Shown: positions 1 through 64,000, counted from the stretch's first letter. The stretch: DNA of 64,000 bases from Candidatus Saccharimonadota bacterium (GCA_017514025.1 JAFWLB010000003.1:186001-250000), one strand, 5' to 3'. Numbers and translations: made by a program. Notes: generated by a model from the letters alone, not told the origin.

Positions 1-776
1 TTCCTCACTGCTAAACCTATTGACACTACACACAACACCCCTACTCCCACTGCCAACCATACATAAGCGTAATCCTTTTCCGGTGTCGGCACTACATAAC
101 TCCCCGGCATGAGCTCCACATCAAAAGTCAAATTTTCATAGCTACCTAAGCTCATCGCCACAAACTCCACCCCATCGCTAATCTCCGTAGTTTCACATCT
201 ATCCTGCCCGCTCTGACCGTATTTTCCCACATAACACCAACTCTTGCCACTCCATACCCCCGCATCCTCAAAATGCACTCTAGCCGTCACCTTGTTAAAC
301 CTCTGCCTGGCCCCATTGCCATTCGTATCCCAATACAACTCTTGATAACTACCAAAATCCGTTACTACTTTTTCAAATTCATACTCAAACTGATAAACTT
401 GCTCCCCCGTCACATATTCTTCTGTACCAGTACAAACATTATAATAATTGTTCTCTTTTTCAATACTATAAATCGCCTCCGCCACCCCGTTTCGCGTCAC
501 TTTAATATCCTCACGCGTCAAATTCGGCAATGTAATGTTTACTCCATTCTGATTTGTAAACAAAATCTGCCGACAAATCCCTTTATTTTGATTAAAATCC
601 GGAAATACCGCCGTCACATTTTCTACTACCTTAAGATGCGATATCCCCTCCGCATCTTTACTCAAATAATAATCCCCCGTAAAATCACTAAAATAAAAAT
701 CATTCACATCCGCATACACTGGTACTGCAAACACCGCCGGCATTACCAATATCAAAACACCTATCCACTTCTTCAT
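1..776 (-). CDS. DUF2207-like secreted/membrane protein, 3' end cut by window
   Basis: An open reading frame runs from ATG at 776 off the left edge, so the C-terminus is missing. It starts with a signal peptide (MKKWIGVLILVMPAVFAVPVYA) followed by an extracytoplasmic domain. The pattern, with ISHLKVVENVTAVFPDFNQN near residues 44-63, matches the N-terminal part of DUF2207 predicted membrane proteins. A transmembrane helix (YVWLAVGVGVLCVVSIGLAV) begins near residue 238. The family usually has further helices and a Gly-rich C-terminus, which would lie outside the window. A TGA-TATAAT element six bases before the ATG sets the start and predicts a leaderless mRNA, divergent from the ldh promoter. 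Function unknown; the family assignment is from pattern recognition. Confidence 0.75.
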   Translation of the reverse strand, partial: MKKWIGVLILVMPAVFAVPVYADVNDFYFSDFTGDYYLSKDAEGISHLKVVENVTAVFPDFNQNKGICRQILFTNQNGVNITLPNLTREDIKVTRNGVAEAIYSIEKENNYYNVCTGTEEYVTGEQVYQFEYEFEKVVTDFGSYQELYWDTNGNGARQRFNKVTARVHFEDAGVWSGKSWCYVGKYGQSGQDRCETTEISDGVEFVAMSLGSYENLTFDVELMPGSYVVPTPEKDYAYVWLAVGVGVLCVVSIGLAVR

Positions 777-782
777 ATTTTT

Positions 783-788
783 ATTATA
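783..788 (-). promoter_or_regulatory. -10 element of DUF2207 gene
   Basis: Extended TGA-TATAAT on the minus strand with six bases to the ATG at 776; leaderless type. Confidence 0.7.
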
Positions 789-808
789 TCAAATCATAAC
801 GCTTATGT

Positions 809-814
809 TATAAT
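809..814 (+). promoter_or_regulatory. -10 element of ldh
   Basis: TGT-TATAAT with six bases to the ATG at 821; leaderless type. It lies back to back with the divergent DUF2207 promoter, with 20 bp between the two hexamers. Confidence 0.75.
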
Positions 815-820
815 AATTAC

Positions 821-1732
821 ATGAATAATAAAATTATGATCGTGGGGACTGGCAATGTTGGCGCTTCCATCGCCTTTGCTTTACTCAACCAACGCACCGC
901 CGTCAATGAAATCGTTTTGACTGACATCATCGCTAGCGACGCCGAAGGTGAAGCTATGGACTTAAAAGACGCCCTCGCCGTTTCCCCTAGTTATGTCAAA
1001 ATCAGCCACGGCACCTACAAGGATGCTCGCGATTGTGACGTCGTCGTCATTACCGCCGGAGCCGCTCAAAAACCTGGCGAAACCCGCATGGCTCTTCTCA
1101 AAAAAAACGTCAACATCTTAAAGGGCATGATCGAACAAATCATGGCCTCCGGTTTCAACGGTATTTTCTTAGTAGTATCTAACCCCATGGACGTTCTGAC
1201 TTATTTCACTTATAAATTTTCCGGTCTTCCCGCCGAAAAAGTCCTCGGCTCTGGTACTGTCCTAGATAGCGCTCGTCTCAGAACCCGCATCGCCAGCTAT
1301 CTAGATATCAATCCCAAATCTGTCCACGCTCACCAAATCGGCGAACACGGCGACACCGAACTAACATTATGGTCTCTCGCCGACGTTGGTGGTCAGCCTA
1401 TCACCGAGTTATTACCTGCCAAAGTTCGCACCGACATTTCCAATTTCGTCAAAAACGAAGCCTACGACATCATCGACAAAAAGGGTGCTACTTATTACGG
1501 CATCGCCACTTGCGTCGCCCAAATCCTCAACGCCATTTTAAACGACGAACACCGTGTCCTCGCCGTCTCCTCGCTTGATCCTTTCTCGGACACTTCTTTC
1601 GGCTTTCCTTCGGTCATCGGTCGTAGTGGCGTCATCCGCCGCCTCGACCTCACTCTCTCCGAAAAAGAAGGTGTCGCCTTGCAAAAATCCATCAACACTC
1701 TCAAGAAGGCGATCTCCTCTATCAAATTTTAA
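821..1732 (+). CDS. ldh: L-lactate dehydrogenase
   Basis: NAD-dependent reduction of pyruvate to lactate in the cytoplasm, the fermentative end of glycolysis. The 303 residues are normal for the LDH/MDH family. The Rossmann glycine motif GTGNVG is at residues 9-14. The specificity loop AAQKPGETR carries Gln, as in lactate rather than malate dehydrogenases. The catalytic loop QIGEHGD contains the proton-relay His. The start is fixed by TATAAT six bases upstream with no Shine-Dalgarno site. The stop codon abuts the convergent stop of sbcB. Malate dehydrogenase is the alternative but is less likely given the Gln. Confidence 0.93.
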   Translation: MNNKIMIVGTGNVGASIAFALLNQRTAVNEIVLTDIIASDAEGEAMDLKDALAVSPSYVKISHGTYKDARDCDVVVITAGAAQKPGETRMALLKKNVNILKGMIEQIMASGFNGIFLVVSNPMDVLTYFTYKFSGLPAEKVLGSGTVLDSARLRTRIASYLDINPKSVHAHQIGEHGDTELTLWSLADVGGQPITELLPAKVRTDISNFVKNEAYDIIDKKGATYYGIATCVAQILNAILNDEHRVLAVSSLDPFSDTSFGFPSVIGRSGVIRRLDLTLSEKEGVALQKSINTLKKAISSIKF

Positions 1733-3058
1733 CTACTGTAGCGACTGAAAATAGAGCATCAGCTCTTCTCGCACAAAATCATCTTCTACTTTTTCCAGTT
1801 CTTCCAAAAACTTCGGTGCCTGTTTTTCTAGTCTCGCCCGCCGGTATTTTTCATAATCCTCTTGCTCCGCTTCCGAAAGCGCCGTAGGAAAATTCCGTCC
1901 CTTATAATGCAATAACAATTCTGGTAAACGCGCATCATCAAATTCTGGATGGAAATCCGCCAGTTTATTAACATCCGCCGCCCGTACCGCCACCGTCTTC
2001 ACTCGGTCTGGCTCATTCAAAAAACCTTCATAAATCGCCGCCTCCGGCTCTGACGCTTCTGGCCACTCCGCCCGCTCTTCGTTTTCGCTCCGCATTTGCT
2101 CCGCAAATTCCGGATGTTTGAGCAATATCTTCAAATTCTCTTCCACCTGCTCCTTTGCCAGCCCAATTTTTCCCCACCCATCGTTTACATCCAGCACCCC
2201 TACCGGCGCCACCGCCGGGCATTTATTGAGGCATAGTTCTTTAACTCTAGGGTATATATTTTCAACATCAATCTCCTCTAAATTATATCGAAGGTCAAAA
2301 ACCAACACATTTCCAGTCCTCGAACTCGTCAGCGGAAACGCCACCGTCGTTTTATTAAACTCATTCTCATACCGCCCCGAACTATACACAAACGGCCTTT
2401 TATCTTCCAAATTCACCAACCGCTTCACTTGTACCTTTTCTCGCATCTTATACAAATACTCAAACATCTTTGGCTGTTTCTCCCGAATTAACCGCGCCAC
2501 TGCTATCGTCGCATATACATCACTCAGCGCATCATGTGCATGTTCATGCGAAAGCCCATTTGCCGCCGTCAAAAGCTCCAACCGATTTGTCGGCGCACCA
2601 TCTTCCCGCACCGGCCACTCTATCCCTTCTGGCCGGATCGCTCGTACCATCCGCACCACGTCTAGCATATCCCACCGGCTTCTCCCATCTTTCCACTCCC
2701 ACTCATACGGATCATAAAAATTTCGCCACCAAATCGCCCGCATGAACTCATCATCAAATCTCACCGTATTATATCCCACCGCGATAGTCCCTGGCGTAAA
2801 AATCTCCTCGTCTGCATACCGACAAAACTCCGCCTCACTCATCCCATCCATTAGCGTCTGTTGCGGCGTAATTCCCGTCACATTGATCGCTCCCGGGCTC
2901 GGCAACGCATCATCCGTCATTTTCACCAAAATATTCACCGGCTCTCCAATGGGCACCAAATCCAGCGTCGTCCGCTGCCCCGCAAACTGCATAATCCTAT
3001 CCTCACGCGCCTTTAGCCCCGACGTCTCCAAATCATAAAAGAAAAAAGTCTTGTCCAT
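1733..3058 (-). CDS. sbcB: Exodeoxyribonuclease I
   Basis: 3'-5' single-strand DNA exonuclease of the DEDDh superfamily used in recombination and mismatch repair. ExoI motif FFFYDLETSG is at the N-terminus, ExoII motif GYNTVRFDDEFM near residue 98, and ExoIII motif HDALSDVYATIAV, with the His and Asp, near residue 170. The SH3-like and C-terminal ExoI regions follow (NKCPAVAPVG). The 441 residues are a little shorter than the E. coli enzyme. I chose ATG 3058 (MDKTFFFYDLE) over an upstream in-frame ATG because AAGGAGG sits just before it. A -10-like TATAAG overlaps that site seven bases upstream. Confidence 0.92.
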   Translation of the reverse strand: MDKTFFFYDLETSGLKAREDRIMQFAGQRTTLDLVPIGEPVNILVKMTDDALPSPGAINVTGITPQQTLMDGMSEAEFCRYADEEIFTPGTIAVGYNTVRFDDEFMRAIWWRNFYDPYEWEWKDGRSRWDMLDVVRMVRAIRPEGIEWPVREDGAPTNRLELLTAANGLSHEHAHDALSDVYATIAVARLIREKQPKMFEYLYKMREKVQVKRLVNLEDKRPFVYSSGRYENEFNKTTVAFPLTSSRTGNVLVFDLRYNLEEIDVENIYPRVKELCLNKCPAVAPVGVLDVNDGWGKIGLAKEQVEENLKILLKHPEFAEQMRSENEERAEWPEASEPEAAIYEGFLNEPDRVKTVAVRAADVNKLADFHPEFDDARLPELLLHYKGRNFPTALSEAEQEDYEKYRRARLEKQAPKFLEELEKVEDDFVREELMLYFQSLQ

Positions 3059-3065
3059 ACTCCTC

Positions 3066-3071
3066 CTTATA
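3066..3071 (-). promoter_or_regulatory. Possible -10 element of sbcB
   Basis: TGA-TATAAG seven bases before the ATG, overlapping the Shine-Dalgarno-like AGGAGG. The two readings of this stretch compete. Confidence 0.4.
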
Positions 3072-3104
3072 TCACACCTCTCGCCAAACTTCAACCCCCG
3101 CATC

Positions 3105-3124
3105 AAAAAAGCCCCGCAGGGCTA
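3105..3124 (-). terminator. Intrinsic terminator of 3135-3788
   Basis: Hairpin AGCCC/GGGCT followed on the minus strand by six T. Confidence 0.8.
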
Positions 3125-3134
3125 TTTTCTAAAC

Positions 3135-3788
3135 TCACGGGCTCGGACTCGGAGCCGGGTTCGGTACAGCCTCAAAGTTGACTACGTTCTTGTATTCGCC
3201 TGCTGCCTGAGCATTACCAGCCTTTGCCGCAATTTTGAACTCAATATTATCGCCATCCGCCGCAGTAGCCGAGCTGGTATTCTTCAAAGTAGCCGTATGA
3301 CTAGTATCACTATACAGCGGCAAACCATTATAATTAGACCAGTTGGCACCAGCGTTCACAGAAAAGGAATAGCCCCAAGTATTAGGCGTAGTAAAATCAC
3401 TCAAGCTAGCATAACTCGCATTCAGGGCAATATTATCAAAAACATTCAGCACCGGCGTCGCAGCAGCTCTATCCACGTGCCAAAGTTGATTCGTATCATA
3501 AGTAGTACTATTACCCACCGAAGCGTTCAAGGTATAACCATTTCCACTATTACTCTGCACATTCACCGTAATGATCCCACTATCACTAACAGTCCCCGGT
3601 ACCAATTCAGAAATAGTTAACCCCGTCGAAGGCACCGTCACTGACACCGACTCATTAATCGTAAACTCATTTTTATACGAAGTCGAATACTCCAACTTTG
3701 CATTCGCATCCCCCGCAACTCCCATAATCGCCCCCAATGTTATCACCAATACCCCCAAGATGCCAAAATTTTGTATACGCCTTTTCAT
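3135..3788 (-). CDS. Secreted surface protein of unknown function
   Basis: The 217 residues have an N-terminal signal peptide (RIQNFGILGVLVITLGAIMGVAGDANA) and then a Ser/Thr/Asn-rich, beta-predicted domain. Stretches such as ISELVPGTVSDSGIITVNV and a Trp-containing middle (NTWGYSFSV) recall WxL-type surface domains. The C-terminus is Pro/Ser-rich (PNPAPSPSP) with no membrane anchor or sorting signal, so it is probably released or held non-covalently. The start follows TGG-TATAAT by seven bases. It is a single-gene unit with its own terminator. The WxL comparison is weak and function is not assigned. Confidence 0.75.
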   Translation of the reverse strand: MKRRIQNFGILGVLVITLGAIMGVAGDANAKLEYSTSYKNEFTINESVSVTVPSTGLTISELVPGTVSDSGIITVNVQSNSGNGYTLNASVGNSTTYDTNQLWHVDRAAATPVLNVFDNIALNASYASLSDFTTPNTWGYSFSVNAGANWSNYNGLPLYSDTSHTATLKNTSSATAADGDNIEFKIAAKAGNAQAAGEYKNVVNFEAVPNPAPSPSP

Positions 3789-3795
3789 ACATCCT

Positions 3796-3801
3796 ATTAT
3801 A
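3796..3801 (-). promoter_or_regulatory. -10 element of 3135-3788
   Basis: TGG-TATAAT, seven bases to the ATG. Confidence 0.65.
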
Positions 3802-3837
3802 CCACAACCTTTTTAGCTTCCGCAACTATTTTTTGAC

Positions 3838-3880
3838 AAAAACTCACCCCCGAACGTCATAGTTCGGGGGTTTATGAGTT
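3838..3880 (-). terminator. Intrinsic terminator of 3880-4383
   Basis: Nine-base stem CCCCCGAAC/GTTCGGGGG flanked by AACTCA/TGAGTT, with T-rich sequence beyond it on the minus strand. Confidence 0.85.
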
Positions 3881-4383
3881 TAGCGCCATTTGCCGTTTGG
3901 TAATGACACGCCGTGGCGCGCCTGTCTGGCCTGTCTAGCTTGACGACGACGAATTTCCTTCACTTCCTGTTCTTGCTGGAATTCTTCCAGCTGGATGTGA
4001 AGGCGACCCGCCTTAGCGTTACCAGCTATCCGCCCTACTTCGTAGAGCACCAGCCACGCTATCGTCAAAGCAACCAGCCAAGCACCCATCAGGCCAAAGC
4101 TCGTAGTTAAAGCTACACTCTCGTTTGCCATCGTACCGTTTGCAAAGTATTGGACAATGCCATCATGGCTTTCTCCCACAAACATGCAAGCGAAGACAAA
4201 CGCTAGTGCTGCAGCAATAACCATCAGCGGTTTATTGTCGTATTGACGAACCACCTGCCGCCTTAGCTGTCGCCATTGCCGCGAGCCTGCCAGTACCATG
4301 ATCAAAATCATTCCGACGAAAAACCAGAAATACAGATGCATCCACGGTGCTGCTGGCACAAACTCATGATAATAAGCGTTCAC
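3880..4383 (-). CDS. Three-helix membrane protein, unknown
   Basis: The reading frame extends further upstream, but a GTG at 4383 has AGGGAGG five bases before it. I take that as the start, giving 167 residues. Hydrophobic helices lie near residues 16-33, 52-70 and 94-116. A charged C-terminal tail rich in Gln, Arg and Glu (residues about 125-160) could form a coiled coil. The promoter TGG-TATAAT lies at 4466-4471, giving a leader of about 75 nt. It resembles no family I can name. Confidence 0.7.
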   Translation of the reverse strand: MNAYYHEFVPAAPWMHLYFWFFVGMILIMVLAGSRQWRQLRRQVVRQYDNKPLMVIAAALAFVFACMFVGESHDGIVQYFANGTMANESVALTTSFGLMGAWLVALTIAWLVLYEVGRIAGNAKAGRLHIQLEEFQQEQEVKEIRRRQARQARQARHGVSLPNGKWR

Positions 4384-4465
4384 GATTGCCTCCCTTTCTT
4401 TGTCGATTCCGTGAACGGGTACGAGGCTCCTTGGCCTCACCCCACCAAGTTCAACCTATACCCTC

Positions 4466-4471
4466 ATTATA
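4466..4471 (-). promoter_or_regulatory. -10 element of 3880-4383
   Basis: TGG-TATAAT about 80 bases before the chosen GTG, so this gene has a true 5' leader. Confidence 0.6.
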
Positions 4472-4490
4472 CCACAAGCGCGATAAAATG

Positions 4491-5162
4491 TCAATACCCC
4501 ATGAGTATTTCATTCATTTTACTGGATATTTCTGCCAATTCCCCTGTTTTTTCCTTTGTCATAATCATGAATTTCATAGGTTTATTCTTCCCACCACAAA
4601 TTTCCCTTGCGTCCCCGTAAGCCAACTCCCCTGGTATCGTAATCGCTCGAATCCCCCCAATTCTCATCCCTGTTACCCCTAAAGTCCACCCCTCAATCAT
4701 CCCTGATGATACATCCAAAATCTTCACAAACCCCGTCGGATTGCTACTGTCATCATAAGAGGAGTCAAAAATCGTCTCATCTGCGCACCACCCCACATAA
4801 TAAGCCAAATAATCGGTGTCATCCTCCCCAATCTCTCGCCCCGACCCCTCCATTAGATCCTTTGTTTCCACACCCCCCGCATTTGCCGTCGTTTCGTTAT
4901 ATCCCGTCACCTCTGACTTGTACTTAATAAAAGTATCAAAATCCTTCTGCGAAACCTCTGTAAGCTGCGACTGCAACTCCGAATATTTCTCTATATACTC
5001 CGCCAACTTCTCATTGTCCACCTCTGATGTCGACGAAGATCCCTGACTACCAGATATCACAATCGCCGCATAGCTCGCCACAATTGACCCCACCATAAAT
5101 ATCGCAATCAAAATGATAAAAAACCTCTGTTTTGGACTAGTTCTCAACTCCTTCTCTTCCAT
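4491..5162 (-). CDS. Membrane-anchored FKBP-type peptidyl-prolyl isomerase
   Basis: Predicted extracytoplasmic folding catalyst. An N-terminal anchor helix (FFIILIAIFMVGSIVASYAAIVI) is followed by a linker with a short coiled coil. The FKBP fold runs from about residue 105 to 210, with the elements YLAYYVGW, FDSSYDDS, MIEGWTLGVTGMRIGG and ITIPGELAYGD in family order. Cys residues near GWCADE and REICGGK could form a disulfide. The start is set at ATG 5162, seven bases after TGG-TATAAT. The in-frame ATG at 5171 lies inside the -10 hexamer itself and cannot be transcribed from this promoter. It occupies the place downstream of L15 where secY is usual. Confidence 0.85.
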   Translation of the reverse strand: MEEKELRTSPKQRFFIILIAIFMVGSIVASYAAIVISGSQGSSSTSEVDNEKLAEYIEKYSELQSQLTEVSQKDFDTFIKYKSEVTGYNETTANAGGVETKDLMEGSGREIGEDDTDYLAYYVGWCADETIFDSSYDDSSNPTGFVKILDVSSGMIEGWTLGVTGMRIGGIRAITIPGELAYGDAREICGGKNKPMKFMIMTKEKTGELAEISSKMNEILMGY

Positions 5163-5169
5163 ATCAACC

Positions 5170-5175
5170 ATTATA
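5170..5175 (-). promoter_or_regulatory. -10 element of FKBP gene
   Basis: TGG-TATAAT, seven bases to ATG 5162; it directly follows the L15 terminator. Confidence 0.7.
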
Positions 5176-5180
5176 CCACA

Positions 5181-5206
5181 AAAATAACCCCCAAAGGGGT
5201 TATTTT
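5181..5206 (-). terminator. Terminator at the end of the L6-L18-S5-L15 block
   Basis: AATAACCCC/GGGGTTATT hairpin with A and T tracts on both sides, just after the rplO stop. It marks the end of ribosomal transcription before any secY. Confidence 0.88.
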
Positions 5207-5674
5207 TTAGGCCTTCTTATCCACTTTTGGTCTCTTGAGAAGCGGCACTTGTTTAAAGTTCCCGCCGGCCTTCTTTATAGCTTCAACAGCTGTTTTTGAA
5301 GCAAACTGCGTCTCTAGCTCAATCTTCTTAGTGATTTCACCTCTGGTGATCACCTTCACCTTCACAAACGGCGAAGAAATCATCTGAGCTTCCGCCAAAG
5401 CATAATTATCTACCTTACCAGATAGTTCATTCAACCGATCGGTGTAAACCACCTCTGCCTTCGGGTGAATCGACTTAAAGCCCTTTAGCTTCGGCACTGC
5501 CTGCATGATAGCTCTCTGGCCGCCCATAAACCCAGCCGGCATTTTGCGATGACCAGTTCGGGACTTTTGCCCCTTGGTGCCTCGCCCAGCAGTTTTTCCT
5601 TGCCCTGCCGCAATCCCCCGCCCCTTGCGTGACGGCCGCGTATTCTTATCTACCACCAAATCATTGTATTTCAT
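5207..5674 (-). CDS. rplO: Ribosomal protein L15 (uL15)
   Basis: Large-subunit protein of 155 residues. The Gly/Arg-rich N-terminus (NTRPSRKGRGIAAGQGKTAGR) and the GFMGGQ region are typical, and it ends in a basic tail. It is the last gene of the block. L30 is absent between S5 and L15, as is general in CPR bacteria. The start overlaps the S5 stop, and its Shine-Dalgarno site is written in the KEDK codons at the end of S5. Confidence 0.96.
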   Translation of the reverse strand: MKYNDLVVDKNTRPSRKGRGIAAGQGKTAGRGTKGQKSRTGHRKMPAGFMGGQRAIMQAVPKLKGFKSIHPKAEVVYTDRLNELSGKVDNYALAEAQMISSPFVKVKVITRGEITKKIELETQFASKTAVEAIKKAGGNFKQVPLLKRPKVDKKA

Positions 5675-6381
5675 TACTTGTCCTCCTTCTTTGCGGCAGT
5701 TTTCTTCGCAGCAGGCTTTTTCACGGTAGCTTTCTCAGTCTTCTCCTCGGCCTTCTTTGCAGTAGCCTTCTCAGCCTTCGCCCCATTCCACTCATTCCGT
5801 GGAACCTGTTGCCTGAGGCCCTCAATCACCGCATAAGCAATATTCACCTTATTGGTCGACCCTAGAGATTTTGAAATCAAATTCTTCACCCCAGTAAGAC
5901 CCATAATTGCTCGCACAGTACCACCAGCAATAATCCCAGTACCTGGCGCCGCCGGCTTCATCAGCACGTCTGCCCCAGTACATTTCGTTCGAGCTTCGTG
6001 ACAAATCGTCTCGCCGTCCATGTTGAAGGTAATCATCGACTTTTTTGCTTTCGAAGTAGCCTTGGCTACCGCCGTAGTCACGTCGTTACCCTTAGCCACC
6101 CCCACGCCAATCTTATTTTTTCGGTTGCCAATCGCCACCAAAGCCTTAAACCGCATCCGACGTCCCCCGGCCACCGTCCGCGAAACTCGGTCCACCGAAA
6201 TAGTAATTTCCTCAAATTCTTTTGGCCCCGCGTCTGCCCGCACTCTATCCCGACGGTTCTTGCGCTCCATTCGCCGTCCCGAAATATCTCGGATCTGCTT
6301 GGTCGCAGCGGTCTTATCGTCCATCTTTAAAGTACCGGATTTATTAATCACTCTTGGGGCTTTTTTCTCAATTTCTGCCAT
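5674..6381 (-). CDS. rpsE: Ribosomal protein S5 (uS5) with extended tails
   Basis: Small-subunit accuracy protein. The core ITISVDRVSRTVAGGRRMRF and the TGVKNLISKSLGSTN region are clear. At 235 residues it is about 70 longer than usual, with about 55 residues before the core and a Lys/Ala/Glu-rich C-terminus. I chose ATG 6381 (MAEIEKKAP) rather than upstream in-frame starts because GGAGTT at the end of L18 precedes it. Confidence 0.95.
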   Translation of the reverse strand: MAEIEKKAPRVINKSGTLKMDDKTAATKQIRDISGRRMERKNRRDRVRADAGPKEFEEITISVDRVSRTVAGGRRMRFKALVAIGNRKNKIGVGVAKGNDVTTAVAKATSKAKKSMITFNMDGETICHEARTKCTGADVLMKPAAPGTGIIAGGTVRAIMGLTGVKNLISKSLGSTNKVNIAYAVIEGLRQQVPRNEWNGAKAEKATAKKAEEKTEKATVKKPAAKKTAAKKEDK

Positions 6382-6382
6382 T

Positions 6383-6712
6383 TTAAAACTCCAATCCTTC
6401 TTTGCGAGCCGCATCAGCCAACGCTGACATCCGCCCGGCATATAGTTTTGACCCCCGATCAAACACTACTTTTTTGACTTTTTTCGCTTTCGCCGCCTTG
6501 GCAATTTCAGCACCAAGCGCCGCAGCTTTTTCCATCATCGTGCCAGTCATTTTCTTGCCCACAGTCGTCGCGTAAGCGATTGTCGCGCCCTTGTCGTCAT
6601 CAATCACCTGCGCTACAATATGACGGTTCGAAATAAACACCGAAAGGCGTGGCTGCTCTGCCGTACCATGAATCTTGGCACGAGTCCGCTTTGCTCTAAA
6701 AACCTTGTTCAT
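6383..6712 (-). CDS. rplR: Ribosomal protein L18 (uL18)
   Basis: 5S rRNA-binding large-subunit protein. It has 109 residues with the motif RTRAKIHGTAEQPRLSVF, then ISNRHIVAQVIDD and the C-terminal FDRGSKLYAGRMSALADAAR. It starts at the stop of L6 and runs to S5 without a gap. Confidence 0.96.
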   Translation of the reverse strand: MNKVFRAKRTRAKIHGTAEQPRLSVFISNRHIVAQVIDDDKGATIAYATTVGKKMTGTMMEKAAALGAEIAKAAKAKKVKKVVFDRGSKLYAGRMSALADAARKEGLEF

Positions 6713-7246
6713 TTACTTACCCGCCTTTCCTGCCTTACGAAGAATCACTTCGTCGACATATTTAATACCTTTACCCTTGTAAGGCTCTGGCTTCTTCAAA
6801 CTCCGGATTTCTGCCGCCACCTGACCAACTTTCTGCTTGTCAATACCAGAGACGGTAATTTCCATCTTGTTGGTTGTGAGCTGCACACCTTCCGGCGCGT
6901 GATATTTCACCGGATGTGAAAACCCTAACGCCATTTCGATATCTTGTCCGCCCCCAGACAAACGAAACCCTACACCGTTTACTTCTAGTTTTTTCTCAAA
7001 TCCCTTTGTCACGCCCACTACGGCATTATTCAGCAATGCTCGTTGCAAACCGTGCCAAGCCCGGGATTTTGGCTCGTCATCCTCACGGGTGACGGTCGCA
7101 ATATTTCCATCTACAGCCACCTTTGTCTTGGGCTGCACCGGGACTACAAGTGACCCCTTCGGGCCCGCGACAGTAATCTCACTCTCGCCGACCGTAATTG
7201 TCACTCCCGCCGGAATCTCGATGGGTTGTTTTCCGATACGACTCAT
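6713..7246 (-). CDS. rplF: Ribosomal protein L6 (uL6)
   Basis: Large-subunit protein of 177 residues with MSRIGKQPIEIPAGV at the start and the conserved KPEPYKGKGIKY near the end. It normally follows S8 directly, but here S8 ends at 15423 and five unrelated genes lie between. L6 has its own promoter (7279-7307) and AAAGGG as Shine-Dalgarno site, so this block is an independent transcription unit. Confidence 0.97.
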   Translation of the reverse strand: MSRIGKQPIEIPAGVTITVGESEITVAGPKGSLVVPVQPKTKVAVDGNIATVTREDDEPKSRAWHGLQRALLNNAVVGVTKGFEKKLEVNGVGFRLSGGGQDIEMALGFSHPVKYHAPEGVQLTTNKMEITVSGIDKQKVGQVAAEIRSLKKPEPYKGKGIKYVDEVILRKAGKAGK

Positions 7247-7278
7247 ATTTTTCCCTTTAAGTTAATGTTATCCTTGTC

Positions 7279-7307
7279 ATTATATCACAGATTGCTCAAA
7301 AAATCAA
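7279..7307 (-). promoter_or_regulatory. Promoter of rplF-rplR-rpsE-rplO
   Basis: -35 TTGATT (7302-7307), 17-base spacer, TGA-TATAAT (7279-7284). It gives a leader of about 25 nt. It supports the split ribosomal operon being expressed as two units. Confidence 0.8.
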
Positions 7308-7308
7308 A

Positions 7309-7932
7309 TTATCTATTATCATTTTGCACATAGATATAATTATAGTCATTCAAACTATACCCCCTCGCCTCAAGCTCCCCCCTTACTGCATCCAATGTTT
7401 CGTCTGTCAATTCCGGCCGCCGCCCGTTAATCACCAAACATCTCTCGCCCCCACATTTCGCCTCCCGATCATAATATATTGCAATCGCATCGCAATTCGT
7501 TCGTTTCGCCGGCACTCCACAAATCGAAAGCTTCAGAGGCATTATCTCCGCAATTGCATTTTTTTGTTTCAACTCTTCCATCGTGTATAATCGCCATCCG
7601 TCATCTTCCGTCCATTGCAAATACAACCCCGTCGTCTGATTTTTCACCAAATTCAAATCCACTATCTTCGGCTCCAACTCACCCAGTTGCACCGTCGCTG
7701 TATATGCCCCCGGCTCCATCTCGTACACTGCATTTGAAGCATACTCTTGCCCGCCAATTTCCACCTTTGCTTCTACCGGCTCCATCATTATGTCCAAATA
7801 TGCCGGCTTCCCCGAATAATTCATAAGCGGCAATACCCCTAAAAATATCACTAGCGCCAATACCACCCCAGCTCCGAATATCACCCCAATCTTTACATAA
7901 AAATTACTTACTTCTCTATCTCGCTGCGCCAT
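7309..7932 (-). CDS. Single-pass anchored protein, paralogue of 7916-8608
   Basis: The 207 residues have one N-terminal anchor helix (IGVIFGAGVVLALVIFLGVLPL) and an outside domain. Early residues EVSNFYVKI are cytoplasmic. The C-terminal part has paired Cys (ICGVPAKRTNC, KCGGERC) and ends GYSLNDYNYIYVQND. That resembles GYNPDDYQIKIPEFC of the upstream gene, so the two share a domain. ATG 7932 has GGAG seven bases upstream and overlaps the previous gene by 17 bases. No family recognised; it is probably made with the wall hydrolase in the same operon. Confidence 0.8.
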   Translation of the reverse strand: MAQRDREVSNFYVKIGVIFGAGVVLALVIFLGVLPLMNYSGKPAYLDIMMEPVEAKVEIGGQEYASNAVYEMEPGAYTATVQLGELEPKIVDLNLVKNQTTGLYLQWTEDDGWRLYTMEELKQKNAIAEIMPLKLSICGVPAKRTNCDAIAIYYDREAKCGGERCLVINGRRPELTDETLDAVRGELEARGYSLNDYNYIYVQNDNR

Positions 7933-8608
7933 CACAAAACTCCGGTATTTTAATTTGATAATCGTCTGGGTTATAACCCAATGACTTTATCCATTCCTGC
8001 ACTTCCTCCCTAGCATTCACCGCCACGGCTTCATTCCCGCAAGCACTCACTCGCACATTCAAATATTCCTCACCTGTTTCCTCTCGCGCCAAAGTCACCG
8101 TCACTAGCTCCCCACTCGCCAGATTAAAATAATACGGCAATTCTCGCCCCACCGTCACCGTCATAGTTGAGGTTTTTTCTCCCCTACAATAAGTCCCTGA
8201 ATATTTCATCAAACTCGGCACCGGACAGTCCACCACCGGCGATTCATAAAAACCCTGCCCTTTCATTAGCGCAAACGACACTTCATAGGTAGCTTTTAAG
8301 TCGTCCACGTCAATCAAAAAATCATAATTCACCACATCGTTTTGCACTACCCGCTCAAACGAACTCGGGCGGATCAGCACCTTTAGCCCAACAGTCTCGT
8401 CGCTAAGTCCGTGGTTATTCTTCAAACTCTGCCAAATAAATCCCTCTAGCTCGCTCACCTCGCTACTAGATAATCCACTCTCCACCTGGTCAATGTTATA
8501 TAAATCCAACTTTTTTTGATGTAGTAATACCCCCAACACCGCCACCAAAATCACCACCACCACCCCCGCCGCCAAACTAATTAAAATTATTCTTTGATTT
8601 TTCATCAT
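7916..8608 (-). CDS. Single-pass anchored protein of unknown function
   Basis: The 230 residues have one N-terminal transmembrane helix (ILISLAAGVVVVILVAVLGVLL) and an extracytoplasmic domain with Cys residues (VDCPV, TYCRGE, SACGNE, PEFC). The ATG overlaps the stop of the 820-residue hydrolase gene (ATGA), so translation is coupled. It shares a C-terminal pattern with the downstream gene 7309-7932. It may be a partner of the hydrolase; this is inferred from coupling only. Confidence 0.8.
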   Translation of the reverse strand: MMKNQRIILISLAAGVVVVILVAVLGVLLHQKKLDLYNIDQVESGLSSSEVSELEGFIWQSLKNNHGLSDETVGLKVLIRPSSFERVVQNDVVNYDFLIDVDDLKATYEVSFALMKGQGFYESPVVDCPVPSLMKYSGTYCRGEKTSTMTVTVGRELPYYFNLASGELVTVTLAREETGEEYLNVRVSACGNEAVAVNAREEVQEWIKSLGYNPDDYQIKIPEFCDGAAR

Positions 8609-11067
8609 TTCAACCTAAATACCCTAAAATCATTATCATAATAGTTGCCAATATCGCCCGACCGTTCACAGTGCGACGCCGCCGCAATATGTGGCTCACC
8701 ATTTACCTCCACATACAATTCTATATGATTTGGCCCAATTCGTATATCCCCTGGTTGCAAATTCCCTAGGCCATTTGATACTTCCTGATACTTCCCAGAT
8801 GACAAAATATAGCTCAAAGTCGCCCCACCCGTAATTCCACAGCAATAGAAATCTGGATCTGCCCCCGAATAACGCATCACCGTCGTCACGAACGCATCAC
8901 AGCTCCCGCCCGCCATCGAACAGGCATCGCCCAACTGGTTTACACCCGTCTCTACCAAAGCCTTCGCATAAGCTGGATTAGGATCGCTCCACCCATGTTG
9001 GCCATATTCACTCGCCGGCCAAGCCAGCTCAATTGCCGTCGCATTAACATCACCATTACCGCCACTCGATGCACACGCTGCGTCATAACCACCGCTCCGC
9101 TCAATCGCCGCATCTATATACTGCCAAATATTCCCCGGATCTTTATGGTCATTCGCCGGTGCATGCATATGCCCCAAAATCCCCTCGTAATTTGTAAACG
9201 CCTCTGGACTAAGTCTCGCCGCACTTTTACCCCATACCACGCTCGACGTCAACGGCACACCAGTTTTTTCCGAAATTGCTCGGAGTAGCGTCACCAAGTA
9301 ATCCCAATCCTCTTCCGAAAAGTTATTTACATCATATTCTGACGTATAGCCACTACTCGTCGGGTCCGAAAACCCTACAATCTCAACCTGAATCGGCCCA
9401 GCTTGGTCATAATCTTTAATCGCCAATGCCGGCTGGTCAATCGAAAAGTTCTGATATCCTTCCCGCTTTTTTAGATCCACAATAAAGTGCGCCGGATACT
9501 TATTGCCCGCCGGATAAGCGTCATAACCATTAGTCGTACCCTCAGTTGTATGTAGCAAAATCTTATTCGGCTTACCATCCTCCGTCGTATAGCTCCCCGC
9601 CGCATTCACCGGTTCATTCAAATCTCCTGCACCATTTATGTCCTGCTTCTTTATTCCCTCAATCGAATCATCTTCTAGCCAACCATCACTCCATTTCGCG
9701 TTCGAAGCCGCTGTCTCGCCACATCTACAAACATCCGTACCTCTACCGTGATAATTGCCAAATTCCTTCACAATTGCTTGTCCTTCTGACGAATCCACAA
9801 ACGCTTGCAAGGCATCCACTGACTTCTTCATCGCCTCAATCGAACCATAACCCGCCCCATTAATATCTCCCTGCACCCAAGTCGGGCCAATCGCCTCCAA
9901 ATATTCCTTCGGGTCAGCAACCCCAATCGCCTGGTCATGATAGCCATTAGTCAAAGTTTCAGCATACTGCACAAACCCTTCGCCCAAATTCTCACCTTGT
10001 TTGCTCGCTCCCCCCGCCCCCGTTCCAGGCGGGCAACCATTCCCCCAAAAGTTGTTTTTACCACATACCGAATCCGGATCTTCATATCGCATCTGCACCA
10101 AAATTGCAATCCATGGCGCCCCCACCACATCCCCCAACTGATATGCCAAATCGCCGTAAGTCTCCACCAACTGCTTCATCGACGCCGTATCCGTATCTGA
10201 CCACCTAGCACTCGGCACATCACCCGATCCGTTGAAAAAGCTCTTGTCTGCATTTTTCGCGCTTAATATTTTCGCAAAATTTCCCGTCCCAGCAATCTTG
10301 CCACTGCTAGTCGTTTTAACCGGAAAAGCATTGTAAATTGTCTCAACCCATTTTTCGTAACCACCATTACTTACCGGATGAATACTATCCTCTGCAAAAT
10401 AACTCGGATCCGACACCGCCGCCCAGTCCGCCAAATAATAATTGTCTTCTTCGTTTACCAACCGCCTCAATCTTTCATTACTTTCCGTATAATCACTATT
10501 TGCGGTTTTAGACGTCACCACTACCACTTTCGTATCCCTCGCCCCCGACAAAATCTGCTTTAATTCCGCAATCGACTCGTTCGACCATCCCTCATTTGTC
10601 CCTACCGCCATCACTAACCACGGTTTTAGTTCTCCCGCTGTCACAACTCGCTTTAGCACATTTAATGCCGACGGGTTTGTCGGGTTCGCATTACAATCTG
10701 TATCCATCGCCACATTTTTGCAAGCCTGAATCGTTGAATTCGCATCATTCACCGACCCCCCAAACGAAATTCCCGGAAAACTCGCTTCAATCAAAGCTTG
10801 CGCGCCCGTCGAATAGGAATCCCCAATCCAAGTAATCTCATCACCACTAGGCCGCGAACTCAACGTATCACTATTCAGACATTCCGACGGATCATAATAC
10901 AAAATATTATTCTGCGAAAACTCTTGCATCTCCGCCGGCGCCAACCGCCCCGTTGTTAGATTCTTTTTTGCTGCGTTCGCATTATTCGTCATCACCACCA
11001 AAAACAAAACCACCAGCACCAGCGCTCCTAGCGCCAAAATCCGTCCAAAGCCAAAGCGTTTGACCAT
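8605..11067 (-). CDS. Secreted multidomain peptidoglycan hydrolase (SGNH, glucosaminidase-like, amidase_2, NlpC/P60-like)
   Basis: The 820 residues begin with a signal/anchor helix (residues 9-26). Domain 1, about 75-250, is SGNH-hydrolase-like: GDSYS with Ser84, GTNE at 156-159 and DSIH at 227-230 complete the triad. Domain 2, about 290-440, resembles a glucosaminidase, with Glu329 in MRYEDP and NNFWGNG. Domain 3, about 495-655, is an amidase_2 fold with zinc ligands likely His506, His633 or His635, and Asp643 (HKDPG). Domain 4, about 695-820, is NlpC/P60-like, with Cys723 (SCDAFV) and His781 (NHIELYV). It would cut or deacetylate glycan strands and peptide stems outside the cell. Whether the target is its own wall or a host's is open. 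The promoter at 11077-11082 leaves about two bases of leader. The glucosaminidase call is the least certain. Confidence 0.85.
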   Translation of the reverse strand: MVKRFGFGRILALGALVLVVLFLVVMTNNANAAKKNLTTGRLAPAEMQEFSQNNILYYDPSECLNSDTLSSRPSGDEITWIGDSYSTGAQALIEASFPGISFGGSVNDANSTIQACKNVAMDTDCNANPTNPSALNVLKRVVTAGELKPWLVMAVGTNEGWSNESIAELKQILSGARDTKVVVVTSKTANSDYTESNERLRRLVNEEDNYYLADWAAVSDPSYFAEDSIHPVSNGGYEKWVETIYNAFPVKTTSSGKIAGTGNFAKILSAKNADKSFFNGSGDVPSARWSDTDTASMKQLVETYGDLAYQLGDVVGAPWIAILVQMRYEDPDSVCGKNNFWGNGCPPGTGAGGASKQGENLGEGFVQYAETLTNGYHDQAIGVADPKEYLEAIGPTWVQGDINGAGYGSIEAMKKSVDALQAFVDSSEGQAIVKEFGNYHGRGTDVCRCGETAASNAKWSDGWLEDDSIEGIKKQDINGAGDLNEPVNAAGSYTTEDGKPNKILLHTTEGTTNGYDAYPAGNKYPAHFIVDLKKREGYQNFSIDQPALAIKDYDQAGPIQVEIVGFSDPTSSGYTSEYDVNNFSEEDWDYLVTLLRAISEKTGVPLTSSVVWGKSAARLSPEAFTNYEGILGHMHAPANDHKDPGNIWQYIDAAIERSGGYDAACASSGGNGDVNATAIELAWPASEYGQHGWSDPNPAYAKALVETGVNQLGDACSMAGGSCDAFVTTVMRYSGADPDFYCCGITGGATLSYILSSGKYQEVSNGLGNLQPGDIRIGPNHIELYVEVNGEPHIAAASHCERSGDIGNYYDNDFRVFRLK

Positions 11068-11076
11068 ATACTATAT

Positions 11077-11082
11077 ATTATA
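11077..11082 (-). promoter_or_regulatory. -10 element of the wall-hydrolase operon
   Basis: TGG-TATAAT nine bases before ATG 11067. It begins directly after the T-tract of the upstream gene's terminator. Confidence 0.7.
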
Positions 11083-11085
11083 CCA

Positions 11086-11112
11086 AAAAGACCCCCATTT
11101 GGGGGCCTTTTT
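11086..11112 (-). terminator. Terminator of 11131-12867
   Basis: GCCCCC/GGGGGT-type stem with a four-base loop and five T on the minus strand; the tract runs into the next promoter. Confidence 0.88.
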
Positions 11113-11130
11113 GCGTTTGTTATCAATTGT

Positions 11131-12867
11131 TTATTTTCTTCTCACCAATACTGCGAAGCCGACAATTGCTGCAATCACACCTACTGCCGCCGCGGTCAAG
11201 ATTGATGCCGCTGCTGCCGATGCCCCCGCCGCCGTCACCGTCCCCGTATCCGGCGTCGCCGCTGCCGCAGCTTCTTCGGTTTCATTCACGCCTACCACAC
11301 CATAAGTCGACAAATGCGTCGTAGTGAATTCAATCCAATACCAACCATTATCGCTAAAGAGTTCTGCATCTAATCTTTCAACTTCATTTCCGTCCTCATC
11401 AAAGTATACTACTTGAATCTTATCATATGCTGCCAACGCATTGTAATCTTCTTCGCTCAAATCTATATAGACCCTCAAATCATTGTCTTTCACCTCAATC
11501 CTCGTCCCATCGCGATCCACCATGTCAATGTCTAGAGCCATCAACAAATCCCCGTCATTAACCAAGCTAAAACCGCTCAAATCAGTTTTTTGGGAAGCTA
11601 CCAAACTCGCCCTATGATCAGCAACTAATGAACCGTTAAAATCTACATAGGCCGCATAATCATCATTGTACAATTCCTCCAGCCAATCACCTTGCCAATC
11701 TATATTAATTGGCACAATCTCATAAACGCCACTACCCTCATAAGTCTCTTCAGCCTCATGTCCAGGCTCAATCTCATCCGCAGACGGCGCTACTGCATAC
11801 TCGCCACCCGAAATGACAATCGTAGGATTATTCGTGTAAACTCCATAACCACTAGCCGGCGTCGCCACAATATCAGTCACATAGGCACTTTCAACAGCTT
11901 TAGCAAAAGTACCGCCAGTAACATTCACGTTCATTTCCTGTTCAACTTTCCCCATGTCATAAACCATCACCGCTTTGCCAGTCGAGTTCGCCACGTTGAA
12001 AGTACCACCAGAAATATTAACATTCAAAGAGTTACCATAGGTCGCATTATCACTAGTATAAGTACCACCAAGCACAGTCAGTGCATCTGCCATCCAGGCC
12101 ATCCCACTATAATTGTAATAATCGGCCATAGGATCGATATTAGAGTCCTTGCTAATCGCATTGATCGTCCCACCAGAAATGCTAATCTGGCCCATTCTTA
12201 CAGTTACACCACCATTCAAAGTTCCATTAGAAATGTTCAAATTCACTTGCCCCGGCATATAAATCGTCTGTACTTCTGAATTCAACGTCCCACCACTAAC
12301 GTAAAAATTCATATCACCAGTGGTGTTGTTGCCGCTCAAACAAGCACCATAATAAGTGTTAATCGTTCCGCCACTCACATAAGCCGATGCGCCGTCTAAG
12401 GCATAAACCCCATATGCAGAACCATTTACTTCGTTAGCGTTGATAGTACCACTCTGCATCGAAAACCTAGCGCTACTACCCTCGACCATTATCGCCGCAT
12501 TAGTCGCCGTCATCGTGGTAGTCAAGGCTCCGCCCTCACCACTATCACTCATGGTGAACAATCCACCAGTAATATCGAACAATGTCCCACTAGCGGTCAC
12601 CGTATGTCCAGCTAAATCAAAATTGACATCTTTGTTTGACGTTATCATGGCAGTCAAACCAAAATCATCGCCAAGTGTAACCGTGCCTACATTCGGATTA
12701 GCAAAACCATCAAGCAGCTCCGTATAACTAGACGCAATACAAGCCGAACCTTCATAATCCTTCGTGCACGCATCTCCATCTGCCCACGCCCCTGACGGCA
12801 CAAAAAGACCCGCTCCAACAGCCAAAGCTGCCACCGGCAAACCATATAACACTTTACGTTTAACCAT
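11131..12867 (-). CDS. Beta-helix surface protein with TPDTG sorting-like tail
   Basis: The 578 residues have a signal peptide (about 1-29). Residues about 60-370 form a repetitive region in which the motif [VI]SGGT plus beta-strand residues recurs about eight times, typical of right-handed beta-helix adhesins. A Glu/Asp-rich globular part follows. The C-terminus has TPDTG at residues 538-542, a hydrophobic helix and RRK, the order seen in cell-wall sorting signals. It is probably displayed on the cell surface. Shine-Dalgarno GGAGG and the promoter at 12893-12921 fix the start. It sits inside the ribosomal protein cluster. Confidence 0.82.
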   Translation of the reverse strand: MVKRKVLYGLPVAALAVGAGLFVPSGAWADGDACTKDYEGSACIASSYTELLDGFANPNVGTVTLGDDFGLTAMITSNKDVNFDLAGHTVTASGTLFDITGGLFTMSDSGEGGALTTTMTATNAAIMVEGSSARFSMQSGTINANEVNGSAYGVYALDGASAYVSGGTINTYYGACLSGNNTTGDMNFYVSGGTLNSEVQTIYMPGQVNLNISNGTLNGGVTVRMGQISISGGTINAISKDSNIDPMADYYNYSGMAWMADALTVLGGTYTSDNATYGNSLNVNISGGTFNVANSTGKAVMVYDMGKVEQEMNVNVTGGTFAKAVESAYVTDIVATPASGYGVYTNNPTIVISGGEYAVAPSADEIEPGHEAEETYEGSGVYEIVPINIDWQGDWLEELYNDDYAAYVDFNGSLVADHRASLVASQKTDLSGFSLVNDGDLLMALDIDMVDRDGTRIEVKDNDLRVYIDLSEEDYNALAAYDKIQVVYFDEDGNEVERLDAELFSDNGWYWIEFTTTHLSTYGVVGVNETEEAAAAATPDTGTVTAAGASAAAASILTAAAVGVIAAIVGFAVLVRRK

Positions 12868-12892
12868 AAATAACCTCCATTTATTACTTATG

Positions 12893-12921
12893 ATTATAGC
12901 GTTTAGAAAAGCTTAAGTCAA
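12893..12921 (-). promoter_or_regulatory. Promoter of 11131-12867
   Basis: -35 TTGACT (12916-12921), 17-base spacer, TATAAT (12893-12898). It gives a leader of about 19 nt containing the Shine-Dalgarno site. Confidence 0.82.
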
Positions 12922-12933
12922 GCTTAAAAACCA

Positions 12934-12965
12934 CAAAAACGCCACCCCTGTTAAACAGGAGTGGC
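12934..12965 (-). terminator. Terminator of 12989-15307
   Basis: GCCAC-CCTGT/ACAGG-GTGGC stem with one mismatch, loop TTAA region, then a T-rich tract on the minus strand. Confidence 0.87.
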
Positions 12966-12988
12966 TCACCATATATAATATATGGTTA

Positions 12989-15307
12989 TTATTTGCGGCT
13001 TCTAGCAAACTTCACCGCTCCAGCCAGCATCACTGCTGCACCCAGAGTAGCTACCGCCATCAAACCACCCATACTGGCACTTGCTGCATTGCCAGAATTC
13101 TCAAAATCCGTAAACACGCCCGTATCCGGTGTGATGATCGGATCCAATACATCCTCATAGGCGATTGCATAAATCGAGAACCCATCCGCATCATAAGTTA
13201 CCACATGATTCACTGCATCGTAATGCACCGCCCCGTCTGGCAACAACTCCGCCTGCCCATTGTGGTATCGTGCCACACGCCAATGTCGCGTAAGCCCGCT
13301 TCTTACCGGATTCGCTTCATCAATCTCACTCACATCGGCATTCACCGTCAATGCCTCACCCAAATCAGTAAACTGTCCAATCGGCAAATATCCATTTAGT
13401 TCATCAACCAACACCTGCGGCCCCCACATGCCATTTGCCAATATATACGCTCCCACACTATAGAACTTCGTGCCTTGTCCACCCAGCAAATTCCTCAATT
13501 CTTCAAAAATGGTCAAATATTCTTCATCATCATAGTAGCTATATTCACCTTCCTCATATTCCGACTCATCTAGCTCCCAAGTCCCCAAAATCGCCTTCAC
13601 ATCGCTACCATTCCGGAACATACTTTCGAAGTTATTGTACCAGAGGAAACCGAGATAATATCCAAAATTAATTTTCGTTCCATCCGTCAAAGTCATCACG
13701 CAATCTTCATCGTTATCACAGTAAAACCCGTCGAACAACATTCGCTTAATTATTTCGTCAGTGTATTTTTCCAAAATTGTCTGATTGCCAGCTTTAGTAT
13801 TCTCTACATCGTTCACGTCATCCGAAGCCCAATCTTCCGCACTATAATCATAAAACAATACATGCGTGTGTGCATCAAAATCCTGTCCGTTCTCATCCGT
13901 CAAAGTAAACACCAAACTAATATTCGGGAACTTTCGAGTAAATGTATCGTCACCCATCTGCATCTCTTCCGACGGGATCGAATTTGCTGCCAAAGTATAA
14001 GAACCATCACCATTATCCGTCAAAGTCGCAGCTGCCGTCGCATCGCCACCCTCCGATGCCACGCCTACGCCCGTCACCGTATAACCATCTTCTACATCCA
14101 AAGTAAAGGTCTGGCTAGTCCCCACTCTTTGTGCCCAAACCATGTCTTCGCTACCAATGTTGATCACTGCGCCAGTCAAAGTCACATCTTCATTATCCAG
14201 CGTAAACGAACTACCGTCAAAACCCGTAATTACGGTGCCATTTTTCATTACGAAACCGTCACCATCCTGATGCGTATCATCACCGTTAACAAACACCGTA
14301 ACTTCCGTCCCTACTGGCAACAAAGCTGCTTCAGTGTATGTTTCGTTATTAGCGCGAAAAGAAATTTCCCCACCAGCTACCTCACCAATCTTCACAATCT
14401 GGTAATTCTCAGTGTCTTCTCTCTCAAATGTCCCCTCAATCGAAGAATTCGCCAAATCAGTAATCGTCAAAGTCGCGCTATCTTCAATCACCGTCTTGCC
14501 TGCTGGGATCGTCAAAGTAGCCACCGTCATGTCATAATTCACATAAACCGTGTCAACTAACCCTAACGCCTCAGTCAAAGCATCAGCACTCAAGGCATAT
14601 ACATCAACGTCACCATCTGCTACATCCATCCAGTAATCCATTCCGCTCGCCAATACATAGTCAACCCCTTCACCAACTGCTGCCACTGTTGCCAAACCAT
14701 CCTCCACAGATGTCCCCTCTGCCAAGTGCACCACTATCCCATAAGTATCACTGTGATTAACGGTTATCGCAGAATCATTAACCGCCACCGTTGCGGTATC
14801 ATTGTTCAAACTCATATAATTGCCCAACGCTGCCAATACCGACGTTCCTGCCGGCAAATGCACTACGACATTGTCATAGTTTATCGAATATCCATCCGGC
14901 AAACTATTATTAGTATTTGTCACTACATAATCCCCCGCCGCCGGAGTTAACGCTACTGTTTCGTTATAACTAGTCATCAAACCAGACAACCAAGTAACAT
15001 TTTCGTCTGAAAACACATCCGAAATTGTTGCGTTAATTGTGGAATTGCTAGCATAGGTGCCATACCCATACCCAGCATTATGCTCAAACGCATATAGCAT
15101 GTCCCCGAGCTGACCAACTGTACCACTAAAATTGATCGTAGATACCGCCTCATTCATTACACAAAGCGTCCCACCATTAATATCAACTGCCCCCTCGTTG
15201 ACAGTGCAAGCTTCTTCTGCGTGCACTTTTCCCGGCACCACCACCGCACCAAAAGCTAGCACTAGTGCCGAAAAAACATAGCCTAGCCGTTTTATGGTCT
15301 TACCCAT
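12989..15307 (-). CDS. Large secreted surface protein with TPDTG sorting-like tail
   Basis: The 772 residues have a signal peptide (to about residue 30, KVHA), then long acidic beta-rich regions with many Asn/Thr/Asp. A Cys pair (FYCDNDEDCVM) lies in the second half. The C-terminus has TPDTG at 726-730, a spacer of about 16 residues, a hydrophobic helix and ARSRK, matching its neighbour's tail. Shine-Dalgarno AAGGAG lies before ATG 15307. I see no clear -35 and -10 pair. It is probably a surface adhesin or S-layer-like protein; no known domain recognised. It is the first gene after S8. Confidence 0.8.
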   Translation of the reverse strand: MGKTIKRLGYVFSALVLAFGAVVVPGKVHAEEACTVNEGAVDINGGTLCVMNEAVSTINFSGTVGQLGDMLYAFEHNAGYGYGTYASNSTINATISDVFSDENVTWLSGLMTSYNETVALTPAAGDYVVTNTNNSLPDGYSINYDNVVVHLPAGTSVLAALGNYMSLNNDTATVAVNDSAITVNHSDTYGIVVHLAEGTSVEDGLATVAAVGEGVDYVLASGMDYWMDVADGDVDVYALSADALTEALGLVDTVYVNYDMTVATLTIPAGKTVIEDSATLTITDLANSSIEGTFEREDTENYQIVKIGEVAGGEISFRANNETYTEAALLPVGTEVTVFVNGDDTHQDGDGFVMKNGTVITGFDGSSFTLDNEDVTLTGAVINIGSEDMVWAQRVGTSQTFTLDVEDGYTVTGVGVASEGGDATAAATLTDNGDGSYTLAANSIPSEEMQMGDDTFTRKFPNISLVFTLTDENGQDFDAHTHVLFYDYSAEDWASDDVNDVENTKAGNQTILEKYTDEIIKRMLFDGFYCDNDEDCVMTLTDGTKINFGYYLGFLWYNNFESMFRNGSDVKAILGTWELDESEYEEGEYSYYDDEEYLTIFEELRNLLGGQGTKFYSVGAYILANGMWGPQVLVDELNGYLPIGQFTDLGEALTVNADVSEIDEANPVRSGLTRHWRVARYHNGQAELLPDGAVHYDAVNHVVTYDADGFSIYAIAYEDVLDPIITPDTGVFTDFENSGNAASASMGGLMAVATLGAAVMLAGAVKFARSRK

Positions 15308-15393
15308 TTTATCACTCCTTCGTTTATAATACCCTCATCATACTCCACCAAACCCCCAAATGCAAGCATGAGCGTCTTTCATTTTACCCAAAC

Positions 15394-15419
15394 AAAAAAG
15401 ACCCCGTAGGGTCTTTTTT
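15394..15419 (-). terminator. Terminator after S8
   Basis: AGACCC/GGGTCT hairpin with six T on either side. It lies three bases from the rpsH stop and ends the L3-S8 transcript before the inserted surface genes. Confidence 0.9.
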
Positions 15420-15422
15420 GTT

Positions 15423-15824
15423 TTACCATACTTTCACAAGTATTTCGCCACCAAGACGGTTTTTCTTAGCCTCACGCCCAGTCATCAAACCTTTCGAAGT
15501 AGATACGATCACCATCCCTCGTCCAGATTTCACCACCGGCAAATCGTTCGCCGACGAATACACCCGGCGACCCGGCTTGGAAACTTTCGAAATCTCGTTG
15601 ATCTTCGCTACCGTGCCCGGCTCAAAAATCGTCACTTTCAGCATCCCCCGCGGAGATCCCTCAATCACTTCATAGCCAGCCACATAGCCGTTCTTCTTCA
15701 AAACTTCCGTTACGCCTACCTTGAGTTTAGAAGTAGGCACCAGGATTTCATTTTTACCAACCATCACCGCGTTACGAATCCGTGTCAGCAGGTCAGCAAT
15801 TTGGTCTGTAGATTGTAATGACAT
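15423..15824 (-). CDS. rpsH: Ribosomal protein S8 (uS8)
   Basis: Small-subunit protein binding 16S rRNA helix 21. It has 133 residues, with DQIADLLTRIRNAVMVGK at the start and the C-terminal STSKGLMTGREAKK region. ATG 15824 is chosen over an upstream in-frame start because AAGGAG precedes it. It is the last gene of the upstream ribosomal block; L6, the usual next gene, is 8.2 kb away. Confidence 0.96.
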   Translation of the reverse strand: MSLQSTDQIADLLTRIRNAVMVGKNEILVPTSKLKVGVTEVLKKNGYVAGYEVIEGSPRGMLKVTIFEPGTVAKINEISKVSKPGRRVYSSANDLPVVKSGRGMVIVSTSKGLMTGREAKKNRLGGEILVKVW

Positions 15825-15838
15825 TTTTCTCCTTTCTC

Positions 15839-16108
15839 CTACCAACTACTCTTTGTTACACCCGGAATTTCGCCTTTCGACGCTTTCTCCCGGAAATTAA
15901 TACGACTCAGTCCAAACCGGCGCATATATCCTCTCGGTCGCCCATCCAACATATCGCGATTCTTCAGACGCGTTGGAGACGAATTGCGCGGCAACTTCTG
16001 CAAACCTTCCAAGTCACCTGCCGCTTTGAGAGCCGCCCGCTTGTCTTTATATTTGTCGTACATTTTTTGCCGTTTTTCGTCACGGAGCACTGCAGATTTC
16101 TTCGCCAT
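15839..16108 (-). CDS. rpsN: Ribosomal protein S14 (uS14), zinc-free type
   Basis: The 89 residues include [32 protein letters not shown] and KSSW at the end. No CxxC zinc pairs are present, so this is the long, zinc-independent form. Its Shine-Dalgarno site lies in the KEDK codons at the end of L5. Confidence 0.96.
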
Positions 16109-16717
16109 CTACTTGTCCTCCTTCTCAAACGGCATTCCAAAGAGTTCTAGCAATTTTAGACTTCCTTCCTTTGAGCCATTTTTAATAATAAACGTAACTT
16201 CCAGCCCGTGCAAAACCGAAGCGTCCTCAAAAGTAATCTCCGGGAACACAGTCTGTTCTTTCAAACCTAAATTATAGTTACCTTGCGCATCAAATGCTGT
16301 TCGCGAAACTCCGTGAAAATCCCGCACGTGCGGCAATGCCACATTGATCAACCGATCCACAAATTCATACATTTTATCATTACGCAAAGTCACCAAATAT
16401 CCAATCGGCGCCCCCATCCCTTTTCGAATCTTAAAAGTCGCAATGGATTTTTTAGCTAGTCGCGAAGTCGGCGCCTGACCAGTAATCTTGGCAAGCGTCA
16501 AAGCCACCGTTTCGGTAAACCGTTTGTCCTCGCGCTTCTTACCTACACCACAAGATACCACGACTTTTTTCAGTTCCGGTACTTGCGAAATGTTCTCCAG
16601 CTTTAATTCTTTTTGCAATTCCGCCTTCAACTCTGTGTTATAGAGAGCCTTCAGGCGTGGTTGTACTGCTTCAGTTTTTGCGGACTTCTTAGCAGTAGCC
16701 GTTTTATTTTCCGCCAT
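16109..16717 (-). CDS. rplE: Ribosomal protein L5 (uL5)
   Basis: Large-subunit 5S rRNA-binding protein. It has 202 residues, about 20 longer than usual owing to a Lys/Ala-rich N-terminus. Conserved parts are VPELKKVVVSCGVGK, ITGQAPTSRLAKKSIATFKIRKG and VTFIIKNGSKEG. It overlaps L24 by one base and ends in KEDK. Confidence 0.96.
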   Translation of the reverse strand: MAENKTATAKKSAKTEAVQPRLKALYNTELKAELQKELKLENISQVPELKKVVVSCGVGKKREDKRFTETVALTLAKITGQAPTSRLAKKSIATFKIRKGMGAPIGYLVTLRNDKMYEFVDRLINVALPHVRDFHGVSRTAFDAQGNYNLGLKEQTVFPEITFEDASVLHGLEVTFIIKNGSKEGSLKLLELFGMPFEKEDK

Positions 16718-16989
16718 TATTTAGCTCCTTTCTTTGCCTTAGCATTCTTTTTCTCAAACTTCGCCGCTTCGACCAACTTCAGATTTGAAAAGTCAATCCC
16801 TACGTGAATTTTCTTCTTCCCGCCTTTAGGATTAAACTGGGTTTTGCGCATATGACGCTCTACTATCCCAATTCCTTCCAGCATCGCTTTGCCGTTCAGG
16901 CGGTCAATTTTCACGATTTTAGCTTCTTTACCCTTATTGTCGCCAGCAATTACTTGCACTTTGTCGTTTACTTTCAAACTCTTCGCCAT
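16717..16989 (-). CDS. rplX: Ribosomal protein L24 (uL24)
   Basis: Large-subunit assembly initiator. It has 90 residues with the KOW motif VNDKVQVIAGDNKGKEAKIVK and GIGIVERHMR, and a basic C-terminus. It is tightly packed between L14 and L5. Confidence 0.96.
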   Translation of the reverse strand: MAKSLKVNDKVQVIAGDNKGKEAKIVKIDRLNGKAMLEGIGIVERHMRKTQFNPKGGKKKIHVGIDFSNLKLVEAAKFEKKNAKAKKGAK

Positions 16990-16990
16990 C

Positions 16991-17359
16991 TTAAAGTACC
17001 TCCGGTGCTAAGCTGATAATCTTCATAAAGCCCTTGTCACGCAGTTCCCTAGGAATCGGCCCAAAAACCCGCGTCCCCTTCGGCATCTTGTCATCGTTGA
17101 CCAGTACTGCCGCGTTTTCGTCAAACCGAATCGTCGAACCGTCCGGCCGCCGAATCGGTTGCCGAGTCCGTACGATTACTGCACGTACAATAGCTTTTTT
17201 CTTTACGTTGCCGTTCGGAGTTGCTTCCTTAACCGAGCAAGTCACAATATCACCTACTCGCGCATAGCATGCCCTAGTACCGCCCAGTACTCGAATTACT
17301 CCAAGTTCCTTTGCGCCACTGTTATCGGCCACTTTCAACCTACTCTCTTGCTGTATCAT
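16991..17359 (-). CDS. rplN: Ribosomal protein L14 (uL14)
   Basis: Large-subunit interface protein, 122 residues, starting [29 protein letters not shown] is near the end. Standard length. Its Shine-Dalgarno site overlaps the S17 C-terminal codons. Confidence 0.97.
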
Positions 17360-17752
17360 TTATTTGTCCTCCCCTTCTGGCTTTTCAGCTTTAGCGTCGG
17401 TTTCTTCCACTGCAGCCTTCTCTGCTGCTCGGCGAGCTCGCGCCTCTGCATCTGCGCCTACTTTTTCTGCTTCGTAAGCCTTGTTTACATCTTCCTTCAG
17501 TTCTACAACGCCACGCGATTTTTCAATCACCTTTACCAAAGTATAAGCTTTGGTCTTGGAAATCGGCTTCGACATCGCAATCTGCACTCGGTCACCCACG
17601 TGCGCTTCATTTTTTTCGTCATGCGCCGTGTATTTCCGCGTCTTCGAATATTGCTTACGATAGAGCGGGTGTGTTTCCCGACTGACAATGGAGACGGTAA
17701 TGGTCTTATCACGCTTGTCAGAGGTAACAGTCCCAATGAGTGTGTGTGCCAT
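17360..17752 (-). CDS. rpsQ: Ribosomal protein S17 (uS17) with long acidic/basic tail
   Basis: Small-subunit protein. The core (LIGTVTSDKRDKTITVSI, HDEKNEAHVGDRVQIAMSKPISKTK) ends near residue 85. A further 45 residues rich in Ala, Glu and Lys follow, to 130 in all. The gene directly follows L16 with one base between, so the usual L29 gene is absent here. The tail does not look like L29. Confidence 0.95.
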   Translation of the reverse strand: MAHTLIGTVTSDKRDKTITVSIVSRETHPLYRKQYSKTRKYTAHDEKNEAHVGDRVQIAMSKPISKTKAYTLVKVIEKSRGVVELKEDVNKAYEAEKVGADAEARARRAAEKAAVEETDAKAEKPEGEDK

Positions 17753-17753
17753 C

Positions 17754-18173
17754 TTAAAACTCCTCTTTCTTAATTATTTTACATTTCACTGGCAACTTAT
17801 GTGATGCTAGTCGCAGAGCTTCTCGTGCTTTTTCTTCGTCCACATCGGCGATCTCAAACATCACCGTGCCAGCTTTCACCTTTGCTACGTAAAACTGCGG
17901 TTCACCTTTACCGGAACCCATCTTTACATCAAGCGGCTTCTTACTCACCGGCGTATGCGGGAAAATCCGAATCCAGATTTTACCACCACGCTTCACGTAA
18001 CGCGTAATCGCCTGACGTGCAGCCTCGATCTGACGCGAAGTGATTCGTTCGTTGTCTAGTGACATCAAACCGAATTCACCAAACGCCACCGTATTACAAC
18101 GAGTTGCAATACCTTCATTTTTGCCTTTACGCACCTTGCGATGCGGAGTTTTTCTTGGTACTAAAATTGCCAT
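17754..18173 (-). CDS. rplP: Ribosomal protein L16 (uL16)
   Basis: Large-subunit protein near the A site. It has 139 residues with [42 protein letters not shown] and [15 protein letters not shown]. Standard length. Followed immediately by S17. Confidence 0.97.
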
Positions 18174-18174
18174 C

Positions 18175-18801
18175 TTACTTTTCCCCCTTATAAATCCAAA
18201 CTTTTACACCTACGATACCGGCAATAGTCGGAGCATGATGACAGTAGAAATCAATATCCGCTCGGAGAGTATGTAGAGGCACGGAACCTTCAATAAACTT
18301 CTCCCGTCGGCTCATTTCTGCACCATTCAACCGCCCAGCTACCTCGATCCGCACGCCTTTCGCACCGGCGTTCATCGATGACTGCAAGGCCATCTTCACC
18401 GCCCGGCGAAAATTCATCCGCTTACCGAGTTGGAACCCGATATTCTCAGCTACCAATTTGGCGTTTAATTCTGGTTTCTTTACTTCTTCGACATTAATCC
18501 GAATCGGACCGTCGACAATTTTTTCAATCTGCTTTTTCAGCTCATTGATACCCGAACCTTGTTTGCCAATCACCGCCCCAGCTTTTGCCGTTGCAATCGT
18601 GATCGTGGTCAAATTAGCCGAGCGCTCAATGTCAATCCGCGCAATCGTCGGACGAGCCTTAAACCGCTCTTCGATAATCTTGCGAATTTTGTCGTCTTCA
18701 ACCAGCCAGTGACGAAAGTCAGACTTTCGCGTAAACCACTTCGAGGACCAGTCCTTGCTGACTTGGAGACGGTAAGAGATGGGATTAACCTTTTGACCCA
18801 T
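18175..18801 (-). CDS. rpsC: Ribosomal protein S3 (uS3)
   Basis: Small-subunit mRNA-entry protein. It has 208 residues starting [12 protein letters not shown], with a KH domain around [15 protein letters not shown] and the C-terminal [23 protein letters not shown]. Shine-Dalgarno AAGGAG lies at the end of L22. Confidence 0.97.
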
Positions 18802-18802
18802 A

Positions 18803-19222
18803 TTACTTTTTCTCCTTCGCTTCTGCCTTCTTGTCGGCCTTCTCGGCCTTCGGGGCAGTCTTTTTTACTTTCTCTTCGCCTGCGACCTCAACAAAAATGT
18901 TGGACGAAATCTTTTCATACGGAAGTGCCCGACCCCTAGATGCCGGCTTATACCGCCGCATCCGAGTCCCGCTGGTAACGAAAATTCGTGCAATCCGAAT
19001 TGTCTTCGGATCAATCGACTTACCTGAATTATTTAGCAAATTTGCATTTGCCGATTCAATCGCCTTCAGTACCGGACGCGCAGCTTTTCTCGGAGTATGC
19101 TCCAAGATTACTTTCGCATCAGCTACATAGCGATCACGCACCAAAGCTGCCACGACATTCGTCTTTCGCGGTTGGCTATCCACACCTTTAGCATATGCAT
19201 GCGCAAAATATGTTTCTGCCAT
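18803..19222 (-). CDS. rplV: Ribosomal protein L22 (uL22)
   Basis: Large-subunit exit-tunnel protein. It has 139 residues with SQPRKTNVVAALVRDR, LKAIESANANLLNN and RMRRYKPASRGRALPYEK. The last 25 residues are a Lys/Ala/Glu-rich tail that the usual protein lacks. Confidence 0.96.
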   Translation of the reverse strand: MAETYFAHAYAKGVDSQPRKTNVVAALVRDRYVADAKVILEHTPRKAARPVLKAIESANANLLNNSGKSIDPKTIRIARIFVTSGTRMRRYKPASRGRALPYEKISSNIFVEVAGEEKVKKTAPKAEKADKKAEAKEKK

Positions 19223-19225
19223 ATC

Positions 19226-19513
19226 CTAACCCTTTCCTTTCGCAGCCTCAGCGGCTTTTTTACCACCGTGTCGGCGGAACTTACGTGTAGGCGCAAACTC
19301 ACCCAGCTTATGACCGACCATGTTTTCCGAAATATAAACCGGTACGTGCACCTTGCCGTTATGCACGGCAATCGTCCGACCCACCATCTCCGGTGAAATC
19401 GTCGAACTGCGCGCCCAAGTTTTAATTACGGTGCGATCTTCGCTGGAAAGAGCAGCGACCTTCTTTGCGAGTTTGTAGTCCACAAACGGACCTTTTTTCA
19501 GACTCCTAGACAT
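19226..19513 (-). CDS. rpsS: Ribosomal protein S19 (uS19)
   Basis: Small-subunit head protein. It has 95 residues with [37 protein letters not shown] and [17 protein letters not shown]. It overlaps the L2 stop by one base. Confidence 0.97.
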
Positions 19514-20349
19514 TATCTCCTCTTTCCTTCGTGGCGACTGCGCACGATCATTTTATTAGTTTTCTTATTCCGACGTGTACGATAGCCCAAAGTGAGCTGG
19601 CCCCACGGCGTCCTCGGCGCTTTGCCCGATCCGTGTCGACCACCGTCGCCACCACCGTGCGGGTGATCCGCTGCGTTCATCACAACACCACGTACGGTCG
19701 GACGAATGCCTTTGCGACGCTTCCGACCGGCTGAGCCAATCTTCACATTTTGATGCTGCACGTTGGACACAGTACCAATCGAAGCTTCACACTTCACTAA
19801 TACTTTTCGTACTTCACCTGATGGCATCTTCAAAGTTGCATAAGCTCCTTCTTTTGCCATTAGCTGCGCTGAAGCGCCTGCCGCTCGCACCATCTGAGCG
19901 CCTTTGCCAGGATTTAGCTCAATCGCATAGACGAAAGTACCAACTGGGATATTTTCTAGTGGCATCCGGTTAGAAGTCTCCACTTCCACCTCCGCCCCGG
20001 TTTTAAAAGTTGTACCCTTCGTCATCTTGGTATCAGCAATCACATAATAATATACACCGTTTTCGTCTTTGACCCGCGCAATCCGTGCGCTTCGGTTCGG
20101 ATCGTATTCGATCTCTTCTACCGTAAAAGTCAAATTCTGCGGTAATTTATAAGTAATAATCCGATAGTGCCGCTTCACCCCGCCCCCACGGTGTCGCACC
20201 GTAATCCGACCTTGGTTATTTCGCCCTGCTTGCTGCTTTTTGCTAGCTAGCAAAGATTTCATCGGCTTCTTCGTCGTAATTTGATCGAAATCCTGCGTCG
20301 TCTTTTGACGCTGAGCCGGAGTCATTGGGCGATATTGTTTAATAGCCAT
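19513..20349 (-). CDS. rplB: Ribosomal protein L2 (uL2)
   Basis: Large-subunit protein at the peptidyl-transferase region. It has 278 residues with [19 protein letters not shown], the universal [13 protein letters not shown] loop and a basic end. Normal length. The start overlaps the L23 stop with KEDK codons as Shine-Dalgarno site. Confidence 0.97.
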
Positions 20350-20729
20350 TACTTGTCCTCCTTCTTAGCCGACTTTGCTGGCTTTTGGTTCGATTCTTCT
20401 TTCTTGGGTTCCTCGTCAAACACTTTAATCGAGTTACCTTTTGCTAGTCTCACATAAGCAAACTTCTTATCTTGGCGATGCGTAATACCCGGATAAGCGT
20501 GCTTACCTCGGCTAAAACGAGTTTTCTTACCTTTACGGATCATCGTCCGCACATCCGTCACCTTGACATTAAACTCTTCCTCGACCTGCTTCGCAATCGC
20601 TTGTTTGCTCATCCCCCGTTTTACTGGGAACACATAAGTTCGGTTCGTCTGTTCCAAGTAGCTCTTTTCGGTCGCCCGTGGCTCTAGCATGTTCAATTTG
20701 ATACCTACTTCTTTCTTCTTTTCTGCCAT
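20349..20729 (-). CDS. rplW: Ribosomal protein L23 (uL23)
   Basis: Exit-site large-subunit protein. It has 126 residues with PRATEKSYLEQTNRTYVFPV, KQAIAKQVEEEFNVKVTDVRTM and a charged tail ending KEDK. I start at ATG 20729 (MAEKKKEV), which overlaps the L4 stop. Confidence 0.95.
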   Translation of the reverse strand: MAEKKKEVGIKLNMLEPRATEKSYLEQTNRTYVFPVKRGMSKQAIAKQVEEEFNVKVTDVRTMIRKGKKTRFSRGKHAYPGITHRQDKKFAYVRLAKGNSIKVFDEEPKKEESNQKPAKSAKKEDK

Positions 20730-21334
20730 TATGCCTTCTCCTTTCCAACTAGCCATGCTTCCAGCTCTTTCATCGCCGACTGCCCGATCACAATCACGTC
20801 CGCGTTCATAATATCAAACACATTGAGATAAGTCGCTCGTACCACCTTCACATTCGGCAAATTATTTGAAGAACGCAAAATCTCTGGCGTCTTTTCCTTT
20901 ACCACCGCCAAAATGTTTTTGCCTTCAAGCTTATATTCTTCCATCAACTTCACCGCATCCTTAGTCCTACCAGTCAATGTCGTGACTGGTTTGTCTAGCG
21001 CGATCACAGCCTTTTCTGCGTTCTTCATTGAGAGAGCCTGGCAAACAGCTTGTCTCTTTGCTTGCTTGCTAATTTTCTTGGTGAAGTTCTCTTCGCCCGT
21101 TCGACCAAAGGCCACACCACCGTGTCGCCAAATCGGGTTTCGCGTCGAACCAAATCGTGCCCGACCAGTACCTTTTTGCTTCCACGGCTTCTTACCACCA
21201 CCTCGTACTTCGCCCCGCTTCAAAGTTTTTGCGTGGCTCGAACGTGAATTAGCCAAATATGCATCATAAGCGAGTTTCACGAGCTCGTGGTTTTCCACCT
21301 TCAGGCCAAAAATATCTTTATTCAAAGTCGCCAT
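20729..21334 (-). CDS. rplD: Ribosomal protein L4 (uL4)
   Basis: Large-subunit protein and, in some bacteria, the autorepressor of this operon. It has 201 residues with the loop RGGGKKPWKQKGTGRARFGSTR and NVFDIMNADVIV. Standard length. A structured leader ahead of L3 would be a possible target. Confidence 0.96.
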   Translation of the reverse strand: MATLNKDIFGLKVENHELVKLAYDAYLANSRSSHAKTLKRGEVRGGGKKPWKQKGTGRARFGSTRNPIWRHGGVAFGRTGEENFTKKISKQAKRQAVCQALSMKNAEKAVIALDKPVTTLTGRTKDAVKLMEEYKLEGKNILAVVKEKTPEILRSSNNLPNVKVVRATYLNVFDIMNADVIVIGQSAMKELEAWLVGKEKA

Positions 21335-21335
21335 A

Positions 21336-21956
21336 TTACTCCTTTCCCTCCAAACTTACAACACCCTTGCGCGGACCTGGCACTGCGCCTTTTAGCCCAA
21401 TCAAATTTTTCTCCACATCAATATAAGCCACCACCAAGTTTTTTACGGTTACTTGATCGTGCCCCATCCGTCCCGGCATTTTCTTGCCCTTCCAGACTTT
21501 CTGCGGATACATCGAACCGATCGACCCAACCCGCCGAATGTTCCCCTTAAACCCGTGCGTGTTTCTTGATTCGATAAAGTTATGTCGCTTCACCGTACCA
21601 GCAAAACCTTTCCCCTTGCTAGTGCCAGTTACCGTGACTTTGTCGCCCAATTTGAAACTGTTGACATCAATCGTGTCGCCCAGCTTCATGCCTTCCGGAA
21701 TTTCCTCTACACGAAATTCTTTCAGGACTTTAGGACTGTTGTTTTCGCCAGCCTTTTTCGCGTGACCAGCGACCGACTTGCTCAGATTCCGACCCACACC
21801 ATATCCCACTTGCACAGCGTTATAACCGTCAGTTTCAACGGTTTTAATCTGAGTCACCGTGCAAGGGCCAGCTTCGAGGATGGTAACCGGAGTCACCACG
21901 CCATCGTCACCGATGATCTGCGTCATACCAATTTTGGTGCCGAGAATGACTTGCAT
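21336..21956 (-). CDS. rplC: Ribosomal protein L3 (uL3)
   Basis: Large-subunit core protein. It has 206 residues starting MQVILGTKIGMTQI, with KGKGFAGTVKRHNF and MPGRMGHDQVTVKNL. It is the first gene of the block; S10 is not present upstream. The promoter lies at 22143-22171 with a long leader between. Shine-Dalgarno AAAGGA. Confidence 0.97.
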   Translation of the reverse strand: MQVILGTKIGMTQIIGDDGVVTPVTILEAGPCTVTQIKTVETDGYNAVQVGYGVGRNLSKSVAGHAKKAGENNSPKVLKEFRVEEIPEGMKLGDTIDVNSFKLGDKVTVTGTSKGKGFAGTVKRHNFIESRNTHGFKGNIRRVGSIGSMYPQKVWKGKKMPGRMGHDQVTVKNLVVAYIDVEKNLIGLKGAVPGPRKGVVSLEGKE

Positions 21957-22136
21957 CCTTTTCCTTTCGTTTAATATTACTTTGTTAGCTCCCCGCCTAG
22001 CTTATTTGCCACCTTTAGCGGCTCTTTTCTTTGCCCCTGTACACCGGGTCAAATACACTCTTAAAACTAGATTACCAGACTGGTTTCCCAGGTAGAGTGT
22101 AAAGACACCTGAGACCTAGCCTCTCATCTAGCTACT
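21957..22136 (-). promoter_or_regulatory. Structured 5' leader of the L3-S8 operon
   Basis: A leader of about 180 nt separates the promoter from rplC. On the minus strand a seven-base stem (22054-22060 with 22095-22101) encloses CUGG-GAAA-CCAG, a hairpin with a GNRA tetraloop (22080-22091). A competing CAGGT/ACCTG pairing is also possible. Such structure fits ribosomal protein autoregulation, by L4 or L3, but the ligand is inferred and no known class is recognised. Confidence 0.5.
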
Positions 22137-22142
22137 GCCGCC

Positions 22143-22171
22143 ATTATAGCACAAAAATCCCCCCCTGCCAA
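22143..22171 (-). promoter_or_regulatory. Promoter of the L3-S8 ribosomal operon
   Basis: -35 TTGGCA (22166-22171), 17-base spacer, TGC-TATAAT (22143-22148). Confidence 0.88.
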
Positions 22172-22192
22172 CCCCTAATTTGCCAAATCATG

Positions 22193-22222
22193 AAAAAGGC
22201 CACACTTAAAGTGCGGCCTTTT
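22193..22222 (-). terminator. Terminator of 22244-22966
   Basis: GGCC-CACTT/AAGTG-GGCC type hairpin with A and T tracts on both sides. Confidence 0.87.
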
Positions 22223-22243
22223 CGTAGTGCATTTATGCCATCG

Positions 22244-22966
22244 TTACCACGAGACATATACATCGATGTTTCCATCACCGGAGCCTTTGTCGTAGACAAC
22301 TCCAGTTCCACATCCAAACGGTATACTAACGACCGTGCCCTTCAGTAGGTTATCAGAGGCAAGACAAATATAACCATTCTCGTCGCAAACGTATCCCTCT
22401 TCGTCAATATGGCGACCGGGGATGTTCAACCCACCACCAGGCAAAACATTTTCTGAGTACCAAGTAAATCCCATGCCACTGTCATCCTTATAGAGATAAC
22501 CTCCGGTATAATAAAACTCAGCCCCATCATGCCAAGCTCCATTAAGATTAGCATTGTAATAGCCGCCACCGTCGTATGGCGCGAGGTTGGGATTAACAAT
22601 ATAATAGTCATCCCCAACGTACACTATATAGCTACCATCTCCGTAATCTCCACAATCTTCATAATCCTCGCATTCATAGCTTTCCTCTTGCCAATCCGTC
22701 TCATCTTCGGCCACAGCCTCCGCTTCTGCCGCGGCTTCTTCCAACTCCGCAATATTCTCCGGGGTTGCCTTTTTCGAAGTGATTCCCACTCCCACCGCCG
22801 GTTTATAAGCAACATCCGAAACGACCATCTTTGGTAGATCATCGATCTCGCCGCTCGTGGCATAAGCTCCATCATAATGAGCGGTGACCAAACTCACCAA
22901 CATCACAATTGCCATCATCAATATCACGGACAAAACCACCGTAGCGCGTTTTAGTGCTGTATTCAT
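22244..22966 (-). CDS. Secreted 3D-domain (double-psi barrel) protein
   Basis: The 240 residues have an N-terminal signal/anchor helix, then a Glu/Asp/Tyr-rich linker (CEDYEDCGDYGDG). The C-terminal 55 residues (from about 185) resemble the 3D domain of secreted wall-remodelling proteins. These include LKGTVVSIPFGCGTGVVYDK and GNIDVYVSW, with the three spaced Asp. It may bind or cleave peptidoglycan. ATG 22966 is favoured by AGGGAG upstream over an earlier in-frame start. A strong promoter lies at 23043-23071 and its own terminator follows, so it is monocistronic. Enzyme activity is uncertain. Confidence 0.75.
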   Translation of the reverse strand: MNTALKRATVVLSVILMMAIVMLVSLVTAHYDGAYATSGEIDDLPKMVVSDVAYKPAVGVGITSKKATPENIAELEEAAAEAEAVAEDETDWQEESYECEDYEDCGDYGDGSYIVYVGDDYYIVNPNLAPYDGGGYYNANLNGAWHDGAEFYYTGGYLYKDDSGMGFTWYSENVLPGGGLNIPGRHIDEEGYVCDENGYICLASDNLLKGTVVSIPFGCGTGVVYDKGSGDGNIDVYVSW

Positions 22967-23042
22967 AGTGCTTTCTCCCTTCGTTTTCTGCTCTTGCACT
23001 ACCTGTTAAGTCTACAACGGGCAAAACCAGCCCATCACCCCA

Positions 23043-23071
23043 ATTGTATCACACTTATGCTATTTTGTCAA
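23043..23071 (-). promoter_or_regulatory. Promoter of the 3D-domain gene
   Basis: Consensus TTGACA (23066-23071), 17-base spacer, TGA-TACAAT (23043-23048). The leader is about 70 nt. Confidence 0.87.
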
Positions 23072-23116
23072 TATTTACTCCATAAAAACGCCTAATTTGC
23101 AATTCAGCCAAAAAGT

Positions 23117-24187
23117 CTACATTTCCAAATACGCTCTCACGAAATCATCTAGCTCTCCGTCCAAAACTGCCTCTGGGTCAGTTTCTTCAAACCCAGTCCG
23201 CGTGTCTTTCACCAATTTATAAGGCTGCAAGACGTAGTTTCGTATCTGTTGCCCCCAGCCAGCGCTCTCACCCGCGCGTAAGTCCGCCAAAGTCTCCGCG
23301 TGTTGCTCCATCTGCATTTGCGCCAATTTCCCACGCAAAATCTCCATTGCCTTTTCCCGGTTCTGAATCTGTGAACGCTCATTTTGAATCGCCACCACTG
23401 TATTAGTCGGCAAATGCGTAATCCTCACCGCCGAATCCGTCGTATTTACCCCTTGCCCCCCGTGCCCACCAGAGCGATAAACGTCCACTCGCAAATCTTT
23501 TTCACCAATTACTACATCCGTATCCGCTTTAATCACCGGCAAAGCCTCTACCAACGCAAACGAAGTTTGTCTTAAATTATTCGCATTAAACGGCGACAAA
23601 CGCACCAGCCGATGCACCCCGTGCTCTGATTTTAGCCAACCGTAGGCGTTTAGACCAGAAACCTCATACACCGCAGTCTTAATTCCTGCTTCCTCGCCCA
23701 CCACTCTCTCCAAACACGAAACTTTAAAACCATGTTTTTCGCAAAATCTTAGATACATCCGCTCCAACATCCCCGCCCAATCCATCGCCTCTGTCCCCCC
23801 AGCCCCAGAGGTAATCCGGAGAATTGCGTCCCCACCATCATATTCCCCTCGGAATTGCAGCGCCTTTTTTAGCTCCGCAAAATTCGCCTCCATCGCCTCG
23901 ACCTGCCCAGTAATCTCCTCCTTCAAATCCTCATCTGCAATAGAAAGCATCTCTTTAAGATCATCAATTTGCGTTTTCAAAAGCTCCCATGGCTGCACCT
24001 CGTCTGATAATTTTGCCAGCTCTTGGTTTTTCTCTGTAGCTAGCTTCACATCCTTCCAAATTTCCGGATCCGCTACCTGTTTTTCAAGCTCCGCTACTTG
24101 AGCCGCCTTATCGGCTATCCCCAATTTTTCATATACCTGCAAAAACTCCCCCGCCAACCCATCCAATCTCTCCTCTAGATCCTGCAT
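23117..24187 (-). CDS. prfB: Peptide chain release factor 2
   Basis: Reads UAA and UGA stops on the ribosome. It has 356 residues. The anticodon-like tripeptide SPF occurs in LVRLSPFNANN, and the catalytic GGQ in SGGHGGQGVN. It is a single uninterrupted frame, so the programmed frameshift of many prfB genes is not used. Its presence fits UGA acting as a stop in this window. ATG 24187 lies six bases after TGA-TATAAT with no Shine-Dalgarno site. Confidence 0.96.
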   Translation of the reverse strand: MQDLEERLDGLAGEFLQVYEKLGIADKAAQVAELEKQVADPEIWKDVKLATEKNQELAKLSDEVQPWELLKTQIDDLKEMLSIADEDLKEEITGQVEAMEANFAELKKALQFRGEYDGGDAILRITSGAGGTEAMDWAGMLERMYLRFCEKHGFKVSCLERVVGEEAGIKTAVYEVSGLNAYGWLKSEHGVHRLVRLSPFNANNLRQTSFALVEALPVIKADTDVVIGEKDLRVDVYRSGGHGGQGVNTTDSAVRITHLPTNTVVAIQNERSQIQNREKAMEILRGKLAQMQMEQHAETLADLRAGESAGWGQQIRNYVLQPYKLVKDTRTGFEETDPEAVLDGELDDFVRAYLEM

Positions 24188-24193
24188 ACTCTC

Positions 24194-24199
24194 ATTATA
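24194..24199 (-). promoter_or_regulatory. -10 element of prfB
   Basis: TGA-TATAAT, six bases to the ATG; leaderless type. Confidence 0.75.
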
Positions 24200-24267
24200 T
24201 CACGAAAATATGACAAACCGCCTCTATATTCAAGACAGCCAAAGGCCACTTCGACCCCAAGCAAATA

Positions 24268-24296
24268 TTGACATTTTAGATAAACTATGCTATAAT
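24268..24296 (+). promoter_or_regulatory. Consensus promoter of 24368-24649
   Basis: TTGACA (24268-24273), 17-base spacer, TGC-TATAAT (24291-24296): a near-perfect sigma-70 promoter with a leader of about 65 nt. Confidence 0.9.
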
Positions 24297-24367
24297 TAAG
24301 GCATTGGTCTTGCTTGGTTTATCACCAAGTCGCACTTTATCAAGTCGGATCTAGAGAAGGAGTGATT

Positions 24368-24649
24368 ATGGAAATCGCGAGCTTGATGACAGTCTATGAG
24401 TGGCTCTCTGGCATAGGAGGTTTGTTGCAATTAGGTCTATTCCTGCTACGACGCACCAATAACATTTTGATGGCCCTAGGCGTCCTCTTAGACGCTATAG
24501 GTCTTGCGGGGATGAGTTTCGGGCTCTTTCTGCAAGGAGAAAACCTTTTCGCAGCTTTTTCCTTGATCACGATCGTGTTAGACGTAGCATTTGTCCTTTA
24601 TATTATTTACAAGGACGAACATCCCAAAAAACCCAACTCAGCCAAATAG
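24368..24649 (+). CDS. Small three-helix membrane protein, unknown
   Basis: The 93 residues are almost entirely hydrophobic. Helices lie near residues 8-24, 30-50 and 54-78, followed by a charged tail (KDEHPKKPNSAK). ATG 24368 has AAGGAG eight bases upstream and a near-consensus promoter further up, followed by a clear terminator. It is a monocistronic, apparently well-expressed gene. No family recognised. Confidence 0.7.
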   Translation: MEIASLMTVYEWLSGIGGLLQLGLFLLRRTNNILMALGVLLDAIGLAGMSFGLFLQGENLFAAFSLITIVLDVAFVLYIIYKDEHPKKPNSAK

Positions 24650-24663
24650 CCCCCGACCAAAAC

Positions 24664-24690
24664 GGCCGCCTAACCACAGGCGGCCTTTTT
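24664..24690 (+). terminator. Terminator of 24368-24649
   Basis: GGCCGCCT/AGGCGGCC hairpin followed by five T. Confidence 0.92.
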
Positions 24691-24693
24691 CAT

Positions 24694-24716
24694 AGAAAAT
24701 GGCCCCGTAGGGCCAT
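24694..24716 (-). terminator. Terminator of 24720-24968
   Basis: ATGGCCC/GGGCCAT hairpin with a short T tract on the minus strand. Confidence 0.8.
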
Positions 24717-24719
24717 CCT

Positions 24720-24968
24720 CTATGTGAGGTACCAGGACAAGTTTCCCGAGTCAAACTCGAGCCGCACTTTTTCCCGGCCAATCAGCACGTCGAAGATATG
24801 TAACGCCTGCCCACCCACAAAACGAATTTGCGTCCGGAGCAGCTCCGTTACCTCGGTTTCGTTTTCGCCTCGCCGCCGAAAAGTTAACGGCTGGCAAGGT
24901 GTCATTTCGTAACCGAAGAGGGCCATCACCTCGACTTGCTCTTTTTGGTTTTTGTTAAAGTTTTTCAT
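24720..24968 (-). CDS. Small cytoplasmic protein of unknown function
   Basis: The 82 residues have no signal or membrane segment. The N-terminus is rich in Lys, Asn and Gln. The C-terminal half (RTQIRFVGGQALHIFDVLIGREKVRLEF) looks like alternating beta strands. It has its own promoter, a leader of about 137 nt and a terminator. A hairpin covers its Shine-Dalgarno site, so expression is probably controlled at translation. No family recognised. Confidence 0.7.
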   Translation of the reverse strand: MKNFNKNQKEQVEVMALFGYEMTPCQPLTFRRRGENETEVTELLRTQIRFVGGQALHIFDVLIGREKVRLEFDSGNLSWYLT

Positions 24969-25106
24969 AAAGACTCTCCTAAATTAGATTTATTAGAGTC
25001 ATTTATGCGAGCCAAAATTTATAGGCTCATAGTTCACGACGCAAATGACAAACGCCAGAGAACCTCGAAACTTTTCTCATACCAGTGACCGAAGTTTAGC
25101 ATGAGT
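24969..25106 (-). promoter_or_regulatory. Structured leader sequestering the Shine-Dalgarno site of 24720-24968
   Basis: At 24972-25000 the minus-strand RNA can fold as a six-base stem (GACUCU/AGAGUC), a 2x2 internal loop, and a five-base stem (UAAAU/AUUUA) with a three-base loop. The AGGAG site lies inside it, three bases before the AUG. Further upstream, AGCC/GGCU and GAGAA/UUCUC hairpins are possible. The ligand or trigger is unknown. Confidence 0.5.
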
Positions 25107-25112
25107 ACTTTA

Positions 25113-25118
25113 ATTATA
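25113..25118 (-). promoter_or_regulatory. -10 element of 24720-24968
   Basis: TGA-TATAAT; I find no good -35. It predicts a long leader. Confidence 0.6.
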
Positions 25119-25135
25119 TCACATGTTTGCATAGG

Positions 25136-25159
25136 AAAAGCCCGGTTCAAAACCAGGCT
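25136..25159 (-). terminator. Terminator of 25196-25897
   Basis: AGCC-GGTT/AACC-GGCT hairpin followed by four T on the minus strand. Confidence 0.75.
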
Positions 25160-25195
25160 TATTCCCCCTTTCACCTCCTCTGGATATCACTATTT

Positions 25196-25897
25196 CTAGC
25201 GACCGATCTTATTCCCTCCAGCAGCTACTGCTGCGTAAGCTCCCAGAGGAATAGCGTCATAAGTAGACACCTTATCCTTCAGACATTGCGGGCAATAAAC
25301 CCTGCCCATTTCGTGCGACTCCCTCGCATGCTGCACCCATTCTGATACCGATAATCCTTGCCGCATAATGCAACCTGAATTTGTGCAATGTGGCCCTAGA
25401 TTATACTCGGTATTTGTACGACCAAGGTTGCTTGCCATTCCAAAAATGTGACCCAGCTCATGCTGCACCACAGCTTTGATTGCCAAATAGCGATCAAAAT
25501 CCGGCAGCTCCCGATATCTTGCCACGCTCTGCACGGTAATACGCCCGTCAGCCATCCCAAACACAAAGTTCAGGTACTGCCTTCCATCCATGGCTGCCAA
25601 ATCATACGACGTAAACATTACGTCAATGTGCGGCTCAGCTTCTTGCCATGGCTCACCGGCAATTAAATCAATCAAATCGCCCGCGTCCAATTGCAGAATG
25701 TCCATTCGTGGCACAGCTCGCGTATTATGCACGTACCAGTCCGCCGATGAATATTCACCTTCGCACCAGGCACTAGCCCCATACATACGAATTCTCATCC
25801 CCGGAAACATACTGTCGAGCTCGCCAAGACCATTAACAATCGCGATCTCCTCAAACTCGTCAATTCCAGAGTCGTACATTACGTTGATTGGCAGCAT
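25196..25897 (-). CDS. Archaemetzincin-like zinc metalloprotease
   Basis: The 233 residues have no signal peptide, so it is probably cytoplasmic. HELGHIFGM (146-154) gives the metzincin zinc site and the glycine. Then come Cys171 and Cys176-I-Met178, the Met-turn context, and the pair Cys202-PQ-Cys205. That order (HExxHxxG, Cx4CxM, CxxC) is the archaemetzincin signature. Here about 17 extra residues lie between the His motif and the first Cys, and a third zinc His is not obvious. ATG 25897 has AAGGGGAG upstream. It is divergent from dus with interlocking promoters. Substrate unknown. Confidence 0.78.
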   Translation of the reverse strand: MLPINVMYDSGIDEFEEIAIVNGLGELDSMFPGMRIRMYGASAWCEGEYSSADWYVHNTRAVPRMDILQLDAGDLIDLIAGEPWQEAEPHIDVMFTSYDLAAMDGRQYLNFVFGMADGRITVQSVARYRELPDFDRYLAIKAVVQHELGHIFGMASNLGRTNTEYNLGPHCTNSGCIMRQGLSVSEWVQHARESHEMGRVYCPQCLKDKVSTYDAIPLGAYAAVAAGGNKIGR

Positions 25898-25942
25898 AAC
25901 TCTCCCCTTTCTTCTCCATGTGCCTATACTCCAATCCTTCCT

Positions 25943-25971
25943 ATTATACCACACTCGGACATTCTTGTCAA
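25943..25971 (-). promoter_or_regulatory. Promoter of the archaemetzincin-like gene
   Basis: TTGACA (25966-25971), 17-base spacer, TGG-TATAAT (25943-25948). The -35 overlaps that of divergent dus. Confidence 0.9.
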
Positions 25972-25993
25972 TTCTTGACCACTATGCTAAAAT
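25965..25993 (+). promoter_or_regulatory. Promoter of dus
   Basis: TTGTCA (25965-25970), 17-base spacer, TGC-TAAAAT (25988-25993), then six bases to ATG 26000. Confidence 0.82.
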
Positions 25994-25999
25994 ATAAAA

Positions 26000-26935
26000 A
26001 TGAATATTTGGCAAGAGCTACCCCGACCATTTCTCATCCTCGCCCCTATGGAAGGGGTCACGGACATTATTTTTCGTCAGGTTATTGCAACAGCCGGCAA
26101 ACCCGATTTATTCTTCACGGAATTCACCAATGTCTCCTCTTACGCCTCTGAAAAAGGCCGCCAAAACGCCCTAGAAAGATTAGAGATCGCCCCTTCCGAT
26201 AAACCAATTATCGCCCAAATTTGGGGCAAAAATCCGGAACATTTTGCGGAAACTACGCACGCGCTTGCATCACTCGGTTTTTCAGGGGTAGATCTCAACT
26301 TTGGCTGTCCGGATAAACACGTCAACAAAGCCGGTGGTGGCGCCGCCATGATTCAAAATCCTGACCTCGCCATAGAATGTTATCAAAATGCCCGCAAAAA
26401 CACCGACCTTCCCGTCTCTATCAAAACCCGCCTCGGCTGGAGCAAACCCGAAGAATGTCAAACCTGGCTCCCTACGCTCTTACAACAACGTCCCGCCGCC
26501 CTCACCGTCCACCTCCGCACCAAAAAAGAGATGAGCAAAGTCCCCGCTCACTACGAGCTAATTCCTGATATTATCAAACTTCGCGCCGAAATCTCCCCTG
26601 AAACCAAACTCATCATCAACGGCGATATTAAAGATAAAACCCACGCCCTCGAATTACACAAAAAATATCCCGAAGTAGACGGCTTCATGATCGGACGCGG
26701 TGTCTTCGCCAACCCCTACTGTTTCACCAACCACACCCCCACCCGTGAGGAACTAATGGAGCTTTTAAAAATGCATCTAGATTTGTACGAGAAGCATTGT
26801 TCTCATATTCCATACGATTCTTTGAAGCATTTCTTCAAAATCTACATCAACAACTTCCCGGGGGCAAAGGATTTGCGCACCAAACTCATGGAAACTCACT
26901 CCCTCACCGAAGCCCGTGCTATAATAGAGATATGA
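26000..26935 (+). CDS. dus: tRNA-dihydrouridine synthase
   Basis: FMN enzyme that reduces uridines in the D-loop of tRNA. It has 311 residues. APMEGVTDIIFRQ lies at the N-terminus. LNFGCPDKHVNKAGGGAAM contains the catalytic Cys and the Lys/Gly loop, and INGDIKDK and FMIGRGVFANPY bind flavin phosphate. The start is six bases after TAAAAT, so it is leaderless. It overlaps murD by four bases, but murD has its own -10 inside the end of this gene. Which Dus subtype is not clear. Confidence 0.93.
   Translation: MNIWQELPRPFLILAPMEGVTDIIFRQVIATAGKPDLFFTEFTNVSSYASEKGRQNALERLEIAPSDKPIIAQIWGKNPEHFAETTHALASLGFSGVDLNFGCPDKHVNKAGGGAAMIQNPDLAIECYQNARKNTDLPVSIKTRLGWSKPEECQTWLPTLLQQRPAALTVHLRTKKEMSKVPAHYELIPDIIKLRAEISPETKLIINGDIKDKTHALELHKKYPEVDGFMIGRGVFANPYCFTNHTPTREELMELLKMHLDLYEKHCSHIPYDSLKHFFKIYINNFPGAKDLRTKLMETHSLTEARAIIEI
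26920..26925 (+). promoter_or_regulatory. -10 element of murD inside dus
   Basis: TGC-TATAAT six bases before ATG 26932, within the last codons of dus. Confidence 0.75.
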
Positions 26936-28179
26936 AAATCGCACTATTAGGCTACGGTAAAGAGGGGCAAGCCGCCGAAAAATACTTTCAAAACAAATAC
27001 GCGGACACTACTTTTGACGTTTTTGAGAACGAAACTCCCGAACAACTAAATCAAAGAGATTATTCGTCTTATGATATAATCCTCCGCAGCCCCTCCGTTC
27101 CACCCCTAAATCTCCCCAACGAATCCAGCCTCACCCGCTATTTCTTTGACCACTGCCCCTGCCCCATTATCGGCGTCACCGCTACTAAAGGCAAAGGTAC
27201 CACCTGCTCCTTTATTAAATCTCTTCTAGACACAGAAGAACAAGACGCCTACCTAGTCGGCAATATCGGTATCCCCGCCATTGAAATCCTAGACCAACTT
27301 ACACCAAAATCTGTTGTCGTCTACGAAATGTCCAGCTTCCAACTCTGGGATCTTCAAAAATCCCCTCACGTCGCCGTCATCGGCCAGCTCGAACCCGATC
27401 ATCTCAACGTCCACAAGGATATGGATGATTATTTAAATGCCAAGACCAACATTACCAGATACCAAACCGAACAAGACTATCTCATTTACTATGCCAAAAA
27501 CCCCGAAACCACCAAAATCGCCGAGACCAGCAAAGCCCACAAAATCCCCTACCCCTTCGAAATCCCAGACGACATCAAAGAAGTCATCAAACTCCCCGGC
27601 CTCCATAACCAAGAAAACGCCGTCGCCGCTATTGCTGCCGTCGCCGCCTCTAAAAATATATCACCAGATGAATATTTAGCCACAAACAAAAACGAAATCA
27701 AACAGGGTCTAGAAAATTTCAAAGGCCTCCCTCACCGTCTCGAATTCGTCCGCGAATTAAACGGCGTTAAATACTACGACGACAATTTCTCCACCAACCC
27801 TTCCTCCACCCGTGTTGCTATCAACTCCTTCCCGGACAACAACCTCGTTGTCATCATCGGTGGCCGTGATAAAACCAACAATGAAGACCTCCCCGAAATC
27901 TACGAAATCCTCCAAACCAAAAACATCAAAAAAATCATTTTAATCGGCGAGTCCGGTCACGAACTCGCCAAAAGATATCAAGACGACCGCTTCGTCTTAG
28001 CCAAATCTCTAGATCAGGCCGTCTCCACCGCTCAAGAATTAGCTGAAGCTAGCGCGTCTGCAAACTCCGCAAATACAGTCGTCATCATGTCCCCCTCCGC
28101 CGCCTCCTTCGACATGTTCAAAAACGTCTATGACCGCGGCGATCAATTCAAAAATTTAGTCGATTCTCTAGCTCGTTAA
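26932..28179 (+). CDS. murD: UDP-N-acetylmuramoyl-L-alanine:D-glutamate ligase
   Basis: Adds D-Glu to UDP-MurNAc-L-Ala in the cytoplasmic stage of peptidoglycan synthesis. It has 415 residues. The ATP site is TATKGKGTTCSF, the Mur-ligase centre LEPDHLNVHKDMDDYLNAK, and the C-terminal domain FKGLPHRLEF...YYDDNFSTNPSST. D-Glu would come from murI in this window. A long in-frame extension to 26797 is rejected because TATAAT lies six bases before this ATG. The 3' end overlaps the convergent M16 gene by 32 bases. Confidence 0.95.
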   Translation: MKIALLGYGKEGQAAEKYFQNKYADTTFDVFENETPEQLNQRDYSSYDIILRSPSVPPLNLPNESSLTRYFFDHCPCPIIGVTATKGKGTTCSFIKSLLDTEEQDAYLVGNIGIPAIEILDQLTPKSVVVYEMSSFQLWDLQKSPHVAVIGQLEPDHLNVHKDMDDYLNAKTNITRYQTEQDYLIYYAKNPETTKIAETSKAHKIPYPFEIPDDIKEVIKLPGLHNQENAVAAIAAVAASKNISPDEYLATNKNEIKQGLENFKGLPHRLEFVRELNGVKYYDDNFSTNPSSTRVAINSFPDNNLVVIIGGRDKTNNEDLPEIYEILQTKNIKKIILIGESGHELAKRYQDDRFVLAKSLDQAVSTAQELAEASASANSANTVVIMSPSAASFDMFKNVYDRGDQFKNLVDSLAR

Positions 28180-29419
28180 TAAACGCCTTTTCCACTGACG
28201 ACACGGCCGCAAATCCCCTAATCCCCGAATCCGCAAACTCCCTAGCTAGCTCAATCATCTTAAACTTATCAATCGATTTGATCAAATTCGGCGTGGCATC
28301 ATACCGCATTATTGTTCCATTAGTAAAATACCCCTCTGCATAATAATCCGCAATCTGCGACGGCGTCTGCGCTCCCATCTGGAATCTCCCCAGCGCGTAT
28401 GATTTTGCCGCCAAAAAGTCCATGTCCATAATTTCCCCGTTCAAAGTCTTCATTAGTTCCGTCTGGATCAGTTCAAACAGTTCCTCCGCATTCTCTACGT
28501 TCACCTCGCCATCAAAGTCCCAATACGAGCTCGCCGCATTAGCCGCCACCGATGAACCCATACCGTATACTAGCCCCCGCTTTCTCGCCGCCCCAAAAAT
28601 CTTTGAATTTGTCGTCCCGTTCAAAATATGGTTCAAACAATTCATCGCAAACACTTCCGAAGGCTCCAAATGTCGTGGAGTCACCAAAGAAAAACCAAAA
28701 GTGATGTTCGAGGCGTCCTTTCGCCGAATCGCCACCGCCTCCGACGAATGTAGATCCGCAGTTGGGATTTCAAACTCTCTTCCCTCCTTCAAATCCCACT
28801 CCTCAAGCATCCGAATTAGTTGTCGTCTCCGCCCTTTAATCTTCCCCGCAATGATAAACCGCATATTTCGCGCCGTATGCGTCCGCCGGTAATGCTCCCG
28901 AATATCCTTAAGTTCAATATTCGGAATTGTCTTAATTCGCTCGGGCAAATCCAAAATATCTTCTCCTACCGCTTGCTGCACTCGCGGCCACAAAAGCCGA
29001 TAATAATCGTTCATATAACCCGTCAATTCCGAACGTACGTTCGCTTTCTCAGACTTCAATTCTTCCTCGTTAAACCGTGGCTCACAAATCGACACCTTCT
29101 GCAAATCCATAATTCGCTCCCACTCAAAATCCGCACATTCCGTCTCATAGCACACCGAAATATCACTAGTCCAGGCATTGTGATATGCACCATTTTTGGT
29201 AAATTCTGCCTCAAAAGCCTGCTCGTCTTTAAATTTAGCATTCGCCCCAAATGCTAAATGCTCCACCACGTGCGGGATCTCGTACACTCGCTTCCCTTTG
29301 GCGTACATCATTCCCGCCCGAAATTGCACTCGGGTGGACATCACACTCGCCCCCGGAATATCCACAAACAACCCCCGCGCCCCGTTTCTTAGTTTCACCT
29401 CCTCAACCAAATGTTTCAT
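28148..29419 (-). CDS. M16-family (insulinase-like) zinc peptidase
   Basis: The 423 residues carry the inverted zinc motif HVVEH (PHVVEHLAFG near residue 50) and, about 75 residues later, the distal Glu in FNEEELKSEKANVRSEL. A second M16-like half follows, with the loop ARKRGLVYGMGSSVAA, close to the R/Y pair of the family. There is no signal peptide, so it is probably cytoplasmic; a processing role is inferred. ATG 29419 (MKHLVEEV) lies 33 bases after secA. It is probably cotranscribed. Confidence 0.85.
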   Translation of the reverse strand: MKHLVEEVKLRNGARGLFVDIPGASVMSTRVQFRAGMMYAKGKRVYEIPHVVEHLAFGANAKFKDEQAFEAEFTKNGAYHNAWTSDISVCYETECADFEWERIMDLQKVSICEPRFNEEELKSEKANVRSELTGYMNDYYRLLWPRVQQAVGEDILDLPERIKTIPNIELKDIREHYRRTHTARNMRFIIAGKIKGRRRQLIRMLEEWDLKEGREFEIPTADLHSSEAVAIRRKDASNITFGFSLVTPRHLEPSEVFAMNCLNHILNGTTNSKIFGAARKRGLVYGMGSSVAANAASSYWDFDGEVNVENAEELFELIQTELMKTLNGEIMDMDFLAAKSYALGRFQMGAQTPSQIADYYAEGYFTNGTIMRYDATPNLIKSIDKFKMIELAREFADSGIRGFAAVSSVEKAFINELENRLNF

Positions 29420-29452
29420 ATAATTTACCTCGCTCCACACCTTAAATACGGA

Positions 29453-32116
29453 CTATTTCCGTTTTTTCTTGGATTTTTTCTTCTTTGCTGTACTCTTACG
29501 CTTCTTCGTAGCAGATTTCTTCTTTGTACTACTAGACTTCTTGAACTCATCGTCCAAATTCTTTTCGCCCTTGCTAATCTCGTTCACACCCCGTTCCGTC
29601 TGGCTTTCCGCCATCTTCGTCAGCTCCGACTCGTACTCTTCACCATCCGTCACATCATCTGCTGCCGCTTCCGAAGGCGTAATCGAAAGCAAAATCTTCA
29701 AAACTTCCTCTCGCAAATTCCTCTGCAAACCATCAAATAGCTTCTGCGATTCTGAACGATACTCCACCAACGGATCTCTCTGTCCCACGCTCCTCCAGTG
29801 AATCCCCTCGCGCAAATGCTGCATATTTTCCAAATGTTGCATCCACAGAGTATCCAAAACTTTCAAATATACTTCCCGTTCCACCTTGCGCATTGTCTCC
29901 GAGCCGAACTCTTCCTCTTTCTTTGCATAAGCCTGCTCTACCGCCTCTAGCGCCGTCTTTTCGCGGTCTTTCTCTTTACGCAAAATCCCAATTCCATGAA
30001 TCAAATCATCATCAAAATCAAAAACAGCTTTAAATTCTTTATCAAAATTCTTGTTTACCCGTGACGAAAATTCCGTCAACATTTTAACTTCTTCGCGCAT
30101 CAACCGCTTGATTTCCGGGAAAATATCATCACCCTCCAAAATCTTCCGCCGAATCATATACACAACCTTCCGGTGTCGGTTGATCACGTTATCGTATTGC
30201 ACCACATTCTTCCGCGAATCAAAGTTAAATCCCTCAATCCGCTTTTGCGCCGCTTCCAAAGTCTTAGAAATCGAACGAGTCTGAATCGGCGTCTCCTCAT
30301 CTACTCCTAGTCGTGACATCAGAGCTTTCACTCTATCCCCCTGGAAAATTCGCATCAAATCGTCTTCGCAAGACACAAAGAACTGCGTCGTACCCGGATC
30401 TCCCTGCCGACCGCCCCGACCCCGCAGCTGGTTATCCACCCGCCGAGAATCATGCCTCTCTGAACCAATCACCACTAAACCACCTAAATCGGCCACCCCT
30501 TTACCGAGCTTAATATCCGTCCCCCGCCCAGCCATGTTCGTTGCGAGGGTAATCGCACCTTTTTCGCCAGCCTTAGCAATAATCGCCGCCTCGCGCTCAT
30601 TATTTTTTGCATTCAAAATCTCATAAGGCAAACCAAACTGTTCCAAATACCGAGCAATTTCCTCGTTGTTCTCGATCGAACCCGACCCCACCAACACTGG
30701 CTGACCTTTTTCGTGATACTTTTGAATCTCCGTCGCAATTGCCTTCAATTTTCCAGCCTTGGTTTTATAAATCAAATCGTCTTTGTCTACCCGAGCAATC
30801 GGTTTATTAGGTGGGATCTGAATCACATCCAATGCATAAATCTGCTGAAACTCTTCTGCTTCAGTAAACGCCGTTCCGGTCATCCCCGACAATTTATGAT
30901 ACAACCGGAAGAAATTCTGGAACGAAATCGTCGCGAGCGTCATCGACTCTTGCTTTACCGCCACGCCTTCTTTAGCCTCGATTGCCTGGTGCAAACCTTC
31001 GTTATAACGTCGCCCCTGCATCAACCGTCCCGTATGCTCATCCACAATGATTACTTCGCCCGAATTCGTCACTACATAATCTTTATCACGCTTAAACACC
31101 ACTTCTGCCCGAATTGCTTGCTCTAAATGATAAACTAGACGCGTATTTTTGGTCGAATACAAAGTCTCCACCCCTAAAATGTCCTGCACTTTTTCAATAC
31201 CTGCGTCCGTCAAAGTTACCGAACGCCTCTTTTCATCAAATACATAGTCATCCGGAGTCAATCGCGCCGCCACTCGCGCAAACTGATAATAGCTTTCCGG
31301 ATTATCCCCTGCTGGCGCACTAATAATCAGCGGCGTCCGCGCTTCGTCAATCAAAATCGAATCCACCTCATCCACGATCGCGAAATTCAGTTCTCGCTGC
31401 CGCAAATACTGCACCTCTGAAGTCATATTGTCACGCAAATAGTCAAACCCAAATTCATTGTTCGTACCATAGGTAATATCTGCGTTATAAGCTTCTTTTC
31501 GCGTACAAGGCTTCAAATGTCGAAACCTCTCGTCCTCATGCTCTTCATTTTCGTAATCCTTATCATAAATAAACGACGCATTATTGACAATTACAGCTAC
31601 CGTGAGGCCCAAAAAGTCATAAATCGGCCCATTCCAACCCGCATCTCGCTGTGCCAAATAATCATTCACTGTCACCACATGCACGCCTTTGCCCGTCAAA
31701 CCATTCAGATACGCCGGCAACATCGCTACTAAAGTCTTGCCCTCACCGGTCTTCATCTCGGCCACCGCCCCCTCATTTAGCACCATCCCGCCGATCAATT
31801 GCACATCATAAGGTCTAAGCCCCATCACCCGCTTAGTTGCCTCTCTTGCTATGGCAAAAGCTTCCGGCAAAAAGCCGTCCAGCGATTTTTCGTCGCTCTT
31901 CTTTGCTACTTTTTCTCTTAAATCCGCCGATTTTTCCTTAAGTTCTTTATCACTCATCTTCTCATATTTCGGCTCCAGTTTGTTTATTTCCTGCGCTCGC
32001 TTCCAAAGCCGTCGCAAAATCTTTTTCTGTGCATCACCAAACACCCCCTGCAAGAACTTAGTTAAAGCTGTCCTATCTGCCAACTTATCAGTCGGTTTTT
32101 TCTCTTTTTTCGCCAT
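29453..32116 (-). CDS. secA: Protein translocase ATPase SecA
   Basis: Motor that drives secreted proteins through SecYEG. It has 887 residues. Walker A EMKTGEGKTLVAMLP lies near 100-115, the DEAD-like box FAIVDEVDSILIDEARTPL near 220, and NMAGRGTDIKLG and the QLRGRGGRQGDPG region in motor domain 2. The C-terminus is a Lys/Ser-rich tail (KKKSKKKRK) and lacks the zinc-finger CxC used for SecB binding. It has a promoter at 32138-32143 and Shine-Dalgarno AGGAG. Confidence 0.97.
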   Translation of the reverse strand: MAKKEKKPTDKLADRTALTKFLQGVFGDAQKKILRRLWKRAQEINKLEPKYEKMSDKELKEKSADLREKVAKKSDEKSLDGFLPEAFAIAREATKRVMGLRPYDVQLIGGMVLNEGAVAEMKTGEGKTLVAMLPAYLNGLTGKGVHVVTVNDYLAQRDAGWNGPIYDFLGLTVAVIVNNASFIYDKDYENEEHEDERFRHLKPCTRKEAYNADITYGTNNEFGFDYLRDNMTSEVQYLRQRELNFAIVDEVDSILIDEARTPLIISAPAGDNPESYYQFARVAARLTPDDYVFDEKRRSVTLTDAGIEKVQDILGVETLYSTKNTRLVYHLEQAIRAEVVFKRDKDYVVTNSGEVIIVDEHTGRLMQGRRYNEGLHQAIEAKEGVAVKQESMTLATISFQNFFRLYHKLSGMTGTAFTEAEEFQQIYALDVIQIPPNKPIARVDKDDLIYKTKAGKLKAIATEIQKYHEKGQPVLVGSGSIENNEEIARYLEQFGLPYEILNAKNNEREAAIIAKAGEKGAITLATNMAGRGTDIKLGKGVADLGGLVVIGSERHDSRRVDNQLRGRGGRQGDPGTTQFFVSCEDDLMRIFQGDRVKALMSRLGVDEETPIQTRSISKTLEAAQKRIEGFNFDSRKNVVQYDNVINRHRKVVYMIRRKILEGDDIFPEIKRLMREEVKMLTEFSSRVNKNFDKEFKAVFDFDDDLIHGIGILRKEKDREKTALEAVEQAYAKKEEEFGSETMRKVEREVYLKVLDTLWMQHLENMQHLREGIHWRSVGQRDPLVEYRSESQKLFDGLQRNLREEVLKILLSITPSEAAADDVTDGEEYESELTKMAESQTERGVNEISKGEKNLDDEFKKSSSTKKKSATKKRKSTAKKKKSKKKRK

Positions 32117-32137
32117 ATAACTCCTAATCTATCCCCC

Positions 32138-32143
32138 ATTGTA
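32138..32143 (-). promoter_or_regulatory. -10 element of secA
   Basis: TGA-TACAAT about 22 bases before the ATG; short leader with AGGAG. Confidence 0.65.
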
Positions 32144-32148
32144 TCATA

Positions 32149-32511
32149 TTATTTCCTGCGAATAAAGAGGCTCTTCAAGCTCCTCTTCTGACGATGCGGC
32201 TGCACTTCCAATTTATACCGCCGAATTTGCCCGGTCAACTTAGCTTCTACCAAGTCCACTCCTGCAAACACGTTTGAACACTCATCTTTCGCCGCAATTA
32301 CCTTGCCACCAGTCATCTCCATCGTCGCCGCAATTTCATACTTATCATTTTTGCTCTTGCTGATCTCCGCCACCGCCACTTTCATCACTACATCCTTCTT
32401 GGCTGCCCGTGGCAAATACCGATCCAATTTGCTTAAACGCTTCGTCACATACTTCTTAAACGATTCGTCAATCTTATATCCTTTACCACTAATCTCAATT
32501 TTTTCAATCAT
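32149..32511 (-). CDS. hpf: Ribosome hibernation factor, short HPF/YfiA type
   Basis: Binds the 30S decoding region in resting cells. It has 120 residues with IEISGKGYKIDESFKKYVTKRLSKLDRYLP and a basic C-terminus (RRYKLEVQPHRQKRSLKSLF). It lacks the dimerisation domain of the long form. The start has AAGGAG, and the gene follows serS by 22 bases with no clear promoter of its own, so cotranscription is likely. Confidence 0.88.
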   Translation of the reverse strand: MIEKIEISGKGYKIDESFKKYVTKRLSKLDRYLPRAAKKDVVMKVAVAEISKSKNDKYEIAATMEMTGGKVIAAKDECSNVFAGVDLVEAKLTGQIRRYKLEVQPHRQKRSLKSLFIRRK

Positions 32512-32533
32512 TTTATTTCTCCTTTTTACAAAA

Positions 32534-33778
32534 TTAAATCTCTTCTTTACCGCCCAAATACGGCTTCAAAACTTCCGGCACCTTCAGCTTACCACCAGAA
32601 ACAGCGTAATTTTCTATCACCGCCACCATTGTCCTCGCTAGCGACACCGCTGTCCCGTTCAAAGTGTGCAAAACTTCCACCGTGCCATCCTCACGTCGCA
32701 CTCTGATATTCAAATTTCGCGCCTGAAAATCTGTACAGTTAGAACAGCTCGTAAGCTCTCGATAACACTGATCCACCGGCGACCAATATTCTACGTCATA
32801 CTTCTTCGCCGCCGGCGCACCCAAATCTCCTGCCGCAATATTAATCACCCTATACGGTATCCCTAACTCCTGCCAAATTTCTTCCTCCGTCGCAAGTATC
32901 ATTTCGTGCATCTCTTTAGATTTCTCTGGTACACAAAATACATACATTTCCAGCTTATTAAACTGATGTACCCGGAACAGCCCCCGCGTATGCTTACCGG
33001 CCGACCCAGCTTCCTTCCGGAAACAAGCCGAATACCCCGCATACAACAGCGGCAAATCCTTTTCATCGATAATCTCATTCATGCGATAGCCAGTCAAAGC
33101 AATTTCCGCCGTCGCAATTAACGCCAAATCTTCCCCCTCAATAAAATACTCATCACTCTGATCCGAAGTCCGCGGATTAAAACCCGTCCCCTCCAAAACT
33201 TTTGACGACACCAAATCCGGCACCGTAATATAACTAAACCCTTTTTCTAGAACTTTTTTTATCCCAAACTGCACCAAAGCATTCTCTAAGAGAGCCAACT
33301 CATTTTTCAGATAATAGAATTTCGCTCCCGCTACTTTGGCTCCCCGCTCAAAATCTACCCAGTCACGGCTCAGGGCATAATCCAAATGATCCACGCCCTT
33401 CTTCTTCTGCTCACCCCAAGCCTTAACCTCTACCGAATCTTCCTCACCCCCTAAAGGCACATCCTCAAAAATGATATTTGGCACCGATTTCAGCGCGTCC
33501 CGAAACTCCGCTTCCACCTCTGTTAAACTAGTCTCTAACCCCGCCAGTTCTTCCTTTACCTTTTTACCCTGTTCTATCAGCTCTTTTGCTGGCTTGCCAC
33601 CCTTCATTTTAGCAGCAATTTCGTTCCTCTGCCGCCTCAATTCCTCCACTCGTACTAGTTGTTTTTTTCGCTTATCATCTAACTCTAGTACTTTTTTAAC
33701 GTCGATTTTGTAACCTTTTTCCTTTGCCGACTTCTCCACCAGCTCCAGATTTTCTCGGATAAACTTCACATCTAACAT
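32534..33778 (-). CDS. serS: Seryl-tRNA synthetase
   Basis: Class II synthetase of 414 residues. The N-terminal coiled-coil arm (about 30-100, KRKKQLVRVEELRRQRNEIA) contacts the tRNA-Ser long arm. Motif 2 (FRKEAGSAGKHTRGLFRVHQ) and motif 3 (GTAVSLARTMVAVIENY) follow. ATG 33778 lies six bases after TGC-TATAAT and is used in place of an upstream in-frame start. Confidence 0.96.
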   Translation of the reverse strand: MLDVKFIRENLELVEKSAKEKGYKIDVKKVLELDDKRKKQLVRVEELRRQRNEIAAKMKGGKPAKELIEQGKKVKEELAGLETSLTEVEAEFRDALKSVPNIIFEDVPLGGEEDSVEVKAWGEQKKKGVDHLDYALSRDWVDFERGAKVAGAKFYYLKNELALLENALVQFGIKKVLEKGFSYITVPDLVSSKVLEGTGFNPRTSDQSDEYFIEGEDLALIATAEIALTGYRMNEIIDEKDLPLLYAGYSACFRKEAGSAGKHTRGLFRVHQFNKLEMYVFCVPEKSKEMHEMILATEEEIWQELGIPYRVINIAAGDLGAPAAKKYDVEYWSPVDQCYRELTSCSNCTDFQARNLNIRVRREDGTVEVLHTLNGTAVSLARTMVAVIENYAVSGGKLKVPEVLKPYLGGKEEI

Positions 33779-33780
33779 AC

Positions 33781-34518
33781 TTACATTATAGCACAATATA
33801 GGTCATAATAATTATTTAGATGCAAATCTCCCGGCCGCGCAAGAGGCGACACCCCTATTTTTTCAAGAACCTGAATCAGCTCTTCTCTTGATCGCAAATC
33901 ACTCAAATTATGAATCAACTTCTTCCGTGGCGCCCGAAAAGCCCTTAAAATTAACTCAAAAACTGGTTCTCCCACCTCTGGCGCATGCGGCTCCAATACC
34001 AGCACCTGCGAATCTACCTTTGGCGGTGGCGTGAATTCTTCCCTTGTTACTACCAGCCCTGCCGCCACTTCTGCCCGATTTTTCACAAACAATGACAAAA
34101 CTGTCTCTTTTTCATCCAAAATCCGCTCTACCACCTCTTTTTGCATCAAAAGTACCACTTTCTCCGCTAGCTTATCAGCCATCAAGACCTTCTCCAAAAT
34201 TGGACTTGTAATATAATAAGGAATATTGCCTGCTATAACATATTTTTCGTCAAAATCCAAATTATACTCTAGAAAATCCCCTTTTTCTACTGTCAAATTC
34301 TTACCCGGAAAAGATTTTGGTAAGTTTTCTGCCAATCTTTCGTCATACTCTACCGCTATCACTCTTTCAAACCGCTTCAAAAGTGATGACGTCAAAAACC
34401 CTAGTCCTGGCCCAATTTCCACACACAAGCCGCCTTCCCCCGCCAACCGAGCAATTTCATCCAAAATCGCACGATTTTTCAACCAATGCTGCCCCAATGA
34501 TTTTTTAGTACCAACCAT
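33781..34518 (-). CDS. rsmA: 16S rRNA dimethyladenosine transferase (RsmA/KsgA)
   Basis: Dimethylates the two adenosines of 16S helix 45 using SAM. It has 245 residues. KSLGQHWL lies near the start, SAM loop VEIGPGLGFLTSSLL next, and the catalytic GNIPYYITSPI, an NxPY motif. The start is uncertain between ATG 34518 and 34524; both lie inside the end of the transglycosylase gene upstream. The last codons contain the serS promoter. Confidence 0.93.
   Translation of the reverse strand: MVGTKKSLGQHWLKNRAILDEIARLAGEGGLCVEIGPGLGFLTSSLLKRFERVIAVEYDERLAENLPKSFPGKNLTVEKGDFLEYNLDFDEKYVIAGNIPYYITSPILEKVLMADKLAEKVVLLMQKEVVERILDEKETVLSLFVKNRAEVAAGLVVTREEFTPPPKVDSQVLVLEPHAPEVGEPVFELILRAFRAPRKKLIHNLSDLRSREELIQVLEKIGVSPLARPGDLHLNNYYDLYCAIM
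33785..33790 (-). promoter_or_regulatory. -10 element of serS
   Basis: TGC-TATAAT, six bases to the ATG; it lies within the last codons of rsmA. Confidence 0.75.
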
Positions 34519-35533
34519 GTGCATACCAGAAATTAATTGCCCCCTGCCAACCGCCATAACGACTCACATACCCCGCCATCCATCGGATCTGCGTCACCGG
34601 ATTAGTCTCCCAGTCGGCACCCGCCGAAGCCATCTTGTTCCCAGGCAAAGCCTGTGGAATTCCATAAGCTCCGGATGGATTCTGAGCGTCCACTCTACAG
34701 CCACTTTCATGGTAAATCAAATCTAACGCCGCCGCCAAATCTGCCTCACTTACCCCTGCCTGTCGCGCCCACTCTGCACAAGTAGCCTGTTCTGGTCGCA
34801 CCGACGGCTTTGCCCCCACCGCCGTCACCCGTGCCACCGGCTGTCGTACGATCTCTTCACCTACTAATTCCCTAGAAACTTCCACATTATCCACATATTG
34901 CACATTATAATAAACTTTCTTTGTCCCCACCTCACCCAATTGTCGCACCTCCGATTTACCTTTTTCCATCCCAGCATCCTTCACGGTCTCCTCTGCAAAG
35001 GGAATTTCTTCCTCTAGTGTCAAAGTTCTACCGCCGTTGCGCGTCACCACATAAATATTTGCCGCCCCGTTCTCCAAAAAATTTGCATTCGGCACTAGCG
35101 CAATCTCATCTCCATCATACATCGTCACCCCGGCTTCACTCGCAATAGTCTTAGCATCGTAACTAGCCGTCATCAAATATTTCTCTGTCACTCCATCTTT
35201 CACTACCACTGGTCGGGCCCGATAGATATTGATGAAAAAGTTATCTGCATTAATCTCCGTTCCCATACCCGGTTCCACAATATCTCCTGGGCTCACCAGT
35301 ATTCCTGCCCGCTCAATCGCCTCCCCTACCGTTGTTGCCTCTGTCCGCACAGTCAATTTTTTGCCATCATCATAAAAAGTCACAAATTTCGCACCCACAG
35401 TCTCAAAAGTTTCATCAGCCCCCTCTGCAAAGGTCTCTACCGAATTTGTCTTCATCAAACACCCAAAAAACAGCACCAAAGTCGCAGTTATCGCTAAAAT
35501 CACAGCTCGATCGAATTTTCTCGCAAGCTTCAT
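34505..35533 (-). CDS. Secreted DUF348/G5 protein with transglycosylase-like C-terminus
   Basis: The 342 residues have an N-terminal helix (10-28). There are two ubiquitin-like DUF348 repeats (about 47-95 and 103-150) and a G5 domain (about 165-235). From about 245 a lysozyme-like fold follows, with LIYHESGCRVDAQNPSGAYGIPQALPG and the catalytic Glu in HESG. This matches YabE/Rpf-type wall enzymes. It would cleave glycan strands outside the cell, for growth or resuscitation. The ATG is six bases after TGA-TATAAT, so leaderless. Confidence 0.87.
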   Translation of the reverse strand: MKLARKFDRAVILAITATLVLFFGCLMKTNSVETFAEGADETFETVGAKFVTFYDDGKKLTVRTEATTVGEAIERAGILVSPGDIVEPGMGTEINADNFFINIYRARPVVVKDGVTEKYLMTASYDAKTIASEAGVTMYDGDEIALVPNANFLENGAANIYVVTRNGGRTLTLEEEIPFAEETVKDAGMEKGKSEVRQLGEVGTKKVYYNVQYVDNVEVSRELVGEEIVRQPVARVTAVGAKPSVRPEQATCAEWARQAGVSEADLAAALDLIYHESGCRVDAQNPSGAYGIPQALPGNKMASAGADWETNPVTQIRWMAGYVSRYGGWQGAINFWYAHGWY

Positions 35534-35539
35534 ACCCCA

Positions 35540-35545
35540 ATTATA
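35540..35545 (-). promoter_or_regulatory. -10 element of the G5/transglycosylase gene
   Basis: TGA-TATAAT, six bases to ATG 35533. Confidence 0.75.
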
Positions 35546-35558
35546 TCACACTTACGCC

Positions 35559-35732
35559 AAAAAATGAAGCAGCCTACAACTACTGCTCCATTTCATTTAT
35601 TTCTAGGTGAATCGCTCTTGAACTATGGCCAAACCTTAACCAAAACAGCTCCATACTCTCCACCCTCAATAAAGTACCCTTTTTGCTCCCCATGTCTCCA
35701 GTTCCGGTTGCTCTCAACTTCAACCCGAACCT
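35559..35732 (-). ncRNA. Unidentified structured RNA with promoter and terminator
   Basis: This is a gene-free stretch read on the minus strand. A strong promoter (35739-35766) predicts a start near 35732. A terminator hairpin (35564-35591) with a T tract ends the transcript at about 35559, giving about 175 nt. Near the 5' end GUUC-GGUUG pairs with CAACC-GAAC in one hairpin. GAACU and AGUUC further on could pair across the molecule. There is no convincing reading frame. The size would suit 6S RNA, but I cannot confirm that class. Confidence 0.6.
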
Positions 35733-35738
35733 GACTCT

Positions 35739-35766
35739 ATTTTAGCATAGGCGGAAAACATGTCAA
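35739..35766 (-). promoter_or_regulatory. Promoter of the unidentified RNA
   Basis: TTGACA (35761-35766), 16-base spacer, TGC-TAAAAT (35739-35744). Confidence 0.75.
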
Positions 35767-35819
35767 CCTTGTTTTTTTATATTTTTGATGATGTAATATA
35801 ACTTGACAAATGCGAAAAA

Positions 35820-35897
35820 CATGACGGGTGACATCTTCGGAGGGGGACCCCCACGAAAGCCTAAGTGGGGGAGGAGAAGATGGCAGGACCCGTCATG
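35820..35897. other. Three-tier inverted repeat, candidate RNA element or small RNA
   Basis: Perfect arms CATGACGGGT/ACCCGTCATG (10 bp), CATCTTC/GAAGATG (7 bp) and CCCCCAC/GTGGGGG (7 bp) nest within each other. They are separated by purine-rich internal loops, with a ten-base top loop. Read plus, it could be a leader upstream of the CPTC gene. Read minus, it is followed by five T and could be a small RNA or terminator. It is not a recognised riboswitch. Confidence 0.65.
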
Positions 35898-35905
35898 ATC
35901 CATGT

Positions 35906-35911
35906 TATAAT
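35906..35911 (+). promoter_or_regulatory. -10 element of the CPTC membrane gene
   Basis: TGT-TATAAT, seven bases to ATG 35919; it lies just after the inverted repeat. Confidence 0.7.
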
Positions 35912-35918
35912 TATATTT

Positions 35919-36524
35919 ATGAATTGGAGGAAATGGCTCGACGAATTTGCCTTAGCCGGCAAAGGTATCCTACTAGCCGCCAGGGAAAAACGTTTCTGGT
36001 GCGGCTTTATACCCAGTTTTCTCTTTTTCGGTCTACTGATGAATCTTCTTTCTGGCGGCACTGCCAAATTCGAACTCATGGCCGCCATTGGTTTTCCCGA
36101 AAGCCTCAAAATCATCGCCGACAGTTTTCTAGCCATTTTCGGCATCAACCAACCTTTTCTCGATTGGCTCCCCATCTTCCTCATCTCCATTTTGCAAGGT
36201 ATCTTAATTGGCATCATTGTTCTCCTTTGGAATAAAAAACGCGAACAAAACGCCGAAAATCTTCAAAAAGCCGGTATCATCACCGGTCTTATCGCCCTTG
36301 GTGCTGGTTGCCCCACCTGCGGCGCCACCCTCATTACTCCTCTTATCGGCGCCATTTTTTCCACCGGTAGCCTTGCTATCGCTGGCACTATTTCTATCGT
36401 TGTCACCATCATAGCTATAATCATATCTATCCTAGCCGTAAAACGCCTCGGCGAAGAAGTCTATGTTATAATAATCAATGAAAAATACCTTGCCAAAAAG
36501 TCTAAACAGGAGTCAAAAAAATGA
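35919..36524 (+). CDS. Membrane protein with CPTC redox-like motif
   Basis: The 201 residues have about four helices (near 28-46, 84-104, 118-140, 145-172). The third carries Cys131-Pro-Thr-Cys134 in LGAGCPTCGATLITPLIG. A CxxC in a membrane helix, with Pro, suits thiol-disulfide exchange. The next gene overlaps by four bases and encodes a CPYC thioredoxin-like protein, so I infer the two work as a pair, like DsbB/VKOR/CcdA with DsbA. It does not match those families by eye. The start is set by TATAAT seven bases upstream rather than the in-frame ATG at 35865. Confidence 0.75.
   Translation: MNWRKWLDEFALAGKGILLAAREKRFWCGFIPSFLFFGLLMNLLSGGTAKFELMAAIGFPESLKIIADSFLAIFGINQPFLDWLPIFLISILQGILIGIIVLLWNKKREQNAENLQKAGIITGLIALGAGCPTCGATLITPLIGAIFSTGSLAIAGTISIVVTIIAIIISILAVKRLGEEVYVIIINEKYLAKKSKQESKK
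36467..36472 (+). promoter_or_regulatory. Internal -10 element ahead of the DsbA-like gene
   Basis: TGT-TATAAT about 50 bases before ATG 36521, within the CPTC gene; it would give a short leader with AGGAG. Confidence 0.55.
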
Positions 36525-37213
36525 AAAAATTCTTTCGCATCTTTGGCATCATTGCTGTCGTCATCGTTATCATTGCCGCCATTATTGCCAGCATGAACAA
36601 CGAACCGTCCAACGCCGAAAAAGTCTGGGACAAACAAACGACTGTTGGCAACCTCGAAGCCAAAAACTACTTCATCATCTATTCCGACCTCGTCTGCCCT
36701 TATTGCGTCGCTTTTGAAAACGCTATAGTTGAACACGAAGAAGACTTCCAAAAATACCTCGCCGAAAACGATATCCTTCTCGAAGTTCGCCTTTCTGATT
36801 TTCTTTACGAATTCGGCGAAGCTAACCCCATTAGTTCTCGCCACTCCGCTGTTGCCACCTATTGCGCCAAAAATCAGGGTAAATTCTGGGACTATTACAA
36901 CAACGCCATCTCCAACGTCTGGAACGACTATTACAAAACCTCTGGCAAAGCCGGAGTTTCCAAAATGTCCGCTAGTGGCAAAGAATACTGGATCAACCTC
37001 GGCAAACAGGTTGGTCTTGGCGACAATTTTAAAACCTGCGTAGAAAACGACGAACCTTTAGAAGAAATCAAAGCCAATGCCGCCAAAACTGCTAAACTCA
37101 TCCGTGGCATGCCTTATTTTAAGTTCAATGATTTTACCAGCTCCGGTTTCGACCTCTCATGGGGCTATGATTACGTCTTACAATACTTCCAAGCTGGCTT
37201 AGACTCCAAATAG
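36521..37213 (+). CDS. DsbA-like thiol oxidoreductase, membrane-anchored
   Basis: The 230 residues have an N-terminal anchor (residues 5-24), then a thioredoxin fold with an inserted helical part. The active site is Cys59-Pro-Tyr-Cys62 and the cis-proline loop GMPYF, as in DsbA/BdbD proteins. It should form or shuffle disulfides in exported proteins; many exported proteins here contain paired Cys. Shine-Dalgarno AGGAG; it overlaps the CPTC membrane gene by four bases. It ends in a 15-base convergent overlap with rarA. Confidence 0.88.
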   Translation: MKKFFRIFGIIAVVIVIIAAIIASMNNEPSNAEKVWDKQTTVGNLEAKNYFIIYSDLVCPYCVAFENAIVEHEEDFQKYLAENDILLEVRLSDFLYEFGEANPISSRHSAVATYCAKNQGKFWDYYNNAISNVWNDYYKTSGKAGVSKMSASGKEYWINLGKQVGLGDNFKTCVENDEPLEEIKANAAKTAKLIRGMPYFKFNDFTSSGFDLSWGYDYVLQYFQAGLDSK

Positions 37214-38377
37214 TTTTTCATCTTTGATACTGTCTGGTAGATAATTTTTATCCAAGTGAAACCCGGCCTCCCATTTTTGCCCCTCGCCATATCCCAAATC
37301 TTTCATTAGTTTAGTCGGCGCATTCCGGAGCCACACCGGCACCGGCTCTCCCCGCGATTTTCGTGCCAAATCTAGAGCTTTATACCACGCATCCGTCGTC
37401 GCTCGTGACTTCTTTGATTTTGCGAGAGCCACTGTCGCATGCGCCAAAATCAGTCCACTTTCCGGCATCCCCACCCTTTCTACCGCCTGAAAACACGCCG
37501 TCGCCAGAGACAAAGCTCCGTTTCCCGCCAGGCCAATATCCTCCGAAGCAAAAATCACCATCCGCCGCGCAATAAATTTTGGATCTTCCCCCGCCTCCAC
37601 CATCCTTGCCAAATAATATAACGCTGCATCTACATCGCTCCCCCGCATTGATTTGATGAATGCCGAAATTGTATCGTAGTGTTTGTCTCCTCTTTTGTCA
37701 TAACCAGGCATTTTTTTACCCGCTGCCTCTAATACCACTTTCTCGTCCACTTTTTCCGCTAGAGACAAAGCCAATTCTAAATCCCCCAGCGCCCCCCTAG
37801 CATCTCCGCCAGATAGCTCTGCCAACAAATCCAACGCCTTTTTACTCACTCGCTTCGAAGCTTTTTCTGCTTTCACCGCCCGCCCTAGCACCTCCAAAAT
37901 CGCCGACTTAGATAGCGGAGCCACTATCACCACTCGCGACCGGCTGAGTAGCGGCGCAATCACTTCAAACGACGGATTTTCCGTAGTTGCCCCAATCAAT
38001 ATAATCAATCCAGACTCCACATGTGGCAAAAACGCATCCTGTTGCGCCTTATTAAACCGATGAATTTCATCCACGAACAAAATCGTCCGCATTTTTAAAT
38101 TCCAATTCGTTTTTGCCCGTGCCACCACCGCTTCTACGTCTTTTTTTCCAGCCGTCACCGCTGAAATTTCTACAAAATCCGCCTTAAACTCCTTCGCCAA
38201 AATCCGCGCCAACGTCGTCTTGCCCGTTCCCGGCGGCCCCCAAAAAATCAAATTCACCGGCTCCCCCTTTTTCACGATTTCCGTCAAAATCCGCCCTTCG
38301 CCGACAATCTCTTCTTGCCCTAACACTTCCGACAGTTTTTGCGGCCGCATTCTTTCCGCCAATGGCACTCTATTCAT
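37199..38377 (-). CDS. rarA: Replication-associated recombination ATPase RarA/MgsA
   Basis: AAA+ clamp-loader-like ATPase acting at stalled forks. It has 392 residues. Walker A FWGPPGTGKTTLARIL lies near 45, Walker B ILFVDEIHRFNKAQQD near 100, and sensor region GATTENPSFEV next. The C-terminal RarA domain (DKRGDKHYDTISAFIKSMRGSD) follows. The ATG is six bases after TATAAT and there is no Shine-Dalgarno site. Confidence 0.95.
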   Translation of the reverse strand: MNRVPLAERMRPQKLSEVLGQEEIVGEGRILTEIVKKGEPVNLIFWGPPGTGKTTLARILAKEFKADFVEISAVTAGKKDVEAVVARAKTNWNLKMRTILFVDEIHRFNKAQQDAFLPHVESGLIILIGATTENPSFEVIAPLLSRSRVVIVAPLSKSAILEVLGRAVKAEKASKRVSKKALDLLAELSGGDARGALGDLELALSLAEKVDEKVVLEAAGKKMPGYDKRGDKHYDTISAFIKSMRGSDVDAALYYLARMVEAGEDPKFIARRMVIFASEDIGLAGNGALSLATACFQAVERVGMPESGLILAHATVALAKSKKSRATTDAWYKALDLARKSRGEPVPVWLRNAPTKLMKDLGYGEGQKWEAGFHLDKNYLPDSIKDEKLFGV

Positions 38378-38383
38378 AGATAT

Positions 38384-38389
38384 ATTATA
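38384..38389 (-). promoter_or_regulatory. -10 element of rarA
   Basis: TATAAT without the TGN extension, six bases to the ATG. Confidence 0.65.
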
Positions 38390-38422
38390 TAAAAAATCTT
38401 CACAAAATAAAATTTTTTATGC

Positions 38423-38441
38423 TACAATTAAACTATATAAT
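38423..38441 (+). promoter_or_regulatory. Promoter region of 38457-38921
   Basis: Two candidate -10 hexamers: TGC-TACAAT (38423-38428) and TATAAT (38436-38441). AAGGAG lies between them and the ATG, so a leader is present. Confidence 0.55.
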
Positions 38442-38456
38442 ATAAGGAGTTATTTT

Positions 38457-38921
38457 ATGTATAGCACCCCAAGTTACTACAGCTACGGCTCAGACGGCCT
38501 CACTCAGGCCGACTACGACGCCATTTACAGCGCCGCAAACGCCCTGCCAGAAGGTTTCTATATCTGGGCAGGCATCGCCACAATTATTGCTATTATTGGT
38601 GGTATTTTAACTTACCTACTTTTCATCAAAAGCAAAAACGAGCCAAAAGGCAAGTTCACCAAGTGGCTCAAAGATTTTCTCAGCTTCAAAATCATGTGGC
38701 TCGAGCCTATATTGAAAACTGTTTATTACATTGCGACCATCGCCACGATCCTCGTCTCCTTTGGCTTCCTCGGCTACGGCGGCAACGGCGTGATCATGTT
38801 CTTCTGCACCCTTATCTTTGGGCCGATCCTCATCCGTATCATGTATGAGGCTACCATGATGTTCATCATGATCTGGCGCAACACTCGCGACATCGCTGAG
38901 AACACTAGCAAAAAGAAATAA
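38457..38921 (+). CDS. Membrane protein resembling DUF4282
   Basis: The 154 residues have a Tyr/Ser-rich N-terminus (YSTPSYYSYGSDG) and helices near 37-57, 83-104 and 107-130. The end FGPILIRIMYEATMMFIMIW recalls the DUF4282 pattern. Shine-Dalgarno AAGGAG is eight bases before the ATG, which excludes the longer in-frame reading. It overlaps murI by 17 bases, convergent. Function unknown. Confidence 0.75.
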   Translation: MYSTPSYYSYGSDGLTQADYDAIYSAANALPEGFYIWAGIATIIAIIGGILTYLLFIKSKNEPKGKFTKWLKDFLSFKIMWLEPILKTVYYIATIATILVSFGFLGYGGNGVIMFFCTLIFGPILIRIMYEATMMFIMIWRNTRDIAENTSKKK

Positions 38922-39546
38922 TCTTTGCTACTTGTTTAGCCACTCCTTCCCCTCCGTCAACCAAAATGGCAGAGGGGAAGATTTTTCGTAGTTCATCTTT
39001 AATCAAAGAATAGTGCGTACAGCCCAGCACCACCACTTCATAATCTCGCTCCACTTCGCTTAACAATTCTGTCAATTTTTCCTCTATACCATCATCCGCC
39101 TCTATCACATCCGCCAAACCCGGACATGCCAATAAATCTATCTCTTGCCCATTCTTCTGATTTTCCAACATCAAATGCTCAGTCCGCTCCGAATGAATTG
39201 TCCCCGGCGTCGCCATCACCAATATCTTTCGCGCCTCCGTTTCCGCCGCCAATTTAATCGCCGGCTCCGTCCCCACAAATTTCAAATCTGGATATTCTGC
39301 TCTCAATTTCTCGATACATCTCGTCGTCGCCGTGTTGCAAGCAATCACAATGATTTTCGCCCCCCACCCCCGTAAATTCTCTACATGCCCCCTCACAATT
39401 CGCATCAACTCCGCGTCAGATTTTTCTCCATAAGGACAGTTTTCGGAATCACCAATATAGCAATACTCCTCATCCGGCAGCATTTTTTTGACCACCGCCA
39501 AAACCGTCGTCCCGCCCTTACCAGAATCAAAAACACCAATTTTCAT
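38905..39546 (-). CDS. murI: Glutamate racemase
   Basis: Makes D-glutamate for peptidoglycan. It has 213 residues, slightly short. DSGKGGTTVL lies at the N-terminus, catalytic Cys in ACNTATT and second Cys in GCTHYSLI. It supplies murD. The ATG is six bases after TGC-TATAAT. The promoter is back to back with the tRNA promoter, 12 bp between hexamers. Confidence 0.95.
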   Translation of the reverse strand: MKIGVFDSGKGGTTVLAVVKKMLPDEEYCYIGDSENCPYGEKSDAELMRIVRGHVENLRGWGAKIIVIACNTATTRCIEKLRAEYPDLKFVGTEPAIKLAAETEARKILVMATPGTIHSERTEHLMLENQKNGQEIDLLACPGLADVIEADDGIEEKLTELLSEVERDYEVVVLGCTHYSLIKDELRKIFPSAILVDGGEGVAKQVAKIISFC

Positions 39547-39552
39547 TTTACA

Positions 39553-39558
39553 ATTATA
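39553..39558 (-). promoter_or_regulatory. -10 element of murI
   Basis: TGC-TATAAT, six bases to the ATG. Confidence 0.75.
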
Positions 39559-39570
39559 GCATATCTGTGG

Positions 39571-39576
39571 TATAAT
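39571..39576 (+). promoter_or_regulatory. -10 element of the tRNA-Phe/Lys/Val cluster
   Basis: TGG-TATAAT ten bases before the tRNA-Phe 5' end. Confidence 0.7.
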
Positions 39577-39586
39577 ACTTAAATAC

Positions 39587-39662
39587 GGCTCTGTAGCTCA
39601 GTTGGTAGAGCAGAGGCCTGAAGAGCCTTGTGTCACTGGTTCAAGTCCAGTCGGAGCCACCA
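39587..39662 (+). tRNA. tRNA-Phe (GAA)
   Basis: Seven-base acceptor GGCTCTG/CGGAGCC with one G-U pair, D-arm GCTCAGTTGGTAGAGC, anticodon loop CTGAAGA, T-arm ACTGG-TTCAAGT-CCAGT, CCA encoded. Confidence 0.95.
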
Positions 39663-39747
39663 ATTCTTTGATACTTCGCTCACGCTCAGCATCAAAAAAG
39701 CGGAGTTCCGGGCTACGCCAACGGAGCCACTAAAACATTAACAATTT

Positions 39748-39824
39748 GGGGCGGTAGCTCAGCTGGTTAGAGCACGGGCCTTTTAAGCCCGGTGTCGAGG
39801 GTTCGAGCCCCTCCCGCCTCACCA
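39748..39824 (+). tRNA. tRNA-Lys (TTT)
   Basis: Acceptor GGGGCGG/CCGCCTC with one wobble pair, anticodon stem CGGGC/GCCCG with loop CTTTTAA, T-loop GTTCGAG, CCA encoded. Confidence 0.95.
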
Positions 39825-39834
39825 TAATCACCAA

Positions 39835-39911
39835 GGGCGGTTAGCTCAGTTGGCTAGAGCGCGTCTTTGACGTAGACGAGGTCACAGGTTCGACTCCTGT
39901 ATCGCCCACCA
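39835..39911 (+). tRNA. tRNA-Val (GAC)
   Basis: Acceptor GGGCGGT/ATCGCCC, anticodon stem CGTCT/AGACG with loop TTGACGT, T-arm ACAGG/CCTGT, CCA encoded. Confidence 0.93.
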
Positions 39912-39912
39912 T

Positions 39913-39932
39913 AGACCCACCGGGTCTTTTTT
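39913..39932 (+). terminator. Terminator of the tRNA cluster
   Basis: AGACCC/GGGTCT hairpin with a T6 tract that leads directly into the hisS -10 element. Confidence 0.85.
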
Positions 39933-39934
39933 GT

Positions 39935-39940
39935 TATAAT
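39935..39940 (+). promoter_or_regulatory. -10 element of hisS
   Basis: TGT-TATAAT, six bases to ATG 39947, directly after the tRNA terminator T tract. Confidence 0.75.
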
Positions 39941-39946
39941 TAAAAT

Positions 39947-41347
39947 ATGAAAAAAATTAACACTTCTCCCATTTCTGGCGCGCAAGAGCTCTTGCCAGAA
40001 TCACAACTTATCTTTGATAATCTCAAAACTAAAATCGCTAAAGTTTACAAACAACATGGTTATTACAACATCGAAACTCCTTGCATCGAACGTAGCGAAA
40101 TCCTTTTCGCTAAAGCCGGCGGTGACACCGAAAAACAAATCTACGAAGTCAAAAAAACCGGCGACAAAGCCACCCCGAATTCCACCCAAGCTCTCCGTTT
40201 TGACCACACTGTCCCGCTAGCTCGTTACGTCATTGAACACGAAAACGATCTCAATTTTCCCTTTAAAGTCGCTCAAATCGGCCTCAATTTCCGCGGCGAA
40301 CGCGCCCAAAAAGGCCGTTTCCGTGAATTCTACCAATGCGATATCGACATCATCGGCCGCGAAAAGCTCCCTCTTGCCTACGACGCCGACGTCATCTCCA
40401 CCCTCCTTCACGCCTTTGCAATTTTTGATCTAGATACGCCCGTCCTAGCCAGAATCAGCAACCGCAAAATCCTCACCGGCCTGCTTGAATCTCTAGATCT
40501 CCAAGCCAAAACTTCGGAAATCAGCAATATCATCGATCATGCCGAAAAAGTCACCCCCGAACAAACCAAAGTCAGCCTCGAAGAACTAAAGCTCGACAAG
40601 TATCAAGTCAAAACCATTCTTAATCTTATTGCTTTAAGCGGCGCTCGTTCTGAAGTTATCACAAAACTGGAGAATCTAGAAATTAAAAACGCCACCTTCG
40701 AACAGGGCGTTGCCGAACTCGATCAAGTCCTTGGCCTGCTTGAAACCATAGGACTCCAAGACCAAATTTCCGCCGATCTCGCCATCATTCGTGGCCTCGA
40801 CTACTACACTGGCACCGTCTTTGAATTCATCTTGCCCGAGCATAAAAACATCGGCTCTGTTGCTGGTGGCGGTCGTTACGACAATCTCACTAACTATTTC
40901 TCCGACAAACTTTTTCCCGGCGTTGGTGGCTCTATCGGTCTCACCCGTCTATTTTACGTCCTCAGCGAGCACAACCTAATCAATTCTTCCAGTCAAAATC
41001 TCACCGAATACGCCCTTATCCCCGTTTCCGAAGCTGAAAACGAATATGCTTTTAAACTTGCCGATGAACTTCGCACCAAACACCACAGCACTACCATAGT
41101 TCTTACCGACAAAAAACTTGGCGACAAACTCTCTTACGCCGCCAAAATCGCCGCAAATGGCATTGTCATTGGCGACGAAGAAATCAAAACTGGCCAGCTT
41201 AAGGTCAAAGACTTTGCCACTGGTAAAACTCGTGATTTTAGCTTCGTCGCCGAAAGTATTACCGAATCCGACAACGCCCAAAGCACTCCTACTACCGACC
41301 CTACCGATTTCTGGACTGATCCATCCGAGCCCTCCACTTTCCTCTAA
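39947..41347 (+). CDS. hisS: Histidyl-tRNA synthetase
   Basis: Class II synthetase, 466 residues. Motif 2 (FRGERAQKGRFREFYQCDID), the HisA signature GLDYYTGTVFEF and motif 3 (GGSIGLTRLFYVL) are present, with a C-terminal anticodon-binding domain. A Ser/Thr/Pro-rich tail of about 25 residues follows. It is leaderless by promoter spacing, with no Shine-Dalgarno site. Confidence 0.96.
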   Translation: MKKINTSPISGAQELLPESQLIFDNLKTKIAKVYKQHGYYNIETPCIERSEILFAKAGGDTEKQIYEVKKTGDKATPNSTQALRFDHTVPLARYVIEHENDLNFPFKVAQIGLNFRGERAQKGRFREFYQCDIDIIGREKLPLAYDADVISTLLHAFAIFDLDTPVLARISNRKILTGLLESLDLQAKTSEISNIIDHAEKVTPEQTKVSLEELKLDKYQVKTILNLIALSGARSEVITKLENLEIKNATFEQGVAELDQVLGLLETIGLQDQISADLAIIRGLDYYTGTVFEFILPEHKNIGSVAGGGRYDNLTNYFSDKLFPGVGGSIGLTRLFYVLSEHNLINSSSQNLTEYALIPVSEAENEYAFKLADELRTKHHSTTIVLTDKKLGDKLSYAAKIAANGIVIGDEEIKTGQLKVKDFATGKTRDFSFVAESITESDNAQSTPTTDPTDFWTDPSEPSTFL

Positions 41348-41353
41348 ATATGC

Positions 41354-41359
41354 TATAAT
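41354..41359 (+). promoter_or_regulatory. -10 element of ppa
   Basis: TGC-TATAAT, 25 bases between the hexamer and the ATG; leader with AAAGGAGAT. Confidence 0.7.
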
Positions 41360-41384
41360 ATATTATAGTAAAAAGGAGATAATT

Positions 41385-42020
41385 ATGGCAGACTTTAACA
41401 AAATTTTAACTCCGGGCGATTATAAAAAAGGCGAGCTCAACGTCGTCATCGAAATCCCCACCGGCTCAAATCACAAAATCGAATGGGATCGCGAGCATGC
41501 TTGCTTCATGCTTGACCGCGTCGAACCTATGGCCTTTGCTAAACCCTGCAACTATGGTTTTATCCCGCAAACTCTCGATGAAGACGGCGACGAACTCGAC
41601 GTCCTCATGATCACCGACCAACCTCTTACTACCGGCATTTGGATGGAGGCAAAAATCCTCGGCGTCATGAAATTTGTTGATGGCGGCGAAGTTGACGACA
41701 AAATTATTTGCGTCCCCGCCGACGATCGCAACAATGGCAACAAATACCAAAAACTCGAAGATTTGCCTGCTCAAACTCTCAAGCAAATTGAGTTTCACTT
41801 CAATCATTACAAAGATCTCAAAAAGCCTGGCACCACCGAAGTCAAAGCCTTCGAAGGTCTCACTGAAGCCAAAAAAGTCATTGAAAGTTCGATCAAACGC
41901 TACCTAGAACAACATCCAGAGCTCCAATTCAAGCAAGACGTCGAGAAATTTGCAAACGATACCAAAGCCGCCTGGGACGAAACCGCTGAAAAAATCAAAA
42001 AAGCTATCGACGGTAAATAG
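41385..42020 (+). CDS. ppa: Inorganic pyrophosphatase
   Basis: Hydrolyses pyrophosphate to drive synthetic reactions. It has 211 residues. VVIEIPTGSNHKIEWD, the Asp cluster DEDGDELDVLMI and the KxxxKP-like HYKDLKKPG are family I hallmarks. About 35 extra residues at the C-terminus are charged and helical. ATG 41385 has AAAGGAG, so the long in-frame extension back to 41118 is rejected. Confidence 0.95.
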   Translation: MADFNKILTPGDYKKGELNVVIEIPTGSNHKIEWDREHACFMLDRVEPMAFAKPCNYGFIPQTLDEDGDELDVLMITDQPLTTGIWMEAKILGVMKFVDGGEVDDKIICVPADDRNNGNKYQKLEDLPAQTLKQIEFHFNHYKDLKKPGTTEVKAFEGLTEAKKVIESSIKRYLEQHPELQFKQDVEKFANDTKAAWDETAEKIKKAIDGK

Positions 42021-42053
42021 TCGACAACGCAATCTCAGCAACTCACACTAACC

Positions 42054-42080
42054 AAAAATACCCCCGAAAGGGGGTATTTT
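42054..42080. terminator. Bidirectional terminator between ppa and 42094-42648
   Basis: AAATACCCCC/GGGGGTATTT with a GAAA loop, A and T tracts on both sides. Confidence 0.9.
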
Positions 42081-42093
42081 CAGAGCCTATCTT

Positions 42094-42648
42094 TTATTTT
42101 TGCTCTTCCGTCGTGTTTTCTTCTGTTGTGCTTTCCACTACTTCACCATTCGTACTGTTAGTTCCCTGACTGTTCGAATTCATATTTTTTAGTTGTTCCA
42201 TAAAATCAATTTGAGCTTTCACGTCCGCAGCTTTCAAATCTTTATACTGTTCCTCCGGAGCAGTAGCAATTACATACTTGCCCTCTATTACCGCCTCGCC
42301 TAGCTCATTACCAGCAGCTGCTTTCATCTCTTCCAAAGCCTTCTTCGCGGTATTTTCATCAGCATATTCATAATAAAGCTTCAATCCAGTAATATCGTCA
42401 CCAGAATATGTATAAACCAAGTGTGTCTTTACTGGTACATACTGTTCATCCGTGCCCTCAATCGAAGTTTGATCAGTCTCAATTGTTAAAACATACTTTT
42501 GCCCATCTGATTGGAAATAATTATCGTTCAATCTATTGCCACCACTTGTCGCTAGCACTACCGCCACAATCACGATCACTACCACGACCACCACAGCGCA
42601 AATACTGCCAATAATCACATTTTTATTGTCTTTTTTCTTGTTAGCCAT
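42094..42648 (-). CDS. Single-pass anchored protein, unknown
   Basis: The 184 residues start with a Lys-rich segment and one long helix (11-33, VIIGSICAVVVVVVIVIVAVV). A domain of about 100 residues and a Ser/Thr/Glu-rich tail follow. It is probably exported and anchored. Shine-Dalgarno AAGGAG and the promoter at 42675-42703. No family recognised. Confidence 0.75.
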   Translation of the reverse strand: MANKKKDNKNVIIGSICAVVVVVVIVIVAVVLATSGGNRLNDNYFQSDGQKYVLTIETDQTSIEGTDEQYVPVKTHLVYTYSGDDITGLKLYYEYADENTAKKALEEMKAAAGNELGEAVIEGKYVIATAPEEQYKDLKAADVKAQIDFMEQLKNMNSNSQGTNSTNGEVVESTTEENTTEEQK

Positions 42649-42674
42649 AATATTCTCCTTTTATGCTTATTTAT

Positions 42675-42703
42675 ATTGTAACAACAATATTACAATTCTG
42701 CAA
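42675..42703 (-). promoter_or_regulatory. Promoter of 42094-42648
   Basis: TTGCAG (42698-42703), 17-base spacer, TGT-TACAAT (42675-42680), overlapping the end of glyS. Confidence 0.65.
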
Positions 42704-44042
42704 TAGCCACTCGCACCTGTTCAGCGCTGTCACGATCGCGCACCGTCACCGTGTCATCTTCCAAAGTATCAAAATCCACCACCACACACTTCGGGGTACC
42801 AATCTCATCTTGCTTACGATAGCGCTTGCCAATATTGCCGCTATCGTCCCAGGTCACGTTGCCATACTTTTTTCTAAGAGCCGCATAAACTTCCCGCGCC
42901 TTCTCTACCAGCTCCGGCTTATTTTTAAGTAGTGGCGACACGCAAAATCTATAAGGAGCTAGATTTTCCGGCAACCTCAATACCACTCGCTTACTATCTC
43001 CCACTTCATCTTCCGCATAAGCCTCCGCCATCACTGCCAAAAACAATCTCTCCACTCCAATCGACGGCTCAATCACATGCGGCACATAGACTTCATTAGT
43101 CTTCTTGTCCCGATATTCCATGCTTTTTCCACTTTCTCGCTGAATATTAGACAAATCAAAATCCGTCCGATACGCCAATCCCATCAGCTCCTCTTCGCCA
43201 TTTGGATAATCATACATAAAATCAATCGTCCGCTTTGAATAATGCGCTCGATCTTCCTTTGGCACATCCAACTCATGAATTTTGTCGCTCGAAAGCCCAA
43301 TCACATTTTCCAAAAAATCGTGTTGAGCCAGTCGCATCTTCTCAAAATTCTCTTCCCACGTTTCCGGCGCCACGAAATATTCAATTTCCATTTGCGAACA
43401 CTCCCGATCTCGCAAAATAAAATCACGCGGGCTTATTTCGTTTCGAAACGCCTTACCCTGTTGTGCAATCCCAAACGGCATATCCGGATAAATCGTATCC
43501 ACTACATTCTTGTAATTCGTAAAAATTCCTTGCGCCGTTTCTGGCCTAAGATACGCAATGCCCTTTTCCGCTAGCTCCGGATTATCACGCGTATCCTCCG
43601 GCAACACCGCCCCCACATGGGTCGTAAACATCATATTGAACTTTCGGATAGGGCCCCAATTCTCCTTCCCGCACACCGGACATTTGACATGTAAATCCAA
43701 AAACTCTTCCGTCGTCACACTTTCTGTAATTCCATCCGCAATTTTATCCGCCCGAAATCTACTTTTACACTCCTTGCATTCCACCAAAGGATCCGCAAAT
43801 GTCGCCGTATGACCAGAAGCCACCCACGTCCGTGGGTTCATCAGTATTGCCGCATCCACCCCATACATATCATCTCGGTCCTCTACGAAATACTGCCACC
43901 ACTCTTGCATAATTCGCCGTTTCAGTTCCACTCCTAACGGACCGTAGTCCCAAGTTCCGGCCATCCCCCCATAGACCTCTGACCCTTGAAAGATAAACCC
44001 CCGCCTTTTGCATAAGCTTACAATATCATCTAATTTTCCCAT
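42690..44042 (-). CDS. glyS: Glycyl-tRNA synthetase, single-chain type
   Basis: Class II enzyme of the dimeric alpha2 type, 450 residues. RGFIFQGSEVYGGMAGTWDYGPLG opens the N-terminus. Zinc ligands are in CKECKSR and CPVCGK. Motif 2 is in FRNEISPRDFILRDRECSQMEIEYF. The ATG is six bases after TGG-TATAAT. This is not the two-subunit glyQ/glyS form. Confidence 0.96.
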   Translation of the reverse strand: MGKLDDIVSLCKRRGFIFQGSEVYGGMAGTWDYGPLGVELKRRIMQEWWQYFVEDRDDMYGVDAAILMNPRTWVASGHTATFADPLVECKECKSRFRADKIADGITESVTTEEFLDLHVKCPVCGKENWGPIRKFNMMFTTHVGAVLPEDTRDNPELAEKGIAYLRPETAQGIFTNYKNVVDTIYPDMPFGIAQQGKAFRNEISPRDFILRDRECSQMEIEYFVAPETWEENFEKMRLAQHDFLENVIGLSSDKIHELDVPKEDRAHYSKRTIDFMYDYPNGEEELMGLAYRTDFDLSNIQRESGKSMEYRDKKTNEVYVPHVIEPSIGVERLFLAVMAEAYAEDEVGDSKRVVLRLPENLAPYRFCVSPLLKNKPELVEKAREVYAALRKKYGNVTWDDSGNIGKRYRKQDEIGTPKCVVVDFDTLEDDTVTVRDRDSAEQVRVAIAEL

Positions 44043-44704
44043 CTTTTAATTATACCATACATCCTATCAAAAATTTTTTCATCAACCTTCACTCTCCGTA
44101 CAATCGCCAAATCCGCCGTAGCCATCAACCTCAACATTTTTATTTCATCCGCCCCGTATTCTCCTTCCATATTTTCCACAAATACCCCTTCCATTCCATC
44201 CCAATCATATCGTTTGTCTACCGCTAATTTAGCCCCCCCTTTATCTCGATATAAATTTATTTCTTCCCCATTCGCTCGCAAAAAATGTAACCAAAACCAC
44301 CCCTCCACTAATTTCAAATTCGCCCCGCCGTCCAGCGCTTCCAAACATTGTCGCGTCATCTCAAACCATTCTGCACTTTCCGTTTGTTCAGCAGCCGCAC
44401 TCACCCGTTTCAAAATCTCCGCGGCTACTTCCATCCGTTCATAACTTTGCAAAACCCCTTTGTAATGCCGTATCATTCGCGCACTCGTTACCACGCCTAA
44501 TTCTGAACGCCCCCGGTGGATTTGCAACTCGGATAGACAAAACATCTCCACCCCTCCCGCCAACTTCGAACGCGCCTTTCGTACGCCCTTCGCAATTGCC
44601 GCTACTTTTCCCGCTGGCGTAATTATATTCAAAATTCGGTCCGCCTCCCCATAATTCGTCCGCCGCAACACCACTCCCAAAGTTTTTAAGTCCTCAACCA
44701 CCAT
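44030..44704 (-). CDS. recO: DNA repair protein RecO
   Basis: Loads RecA on SSB-coated DNA with RecR. It has 224 residues. The OB-fold N-terminus (KTLGVVLRRTNYGEADRILNIIT) and the helical C-terminus are clear. The zinc Cys of many RecO proteins are absent. The ATG at 44704 is close to GGAGG; a GTG at 44701 is possible. It overlaps the receiver gene by 11 bases. Confidence 0.87.
   Translation of the reverse strand: MVVEDLKTLGVVLRRTNYGEADRILNIITPAGKVAAIAKGVRKARSKLAGGVEMFCLSELQIHRGRSELGVVTSARMIRHYKGVLQSYERMEVAAEILKRVSAAAEQTESAEWFEMTRQCLEALDGGANLKLVEGWFWLHFLRANGEEINLYRDKGGAKLAVDKRYDWDGMEGVFVENMEGEYGADEIKMLRLMATADLAIVRRVKVDEKIFDRMYGIIKRWEN
44049..44054 (-). promoter_or_regulatory. -10 element of glyS
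   Basis: TGG-TATAAT, six bases to the ATG; it lies inside the end of recO. Confidence 0.75.
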
Positions 44705-45041
44705 ACTCCTCCACACACTCACGGATTTCTCCCGGCGTCATCGTATCTTTATGCAAAATCTTCACTACTCCATACTCTCGCAAATCCCACCCTTGCAAAT
44801 CTAACGAAGTCACTATTATCACTGGCACCTTTGCCGTATCCGGATACGAGACCATCTCGTTCAGAAAGGTAAAACCATCCGGGCCGTCTAGCAACACGTC
44901 CAAAAAAATCAAACTCGGCAACTCCCCCTCAGAAATCCCGTTCATCGCCTCAATTGCATTACTAAAAATCCGCACCTCTCCCTTGCACGCTCGCGCAATG
45001 CATTCTGCCATGATCTCGTCATCATCAATTATATAAATCAT
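44694..45041 (-). CDS. Stand-alone response regulator receiver domain
   Basis: The 115 residues contain only the receiver. The acidic pocket is D6-D7, the phosphoacceptor D48 in LIFLDVLLDG, with Thr78/Ser79 and Lys98. There is no output domain, so it must act by protein interaction. It overlaps the kinase gene by 17 bases, which shows coupling. I start at ATG 45041 (MIYIIDDDE), ignoring about 38 residues of frame inside the kinase gene. Confidence 0.9.
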   Translation of the reverse strand: MIYIIDDDEIMAECIARACKGEVRIFSNAIEAMNGISEGELPSLIFLDVLLDGPDGFTFLNEMVSYPDTAKVPVIIVTSLDLQGWDLREYGVVKILHKDTMTPGEIRECVEEYGG

Positions 45042-45723
45042 CGGAAAACAAACTCGCTTGCTTTGATACTGGTAAATCCACAAAAAAACTTGTGCCGTCT
45101 CGATGTCGCACCGCCCCCACGCGCGCCCCCATCGCCCGCGAAAATTTTGACGCAATATAAAGTCCTAACCCCGAAGACCCTGGCCGCATCGCGATCGAAG
45201 TCGGTTTATTTATCCAGCCTCGCTTCATTTCTCGCCAGACATCCATCGGCAAAGCCGGCCCAAAGTCCCGCACCGCCACCTTCACCCGACCCTTAAAATC
45301 CTTCACCATCAACTCCGCTCGTGTTCCTTCGCCCGAATAGTGCATCGCATTTAATAAAAAATTATACACCACACTATATAATAGTTCCCGATTAGCCGTC
45401 ACCAATTTAGACTTATTACTATATTTAATATATAAATCTCGCCGATTATGACTAAACAAATAGCTCAGCTCCCGAGTCACTTCATCACATACTGCTCGCA
45501 CCGCCACCGGCTCCATTACAAATAATCCATCTTCCAAATGCCGGATTTTCGTCAAATCATTCACTTGTTTAATCGCCCGTTCACTTACGCTCACCATCTC
45601 ACTTCGCATCCGCTCACCGCTAGTCTCCATTTCAGGCAATCCCAACGCCAACTGCCGAAGTACCGCTAGCGGCGCCTTCAATTCGTGCGCCGCCACCAAA
45701 ATTCCATCAACCTCCTTATCCAT
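45025..45723 (-). CDS. Sensorless soluble histidine kinase
   Basis: The 232 residues are just the kinase core. H-box AAHELKAPLAVLRQL with His13, N-box FLLNAMHYSG, G1 VRDFGPALP and G2 GSSGLGLYIASKF are all in order. There is no transmembrane helix or PAS/HAMP domain, so the input must be cytoplasmic or by a partner. It partners the receiver gene just downstream. The ATG is six bases after TGA-TATAAT. Confidence 0.9.
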   Translation of the reverse strand: MDKEVDGILVAAHELKAPLAVLRQLALGLPEMETSGERMRSEMVSVSERAIKQVNDLTKIRHLEDGLFVMEPVAVRAVCDEVTRELSYLFSHNRRDLYIKYSNKSKLVTANRELLYSVVYNFLLNAMHYSGEGTRAELMVKDFKGRVKVAVRDFGPALPMDVWREMKRGWINKPTSIAMRPGSSGLGLYIASKFSRAMGARVGAVRHRDGTSFFVDLPVSKQASLFSDDLYN

Positions 45724-45729
45724 ACCCCC

Positions 45730-45735
45730 ATTATA
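45730..45735 (-). promoter_or_regulatory. -10 element of the kinase-receiver pair
   Basis: TGA-TATAAT, six bases to the ATG. Confidence 0.75.
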
Positions 45736-45740
45736 TCATA

Positions 45741-46583
45741 CTACTCGTTGAAGGTCACCGTACCTAGGAGCTTATCAAAATCACTTTGGAATAAAACCGA
45801 ATCAGTCTGCAACACCGCAGTCTTGTCCCGAATCTTAAACGTCACAATAAACCCAGAGAGATCCGTATTCGGGATTGTCCCCGTGTATCTGTTCGCATTA
45901 ATATTCGCATTTTTACCGATAGTTATCGAGGTCATGGTCAAATTAGAGTTCCGCTTATCCATCGCCTTCTGGTATTCTTTAGAAACTTCGTCAAAACTCT
46001 CATCCCGAATCGTCACCCTCAGAGCATTCACAGTTTCTTTACCCACTGCATCCACTTGAATCGGATTGAAATATGCATTAAAATCACCATCCGAATTTGC
46101 CGCTGCCGCCGCTACATACACACTCCAGGTCTTGGGATATTCAAAAGTCAGCTGCCCGTAATCCACTGGCCCCGAAAAAGTCTTAAACGGATATTTTTCT
46201 CTCTCCAAAAACTCCGCTTCCATTTTTTGGGCCTGCTCGTCCTTCGCTTCCGCTACCGCTACTTCAATCTTTCCGTCCAAATTTGACTGCGCCTCATTTT
46301 TCTCTACCAGCATCCAAATAAACAACCCAATAAATGTCACCGCTATTAGCGACACGATGATAATCACGATCGTTTTAATCAAACCACTGTAATCCTTTTT
46401 TGGCACTAACGGCGCCTGCACCTGTTGAACCATCGGCATCCCACCCGGCACTGGCCCGTATTGTGGCGTCGCCGGCTGAATCGGCTGCATCCCCGGAGCT
46501 TCCATCCCCTGCATTGGCTGCATTCCCGGCATCGGCTGTCCACCCCCCATACCATTCATGCTATTCATCTGTCCATTATCCAT
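45741..46583 (-). CDS. Anchored PsbP-like domain protein with Met/Pro/Gly-rich N-terminus
   Basis: The 280 residues begin with 60 rich in Met, Gly, Pro and Gln (NGQMNSMNGMGGGQPMPG), on the cytoplasmic side. One helix lies near 70-91. Outside it, a short coil is followed by a domain like PsbP (SGPVDYGQLTFEYPKTWSVY...). The ATG is six bases after TGA-TATAAT. The PsbP resemblance is by eye. Role unknown. Confidence 0.75.
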   Translation of the reverse strand: MDNGQMNSMNGMGGGQPMPGMQPMQGMEAPGMQPIQPATPQYGPVPGGMPMVQQVQAPLVPKKDYSGLIKTIVIIIVSLIAVTFIGLFIWMLVEKNEAQSNLDGKIEVAVAEAKDEQAQKMEAEFLEREKYPFKTFSGPVDYGQLTFEYPKTWSVYVAAAAANSDGDFNAYFNPIQVDAVGKETVNALRVTIRDESFDEVSKEYQKAMDKRNSNLTMTSITIGKNANINANRYTGTIPNTDLSGFIVTFKIRDKTAVLQTDSVLFQSDFDKLLGTVTFNE

Positions 46584-46589
46584 AAGCTT

Positions 46590-46595
46590 ATTATA
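46590..46595 (-). promoter_or_regulatory. -10 element of 45741-46583
   Basis: TGA-TATAAT, six bases to the ATG. Confidence 0.75.
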
Positions 46596-46613
46596 TCACA
46601 CTATCATCAAAAA

Positions 46614-46811
46614 TTATTTACTAAAATCTTCCGTCAAGACCTCAATTTCGTTCTTCAGCTCACCCAAATCCCTCTCAATCTCTTTCGCTAGTTCCGTAGC
46701 CTCTTCATATCTTGCCACCGCCTCTCCCAATTCAAACTCATCCGAATAAAACCATTCTACTCTTTTGTCTAACTCGGCAATTTTTTCATTTAGGTTCTTT
46801 TTTTCTGCCAT
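46614..46811 (-). CDS. xseB: Exodeoxyribonuclease VII small subunit
   Basis: The 65 residues form a helical hairpin (NEKIAELDKRVEWFYSDEFELGEAVARYEEATEL...). This matches XseB in size and pattern, and xseA lies directly upstream. The start overlaps the xseA stop. Confidence 0.9.
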   Translation of the reverse strand: MAEKKNLNEKIAELDKRVEWFYSDEFELGEAVARYEEATELAKEIERDLGELKNEIEVLTEDFSK

Positions 46812-47890
46812 TATTTTTTCCTTTCTTTAACTTTTTTCACTTCCGCATCAACTTCCGCATCAAATGTTGTAATTTTTACAACATTGCCCGGAGACATTTT
46901 CCCGGTAATTATTGCATACCCTCTTGCTAAAACTTTCTCTGGGTTCAAAGCCTCCAAAAGTCGTTTTTTCTCCCACACCATTCGCTCGCATTGTTCGCAA
47001 GCCGTCTGAATTTTCTGCAAACATTGTCGAATTTTGTCTTTATGCAGCGAACTAATTTTTTCCAGCAAATCTCGTCCCAACTTCCGTACCGTCCGTCGCA
47101 CTTCTTGCCGCACCGCTGCCTTGTCCCAAGTCAACATCTCCGCCGCATTAGACGGCGTCGAAGCCCTCACGTCACAAGCCAAATCGCATAGCGATTCGTC
47201 TACTTCGTGCCCAATCCCACAAATCACCGGTATTCTCGAAGCCGCTACCGCCCGCACCAACGCTTCATCATTAAAACACGCCAAATCATCCGCACTTCCT
47301 CCTCCCCTCAAAATCGCAATCGCCTCCACTTCGCCTCGCTCATTAAAATAATTCAGCGCCCTAATTATTTGCTCCGGTGCATCTAATCCCTGCACTTGTG
47401 TATGTGCCGTCAAAACTTTCATCCCGCCCCACCTTGCATTCAAAATTTTCACAAAATCCGCATAGCCAGCCGCCTGTGTCGACGAAATCACACCTATTTT
47501 TGCTAATCCTTTCGGAATTGGCCGTTTTTTCGCCTCGTCAAACAAACCCTCGCCCGCCAGCTTCTTCTTCAATTTCTCATACGCCTTTTTCAGGCTCCCT
47601 TCCCCCACCGGCGCCACTTTTTTCACTGTAAACGAAAACTTTCCCCACACCGTCACTTTTGCCGTTCCTTGCACCATCACTTTCATCCCGTCTTCTAGCG
47701 GCACATGCAAATCCCACACCGGCATAAAACACCCCATACTAGACTTTTCGTCTTTCAAATCAAAAAACACCCATTTCCCTTGATTAACCTTAAAACTCGC
47801 CACTTCTCCCACGATATCCACACCAGAGTAATTATACTCCAGCGTCTGATTAACGACATTCAAAAACTCCGTCGGAGTCAAACTAGCCAT
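46811..47890 (-). CDS. xseA: Exodeoxyribonuclease VII large subunit
   Basis: Catalytic subunit that degrades single-stranded DNA from both ends. It has 359 residues, shorter than the usual 400 to 450. An OB-fold lies at the N-terminus (VDIVGEVASFKVNQGKWVFFDLKD). The catalytic core includes AILRGGGSADDLACFNDE, IPVICGIGHEVDESLCDLACDVRASTPSNAAE and the C-terminal LARGYAI. ATG 47890 with AGGAAG is chosen over an upstream start. Overlaps 47883-48926 by eight bases. Confidence 0.92.
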   Translation of the reverse strand: MASLTPTEFLNVVNQTLEYNYSGVDIVGEVASFKVNQGKWVFFDLKDEKSSMGCFMPVWDLHVPLEDGMKVMVQGTAKVTVWGKFSFTVKKVAPVGEGSLKKAYEKLKKKLAGEGLFDEAKKRPIPKGLAKIGVISSTQAAGYADFVKILNARWGGMKVLTAHTQVQGLDAPEQIIRALNYFNERGEVEAIAILRGGGSADDLACFNDEALVRAVAASRIPVICGIGHEVDESLCDLACDVRASTPSNAAEMLTWDKAAVRQEVRRTVRKLGRDLLEKISSLHKDKIRQCLQKIQTACEQCERMVWEKKRLLEALNPEKVLARGYAIITGKMSPGNVVKITTFDAEVDAEVKKVKERKK

Positions 47891-48926
47891 TTTGCTTCCT
47901 AATCGCTTTATAATACGGCACCGATCCCGACACAATCGTAAACACCAACGTGATCACCCGCGTCATCACTGTCACAATCGTCGCCGTTGGAAAATCCACT
48001 CCCAGCGCAATCATTACCCCGGCCATCCCCAACTCATACAGCCCATACGGCACAATCCCGTCAAACACCGACCCGATCGCCTCCCCCACCATGATAAACG
48101 GCAGCAGCTCCGGCCGCCCAAGAGATAGCGCCACAATCCAATACGTCCCTATCTCGCACAAACTATAAATCACTCCCCACATCAGCGGTTTCTTCAAAAA
48201 TCGTTTATTTTCTTTCGCAATTTTTACACTATCATGGATATCGGCAAAATAATCCTGAATTTTTTGGCTCTTCACCATCTTTCGCTTATGCCCAAACGTA
48301 ACAAATTTTACCACTGCGCTCGTCACTTTTTCCACTAAATGCGAGAAAAATGTGATCCTTTTACCACTGCTAGCAATATACACCACCAACCACAAAAACA
48401 TCAGTACCCCGGCGTTCATGAGAAGCGCCACCGGAATAATCCATTGCGCTTCCGCCGGAATCAATCCTAACGTCAGCAGTACCAAAATCGCCACCAATGC
48501 TTGCAAATAATTTATTACCGTCGTCACCGCATACCGAAAAACATAGAGAAACGAAGCCTGTCCCGCGCTCACATTGTATGGCTTTAATCGATAAGTCAAA
48601 AACGCTAGTCCACCTACTCCCCCCGCCGGAATTGCGTGATTCACAAAGTTCAGCTCCGTAGAAATTCTCAAAATTTCGCCCTTACTAAACTTTTGCACAT
48701 TTTGTCGATGCTTGAGATACGAAAAAAATATCTGTCCACAAGCATAATACATAAACAACTGCTCCGGAATCAAAAGTAACAACACGAATCCATCAGCTTC
48801 CTGCAAATGATTCAACGTCTCCAAAATGTCCGACCAGTTTTGATAAATCACCCAGCCCACCAAAACCGCCGTCAAAATTATCAGTAGCGTCCGAAAAGAA
48901 AACTTCAGTTTCTTCTTTTTAGTCAT
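47883..48926 (-). CDS. Flippase-like membrane protein (LPG synthase TM / UPF0104 family)
   Basis: The 347 residues have about eight helices. The pattern NFVNHAIPAGGVGGLAFLTYRL and SAGQASFLYVFRY, with the late AIGSVFDGIVPYGLYELG, matches the lysylphosphatidylglycerol synthase TM / UPF0104 family. There is no transferase domain. It is likely to flip or handle a lipid-linked substrate; substrate unknown. The ATG is six bases after TGA-TATAAT. Followed by xseA in the same operon. Confidence 0.85.
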   Translation of the reverse strand: MTKKKKLKFSFRTLLIILTAVLVGWVIYQNWSDILETLNHLQEADGFVLLLLIPEQLFMYYACGQIFFSYLKHRQNVQKFSKGEILRISTELNFVNHAIPAGGVGGLAFLTYRLKPYNVSAGQASFLYVFRYAVTTVINYLQALVAILVLLTLGLIPAEAQWIIPVALLMNAGVLMFLWLVVYIASSGKRITFFSHLVEKVTSAVVKFVTFGHKRKMVKSQKIQDYFADIHDSVKIAKENKRFLKKPLMWGVIYSLCEIGTYWIVALSLGRPELLPFIMVGEAIGSVFDGIVPYGLYELGMAGVMIALGVDFPTATIVTVMTRVITLVFTIVSGSVPYYKAIRKQNG

Positions 48927-48932
48927 AAGAAA

Positions 48933-48938
48933 ATTATA
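48933..48938 (-). promoter_or_regulatory. -10 element of 47883-48926
   Basis: TGA-TATAAT, six bases to the ATG; it follows the terminator of rpmA. Confidence 0.75.
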
Positions 48939-48943
48939 TCACA

Positions 48944-48970
48944 AAAATAACCCCCTTGAAGGGGTTATTT
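48944..48970 (-). terminator. Terminator of rpmA
   Basis: AAATAACCCC/GGGGTTATTT hairpin with a six-base loop region and T tract. Confidence 0.88.
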
Positions 48971-48971
48971 A

Positions 48972-49244
48972 TTATCGCACCTCTACGCGCACCCGTGGCA
49001 AAGACTTACCAGAAAAGTGGGTCTTCTTGGTCTTCACAAAAGTAACTACGCCATCTTTAGCTGCATGAATTGTGAAATTTCGTGACATATAAGTCCCCGG
49101 CCCAGCAATTTTCGTTGCCCCAGTTTGGCGCACCAAAACTTCACCGTTTTTGACTTTTTGGCCACCAAAACGTTTGACGCCGAGGCGCTGGCCAGCATTG
49201 TTATGAATATTCTTGGCGGTACCGCCAGCTTTGACATGTGACAT
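48972..49244 (-). CDS. rpmA: Ribosomal protein L27 (bL27)
   Basis: Large-subunit protein near the peptidyl-transferase centre. It has 90 residues with RLGVKRFGGQKVKNGEVLVRQ and PGTYMSRNFTIHAAKDGVV. The N-terminus (MSHVKAGGTAKNIHNNAGQ) differs from the usual AHKKGGGS start. L21, its common partner, is not adjacent. It follows the methyltransferase gene with no gap. Confidence 0.94.
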   Translation of the reverse strand: MSHVKAGGTAKNIHNNAGQRLGVKRFGGQKVKNGEVLVRQTGATKIAGPGTYMSRNFTIHAAKDGVVTFVKTKKTHFSGKSLPRVRVEVR

Positions 49245-50285
49245 TTATTTTTTCCTTAAAATTAATATATCTCGCGCGACAACCTGATCATCCCGATGAT
49301 AAACCAGCCCCTCACGCGTCTTATTATCTACATTATACCCCAGTTCCGCTATCTTGTCAATAATTTCCAGCCTCTCATACTCGCCGTTCTCCCTCAGCCA
49401 CGCCGGCACCGCTATCACCACCGGCGTCCCGCCCTTAATCTGCTTACCCAAATTCTTCAAAAATCCTAAAATTATCACTCCACACTCCTGTTTCTGCTCC
49501 TTTAGCTCCATTTCCGTCGGAATTTTGCTAAACGGCTTCCCCAGATACCCCTCACACGCCACAGCACCAATCGGCTGATTCCACTGAAAAGACGTGGCAT
49601 CACCAACTTCTAATTTATAATTCTCAAACTTGAAATATTTCAAGTTTTTTTCTGTATATTCCACCATTTTTTCACTAATATCAGTCCCATATGCCCTGTA
49701 CCCCATCAACAGCGCCTCTTGCAAAACCACCCCAGTCCCACAAAATGGATCCAATATAGTAACACCAGGCTTCAAAGGCCCACACAAATTGATCAAAATC
49801 TGTGCCAACTTCGGCGGCAACATCCCCACCTTCGCATCCCGCGCCGGCCGCGCTTGGTCGCGCCGCCCATAGGCCTCGATATCCTGCACGCCAATCACTC
49901 TATACCAACCATCATCAGTCTTTATCAGCTCCACCTTCCGCGGATTCTTCCCCGAAAGCCCATTATGTAGTGATGTCGCCGTAGATAAAACCGCTTCCCG
50001 ATTTTCCACCACCCGCACACTCCGTCCATGTCGCACCAAAATCTTTTTTAGTTTCAGCGCCTCTTCACTAGCCGTCCTCCGCGAAGCTTTTTTAGAATAA
50101 TCACTCACACCCACCGTAATTTTTCCCTCCGGTAACCCCTGCAAATACTCCAGCGGTTTGTCCTCTAATTTCACCGCCAGTTTCAACACTCCACCCAACC
50201 TAGCAATTTCCAAAGGAAAATCCTGCGCCATGAGTTCTGCAATCGAAATCTCCGGCTGCCGCCCCAACACCGCTAAATATTTCAT
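49245..50285 (-). CDS. TRM11-like RNA methyltransferase
   Basis: The 346 residues have a THUMP-like N-terminal half and a Rossmann methyltransferase with SAM motif ILDPFCGTGVVLQEALLMGY (about 195-214). Motif IV, usually D/N-P-P-Y/F, reads CEGYLG here. The likely task is methylation of tRNA guanosine, as for Trm11/TrmG10 enzymes, but the changed motif leaves this open. It overlaps tyrS by four bases and precedes rpmA. Confidence 0.82.
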   Translation of the reverse strand: MKYLAVLGRQPEISIAELMAQDFPLEIARLGGVLKLAVKLEDKPLEYLQGLPEGKITVGVSDYSKKASRRTASEEALKLKKILVRHGRSVRVVENREAVLSTATSLHNGLSGKNPRKVELIKTDDGWYRVIGVQDIEAYGRRDQARPARDAKVGMLPPKLAQILINLCGPLKPGVTILDPFCGTGVVLQEALLMGYRAYGTDISEKMVEYTEKNLKYFKFENYKLEVGDATSFQWNQPIGAVACEGYLGKPFSKIPTEMELKEQKQECGVIILGFLKNLGKQIKGGTPVVIAVPAWLRENGEYERLEIIDKIAELGYNVDNKTREGLVYHRDDQVVARDILILRKK

Positions 50286-51517
50286 TTCACCACCAAAAAC
50301 TTATTTTTACCCTTTTTTACAATCGCCGTTTGTTTAATTTCTACGTCCTCTCGTACTTTTTCACCGTTTATCGTAATCGCTCCCGCTGCAATAAACTCCC
50401 GTGCCTTCTTTTTCGACTCCGCTAGGCCATTATCCGTCAAAGCTTCCACCAAATTCACCCCCTTCTTTGCTACTGGCAAAAACTTTGCAAATTCCAAAAT
50501 CTCATCTTCACTAAATTCCGCAAAATTCGTCTCTCGATTGAATAGCACCGCTGTCAAATTTTCCACTGCCTCAGCCGCTTCAACCCCATGCACCACACTC
50601 GTCACGCCAAACGCCAACGCTCGCTGCGCAATCCGTTTTTCCGGCTGTTCTCGGTGTTGTCGCAAAATCTCCTCAATTTCATCTTTTTCTAACAAAGTAT
50701 AAATCTTGATCAAATACTCTACCGCCTCATCCGGCTGATTCAGCCAAAACTGATAAAAATCAAACACCGAAGTGTAATTTCCTCCACCATTATCAGACGC
50801 GGCTAACCAAATCGCATTTCCCTCGCTCTTGCCAAATTTTCGCCCCGTCACCGGATCGATCACCAGTGGCGTAGACCATACATCCGCCTCGCCCCCCTCC
50901 AAACGTTTAATCAAATGAATCCCGCTCGTACAATTCCCATACTGGTCTGCTCCACATAGCTGCAACGAAACTCCATGTTCTCGGTACAAATGCAAAAAAT
51001 CATATCCTTGAATCAAAGTATAAGAAAATTCTGCATAAGAAATCCCTGAGCCACCCTCACCAATTCGATTCTGCACAAACTGCCGATCGAGCAATTGTGT
51101 CATCGAAAATGCTTTGCCTACTTCACGCAAAAAGTCCAAATACTTCATTTCTCGGAACCAATCGTAATTATCCACCATCACCAAGTTTTCGGACTTTACT
51201 ACACGCTCAATCTGTTCTTTAATACACTTTTTATTATGTTCCACCTCATCCAAAGATTTCAAATCTCGCTCACCATTTTCCTTCGGGTCGCCAATCTGCC
51301 CCGTCGCACCCCCTACTAGTAGCACCGGTTGATATCCATGCCGCACAAAACACGCACACATCATTAGCGCCGCCAAATTTCCGATCGTCAGAGAATCAGC
51401 CGACGGATCTGCCCCCCAATAAAACTTCTTGCTTTCTCGTGTATCTAATTCGGAAACATCTTCAATCGTCGTCTCCGCTTTAAACCCCCGATAAATTAAC
51501 TCCTCTGATAATTTCAT
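50282..51517 (-). CDS. tyrS: Tyrosyl-tRNA synthetase
   Basis: Class I synthetase, 411 residues. The HIGH-like motif is in ADSLTIGNLAAL, the tyrosine pocket includes QGYDFLHLY and QLCGADQYGNCTSG, and KMSKS-type KFGKSEG. The C-terminal S4 domain (ALTDNGLAESKKKAREFI) binds the long arm. The ATG is six bases after TGA-TATAAT. Confidence 0.96.
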   Translation of the reverse strand: MKLSEELIYRGFKAETTIEDVSELDTRESKKFYWGADPSADSLTIGNLAALMMCACFVRHGYQPVLLVGGATGQIGDPKENGERDLKSLDEVEHNKKCIKEQIERVVKSENLVMVDNYDWFREMKYLDFLREVGKAFSMTQLLDRQFVQNRIGEGGSGISYAEFSYTLIQGYDFLHLYREHGVSLQLCGADQYGNCTSGIHLIKRLEGGEADVWSTPLVIDPVTGRKFGKSEGNAIWLAASDNGGGNYTSVFDFYQFWLNQPDEAVEYLIKIYTLLEKDEIEEILRQHREQPEKRIAQRALAFGVTSVVHGVEAAEAVENLTAVLFNRETNFAEFSEDEILEFAKFLPVAKKGVNLVEALTDNGLAESKKKAREFIAAGAITINGEKVREDVEIKQTAIVKKGKNKFLVVK

Positions 51518-51523
51518 ACCCTA

Positions 51524-51529
51524 ATTATA
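51524..51529 (-). promoter_or_regulatory. -10 element of tyrS
   Basis: TGA-TATAAT, six bases to the ATG. Confidence 0.75.
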
Positions 51530-51961
51530 TCACAACTTCTCACCTCTTCTGGCTCGGTTTGCCCATTCATCCGCTAATTCATTATATTCCGTCCCCACAT
51601 GCCCCCTCACCCATATTAATTCCACTGTTTCTGGGTCATACAATTCATCCAATTTCTGCACAATATCCAAATTTGCAATCTTACCGCTTTTTTTCTTCCA
51701 ACCCTGGCTTTTCCACCCTTCCATCCATTTCGTTATTACATTGATCCAAAACTCTGAATCCGTGTGAATCTCACATGGCTCTCCCGCCGCTCGTCGCATT
51801 GCCGCCCATATCGCCAACCCCTCCATCCGGATATTTGATGACTGGGCCTCTCGCCCCAAAATCACCGGTTTAGCCTCTTCGCCCCGCACTTCTATCACTG
51901 CAAACCCCCCCGGCCCCGGATTTGGATTTGCACTCCCATCCGTCCAAAAAACGTATTTCAT
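51530..51961 (-). CDS. rnhA: Ribonuclease HI
   Basis: Cuts RNA in RNA-DNA hybrids. It has 143 residues. The four acidic residues lie in WTDGSANPNPGPGG, NIRMEGLAIWAA, EIHTDSEFW and HVGTEYNELADEWA, matching DEDD. The ATG is six bases after TATAAT, without the TGN extension. Confidence 0.95.
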   Translation of the reverse strand: MKYVFWTDGSANPNPGPGGFAVIEVRGEEAKPVILGREAQSSNIRMEGLAIWAAMRRAAGEPCEIHTDSEFWINVITKWMEGWKSQGWKKKSGKIANLDIVQKLDELYDPETVELIWVRGHVGTEYNELADEWANRARRGEKL

Positions 51962-51967
51962 AATTCT

Positions 51968-51973
51968 ATTATA
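51968..51973 (-). promoter_or_regulatory. -10 element of rnhA
   Basis: TATAAT, six bases to the ATG; it falls between the clpP stop and rnhA. Confidence 0.65.
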
Positions 51974-51976
51974 ATT

Positions 51977-52558
51977 TTACTTAATTATCTCGTCAACAAT
52001 CCCGTATTCTAAAGCCTCTTCCGCGCTCATCCAATTATCCCGATCCATATCCTTCTCCACTTGCGCCAAAGATTTTCCAGTATTTTTCGCAAAAATCTCC
52101 GCCAAGCGTTTTTTCAGGAAAATCCCTTCTTTCAGCATAATCTCCTGATCGGTAATCTTCCCCTCCGTCCCTGACGACGGCTGATGAATCATAATCCGCG
52201 CATTCGGCAACACATACCGCTTACCCTTCGCCCCACAAGATAACAACATCGCCCCCATCGACGCCTGCAAACCAATCCCAATCGTCTCCACATCCGGCTC
52301 AATATAATTCATCGTATCAATAATAGCTAGTCCGTCATACACCGAGCCTCCTGGAGAATTAATATATAGCTTGATCGGCTTCTTCGGGTCTTCATGCGCC
52401 AAATACAACAGTTGTGCCACCACCAAATTCGCCGTATGTGCATTCACATCCTCGCCCAAAAATACAATTCGGTCGTTTAAAAGCCGCGAATAAATATCAT
52501 ACGCCCGCTCCCCTTTATTAGTTTCTTCTACCACCGTCGGTACTAAATAATTTTTCAT
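51977..52558 (-). CDS. clpP: ATP-dependent Clp protease proteolytic subunit
   Basis: Serine protease chamber subunit, 193 residues. Oxyanion region [13 protein letters not shown], nucleophile Ser in [12 protein letters not shown], His in [10 protein letters not shown] and Asp in [11 protein letters not shown]. It begins four bases after clpC and shares its Shine-Dalgarno-coupled operon, so the two should form ClpCP. Confidence 0.96.
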
Positions 52559-52562
52559 TACT

Positions 52563-55031
52563 CTACTCCTTCACTAATTTTAATTTTTTACCAACTAATT
52601 TCAAAACCGGAATATCACCTTTTTGCAAAGTCCCCGCAATAATTTCTTCTGACAACATCGATTCCACTTCTTCCTCAATCTTCCGCCTTAAAGGCCTGGC
52701 TCCATTTTTCGGATCATACCCTTCTTCGATCAAATAATCTTTCGCCTGCGGAGAAATTTTTATCCCGATTCCCTTCGTCGCCAAACGTCGCCGAAGATCA
52801 TCAATCAAATTGTCAAAAATCCGCTCCACATCTTTCCTCGTCAAAGCGTGGAAAACCAATATATTGTCCAGCCGATTTATTAATTCCGGCCGCATCACCT
52901 TCTTCAAAGCCTTCATCGCGTAAGACTTGTTTTCTTCGTATTCTTCCGCCAAAGCTTTTTTATCTTTCTTGGTTTTCGCCGAAAACCCTAGTTCACTCTC
53001 TCGATACATATCCGCCGACCCCAAATTCGAAGTCAAAATCACAATCGTATTATTAAATTTAATCTTATTACCTTGTCCATCCGTTAGCACCCCATCTTCC
53101 AAAATTTGTAGTAGCAAATTAAATACATCCGGGTGCGCTTTTTCAATTTCGTCAAACAAAATCACCGAATAAGGTTTGCGTCGCACCGCTTCGGTCAACT
53201 TCCCACCGTCATCGTAACCAATATATCCCGCCGGCGCCCCCACGAGCCGCGATACATTATGTTTTTCGCCAAATTCGCTCATATCAATTTTCACTAAAGC
53301 ATTTTCACCACCAAACACTTCCCGCGCAATCACTCGAGCCAATTCCGTCTTACCCACACCCGTCGGACCCATAAACAAGAACGAACCAATCGGCCGCCGT
53401 GCGTCCGCAATTCCACTCCGCCCTCGCCGAATTGCTTTCGCCACCGCGTCCACAGCTTCATCCTGCCCCACAATCGATTCCTTCAAATGCTTCTCAAGAT
53501 CCATCAACATCTTCATTTCTGACCCATGCACCTTCGACACCGGGATCCCAGTCTTCAGCGACACAGCCGTCGCCAAATTCTCTTCCGTCAATTTTGGCGT
53601 TGTTATATCTTTCACACCAGCCTTTTCCATCTTCTTAATTTCTTGCTCCAACTTCGCTAGTTCAGTCTTATATTCAGCCGCCTTTTCGTAATCTTCCTTC
53701 TCCGCCGCTTTCTCAATCTTTCCCTCCAACACCGTTTTTTCAATTTTCATCTTTTTATATTTCCCGCCACCTTTTTTATCCGCCGCCACTTTCGCAATCG
53801 CACTAGCTTCATCAATAATATCAATCACCTTGTCCGGCATAAACCGATCATTGATATATCTTTGCGACATAGTAATTGCAGTCTCCAAAAGTTCATCCGG
53901 AATTACTACTCCGTGGTGCTTTTCATAATGGCTTTTTATCCCTTTCAAAATCCGGAGCGTCACCGCACCAGAAGGCTCTTCCACCATCACCGTCTGGAAT
54001 CGCCGACTCAAAGCTTTGTCTTTTTCAATAGATTTCCGATATTCATCCAAAGTCGTCGCACCAATTAGATTAATTTTATTCCGTGCTAAAGCCGGCTTCA
54101 AAATATTCGCCGCATCCATCGAGCCTTCACTAGACCCCGCTCCAGAAAGCAAATGAATCTCGTCGATAAACAATAACACCTTCTCATTTTCCGTGGCCTC
54201 ATCGATAATCCCTTTGATTCGCTCCTCAAATTCCCCTCGGAATTTCGTCCCAGCCACTACCGATGACAAATCCACTTGATAAATCTGCTTACCAATCAAT
54301 CCGCCTGGTACCTGCGTCTTCGCAATCCGCGTCGCCAACCCCTCCACAATCGCCGTTTTACCTACCCCCGCTTCGCCAATCAACACTGGATTTGACTTTG
54401 TCCGCCTAGAGAGCACCGTCACTACTCGTTCAATTTCATTTTCACGCCCAATCACCGTATCCAAATTCCCCGCCTTAGCCTCTTCAGTCAAATTTTTCCC
54501 GTATTTATTCAAAAACTTCAAAGGCGTCTTCTTTAAATATTTCGCCTTTTCGGCCTTCAATTTTTCATCTTTAGTTTGTTCTTCCACCAACGCATCAATT
54601 TCATCCAAAATTTTATCCGTATCCACTTTCAAACCTTGCAAAATCAACGACGCCCGCGAATTCGGCTGCGACAACAGCGAATATAATACATGTTCTGTCC
54701 CAATATAACTTAGCCCCTGTTCTTCCACAAAATGATCCGCCATCCGGAGCGTCAAAATTACCGCCTCTGATAGCGACATCATCGCCATATCACTTCCTGG
54801 CACCTCCACCGCCACTTTGTTCAAAGCTTTCTCTACTTCTTCTACCGTCGCCCCCTCTTCTCGCACCATCTTTGCCCCTGTCGAATTATCCATCGCCATA
54901 ATCCCGAGCAGTAGATGTTCCGTCCCCATATAACCGTTATTATACCTCTTACTATAAAAGTCCGCTTTCTGCAACGCAAACCGCGCATTTTCCGAAAGAT
55001 GACTCATAATTTCACTAAATTCTGCTTGCAT
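52563..55031 (-). CDS. clpC: ClpC AAA+ unfoldase
   Basis: Partner of ClpP in protein quality control. It has 822 residues. The N-domain repeats ([22 protein letters not shown]..) are followed by AAA1 with [13 protein letters not shown], a UVR-like middle ([19 protein letters not shown]) and AAA2 with [16 protein letters not shown] 55031 is six bases after TGC-TACAAT. A perfect CIRCE operator covers its upstream promoter, so HrcA and heat should control it. Confidence 0.96.
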
Positions 55032-55037
55032 ACCCCT

Positions 55038-55043
55038 ATTGTA
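55038..55043 (-). promoter_or_regulatory. -10 element of clpC-clpP
   Basis: TGC-TACAAT, six bases to ATG 55031. Confidence 0.75.
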
Positions 55044-55048
55044 GCAAA

Positions 55049-55075
55049 TTAGCACTCATAATGCAAGAGTGCTAA
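55049..55075. promoter_or_regulatory. CIRCE operator (HrcA site)
   Basis: Perfect inverted repeat TTAGCACTC-N9-GAGTGCTAA. It begins six bases upstream of the clpC -10, covering the spacer and -35 region. Binding of HrcA would block clpC-clpP transcription. The galU promoter, on the other strand, lies 25 bp beyond. Confidence 0.96.
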
Positions 55076-55099
55076 TCAACCGTTTTCCTTCATCTATGT

Positions 55100-55105
55100 T
55101 ATAAT
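55100..55105 (+). promoter_or_regulatory. -10 element of galU
   Basis: TGT-TATAAT, nine bases to ATG 55115. Confidence 0.7.
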
Positions 55106-55114
55106 CAAAGTATT

Positions 55115-55945
55115 ATGATCACTAAAGCTATTATTCCAGTTGCCGGATGGGGTACCAGGCGACTACCAATTACTAAAATTATCGAAAAATCCATGTTGCC
55201 AGTCGGCAACCGCCCACTTGTGGATTATTCAGTTCAAGAGCTGATCAAAGCCGGCGTTAAAGATATTTACATGGTTATCTCTAATGTCGAACCCTGCCAA
55301 GTCCGAGAATTTTACAAAGACAATCTCGCCCTCAACCAATATCTCAAAGATCGCGGCAAATCAGACCGGCTCAAACTCGCCAAAACTCTCCCGGATGACG
55401 TTACTATCCACTACACCGTTCAAGACCCTGCCGGCAAATACGGCACTGCCGTCCCTATCGCCATGGTCGTCGAAGAATATAGCTTAAACGAGCCCGTCCT
55501 CGTTTTCATGGGCGACGATTTTATTTGGAATCCTGGCGGGCAATCTGCTTCCGAAGCCCTCTTAAAATCCATTGAGTCTCCAGAAGATTCCGCCATTCTC
55601 GGCGTCGAAATCGACCCCTCCAAAGTCGAAAAATACGGCGTTCTTTCCGCCAAAGATGGCAAACTCGTTGGCGTCGTCGAAAAACCCACTCCAAAAGAAG
55701 CCCCTTCAAACCTCATCAATGTTTCCAAATATATTATGGCACCCGAGCTACTACAAAAAATCGTCAAATACGTTAAAGATAACGATTTCGGGCCATTAGA
55801 CCAAGAATACATGGTTACCGACCCTATTGACGACTACATCAAAAACGGCGGCACTATGCGCGTTGCCGCCACTAAAGGCGAATATTTAGACGGCGGTTCC
55901 GTCGAGGGTTGGCTTCACGCCAACAACGTCGTTTGTGGTAATTAG
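55115..55945 (+). CDS. galU: UTP-glucose-1-phosphate uridylyltransferase
   Basis: Forms UDP-glucose for surface glycans. It has 276 residues with AIIPVAGWGTRRLPITKIIEKSMLPV, the nucleotide loop, and VLVFMGDDFIWN. The usual PKEM motif reads EKSM here. The 3' end overlaps convergent gpmI by 60 bases. The -10 is nine bases upstream, so the leader is very short or absent. Confidence 0.92.
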   Translation: MITKAIIPVAGWGTRRLPITKIIEKSMLPVGNRPLVDYSVQELIKAGVKDIYMVISNVEPCQVREFYKDNLALNQYLKDRGKSDRLKLAKTLPDDVTIHYTVQDPAGKYGTAVPIAMVVEEYSLNEPVLVFMGDDFIWNPGGQSASEALLKSIESPEDSAILGVEIDPSKVEKYGVLSAKDGKLVGVVEKPTPKEAPSNLINVSKYIMAPELLQKIVKYVKDNDFGPLDQEYMVTDPIDDYIKNGGTMRVAATKGEYLDGGSVEGWLHANNVVCGN

Positions 55946-57568
55946 CGGCTCGCTCCAACTTTCCGGATAATCATGAAAACCGAGCAACGTCGCAATCGTC
56001 GCCGCCAAATTTTTCAGTCCCGGCTTATCCACCCCCGCCAAAACATACTTACCCCTATTTTTGGTATTATCATATATAATACACGGCACCTGATTAGTAG
56101 TATGCGAAGTCTTCGGCGCCCCAGACGCGTCCAAAAGTTCCTCCGCATTTCCATGATCCGCCACCACTATCAAAACTCCGCCTAGCTCATCCACCTTCGC
56201 CGCAATCCGCGACAAAGATAAGTCTATCGCCTCCATCGCTACAATCGTCGCTTCCATATCCGCCGTATGCCCCACCATATCACCCCCCGGAAAATTCAGC
56301 CGCACGAAATCATATTTCGGCATGTTCTCTATCACCGCATCCGTAATCTCCGCACACCGCATCCATGGCCTCGTTTCAAACGGCTCCACAAACGAATCCA
56401 CCTGGATAAACTCCTCGCCCGAAGCCTTGTCATAACTATTCCCATTAAAATAATAAGTCACGTGCCCAAACTTCACCGTTTCCGAACACGCTAGTTGTGA
56501 CACATCATGACCACTCAAAAACTGGCTCAAAGTTTCTCTCGCTTTCACCGGCTCCACTAATCGATGTTCCGGCACATGCGTATCCGAATTATACTCCGTC
56601 ATCCCCACAAAATAAACATCCGTCGGTTGATAATCCCCCCGATTGAAATACGGAAAATCAAAGTAGGTAAACGCCTGCGCAATTTCAATCGCCCGATCCG
56701 CCCGAAAATCAAAATAAATCAAAGCATCACCCTTTTGTATTCGTCCTATCGGCTGTTCATTTTCATCCACCACCACAAATGCTGGCAAATTTTGGTCTTG
56801 TATCCCCGGAAAAATCCGCCTGAGAGTCAAAACTCCCTCTTCCGCCGTTGGGAAATAATAATCCGCCGCTCCATTCACCATCATATCCCAACCTCTAGCT
56901 ACCACGCTCCAATCACTTTCGTATCTATCAGACACACACACCATCCTCCCGCCGCCTGAGGCTATTCTGATATCCGCATCCGCAAACTTTGCCGCAAATT
57001 CCTCAAACCTCCGAATAAACTTCGGTTCTGCCGTAGGCGGCACATCCCGCCCATCAAACACTGCATGCACTCGCATTCGTCGCACGCCAGATTTATAGGC
57101 CTCGGCCACCATCTGCTCCAAATGTGAAATGTGACTATGCACGCCCCCGTCTGAAAAAATCCCTGCAAAATGTAGAGTCGCCGTGCCACCAGCTCCACCA
57201 GACCACGAACCGGTATTTTTATCAACAATCAGACTCGAACCTCCCCCATTCAAAACTCTCGACAAAGCCCCTTGCCAAGCCTCAGACCGAAAGACCTCTC
57301 CATCCTCAAAAGCCTCTTCAATATGCGCAATACCTTGCCGTATCGCTTGCCCAGACCCCATCGTGTTATGCCCAACTTCCGAATTTCCCATCTGCCCCGG
57401 CAAAAGCCCCACCGCTTCGCCCGAAGCATCCAACGCCACATGCAAATGCTCCCGCGAAGCATGCCCGAGCCACGGCGTCCGAGCTTTTGCCACCGCATTA
57501 CCTGGACTATCCGGCGCTAATCCCACACCATCCAGAATCGCCAGTACTACCGGCCCATCATATTTCAT
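55886..57568 (-). CDS. gpmI: Phosphoglycerate mutase, cofactor-independent
   Basis: Interconverts 3- and 2-phosphoglycerate in glycolysis. It has 560 residues. LAILDGVGLAPDS, MGNSEVGHNTMGSGQ with the phospho-Ser, the domain core ADHGNAEEL and other metal ligands such as DRADRA and HTADM are present. About 50 residues longer than usual at the end. It starts inside the aguA stop (ATGA), so it is the last gene of the agmatine operon. Confidence 0.95.
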   Translation of the reverse strand: MKYDGPVVLAILDGVGLAPDSPGNAVAKARTPWLGHASREHLHVALDASGEAVGLLPGQMGNSEVGHNTMGSGQAIRQGIAHIEEAFEDGEVFRSEAWQGALSRVLNGGGSSLIVDKNTGSWSGGAGGTATLHFAGIFSDGGVHSHISHLEQMVAEAYKSGVRRMRVHAVFDGRDVPPTAEPKFIRRFEEFAAKFADADIRIASGGGRMVCVSDRYESDWSVVARGWDMMVNGAADYYFPTAEEGVLTLRRIFPGIQDQNLPAFVVVDENEQPIGRIQKGDALIYFDFRADRAIEIAQAFTYFDFPYFNRGDYQPTDVYFVGMTEYNSDTHVPEHRLVEPVKARETLSQFLSGHDVSQLACSETVKFGHVTYYFNGNSYDKASGEEFIQVDSFVEPFETRPWMRCAEITDAVIENMPKYDFVRLNFPGGDMVGHTADMEATIVAMEAIDLSLSRIAAKVDELGGVLIVVADHGNAEELLDASGAPKTSHTTNQVPCIIYDNTKNRGKYVLAGVDKPGLKNLAATIATLLGFHDYPESWSEPLITTNDVVGVKPTLDGTAV

Positions 57569-58659
57569 ACCGCTGGAACCTGTTGCGTAATGCAGTGAAT
57601 ATCTCCACCCCCCAGCAAAATCTCTCGTGCATAAACCGTTTCAATCACTCGCTCCGGGAAACATTCTTGCAAAATCCTCACCGCTTCCTCGTCGTGCGGA
57701 TCATCAAACACTGGCAAAATTATCGCTCCGTTACAGTTATAATAATTTATATATGACGCCGGCAAACGATCACCTTCATTTCGCGGGAAAGTCCCTTCTA
57801 CTACATCCACTCCCTCAGATTCTTCCTTCGTAATCGTCACTACATTCGGTACATGAATTTTTATAACTTCCAGTTTTCTACCTCGCGCGTCCGTCACGCT
57901 TTCCAAGTATTCCAAATCTCGCACAGACCGCTCATGCTGCGGGTCAGAAATGTTATCTTCCCACGCCAACACCACTTTGCCCGGCGCCACAAACTGGCAG
58001 ACATTATCTACATGCCCGTTCGTATCCTCATCTTTATAAATCCCATACGGTATCCACAAAACTTTTTCCGCCCCACAATATTCTAGCAAATACCGTTCAA
58101 TTTCCTCTTTGGAAAGACCCGGATTTCGTCCTTCGTCTAGTAAAGTTTCTTCCGTTACTAGCAGCGTCCCTTCGCCGTCCGAATGCACCGAACCTCCTTC
58201 TAGCACAAACCCTTCCGTCCGATAGCGATCCACTTTTTCAATCGCCGCCATCTTCGCAGCTATTGCATCGTCCAAATCCCACGGGAAATAAATCCCGTTC
58301 ACCAGCCCCCCATAACCATTAAACTCCCAGTCCACTGCCCGCATCTCACCTTTGTCATTTACCACCATCGTCGCGCCAGTATCCCGAATCCATGAATCAT
58401 TATTACTGATCTCTACCACCGACACATTTGGCATATTCATGCCCAACACGTGCGCATATTGCGACGAATTCACACCTAGCACCACCGGTTCATGCTTAGC
58501 GATCTTCTCTACTACCTCTCGAAATGCCTTCTGCGCCGGCTTGGCGCCCCCCCGCCAATTATCCGGTCGTTCCGGCCACAAAAGATACGTGCATTTATGT
58601 TCGGAAAGTTCCGACGGCATATAAAACCCGTCACTTTTTGGCGTAGATTTTAGCCTCAT
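57565..58659 (-). CDS. aguA: Agmatine deiminase
   Basis: Converts agmatine to N-carbamoylputrescine and ammonia. It has 364 residues. SWIRDTGATMVV, WEFNGYGG, GGSVHSDGEG, GHVDN and the catalytic Cys in GGGDIHCITQQVPA are the family marks. Overlaps the permease stop by four bases (58656-58659). Arginine deiminase is a different fold and is excluded. Confidence 0.94.
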   Translation of the reverse strand: MRLKSTPKSDGFYMPSELSEHKCTYLLWPERPDNWRGGAKPAQKAFREVVEKIAKHEPVVLGVNSSQYAHVLGMNMPNVSVVEISNNDSWIRDTGATMVVNDKGEMRAVDWEFNGYGGLVNGIYFPWDLDDAIAAKMAAIEKVDRYRTEGFVLEGGSVHSDGEGTLLVTEETLLDEGRNPGLSKEEIERYLLEYCGAEKVLWIPYGIYKDEDTNGHVDNVCQFVAPGKVVLAWEDNISDPQHERSVRDLEYLESVTDARGRKLEVIKIHVPNVVTITKEESEGVDVVEGTFPRNEGDRLPASYINYYNCNGAIILPVFDDPHDEEAVRILQECFPERVIETVYAREILLGGGDIHCITQQVPAV

Positions 58660-60146
58660 TTTCTTACTGCCTTCCTAGTTTTTTTGGCTAATTTTTTCTG
58701 ACGATCTTTTCGCGCCATATTCAATACCATCAGTTCACCAATCACGATACATACAACAGTAGAAATTATTAGTACATTATTTTCTTCCCACGTCAAAGCA
58801 AAATCGTCTGGATAAATCACTAACGTGAAGAATAATGAGATAAAGAGTAAGATTAGCGGCACTATACCCATCAACCAACGAAGTACCGGGCCAGCTTTTA
58901 TCCAATAACCATTTTTAACTTGTGGTCCCTTTTTGTGCAATTTGATAAATGCCGCAAACATCGGAATGTAGGACAAAAGCAAACACACCAAGGACAGCGA
59001 GAAGAATGCCCAGAACATATTTGAGAATCCTTCTAGGAATTCTTCAGAAACTCCCATTTCCGGCAACCCATACGCCACAAAGATACCAGCAAGCACCAAT
59101 ACCAACGATACGATACCAGTCCAAATCCCTACCATGTAAGGCACACCATCTTTATTTCTCTTAGTCCAAGACTTCGGGAACATCCCGTCTTCTGCCGAAT
59201 AGGCAATCACCGAATACACCCCAAAGTTCCACGACGACACATTCGAAATCAACGTTACGATAAATAGCCCACCGACCACTACCAAAATCGCCTGGATTAC
59301 ATTAGCGCCAATTCCGGCATTAGCCAGCAAAATCGCCCAGGCATCCAGAAGCCCAGTATCGGTTGAGATTTCCGAAAATTCCGTCCCTACACCTAGCGCA
59401 AACGAAGGCAAAATGTAGAAAATCGCGATCAAAATCCCACCAAAGATAATCGCTTGCGGAATTTGCTTTTTCGGTTTATCCATATCATCGTAAAACGTAC
59501 CAACTACTTCGAACCCTAGCATATTAAAGATGATCAGCGACACAAAGCCAAGCCCTGTCCAGTCAAATCCTCCATCCGCGCCAAGTAGCGGAATGAAATC
59601 TTGCCACGATTCCACCGGGTTAGCTGTACCTTGGGTAAATAGGATGTAAAAACCTAACGCGCCAATCCCACCGAGAATCAAGATTTTAATGATGGCCCCA
59701 ATATTTGCCACCCAGTCTGACTGCGAGATTCTTAGCATCCCTAGGATCGTAATCAGCGCTACGTAGACGGCCTGGATAATCAACACCATCCAAGCTTCCA
59801 TCTCCACTCCCATCATCGTCATCAAAAGACTGGTGATAAGGTTAGCAAGTGACGCAATCCAGAGCGGATAGTTCACCCAGTAAAACCACGCTACTCGCGA
59901 GGCCCACTTCTTGCCAAAAGCTTTCTTAATCCAGGTGTACATCCCGCCCTCACTCGGATACTGCGTGCCAAGCTCTGCGCTAATCAAAGCATACGGCACA
60001 AAGAAACCAATCAGCATAATTGCCCACCATAAATACTGCGAATGGCCAATCGACGCTGTCGGTGCTACCGCATCCGCGACCAAAATTATACAGACTGTCG
60101 CAAAAACTGCCGAAATCAGCCTGAATTTATATTTTTTCTTTGGCAT
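58656..60146 (-). CDS. APC-family amino acid/polyamine permease, probable agmatine-putrescine antiporter
   Basis: The 496 residues have about 12 helices. AELGTQYPSEGGMYTWIKKAFG lies in the first third, with NMLGFEVVGTFYDDMDKPKKQIP later, both APC-family marks. Its place between aguA and the carbamoyltransferase suggests exchange of agmatine for putrescine; this is inferred from context, and arginine/ornithine exchange is possible. It overlaps aguA. Confidence 0.87.
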   Translation of the reverse strand: MPKKKYKFRLISAVFATVCIILVADAVAPTASIGHSQYLWWAIMLIGFFVPYALISAELGTQYPSEGGMYTWIKKAFGKKWASRVAWFYWVNYPLWIASLANLITSLLMTMMGVEMEAWMVLIIQAVYVALITILGMLRISQSDWVANIGAIIKILILGGIGALGFYILFTQGTANPVESWQDFIPLLGADGGFDWTGLGFVSLIIFNMLGFEVVGTFYDDMDKPKKQIPQAIIFGGILIAIFYILPSFALGVGTEFSEISTDTGLLDAWAILLANAGIGANVIQAILVVVGGLFIVTLISNVSSWNFGVYSVIAYSAEDGMFPKSWTKRNKDGVPYMVGIWTGIVSLVLVLAGIFVAYGLPEMGVSEEFLEGFSNMFWAFFSLSLVCLLLSYIPMFAAFIKLHKKGPQVKNGYWIKAGPVLRWLMGIVPLILLFISLFFTLVIYPDDFALTWEENNVLIISTVVCIVIGELMVLNMARKDRQKKLAKKTRKAVRK

Positions 60147-60147
60147 T

Positions 60148-61164
60148 TTATTTAGCCTCCTTCTGTTGTTTTATATAATCGAGTGTAGCTTGAGCTACTC
60201 CGCCAAAATACAATACCAACCCCCTCTGCGCGGTCAAGCGATTTTCTGCCTCATCCCACGCCGCCGAATTTGCTCCGTCCAGCACCGCATCCGTCACTTC
60301 TTCATTTCGGTTTGCCGGCAAACAATGCATAAACTTGCAATTCGGATTTTCCGTTGCCGCCATCATCTCTTCATTCACTTGATACTTCGGATAAAAATCT
60401 TTCATATAAACTTCTTTCGGCGTCTCTTTGTCATACAAACCATACCACACATCCGTATAAATAAAATCCGCACCCCTCAAACATTCCGGATCTTCTGACC
60501 AATCACAAGACCCACCATATTTCTCTGCATTAGCCCGACCCTTTTCCAGCCACTCATCACCAATCTTATGGTTCGCCGGTCCATAATGCACAAAATTGAA
60601 TCCTAACTTAGTAGTAATTTCACACAAAGTATTACAAACTTGCGTTGCATCTCCCACAAACACAAATTTTATATCTTTAGCTTCTTTTCCTTCCGGCCAA
60701 TGGTCAAACACCGTAATCATATCACCTACCCCCTGCGTCGGATGTACTCGGTCGCTCATTCCATTGATTACCGGAATATCCGCATACCTCGCCAAAGCTT
60801 CCACTGACTCATGTCGATCTACTCGCGCCATCGCCATATCACACATCCGCCCAAACACTCGCGCCGTATCCTCAATCGTCTCGTGTGCACCTAGCTGAAT
60901 CGCCCCCGGCGCCAAATTCAAAGCGTGCCCACCCAGTTGCGCCATCGCTACCTCAAACGACACCCGCGTCCTCGTCGACTTCTGCTCAAACAACATCGCC
61001 AAAGTTTTATGAAATAGCGCATTCAAATACCCCCCACCTTTAATATATTCTCGCACTGTCCGCGACAGCCGAATTATATCCATAATCTCTGCTTGATCAA
61101 AATCTGACGTATCTAGAAAATCTTTATGTGTTGGTTTTTGATTTTTCAATGTATACCCATCCAT
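60148..61164 (-). CDS. ptcA: Putrescine carbamoyltransferase
   Basis: Phosphorolyses N-carbamoylputrescine to putrescine and carbamoyl phosphate. It has 338 residues. The carbamoyl-phosphate loop STRTR, HPTQ in DRVHPTQGVGD and the HCLPANRNEEVTD motif are shared with ornithine carbamoyltransferase. YGLY in TDVWYGLYDKE is a known putrescine-type mark, where ornithine enzymes have SMG. Context with aguA supports this. The ATG is seven bases after TATAAT. Confidence 0.9.
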   Translation of the reverse strand: MDGYTLKNQKPTHKDFLDTSDFDQAEIMDIIRLSRTVREYIKGGGYLNALFHKTLAMLFEQKSTRTRVSFEVAMAQLGGHALNLAPGAIQLGAHETIEDTARVFGRMCDMAMARVDRHESVEALARYADIPVINGMSDRVHPTQGVGDMITVFDHWPEGKEAKDIKFVFVGDATQVCNTLCEITTKLGFNFVHYGPANHKIGDEWLEKGRANAEKYGGSCDWSEDPECLRGADFIYTDVWYGLYDKETPKEVYMKDFYPKYQVNEEMMAATENPNCKFMHCLPANRNEEVTDAVLDGANSAAWDEAENRLTAQRGLVLYFGGVAQATLDYIKQQKEAK

Positions 61165-61171
61165 GCTATAT

Positions 61172-61177
61172 ATTATA
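61172..61177 (-). promoter_or_regulatory. -10 element of the agmatine operon
   Basis: TATAAT, seven bases to ATG 61164; divergent from the arcC -10 with 26 bp between the hexamers, so their -35 regions overlap. Confidence 0.7.
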
Positions 61178-61203
61178 TATCAAATTTTTCTAAGCACAAG
61201 TGG

Positions 61204-61209
61204 TATAAT
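61204..61209 (+). promoter_or_regulatory. -10 element of arcC
   Basis: TGG-TATAAT, six bases to ATG 61216. Confidence 0.75.
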
Positions 61210-61215
61210 AAAAAT

Positions 61216-62160
61216 ATGAAGAAACGTATAGTCCTAGCACTAGGCGGTAACGCTCTCCAAAAAAACGGTGAAGCTACAGCCGAAGCTCAAAAAAAGATCG
61301 CCACCAGTGTTGGCGAAGTCATCGCTGAATTATCAAACAAATATGAAATCATCATCGCCCACGGTAACGGTCCTCAAGTCGGCAATATCCTGATTCACGA
61401 AGAACAAGCCTCTACCGACCAAGCTCCCGCCATGCCTTTGGAAACCGCCGTAGCTATGAGCCAAGGCCAAATCGGTTACTGGCTCACCCAGGCCATCAAC
61501 AACGCTTTTGCCGCCCATGGCAAAACCAAAAAAATCGCCACCGTAATTTCCCAAGTCGTAGTTAGCCCCAGTGATCCAGCTTTCAAAAATCCCACCAAAC
61601 CCATCGGCCAATTCTATTCCGAAAAAGAAGCCAAAAAGCTCGCCCGTGCTAATCACTGGACAGTCAAAGAAGACTCTGGCCGTGGTTGGCGTCGCGTCGT
61701 CGCCAGCCCCAAACCCATCGATATTGTCGAAAAAAAGACCATTATTGAATTAGTCAAAGATGGCGTCATCGTCATCGCTGCCGGTGGTGGCGGCATTCCC
61801 GTCGTCCGGACCAAAGTCTTACGCCACCTCAAAGGCATCGATGCCGTTATCGATAAAGATTACGCCGCCGAAAAACTCGCCGAACTCGTAAAAGCCGACA
61901 TTTTCATCTCCGTCACCGCCGTCCCTAATGTTTTTGTCGATTACGGCACTCCCGACCAAACCGCTATTTATAAAATCCCCGCCGCCAACATCAAAAAACT
62001 AATTCAACTAGATTATTTTAAACCCGGCTCCATGCTTCCTAAAGTCGAAGCCGCCATCAAATTCGCTTCTCACAAATCCCACAAAACCGGCATCATCACC
62101 GACATCGACCACTTAAAAGACGCCCTCGCCGGCAAAGCTGGCACTATAATAACTTCCTAA
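61216..62160 (+). CDS. arcC: Carbamate kinase
   Basis: Makes ATP from carbamoyl phosphate and ADP. It has 314 residues. LALGGNALQ at the start, IIAHGNGPQVGN and IAAGGGGIPVV follow. Placed opposite ptcA it completes the agmatine route. The start is set by TATAAT six bases upstream, so the in-frame extension to 61126 is rejected. Overlaps pgi by 17 bases, convergent. Confidence 0.95.
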   Translation: MKKRIVLALGGNALQKNGEATAEAQKKIATSVGEVIAELSNKYEIIIAHGNGPQVGNILIHEEQASTDQAPAMPLETAVAMSQGQIGYWLTQAINNAFAAHGKTKKIATVISQVVVSPSDPAFKNPTKPIGQFYSEKEAKKLARANHWTVKEDSGRGWRRVVASPKPIDIVEKKTIIELVKDGVIVIAAGGGGIPVVRTKVLRHLKGIDAVIDKDYAAEKLAELVKADIFISVTAVPNVFVDYGTPDQTAIYKIPAANIKKLIQLDYFKPGSMLPKVEAAIKFASHKSHKTGIITDIDHLKDALAGKAGTIITS

Positions 62161-63268
62161 GTTCTTCTTTGTAAGCTTCCACTCCCGGCTGGTCAAACGG
62201 ATTCACGCCAAATAATTTTGCTGAAATCGCACAAGAAAGCTCAAAGAAATAAACCAACTCCCCAAATCCCATCTCATCATAAGACGGCACTCCAATATTC
62301 AAAACCGGAATCCCACCTTCCGTATGCGCCACTCGCACCGCCTGCACAACTTTAGCATTCGTCTCATCTGTCGGGTAGTCAATAATCGTCTCCCACAAAT
62401 TCCGCCGCCCCTCCTGCATAAACTGCCCCAAAGAATGTAAGTCCGTCGAATAAATCACACTGGCCGGCCACACCCCCTGTTTCTCTTTCCCTTCGCTTTC
62501 GCCAAAAAGCTGCTTCAGCCACTCATTAAAATATGCTGTCGCCGGCTCAAAACTCGCAAACACTTCTGTGTCGTAACCCTTCTCACCTAACCCAAATCGC
62601 ATCCAAGCGTACTTAGCCGCTGGCTCTAGCACTGAATCCACCGCCTCGCTCGCCCCCTCTAGAAGCTTATCCACATTCACACCAGCTACCGCCATCGGCA
62701 AAAGTCCTACCGCCGTCAATACCGAATACCGCCCACCTATATTATCCGGCACCACAAACCGAGTATAGCCCGCTGCTACCGCCTCGTCATGCAAAGCTCC
62801 TTGCTTGCGATCTGTCGTCGCATAAATCCGCGTCGCCGCCTCTTCCTCACCGTATTTTTCAATCAACTTTTTCTTAAACTCACCAAATGCAATCGCTGGT
62901 TCCAAAGTCGTTCCCGATTTTGAAATCACATTCACCGAAAAATCATGGTCCCCCACTTTTCCTAATGCCCTGTCTAGCTCTCGCCGACTCAAAGAATTTC
63001 CCGCATAAATAATCTTCGTTTCTGATTTTGGTCTAAGGGCCTCAATTATTGCCCGGTGCCCCAAATACGATCCTCCGATCCCAATACATACCAAATATTC
63101 ACTTTCTTCCTGAATTTTCTTCGCCGCTTCCTTGATCCGCACAAACTCCCCCATGTCAAATTTCCGCGGCAAACTCAGCCACCCGCCCATTTTATCGTGC
63201 GCGATTTCCTGCAAAATCTCCGCCGTCCTCGCTTCATCCATTTTTGGGTCACAATTTACTTCAATCAT
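62144..63268 (-). CDS. pgi: Glucose-6-phosphate isomerase
   Basis: First isomerisation of glycolysis. It has 374 residues, short but complete. CIGIGGSYLGHRA, VISKSGTTLEPA and GGRYSVLTAVGLLPMAVAG are the family marks. ATG 63268 (MIEVNCDPKM) has GGAGG upstream. The -10 TATAAT is at 63288-63293, giving a leader of about 13 nt. Confidence 0.94.
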   Translation of the reverse strand: MIEVNCDPKMDEARTAEILQEIAHDKMGGWLSLPRKFDMGEFVRIKEAAKKIQEESEYLVCIGIGGSYLGHRAIIEALRPKSETKIIYAGNSLSRRELDRALGKVGDHDFSVNVISKSGTTLEPAIAFGEFKKKLIEKYGEEEAATRIYATTDRKQGALHDEAVAAGYTRFVVPDNIGGRYSVLTAVGLLPMAVAGVNVDKLLEGASEAVDSVLEPAAKYAWMRFGLGEKGYDTEVFASFEPATAYFNEWLKQLFGESEGKEKQGVWPASVIYSTDLHSLGQFMQEGRRNLWETIIDYPTDETNAKVVQAVRVAHTEGGIPVLNIGVPSYDEMGFGELVYFFELSCAISAKLFGVNPFDQPGVEAYKEELRKLL

Positions 63269-63287
63269 ATTGCCTCCAATTACCCCC

Positions 63288-63293
63288 ATTATA
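63288..63293 (-). promoter_or_regulatory. -10 element of pgi
   Basis: TGG-TATAAT; short leader containing GGAGG. Confidence 0.7.
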
Positions 63294-63305
63294 CCACAGA
63301 TATGG

Positions 63306-63311
63306 TATAAT
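63306..63311 (+). promoter_or_regulatory. -10 element of tRNA-Leu
   Basis: TGG-TATAAT eight bases before the tRNA 5' end. Confidence 0.7.
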
Positions 63312-63319
63312 TACACTAA

Positions 63320-63406
63320 GCCCGGTTGGCGGAATTGGTAGACGCGCTAGCTTCAGGTGCTAGTGGTAGCAATACTGTAAGAGTTCAAGTCTCTTACCGG
63401 GCACCA
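63320..63406 (+). tRNA. tRNA-Leu (CAG)
   Basis: 87-nt class II tRNA. Acceptor GCCCGGT/ACCGGGC, anticodon stem CTAGC/GCTAG with loop TTCAGGT, a long variable arm, and an encoded CCA. Confidence 0.94.
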
Positions 63407-63409
63407 TTT

Positions 63410-64000
63410 TTATTTTGCAAAACTCACTAAAAACTTAGTCCTCTGGCGGTTGCCCTCACACGCAATCTGCCAGTTATTTTGCTCGCAAATCGCCTTCGCG
63501 ATCGCCAGCCCCAGCCCCGACCCCTCTCTAGTTTTATCAGTCTGATAAAAACGGTCAAAAATCTTCGTCTGGTCTTTTTCCGCCACCGTCACGCCATCAT
63601 TAATGATTTCGATCCTATCCTGCCCTAGCACCACCGATACTTTTTTCTCACCGTATTTAGTCGCATTGTCTAGCAAAATATCCACTACTTGCAAAATATC
63701 TTGTTTCGGTAAAAGATGCTCCGTCTCTCCCTTGCATCTCAAATCAATCTTCCCGCCAAATTTAGGCCTAAACATCTCCACTCTTTTCTCCAGCTCCACA
63801 CCTAGATCCACTTTTTCCGCCTCACTCCCACTAGCCCCACCCGCATCCATTTTTGCGAGTTGCAGTAGATCCAGCACCAACTTATTCGCCCGCGTAATTT
63901 CAGTTTCCACATTATCTTTCCATTTTCGATTATCTTGCGACACTTCCATCGCTTCCATATTCGCCTGAATTACCGCCAGCGGCGTCTTCAGTTCATGCGA
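63410..64000 (-). CDS. Histidine kinase, N-terminus beyond window
   Basis: The open frame runs in from the right edge without a start. The H-box SHELKTPLAVIQANMEAM lies at the first residues in view. N-box VDILLDNATKYGEKK and G2 REGSGLGLAIAKAI follow. Any sensor domain and helices would lie outside the window. 196 residues are visible. The pattern is a membrane-type two-component kinase core. Confidence 0.9.
   Translation of the reverse strand, partial: SHELKTPLAVIQANMEAMEVSQDNRKWKDNVETEITRANKLVLDLLQLAKMDAGGASGSEAEKVDLGVELEKRVEMFRPKFGGKIDLRCKGETEHLLPKQDILQVVDILLDNATKYGEKKVSVVLGQDRIEIINDGVTVAEKDQTKIFDRFYQTDKTREGSGLGLAIAKAICEQNNWQIACEGNRQRTKFLVSFAK

Follow-up and report, generated by a model that had tools for sequence, protein, structure and literature searches.

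Few gene orders in bacteria are as conserved as that of the S10-spc block. Ribosomal gene clusters broken by non-ribosomal genes, as spc is in the locus described here, are known, but these are mainly single insertions between operons (bfd-bfr at str/S10; tusDCB at rpoBC/str), whereas the S8-L6 junction appears to be a recurrent exchange site inside spc. The capsule (cps) loci of Gram-positive bacteria occupy a constant chromosomal position, the pneumococcal cps locus, for example, lying between dexB and aliA. They share with S8-L6 a Wzy-type gene set (Wzz/tyrosine-kinase, CpsB, LytR-CpsA-Psr) and the swapping of a cassette between conserved flanks. In contrast to the cps loci, the flanks at S8-L6 are ribosomal-protein genes, and many species hold anchored proteins there, or nothing.

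The closest parallel is provided by replacement islands that carry genes for O-chain, capsule or giant surface proteins. For those of aquatic bacteria, selection on the cell surface has been proposed as the driver; the O-chain island of SAR11 (Pelagibacter) includes the only rRNA operon of that organism (PMC4033161). Like S8-L6, the SAR11 island has a fixed core-gene address, interchangeable surface clusters, translation genes as neighbours and a proposed mechanism of replacement by homologous recombination. However, the S8-L6 address is inside a ribosomal-protein operon, which is split into two putative transcription units, and what it holds is in some genomes anchored proteins and in others capsule genes. 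The two also differ in the evidence for flank exchange, which in SAR11 comes from strain-level SNP peaks. At S8-L6, the data that stand in place of SNP peaks and of identical clusters across backgrounds are between-species ones, namely a single S8 scar and discordance between insert genes and the core. Systems of this kind, replacement islands and capsule loci, are already known, and what is new is the address and the splitting of spc that accompanies it. A literature search, with most subscription journals outside its reach, found no description of a ribosomal-protein operon as a surface-cassette locus. In our view, a flexible genomic island of the replacement type, devoted to the cell envelope, probably has its fixed address at the S8-L6 junction in one genus of Saccharibacteria, which are tiny episymbionts.

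The window (the whole 64,000-nucleotide stretch of DNA analysed) sits in the middle of a 281-kb contig, from a genome of 679 kb that is 97% complete. Every gene of the locus is carried on the minus strand. In place of the canonical spc arrangement, with L6 directly after S8, ORF calling gives a gap of some 8.1 kb containing five co-oriented ORFs for surface genes, so that the coordinates confirm the first-pass annotation in two claims, a spc operon split by an 8.1-kb surface-protein module and five same-strand genes between S8 and L6. The features are as follows, in the order of transcription.

15839..21956, minus strand: L3-L4-L23-L2-S19-L22-S3-L16-S17-L14-L24-L5-S14 (ORFs), an uninterrupted upstream ribosomal block whose junctions are closed in all relatives measured
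15423..15824, minus strand: S8 (uS8; ORF, Pfam Ribosomal_S8 match), the predicted final gene of the upstream transcription unit
~15390..15423, minus strand: putative intrinsic terminator directly 3' of S8 (fold of -21.7 kcal/mol, z -7.2)
12989..15307, minus strand: 772-aa predicted secreted protein with a C-terminal TPDTG sorting signal (ORF, sequence features)
12941..12965, minus strand: putative terminator 3' of the 772-aa gene (terminator scan and folding, z -5.2)
12893..12921, minus strand: putative promoter of the 578-aa gene, TTGACT-17-TATAAT, the top consensus match of the region (11/12)
11131..12867, minus strand: 578-aa predicted secreted protein with a TPDTG signal, family c7 (ORF, sequence features, clustering)
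~11082..11116, minus strand: putative terminator 3' of the 578-aa gene (folding, z -4.3)
8605..11067, minus strand: 820-aa predicted secreted hydrolase-like protein with an SGNH-like part and Amidase_2, other parts putative (ORF, weak domain matches)
7916..8608, minus strand: 230-aa predicted N-terminally anchored protein (ORF; a 45% identical homologue lies beside the hydrolase of relative G009)
7309..7935, minus strand: 208-aa predicted N-terminally anchored protein (ORF; G009 has a homologue with 37% identity at the corresponding place in the gene order)
7279..7307, minus strand: putative L6 promoter, TTGATT-17-TATAAT with an extended -10 (TG) (motif search)
6713..7246, minus strand: L6 (uL6), first gene of the predicted downstream unit (ORF, homology)
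5207..6712, minus strand: L18-S5-L15, the remainder of the downstream ribosomal unit (ORFs; order the same in relatives)

The predicted signals divide the spc operon into two transcription units, with a terminator after S8 and a promoter before L6, both already present in the first-pass annotation and both upheld. The S8 terminator, whose T-run forms part of the stem, for that reason escapes a simple terminator scan, and it is folding that reveals it. The window holds 14 copies of the core of the L6 promoter, TGTGNTATAAT, where chance would give 0.11, which marks this core as a genuine recurrent promoter motif; one of its 13 further places is upstream of the L3 block. The hydrolase and 230-aa genes overlap at 8605-8608 and the 230- and 208-aa genes at 7916-7935, so that these three look like one transcription unit. 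The insert in the window is thus made up of three predicted transcription units, not five. The earlier suggestion that each inserted unit has its own promoter or terminator fits these three units, but not each single gene, since the last three overlap.

The 772-aa and 578-aa proteins both terminate in TPDTG followed by a hydrophobic stretch and a basic tail, and the genome encodes two sortases above the Pfam cut-off. With an LPxTG-like motif, the two C-terminal elements and a genomic sortase, both have the features of sortase-anchored proteins, and their annotation as TPDTG surface proteins stands. The resemblance of the 772-aa protein to other junction proteins is confined to its C-terminal part, and family c7, to which the 578-aa protein belongs, is the commonest family at the S8-L6 junction in relatives. 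The 820-aa protein had been described as a four-domain wall hydrolase. Of this, Amidase_2 has a weak database match (E 1e-4, 23 bits, below the 26-bit Pfam cut-off) and the other domains are putative: the SGNH-like part matches an acetyltransferase in the PDB marginally (E 0.044), a profile search of PDB sequences with the second domain gave no match, and the fourth comes from reading of the sequence. Relatives of this hydrolase are located at other loci, and in G009 the whole hydrolase-230-208 trio is found together at a different locus. Because of this, and because the 578-aa family is the commonest at the junction, the trio looks like a newcomer there. The window site may be pictured as a pair of anchored proteins together with a mobile unit, the hydrolase and its two small anchored partners, beside L6.

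S8 and L6 were located in 120 relatives. The genus sample comprises 46 genomes, the window's included, with both genes on a single contig, and in these the S8-L6 distance ranges from 18 bp to 55 kb. The split is genus-wide but its content is not constant: 39 genomes are filled (1.1-55 kb), with the insert exactly between S8 and L6, and seven are empty or nearly so (18-168 bp). In about five more genomes of the genus (G002, G016, G022, G031 and G060), S8 and L6 are far apart, and the separation is taken as real because the contig runs tens of kilobases past S8 without reaching L6; the S8-L6 value of 570 in the junction table for four separated genomes is a joining artefact. The L3-to-S8 and L6-to-L18 junctions are closed in every genome measured, and S8-L6 is the one open junction among the ribosomal junctions measured. 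The contiguity of S8 and L6 that had been assumed for bacteria at large is found nearly everywhere outside the genus: in about 40 genomes from other families of the order, in the sister genus of the same family (G127, with a 22-bp spacer in which no promoter is visible) and in all 71 measurable named loci outside the genus (<=272 bp). Two distant members of the same phylum, G161 and G126, have S8 and L6 separated, and no surface cassette was seen there.

A misassembly or binning artefact at the junction has to be considered with such data, since the genomes are all drafts and mostly metagenome bins, and several contigs end within the locus. However, S8, insert and L6 lie on one contig in 39 separate genomes, the edges of the inserts are marked by the same terminator and promoter, gene families recur from genome to genome, and the junction in the window is interior to its contig. 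The number of independent genomes leads us to reject an artefact, which we regard as barely conceivable.

The contents of the inserts were determined by gene calling, with part of the predicted proteins scanned against Pfam. Of the insert ORFs of at least 80 aa, 211 run in the ribosomal direction and 25 in the opposite one. Most inserts hold diverged, surface-exposed products, either anchored proteins or capsule cassettes. Sortase-type proteins number 28 in 20 genomes and reach 1,833 aa, some with Big_2 domains. The capsule cassettes are of the Wzy type and have Pfam matches to Wzz/kinase, CpsB, LytR-CpsA-Psr, Wzy and sugar enzymes. The G051 cassette has the components of a Wzy-type capsule locus (regulator/kinase, CpsB, LCP, polymerase and glycosyltransferases), and its flippase may be a 504-aa protein with several membrane passes that matches nothing in Pfam. 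Such cassettes belong to relatives; the window has no capsule genes at the junction and its genome has no CpsB anywhere. CpsB/CapC is found in 31 of the 120 genomes, all within the genus, and comparison of coordinates places CpsB at the S8-L6 junction in about 14 of the 31. The exceptions to surface content are the sister genomes G007 and G070, with the rpoB-rpoC block, LeuRS, NusB and RNase III at the junction, G013 and G050, with genes for ornithine carbamoyltransferase, DcuC and arginine deiminase, and some inserts with unknown proteins.

Could the constancy of the site reflect an integrative mobile element, whose integrase directs it to a target within the S8-L6 spacer? Such a hotspot would produce one fixed site with widely differing cargo, as is seen here, and in G027 a 68-bp sequence is repeated at both ends of the 55-kb insert. 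But no integrase, transposase or relaxase was found among the insert proteins scanned with Pfam and, promoter words aside, no repeat is common to both edges in other genomes. With no integrase gene among the proteins scanned and, G027 aside, no attachment repeats such as an integrase-driven island would have at its edges, we consider site-specific integration very improbable.

The first-pass annotation took the insert to be settled, and the comparison speaks against this. Contents differ from species to species, from empty sites to capsule loci to relocated housekeeping genes, and the hydrolase and two-gene unit of the window is elsewhere in G009. On a tree built from 16 ribosomal proteins of 49 genus members and 6 outgroups, the content classes of the junction, assigned by the analyst from clusters and Pfam, need at least 21 changes of state, and the empty state alone needs 7. 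The close sisters G005 and G065 are filled and empty, with an 18-bp spacer in the empty one, and G032 and G071 form a second such pair. A single ancient insertion, passed on by descent, is rejected by these pairs and by the unrelated contents. In G047 and G051, the ribosomal proteins are 98.2% identical whereas the Wzz/kinase proteins at the junction are 64.4% identical, as distant as those of unrelated members, and the two inserts have no DNA similarity outside shared end genes. Among capsule carriers, Wzz/kinase identity correlates with core identity at rho 0.19, and L6+L18 identity with that of the other ribosomal proteins at rho 0.68; these values are descriptive, since pairs of genomes are not independent. 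CpsB identity partly tracks that of the core (rho 0.60). Sortase-anchored proteins, hydrolase-like modules and Wzy-type capsule cassettes come and go from species to species at this site, and the adjoining ribosomal junctions stay closed.

One insert carries a trace of how turnover may occur. In G026, a surface gene and a capsule cassette are kept apart by a remnant of a second S8 gene, consisting of its 27 final codons and the stop codon. The remnant is 87% identical to the resident S8 of that genome and has a different terminator behind it. This second 3' end is likely to be a recombination scar, most simply explained if the capsule cassette was brought in on DNA from another species, where it would likewise have been located behind S8. 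A search for remnants of S8 or L6 in the other inserts gave only a marginal 45-bp match in G027. For the pairs that were compared, sequence identity falls over the final 300 bp of S8, a drop that is not pressed as proof of recombination because S8 may simply evolve fast. The two L6 copies of G010 were dropped as a case of within-strain variation, given the 10% difference between them and a contamination of about 5% in the bin.

The signals at the edges of the inserts recur at nearly every filled site. Of 41 sites whose spacer exceeds 100 bp, 40 have a terminator-like hairpin behind S8; for control windows taken from within inserts the figure is 37 of 140. Upstream of L6, at a distance of 29-46 bases, a -10 box is present in 45 of the 46 genus genomes, most empty sites included, the sole exception being G065, which has a spacer similar to the one in the sister genus. 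Since the box is present in most empty sites too and absent only in G065, an order of events is suggested in which the L6 promoter came first and insertion later.

A promoter that precedes the inserts is also what would be expected of neutral operon decay, whereby gain of the L6 promoter would turn the junction into ordinary intergenic space in which anything can land, with no special exchange through the flanks. Surface genes would then be frequent at the junction only as the commonest variable genes. Some inserts are non-surface and the S8-L6 link has also been broken, independently, in G161 and G126, so that a neutral landing site keeps some probability. However, the contents are strongly skewed to envelope genes, CpsB in nearly half of its carriers being at this one place, and other intergenic spaces show nothing like this variability in the eight relatives examined; the gene after L15, for instance, is the same FKBP-type protein in seven of the eight. 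The G026 scar, moreover, points to transfer from junction to junction. Taken together, neutral decay seems unlikely to be the explanation. Several observations nevertheless run against an envelope island: the non-surface inserts of G007, G070, G013 and G050 and those with unknown proteins, the partial tracking of the core by CpsB, the finding of one scar only, and the cases of G161 and G126, where S8 lies apart from L6 and no surface cassette was seen.

If the junction is a replacement-type island, its evolution may be envisaged as follows. Prior appearance of the L6 promoter would allow the junction to tolerate insertion without starving L6-L18-S5-L15 of transcription. Cassettes would be replaced via homologous recombination through the conserved ribosomal flanks, the incoming DNA probably being taken up by natural transformation. 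In a cultured saccharibacterium, natural transformation by way of flanking homology has been demonstrated (PMC10633639), and ComEC is present in the genome of the window. Selection on the exposed surface, by the host bacterium, phage or animal immunity, is the likely driver and would keep turnover high.

A further step would be to regard the spc operon as a maintained exchange site, where the position of the cassette between two highly conserved genes would let naturally competent episymbionts of different species exchange their capsule and adhesin cassettes, the ribosomal genes serving as shared recombination arms. This we put forward tentatively, as a possibility that the balance of evidence does not yet favour. 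If true, it would make spc, to our knowledge, the first ribosomal-protein operon shown to be a surface-cassette locus.

High variability at one internal junction of the S10-spc block is surprising in such a place, and it suggests a route by which an essential operon can be opened, by a promoter and then by insertion. The junction also points to genes that are likely to bear on attachment to the host bacterium, sensitivity to phage and visibility to animal immunity, and it makes testable how episymbionts alter their surface. With its conserved flanks and easy amplification, it could serve as a locus for tracking variation in capsules and surface proteins in uncultured Saccharibacteria. The named near relatives of the window genome are bins of Saccharibacteria, among them RGIG2252, which comes from goat duodenum.

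The junction between the S8 and L6 genes also serves as a breakpoint for housekeeping rearrangements, since a block containing rpoB-rpoC sits there in the sister genomes G007 (locus L045) and G070 (L162), where rpoB-rpoC and the genes for LeuRS, NusB and RNase III lie between S8 and L6. In G161 and G126, from two distant families of the phylum, the S8 and L6 genes are found on different contigs with other genes adjoining (L268-L271); here the junction seems to have been broken independently. The largest insert at the junction, the 55-kb insert of G027 (L168-L170), has a 68-bp sequence present twice, after S8 and before L6; this sequence may be a dispersed repeat of the G027 genome.

L16 and S17 (window 17753-17754) lie about 4 bp apart in most members of the genus, but the outgroups, together with G027, G032, G034 and G071, have 205-271 bp there. 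The longer gap leaves enough space for a small gene, L29 for example, and L29 may be a candidate for loss or relocation in most of the genus.

The sequence TGTGNTATAAT occurs at 14 sites in the window against 0.11 expected. It is a strong promoter motif with an extended -10 box in this organism and can serve in annotation.

Five of the 14 TGTGNTATAAT sites (window positions)
3796, motif site
4466, motif site
5170, motif site
7279, motif site, at the L6 promoter (7279-7307)
22143, motif site

Downstream of L15, the next gene in the window encodes an FKBP-type protein (4491-5207) rather than SecY. In the sister genus (G127, L273), L15 is followed by a 470-aa multi-membrane protein fitting SecY and then by more ribosomal genes, and a 472-aa multi-membrane protein resembling it follows L15 in G027. 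Downstream of the FKBP gene lies that of a secreted 217-aa protein (3135-3788). Of eight relatives checked, five carry diverged homologues of this protein (31-53% identity) at about the same position.
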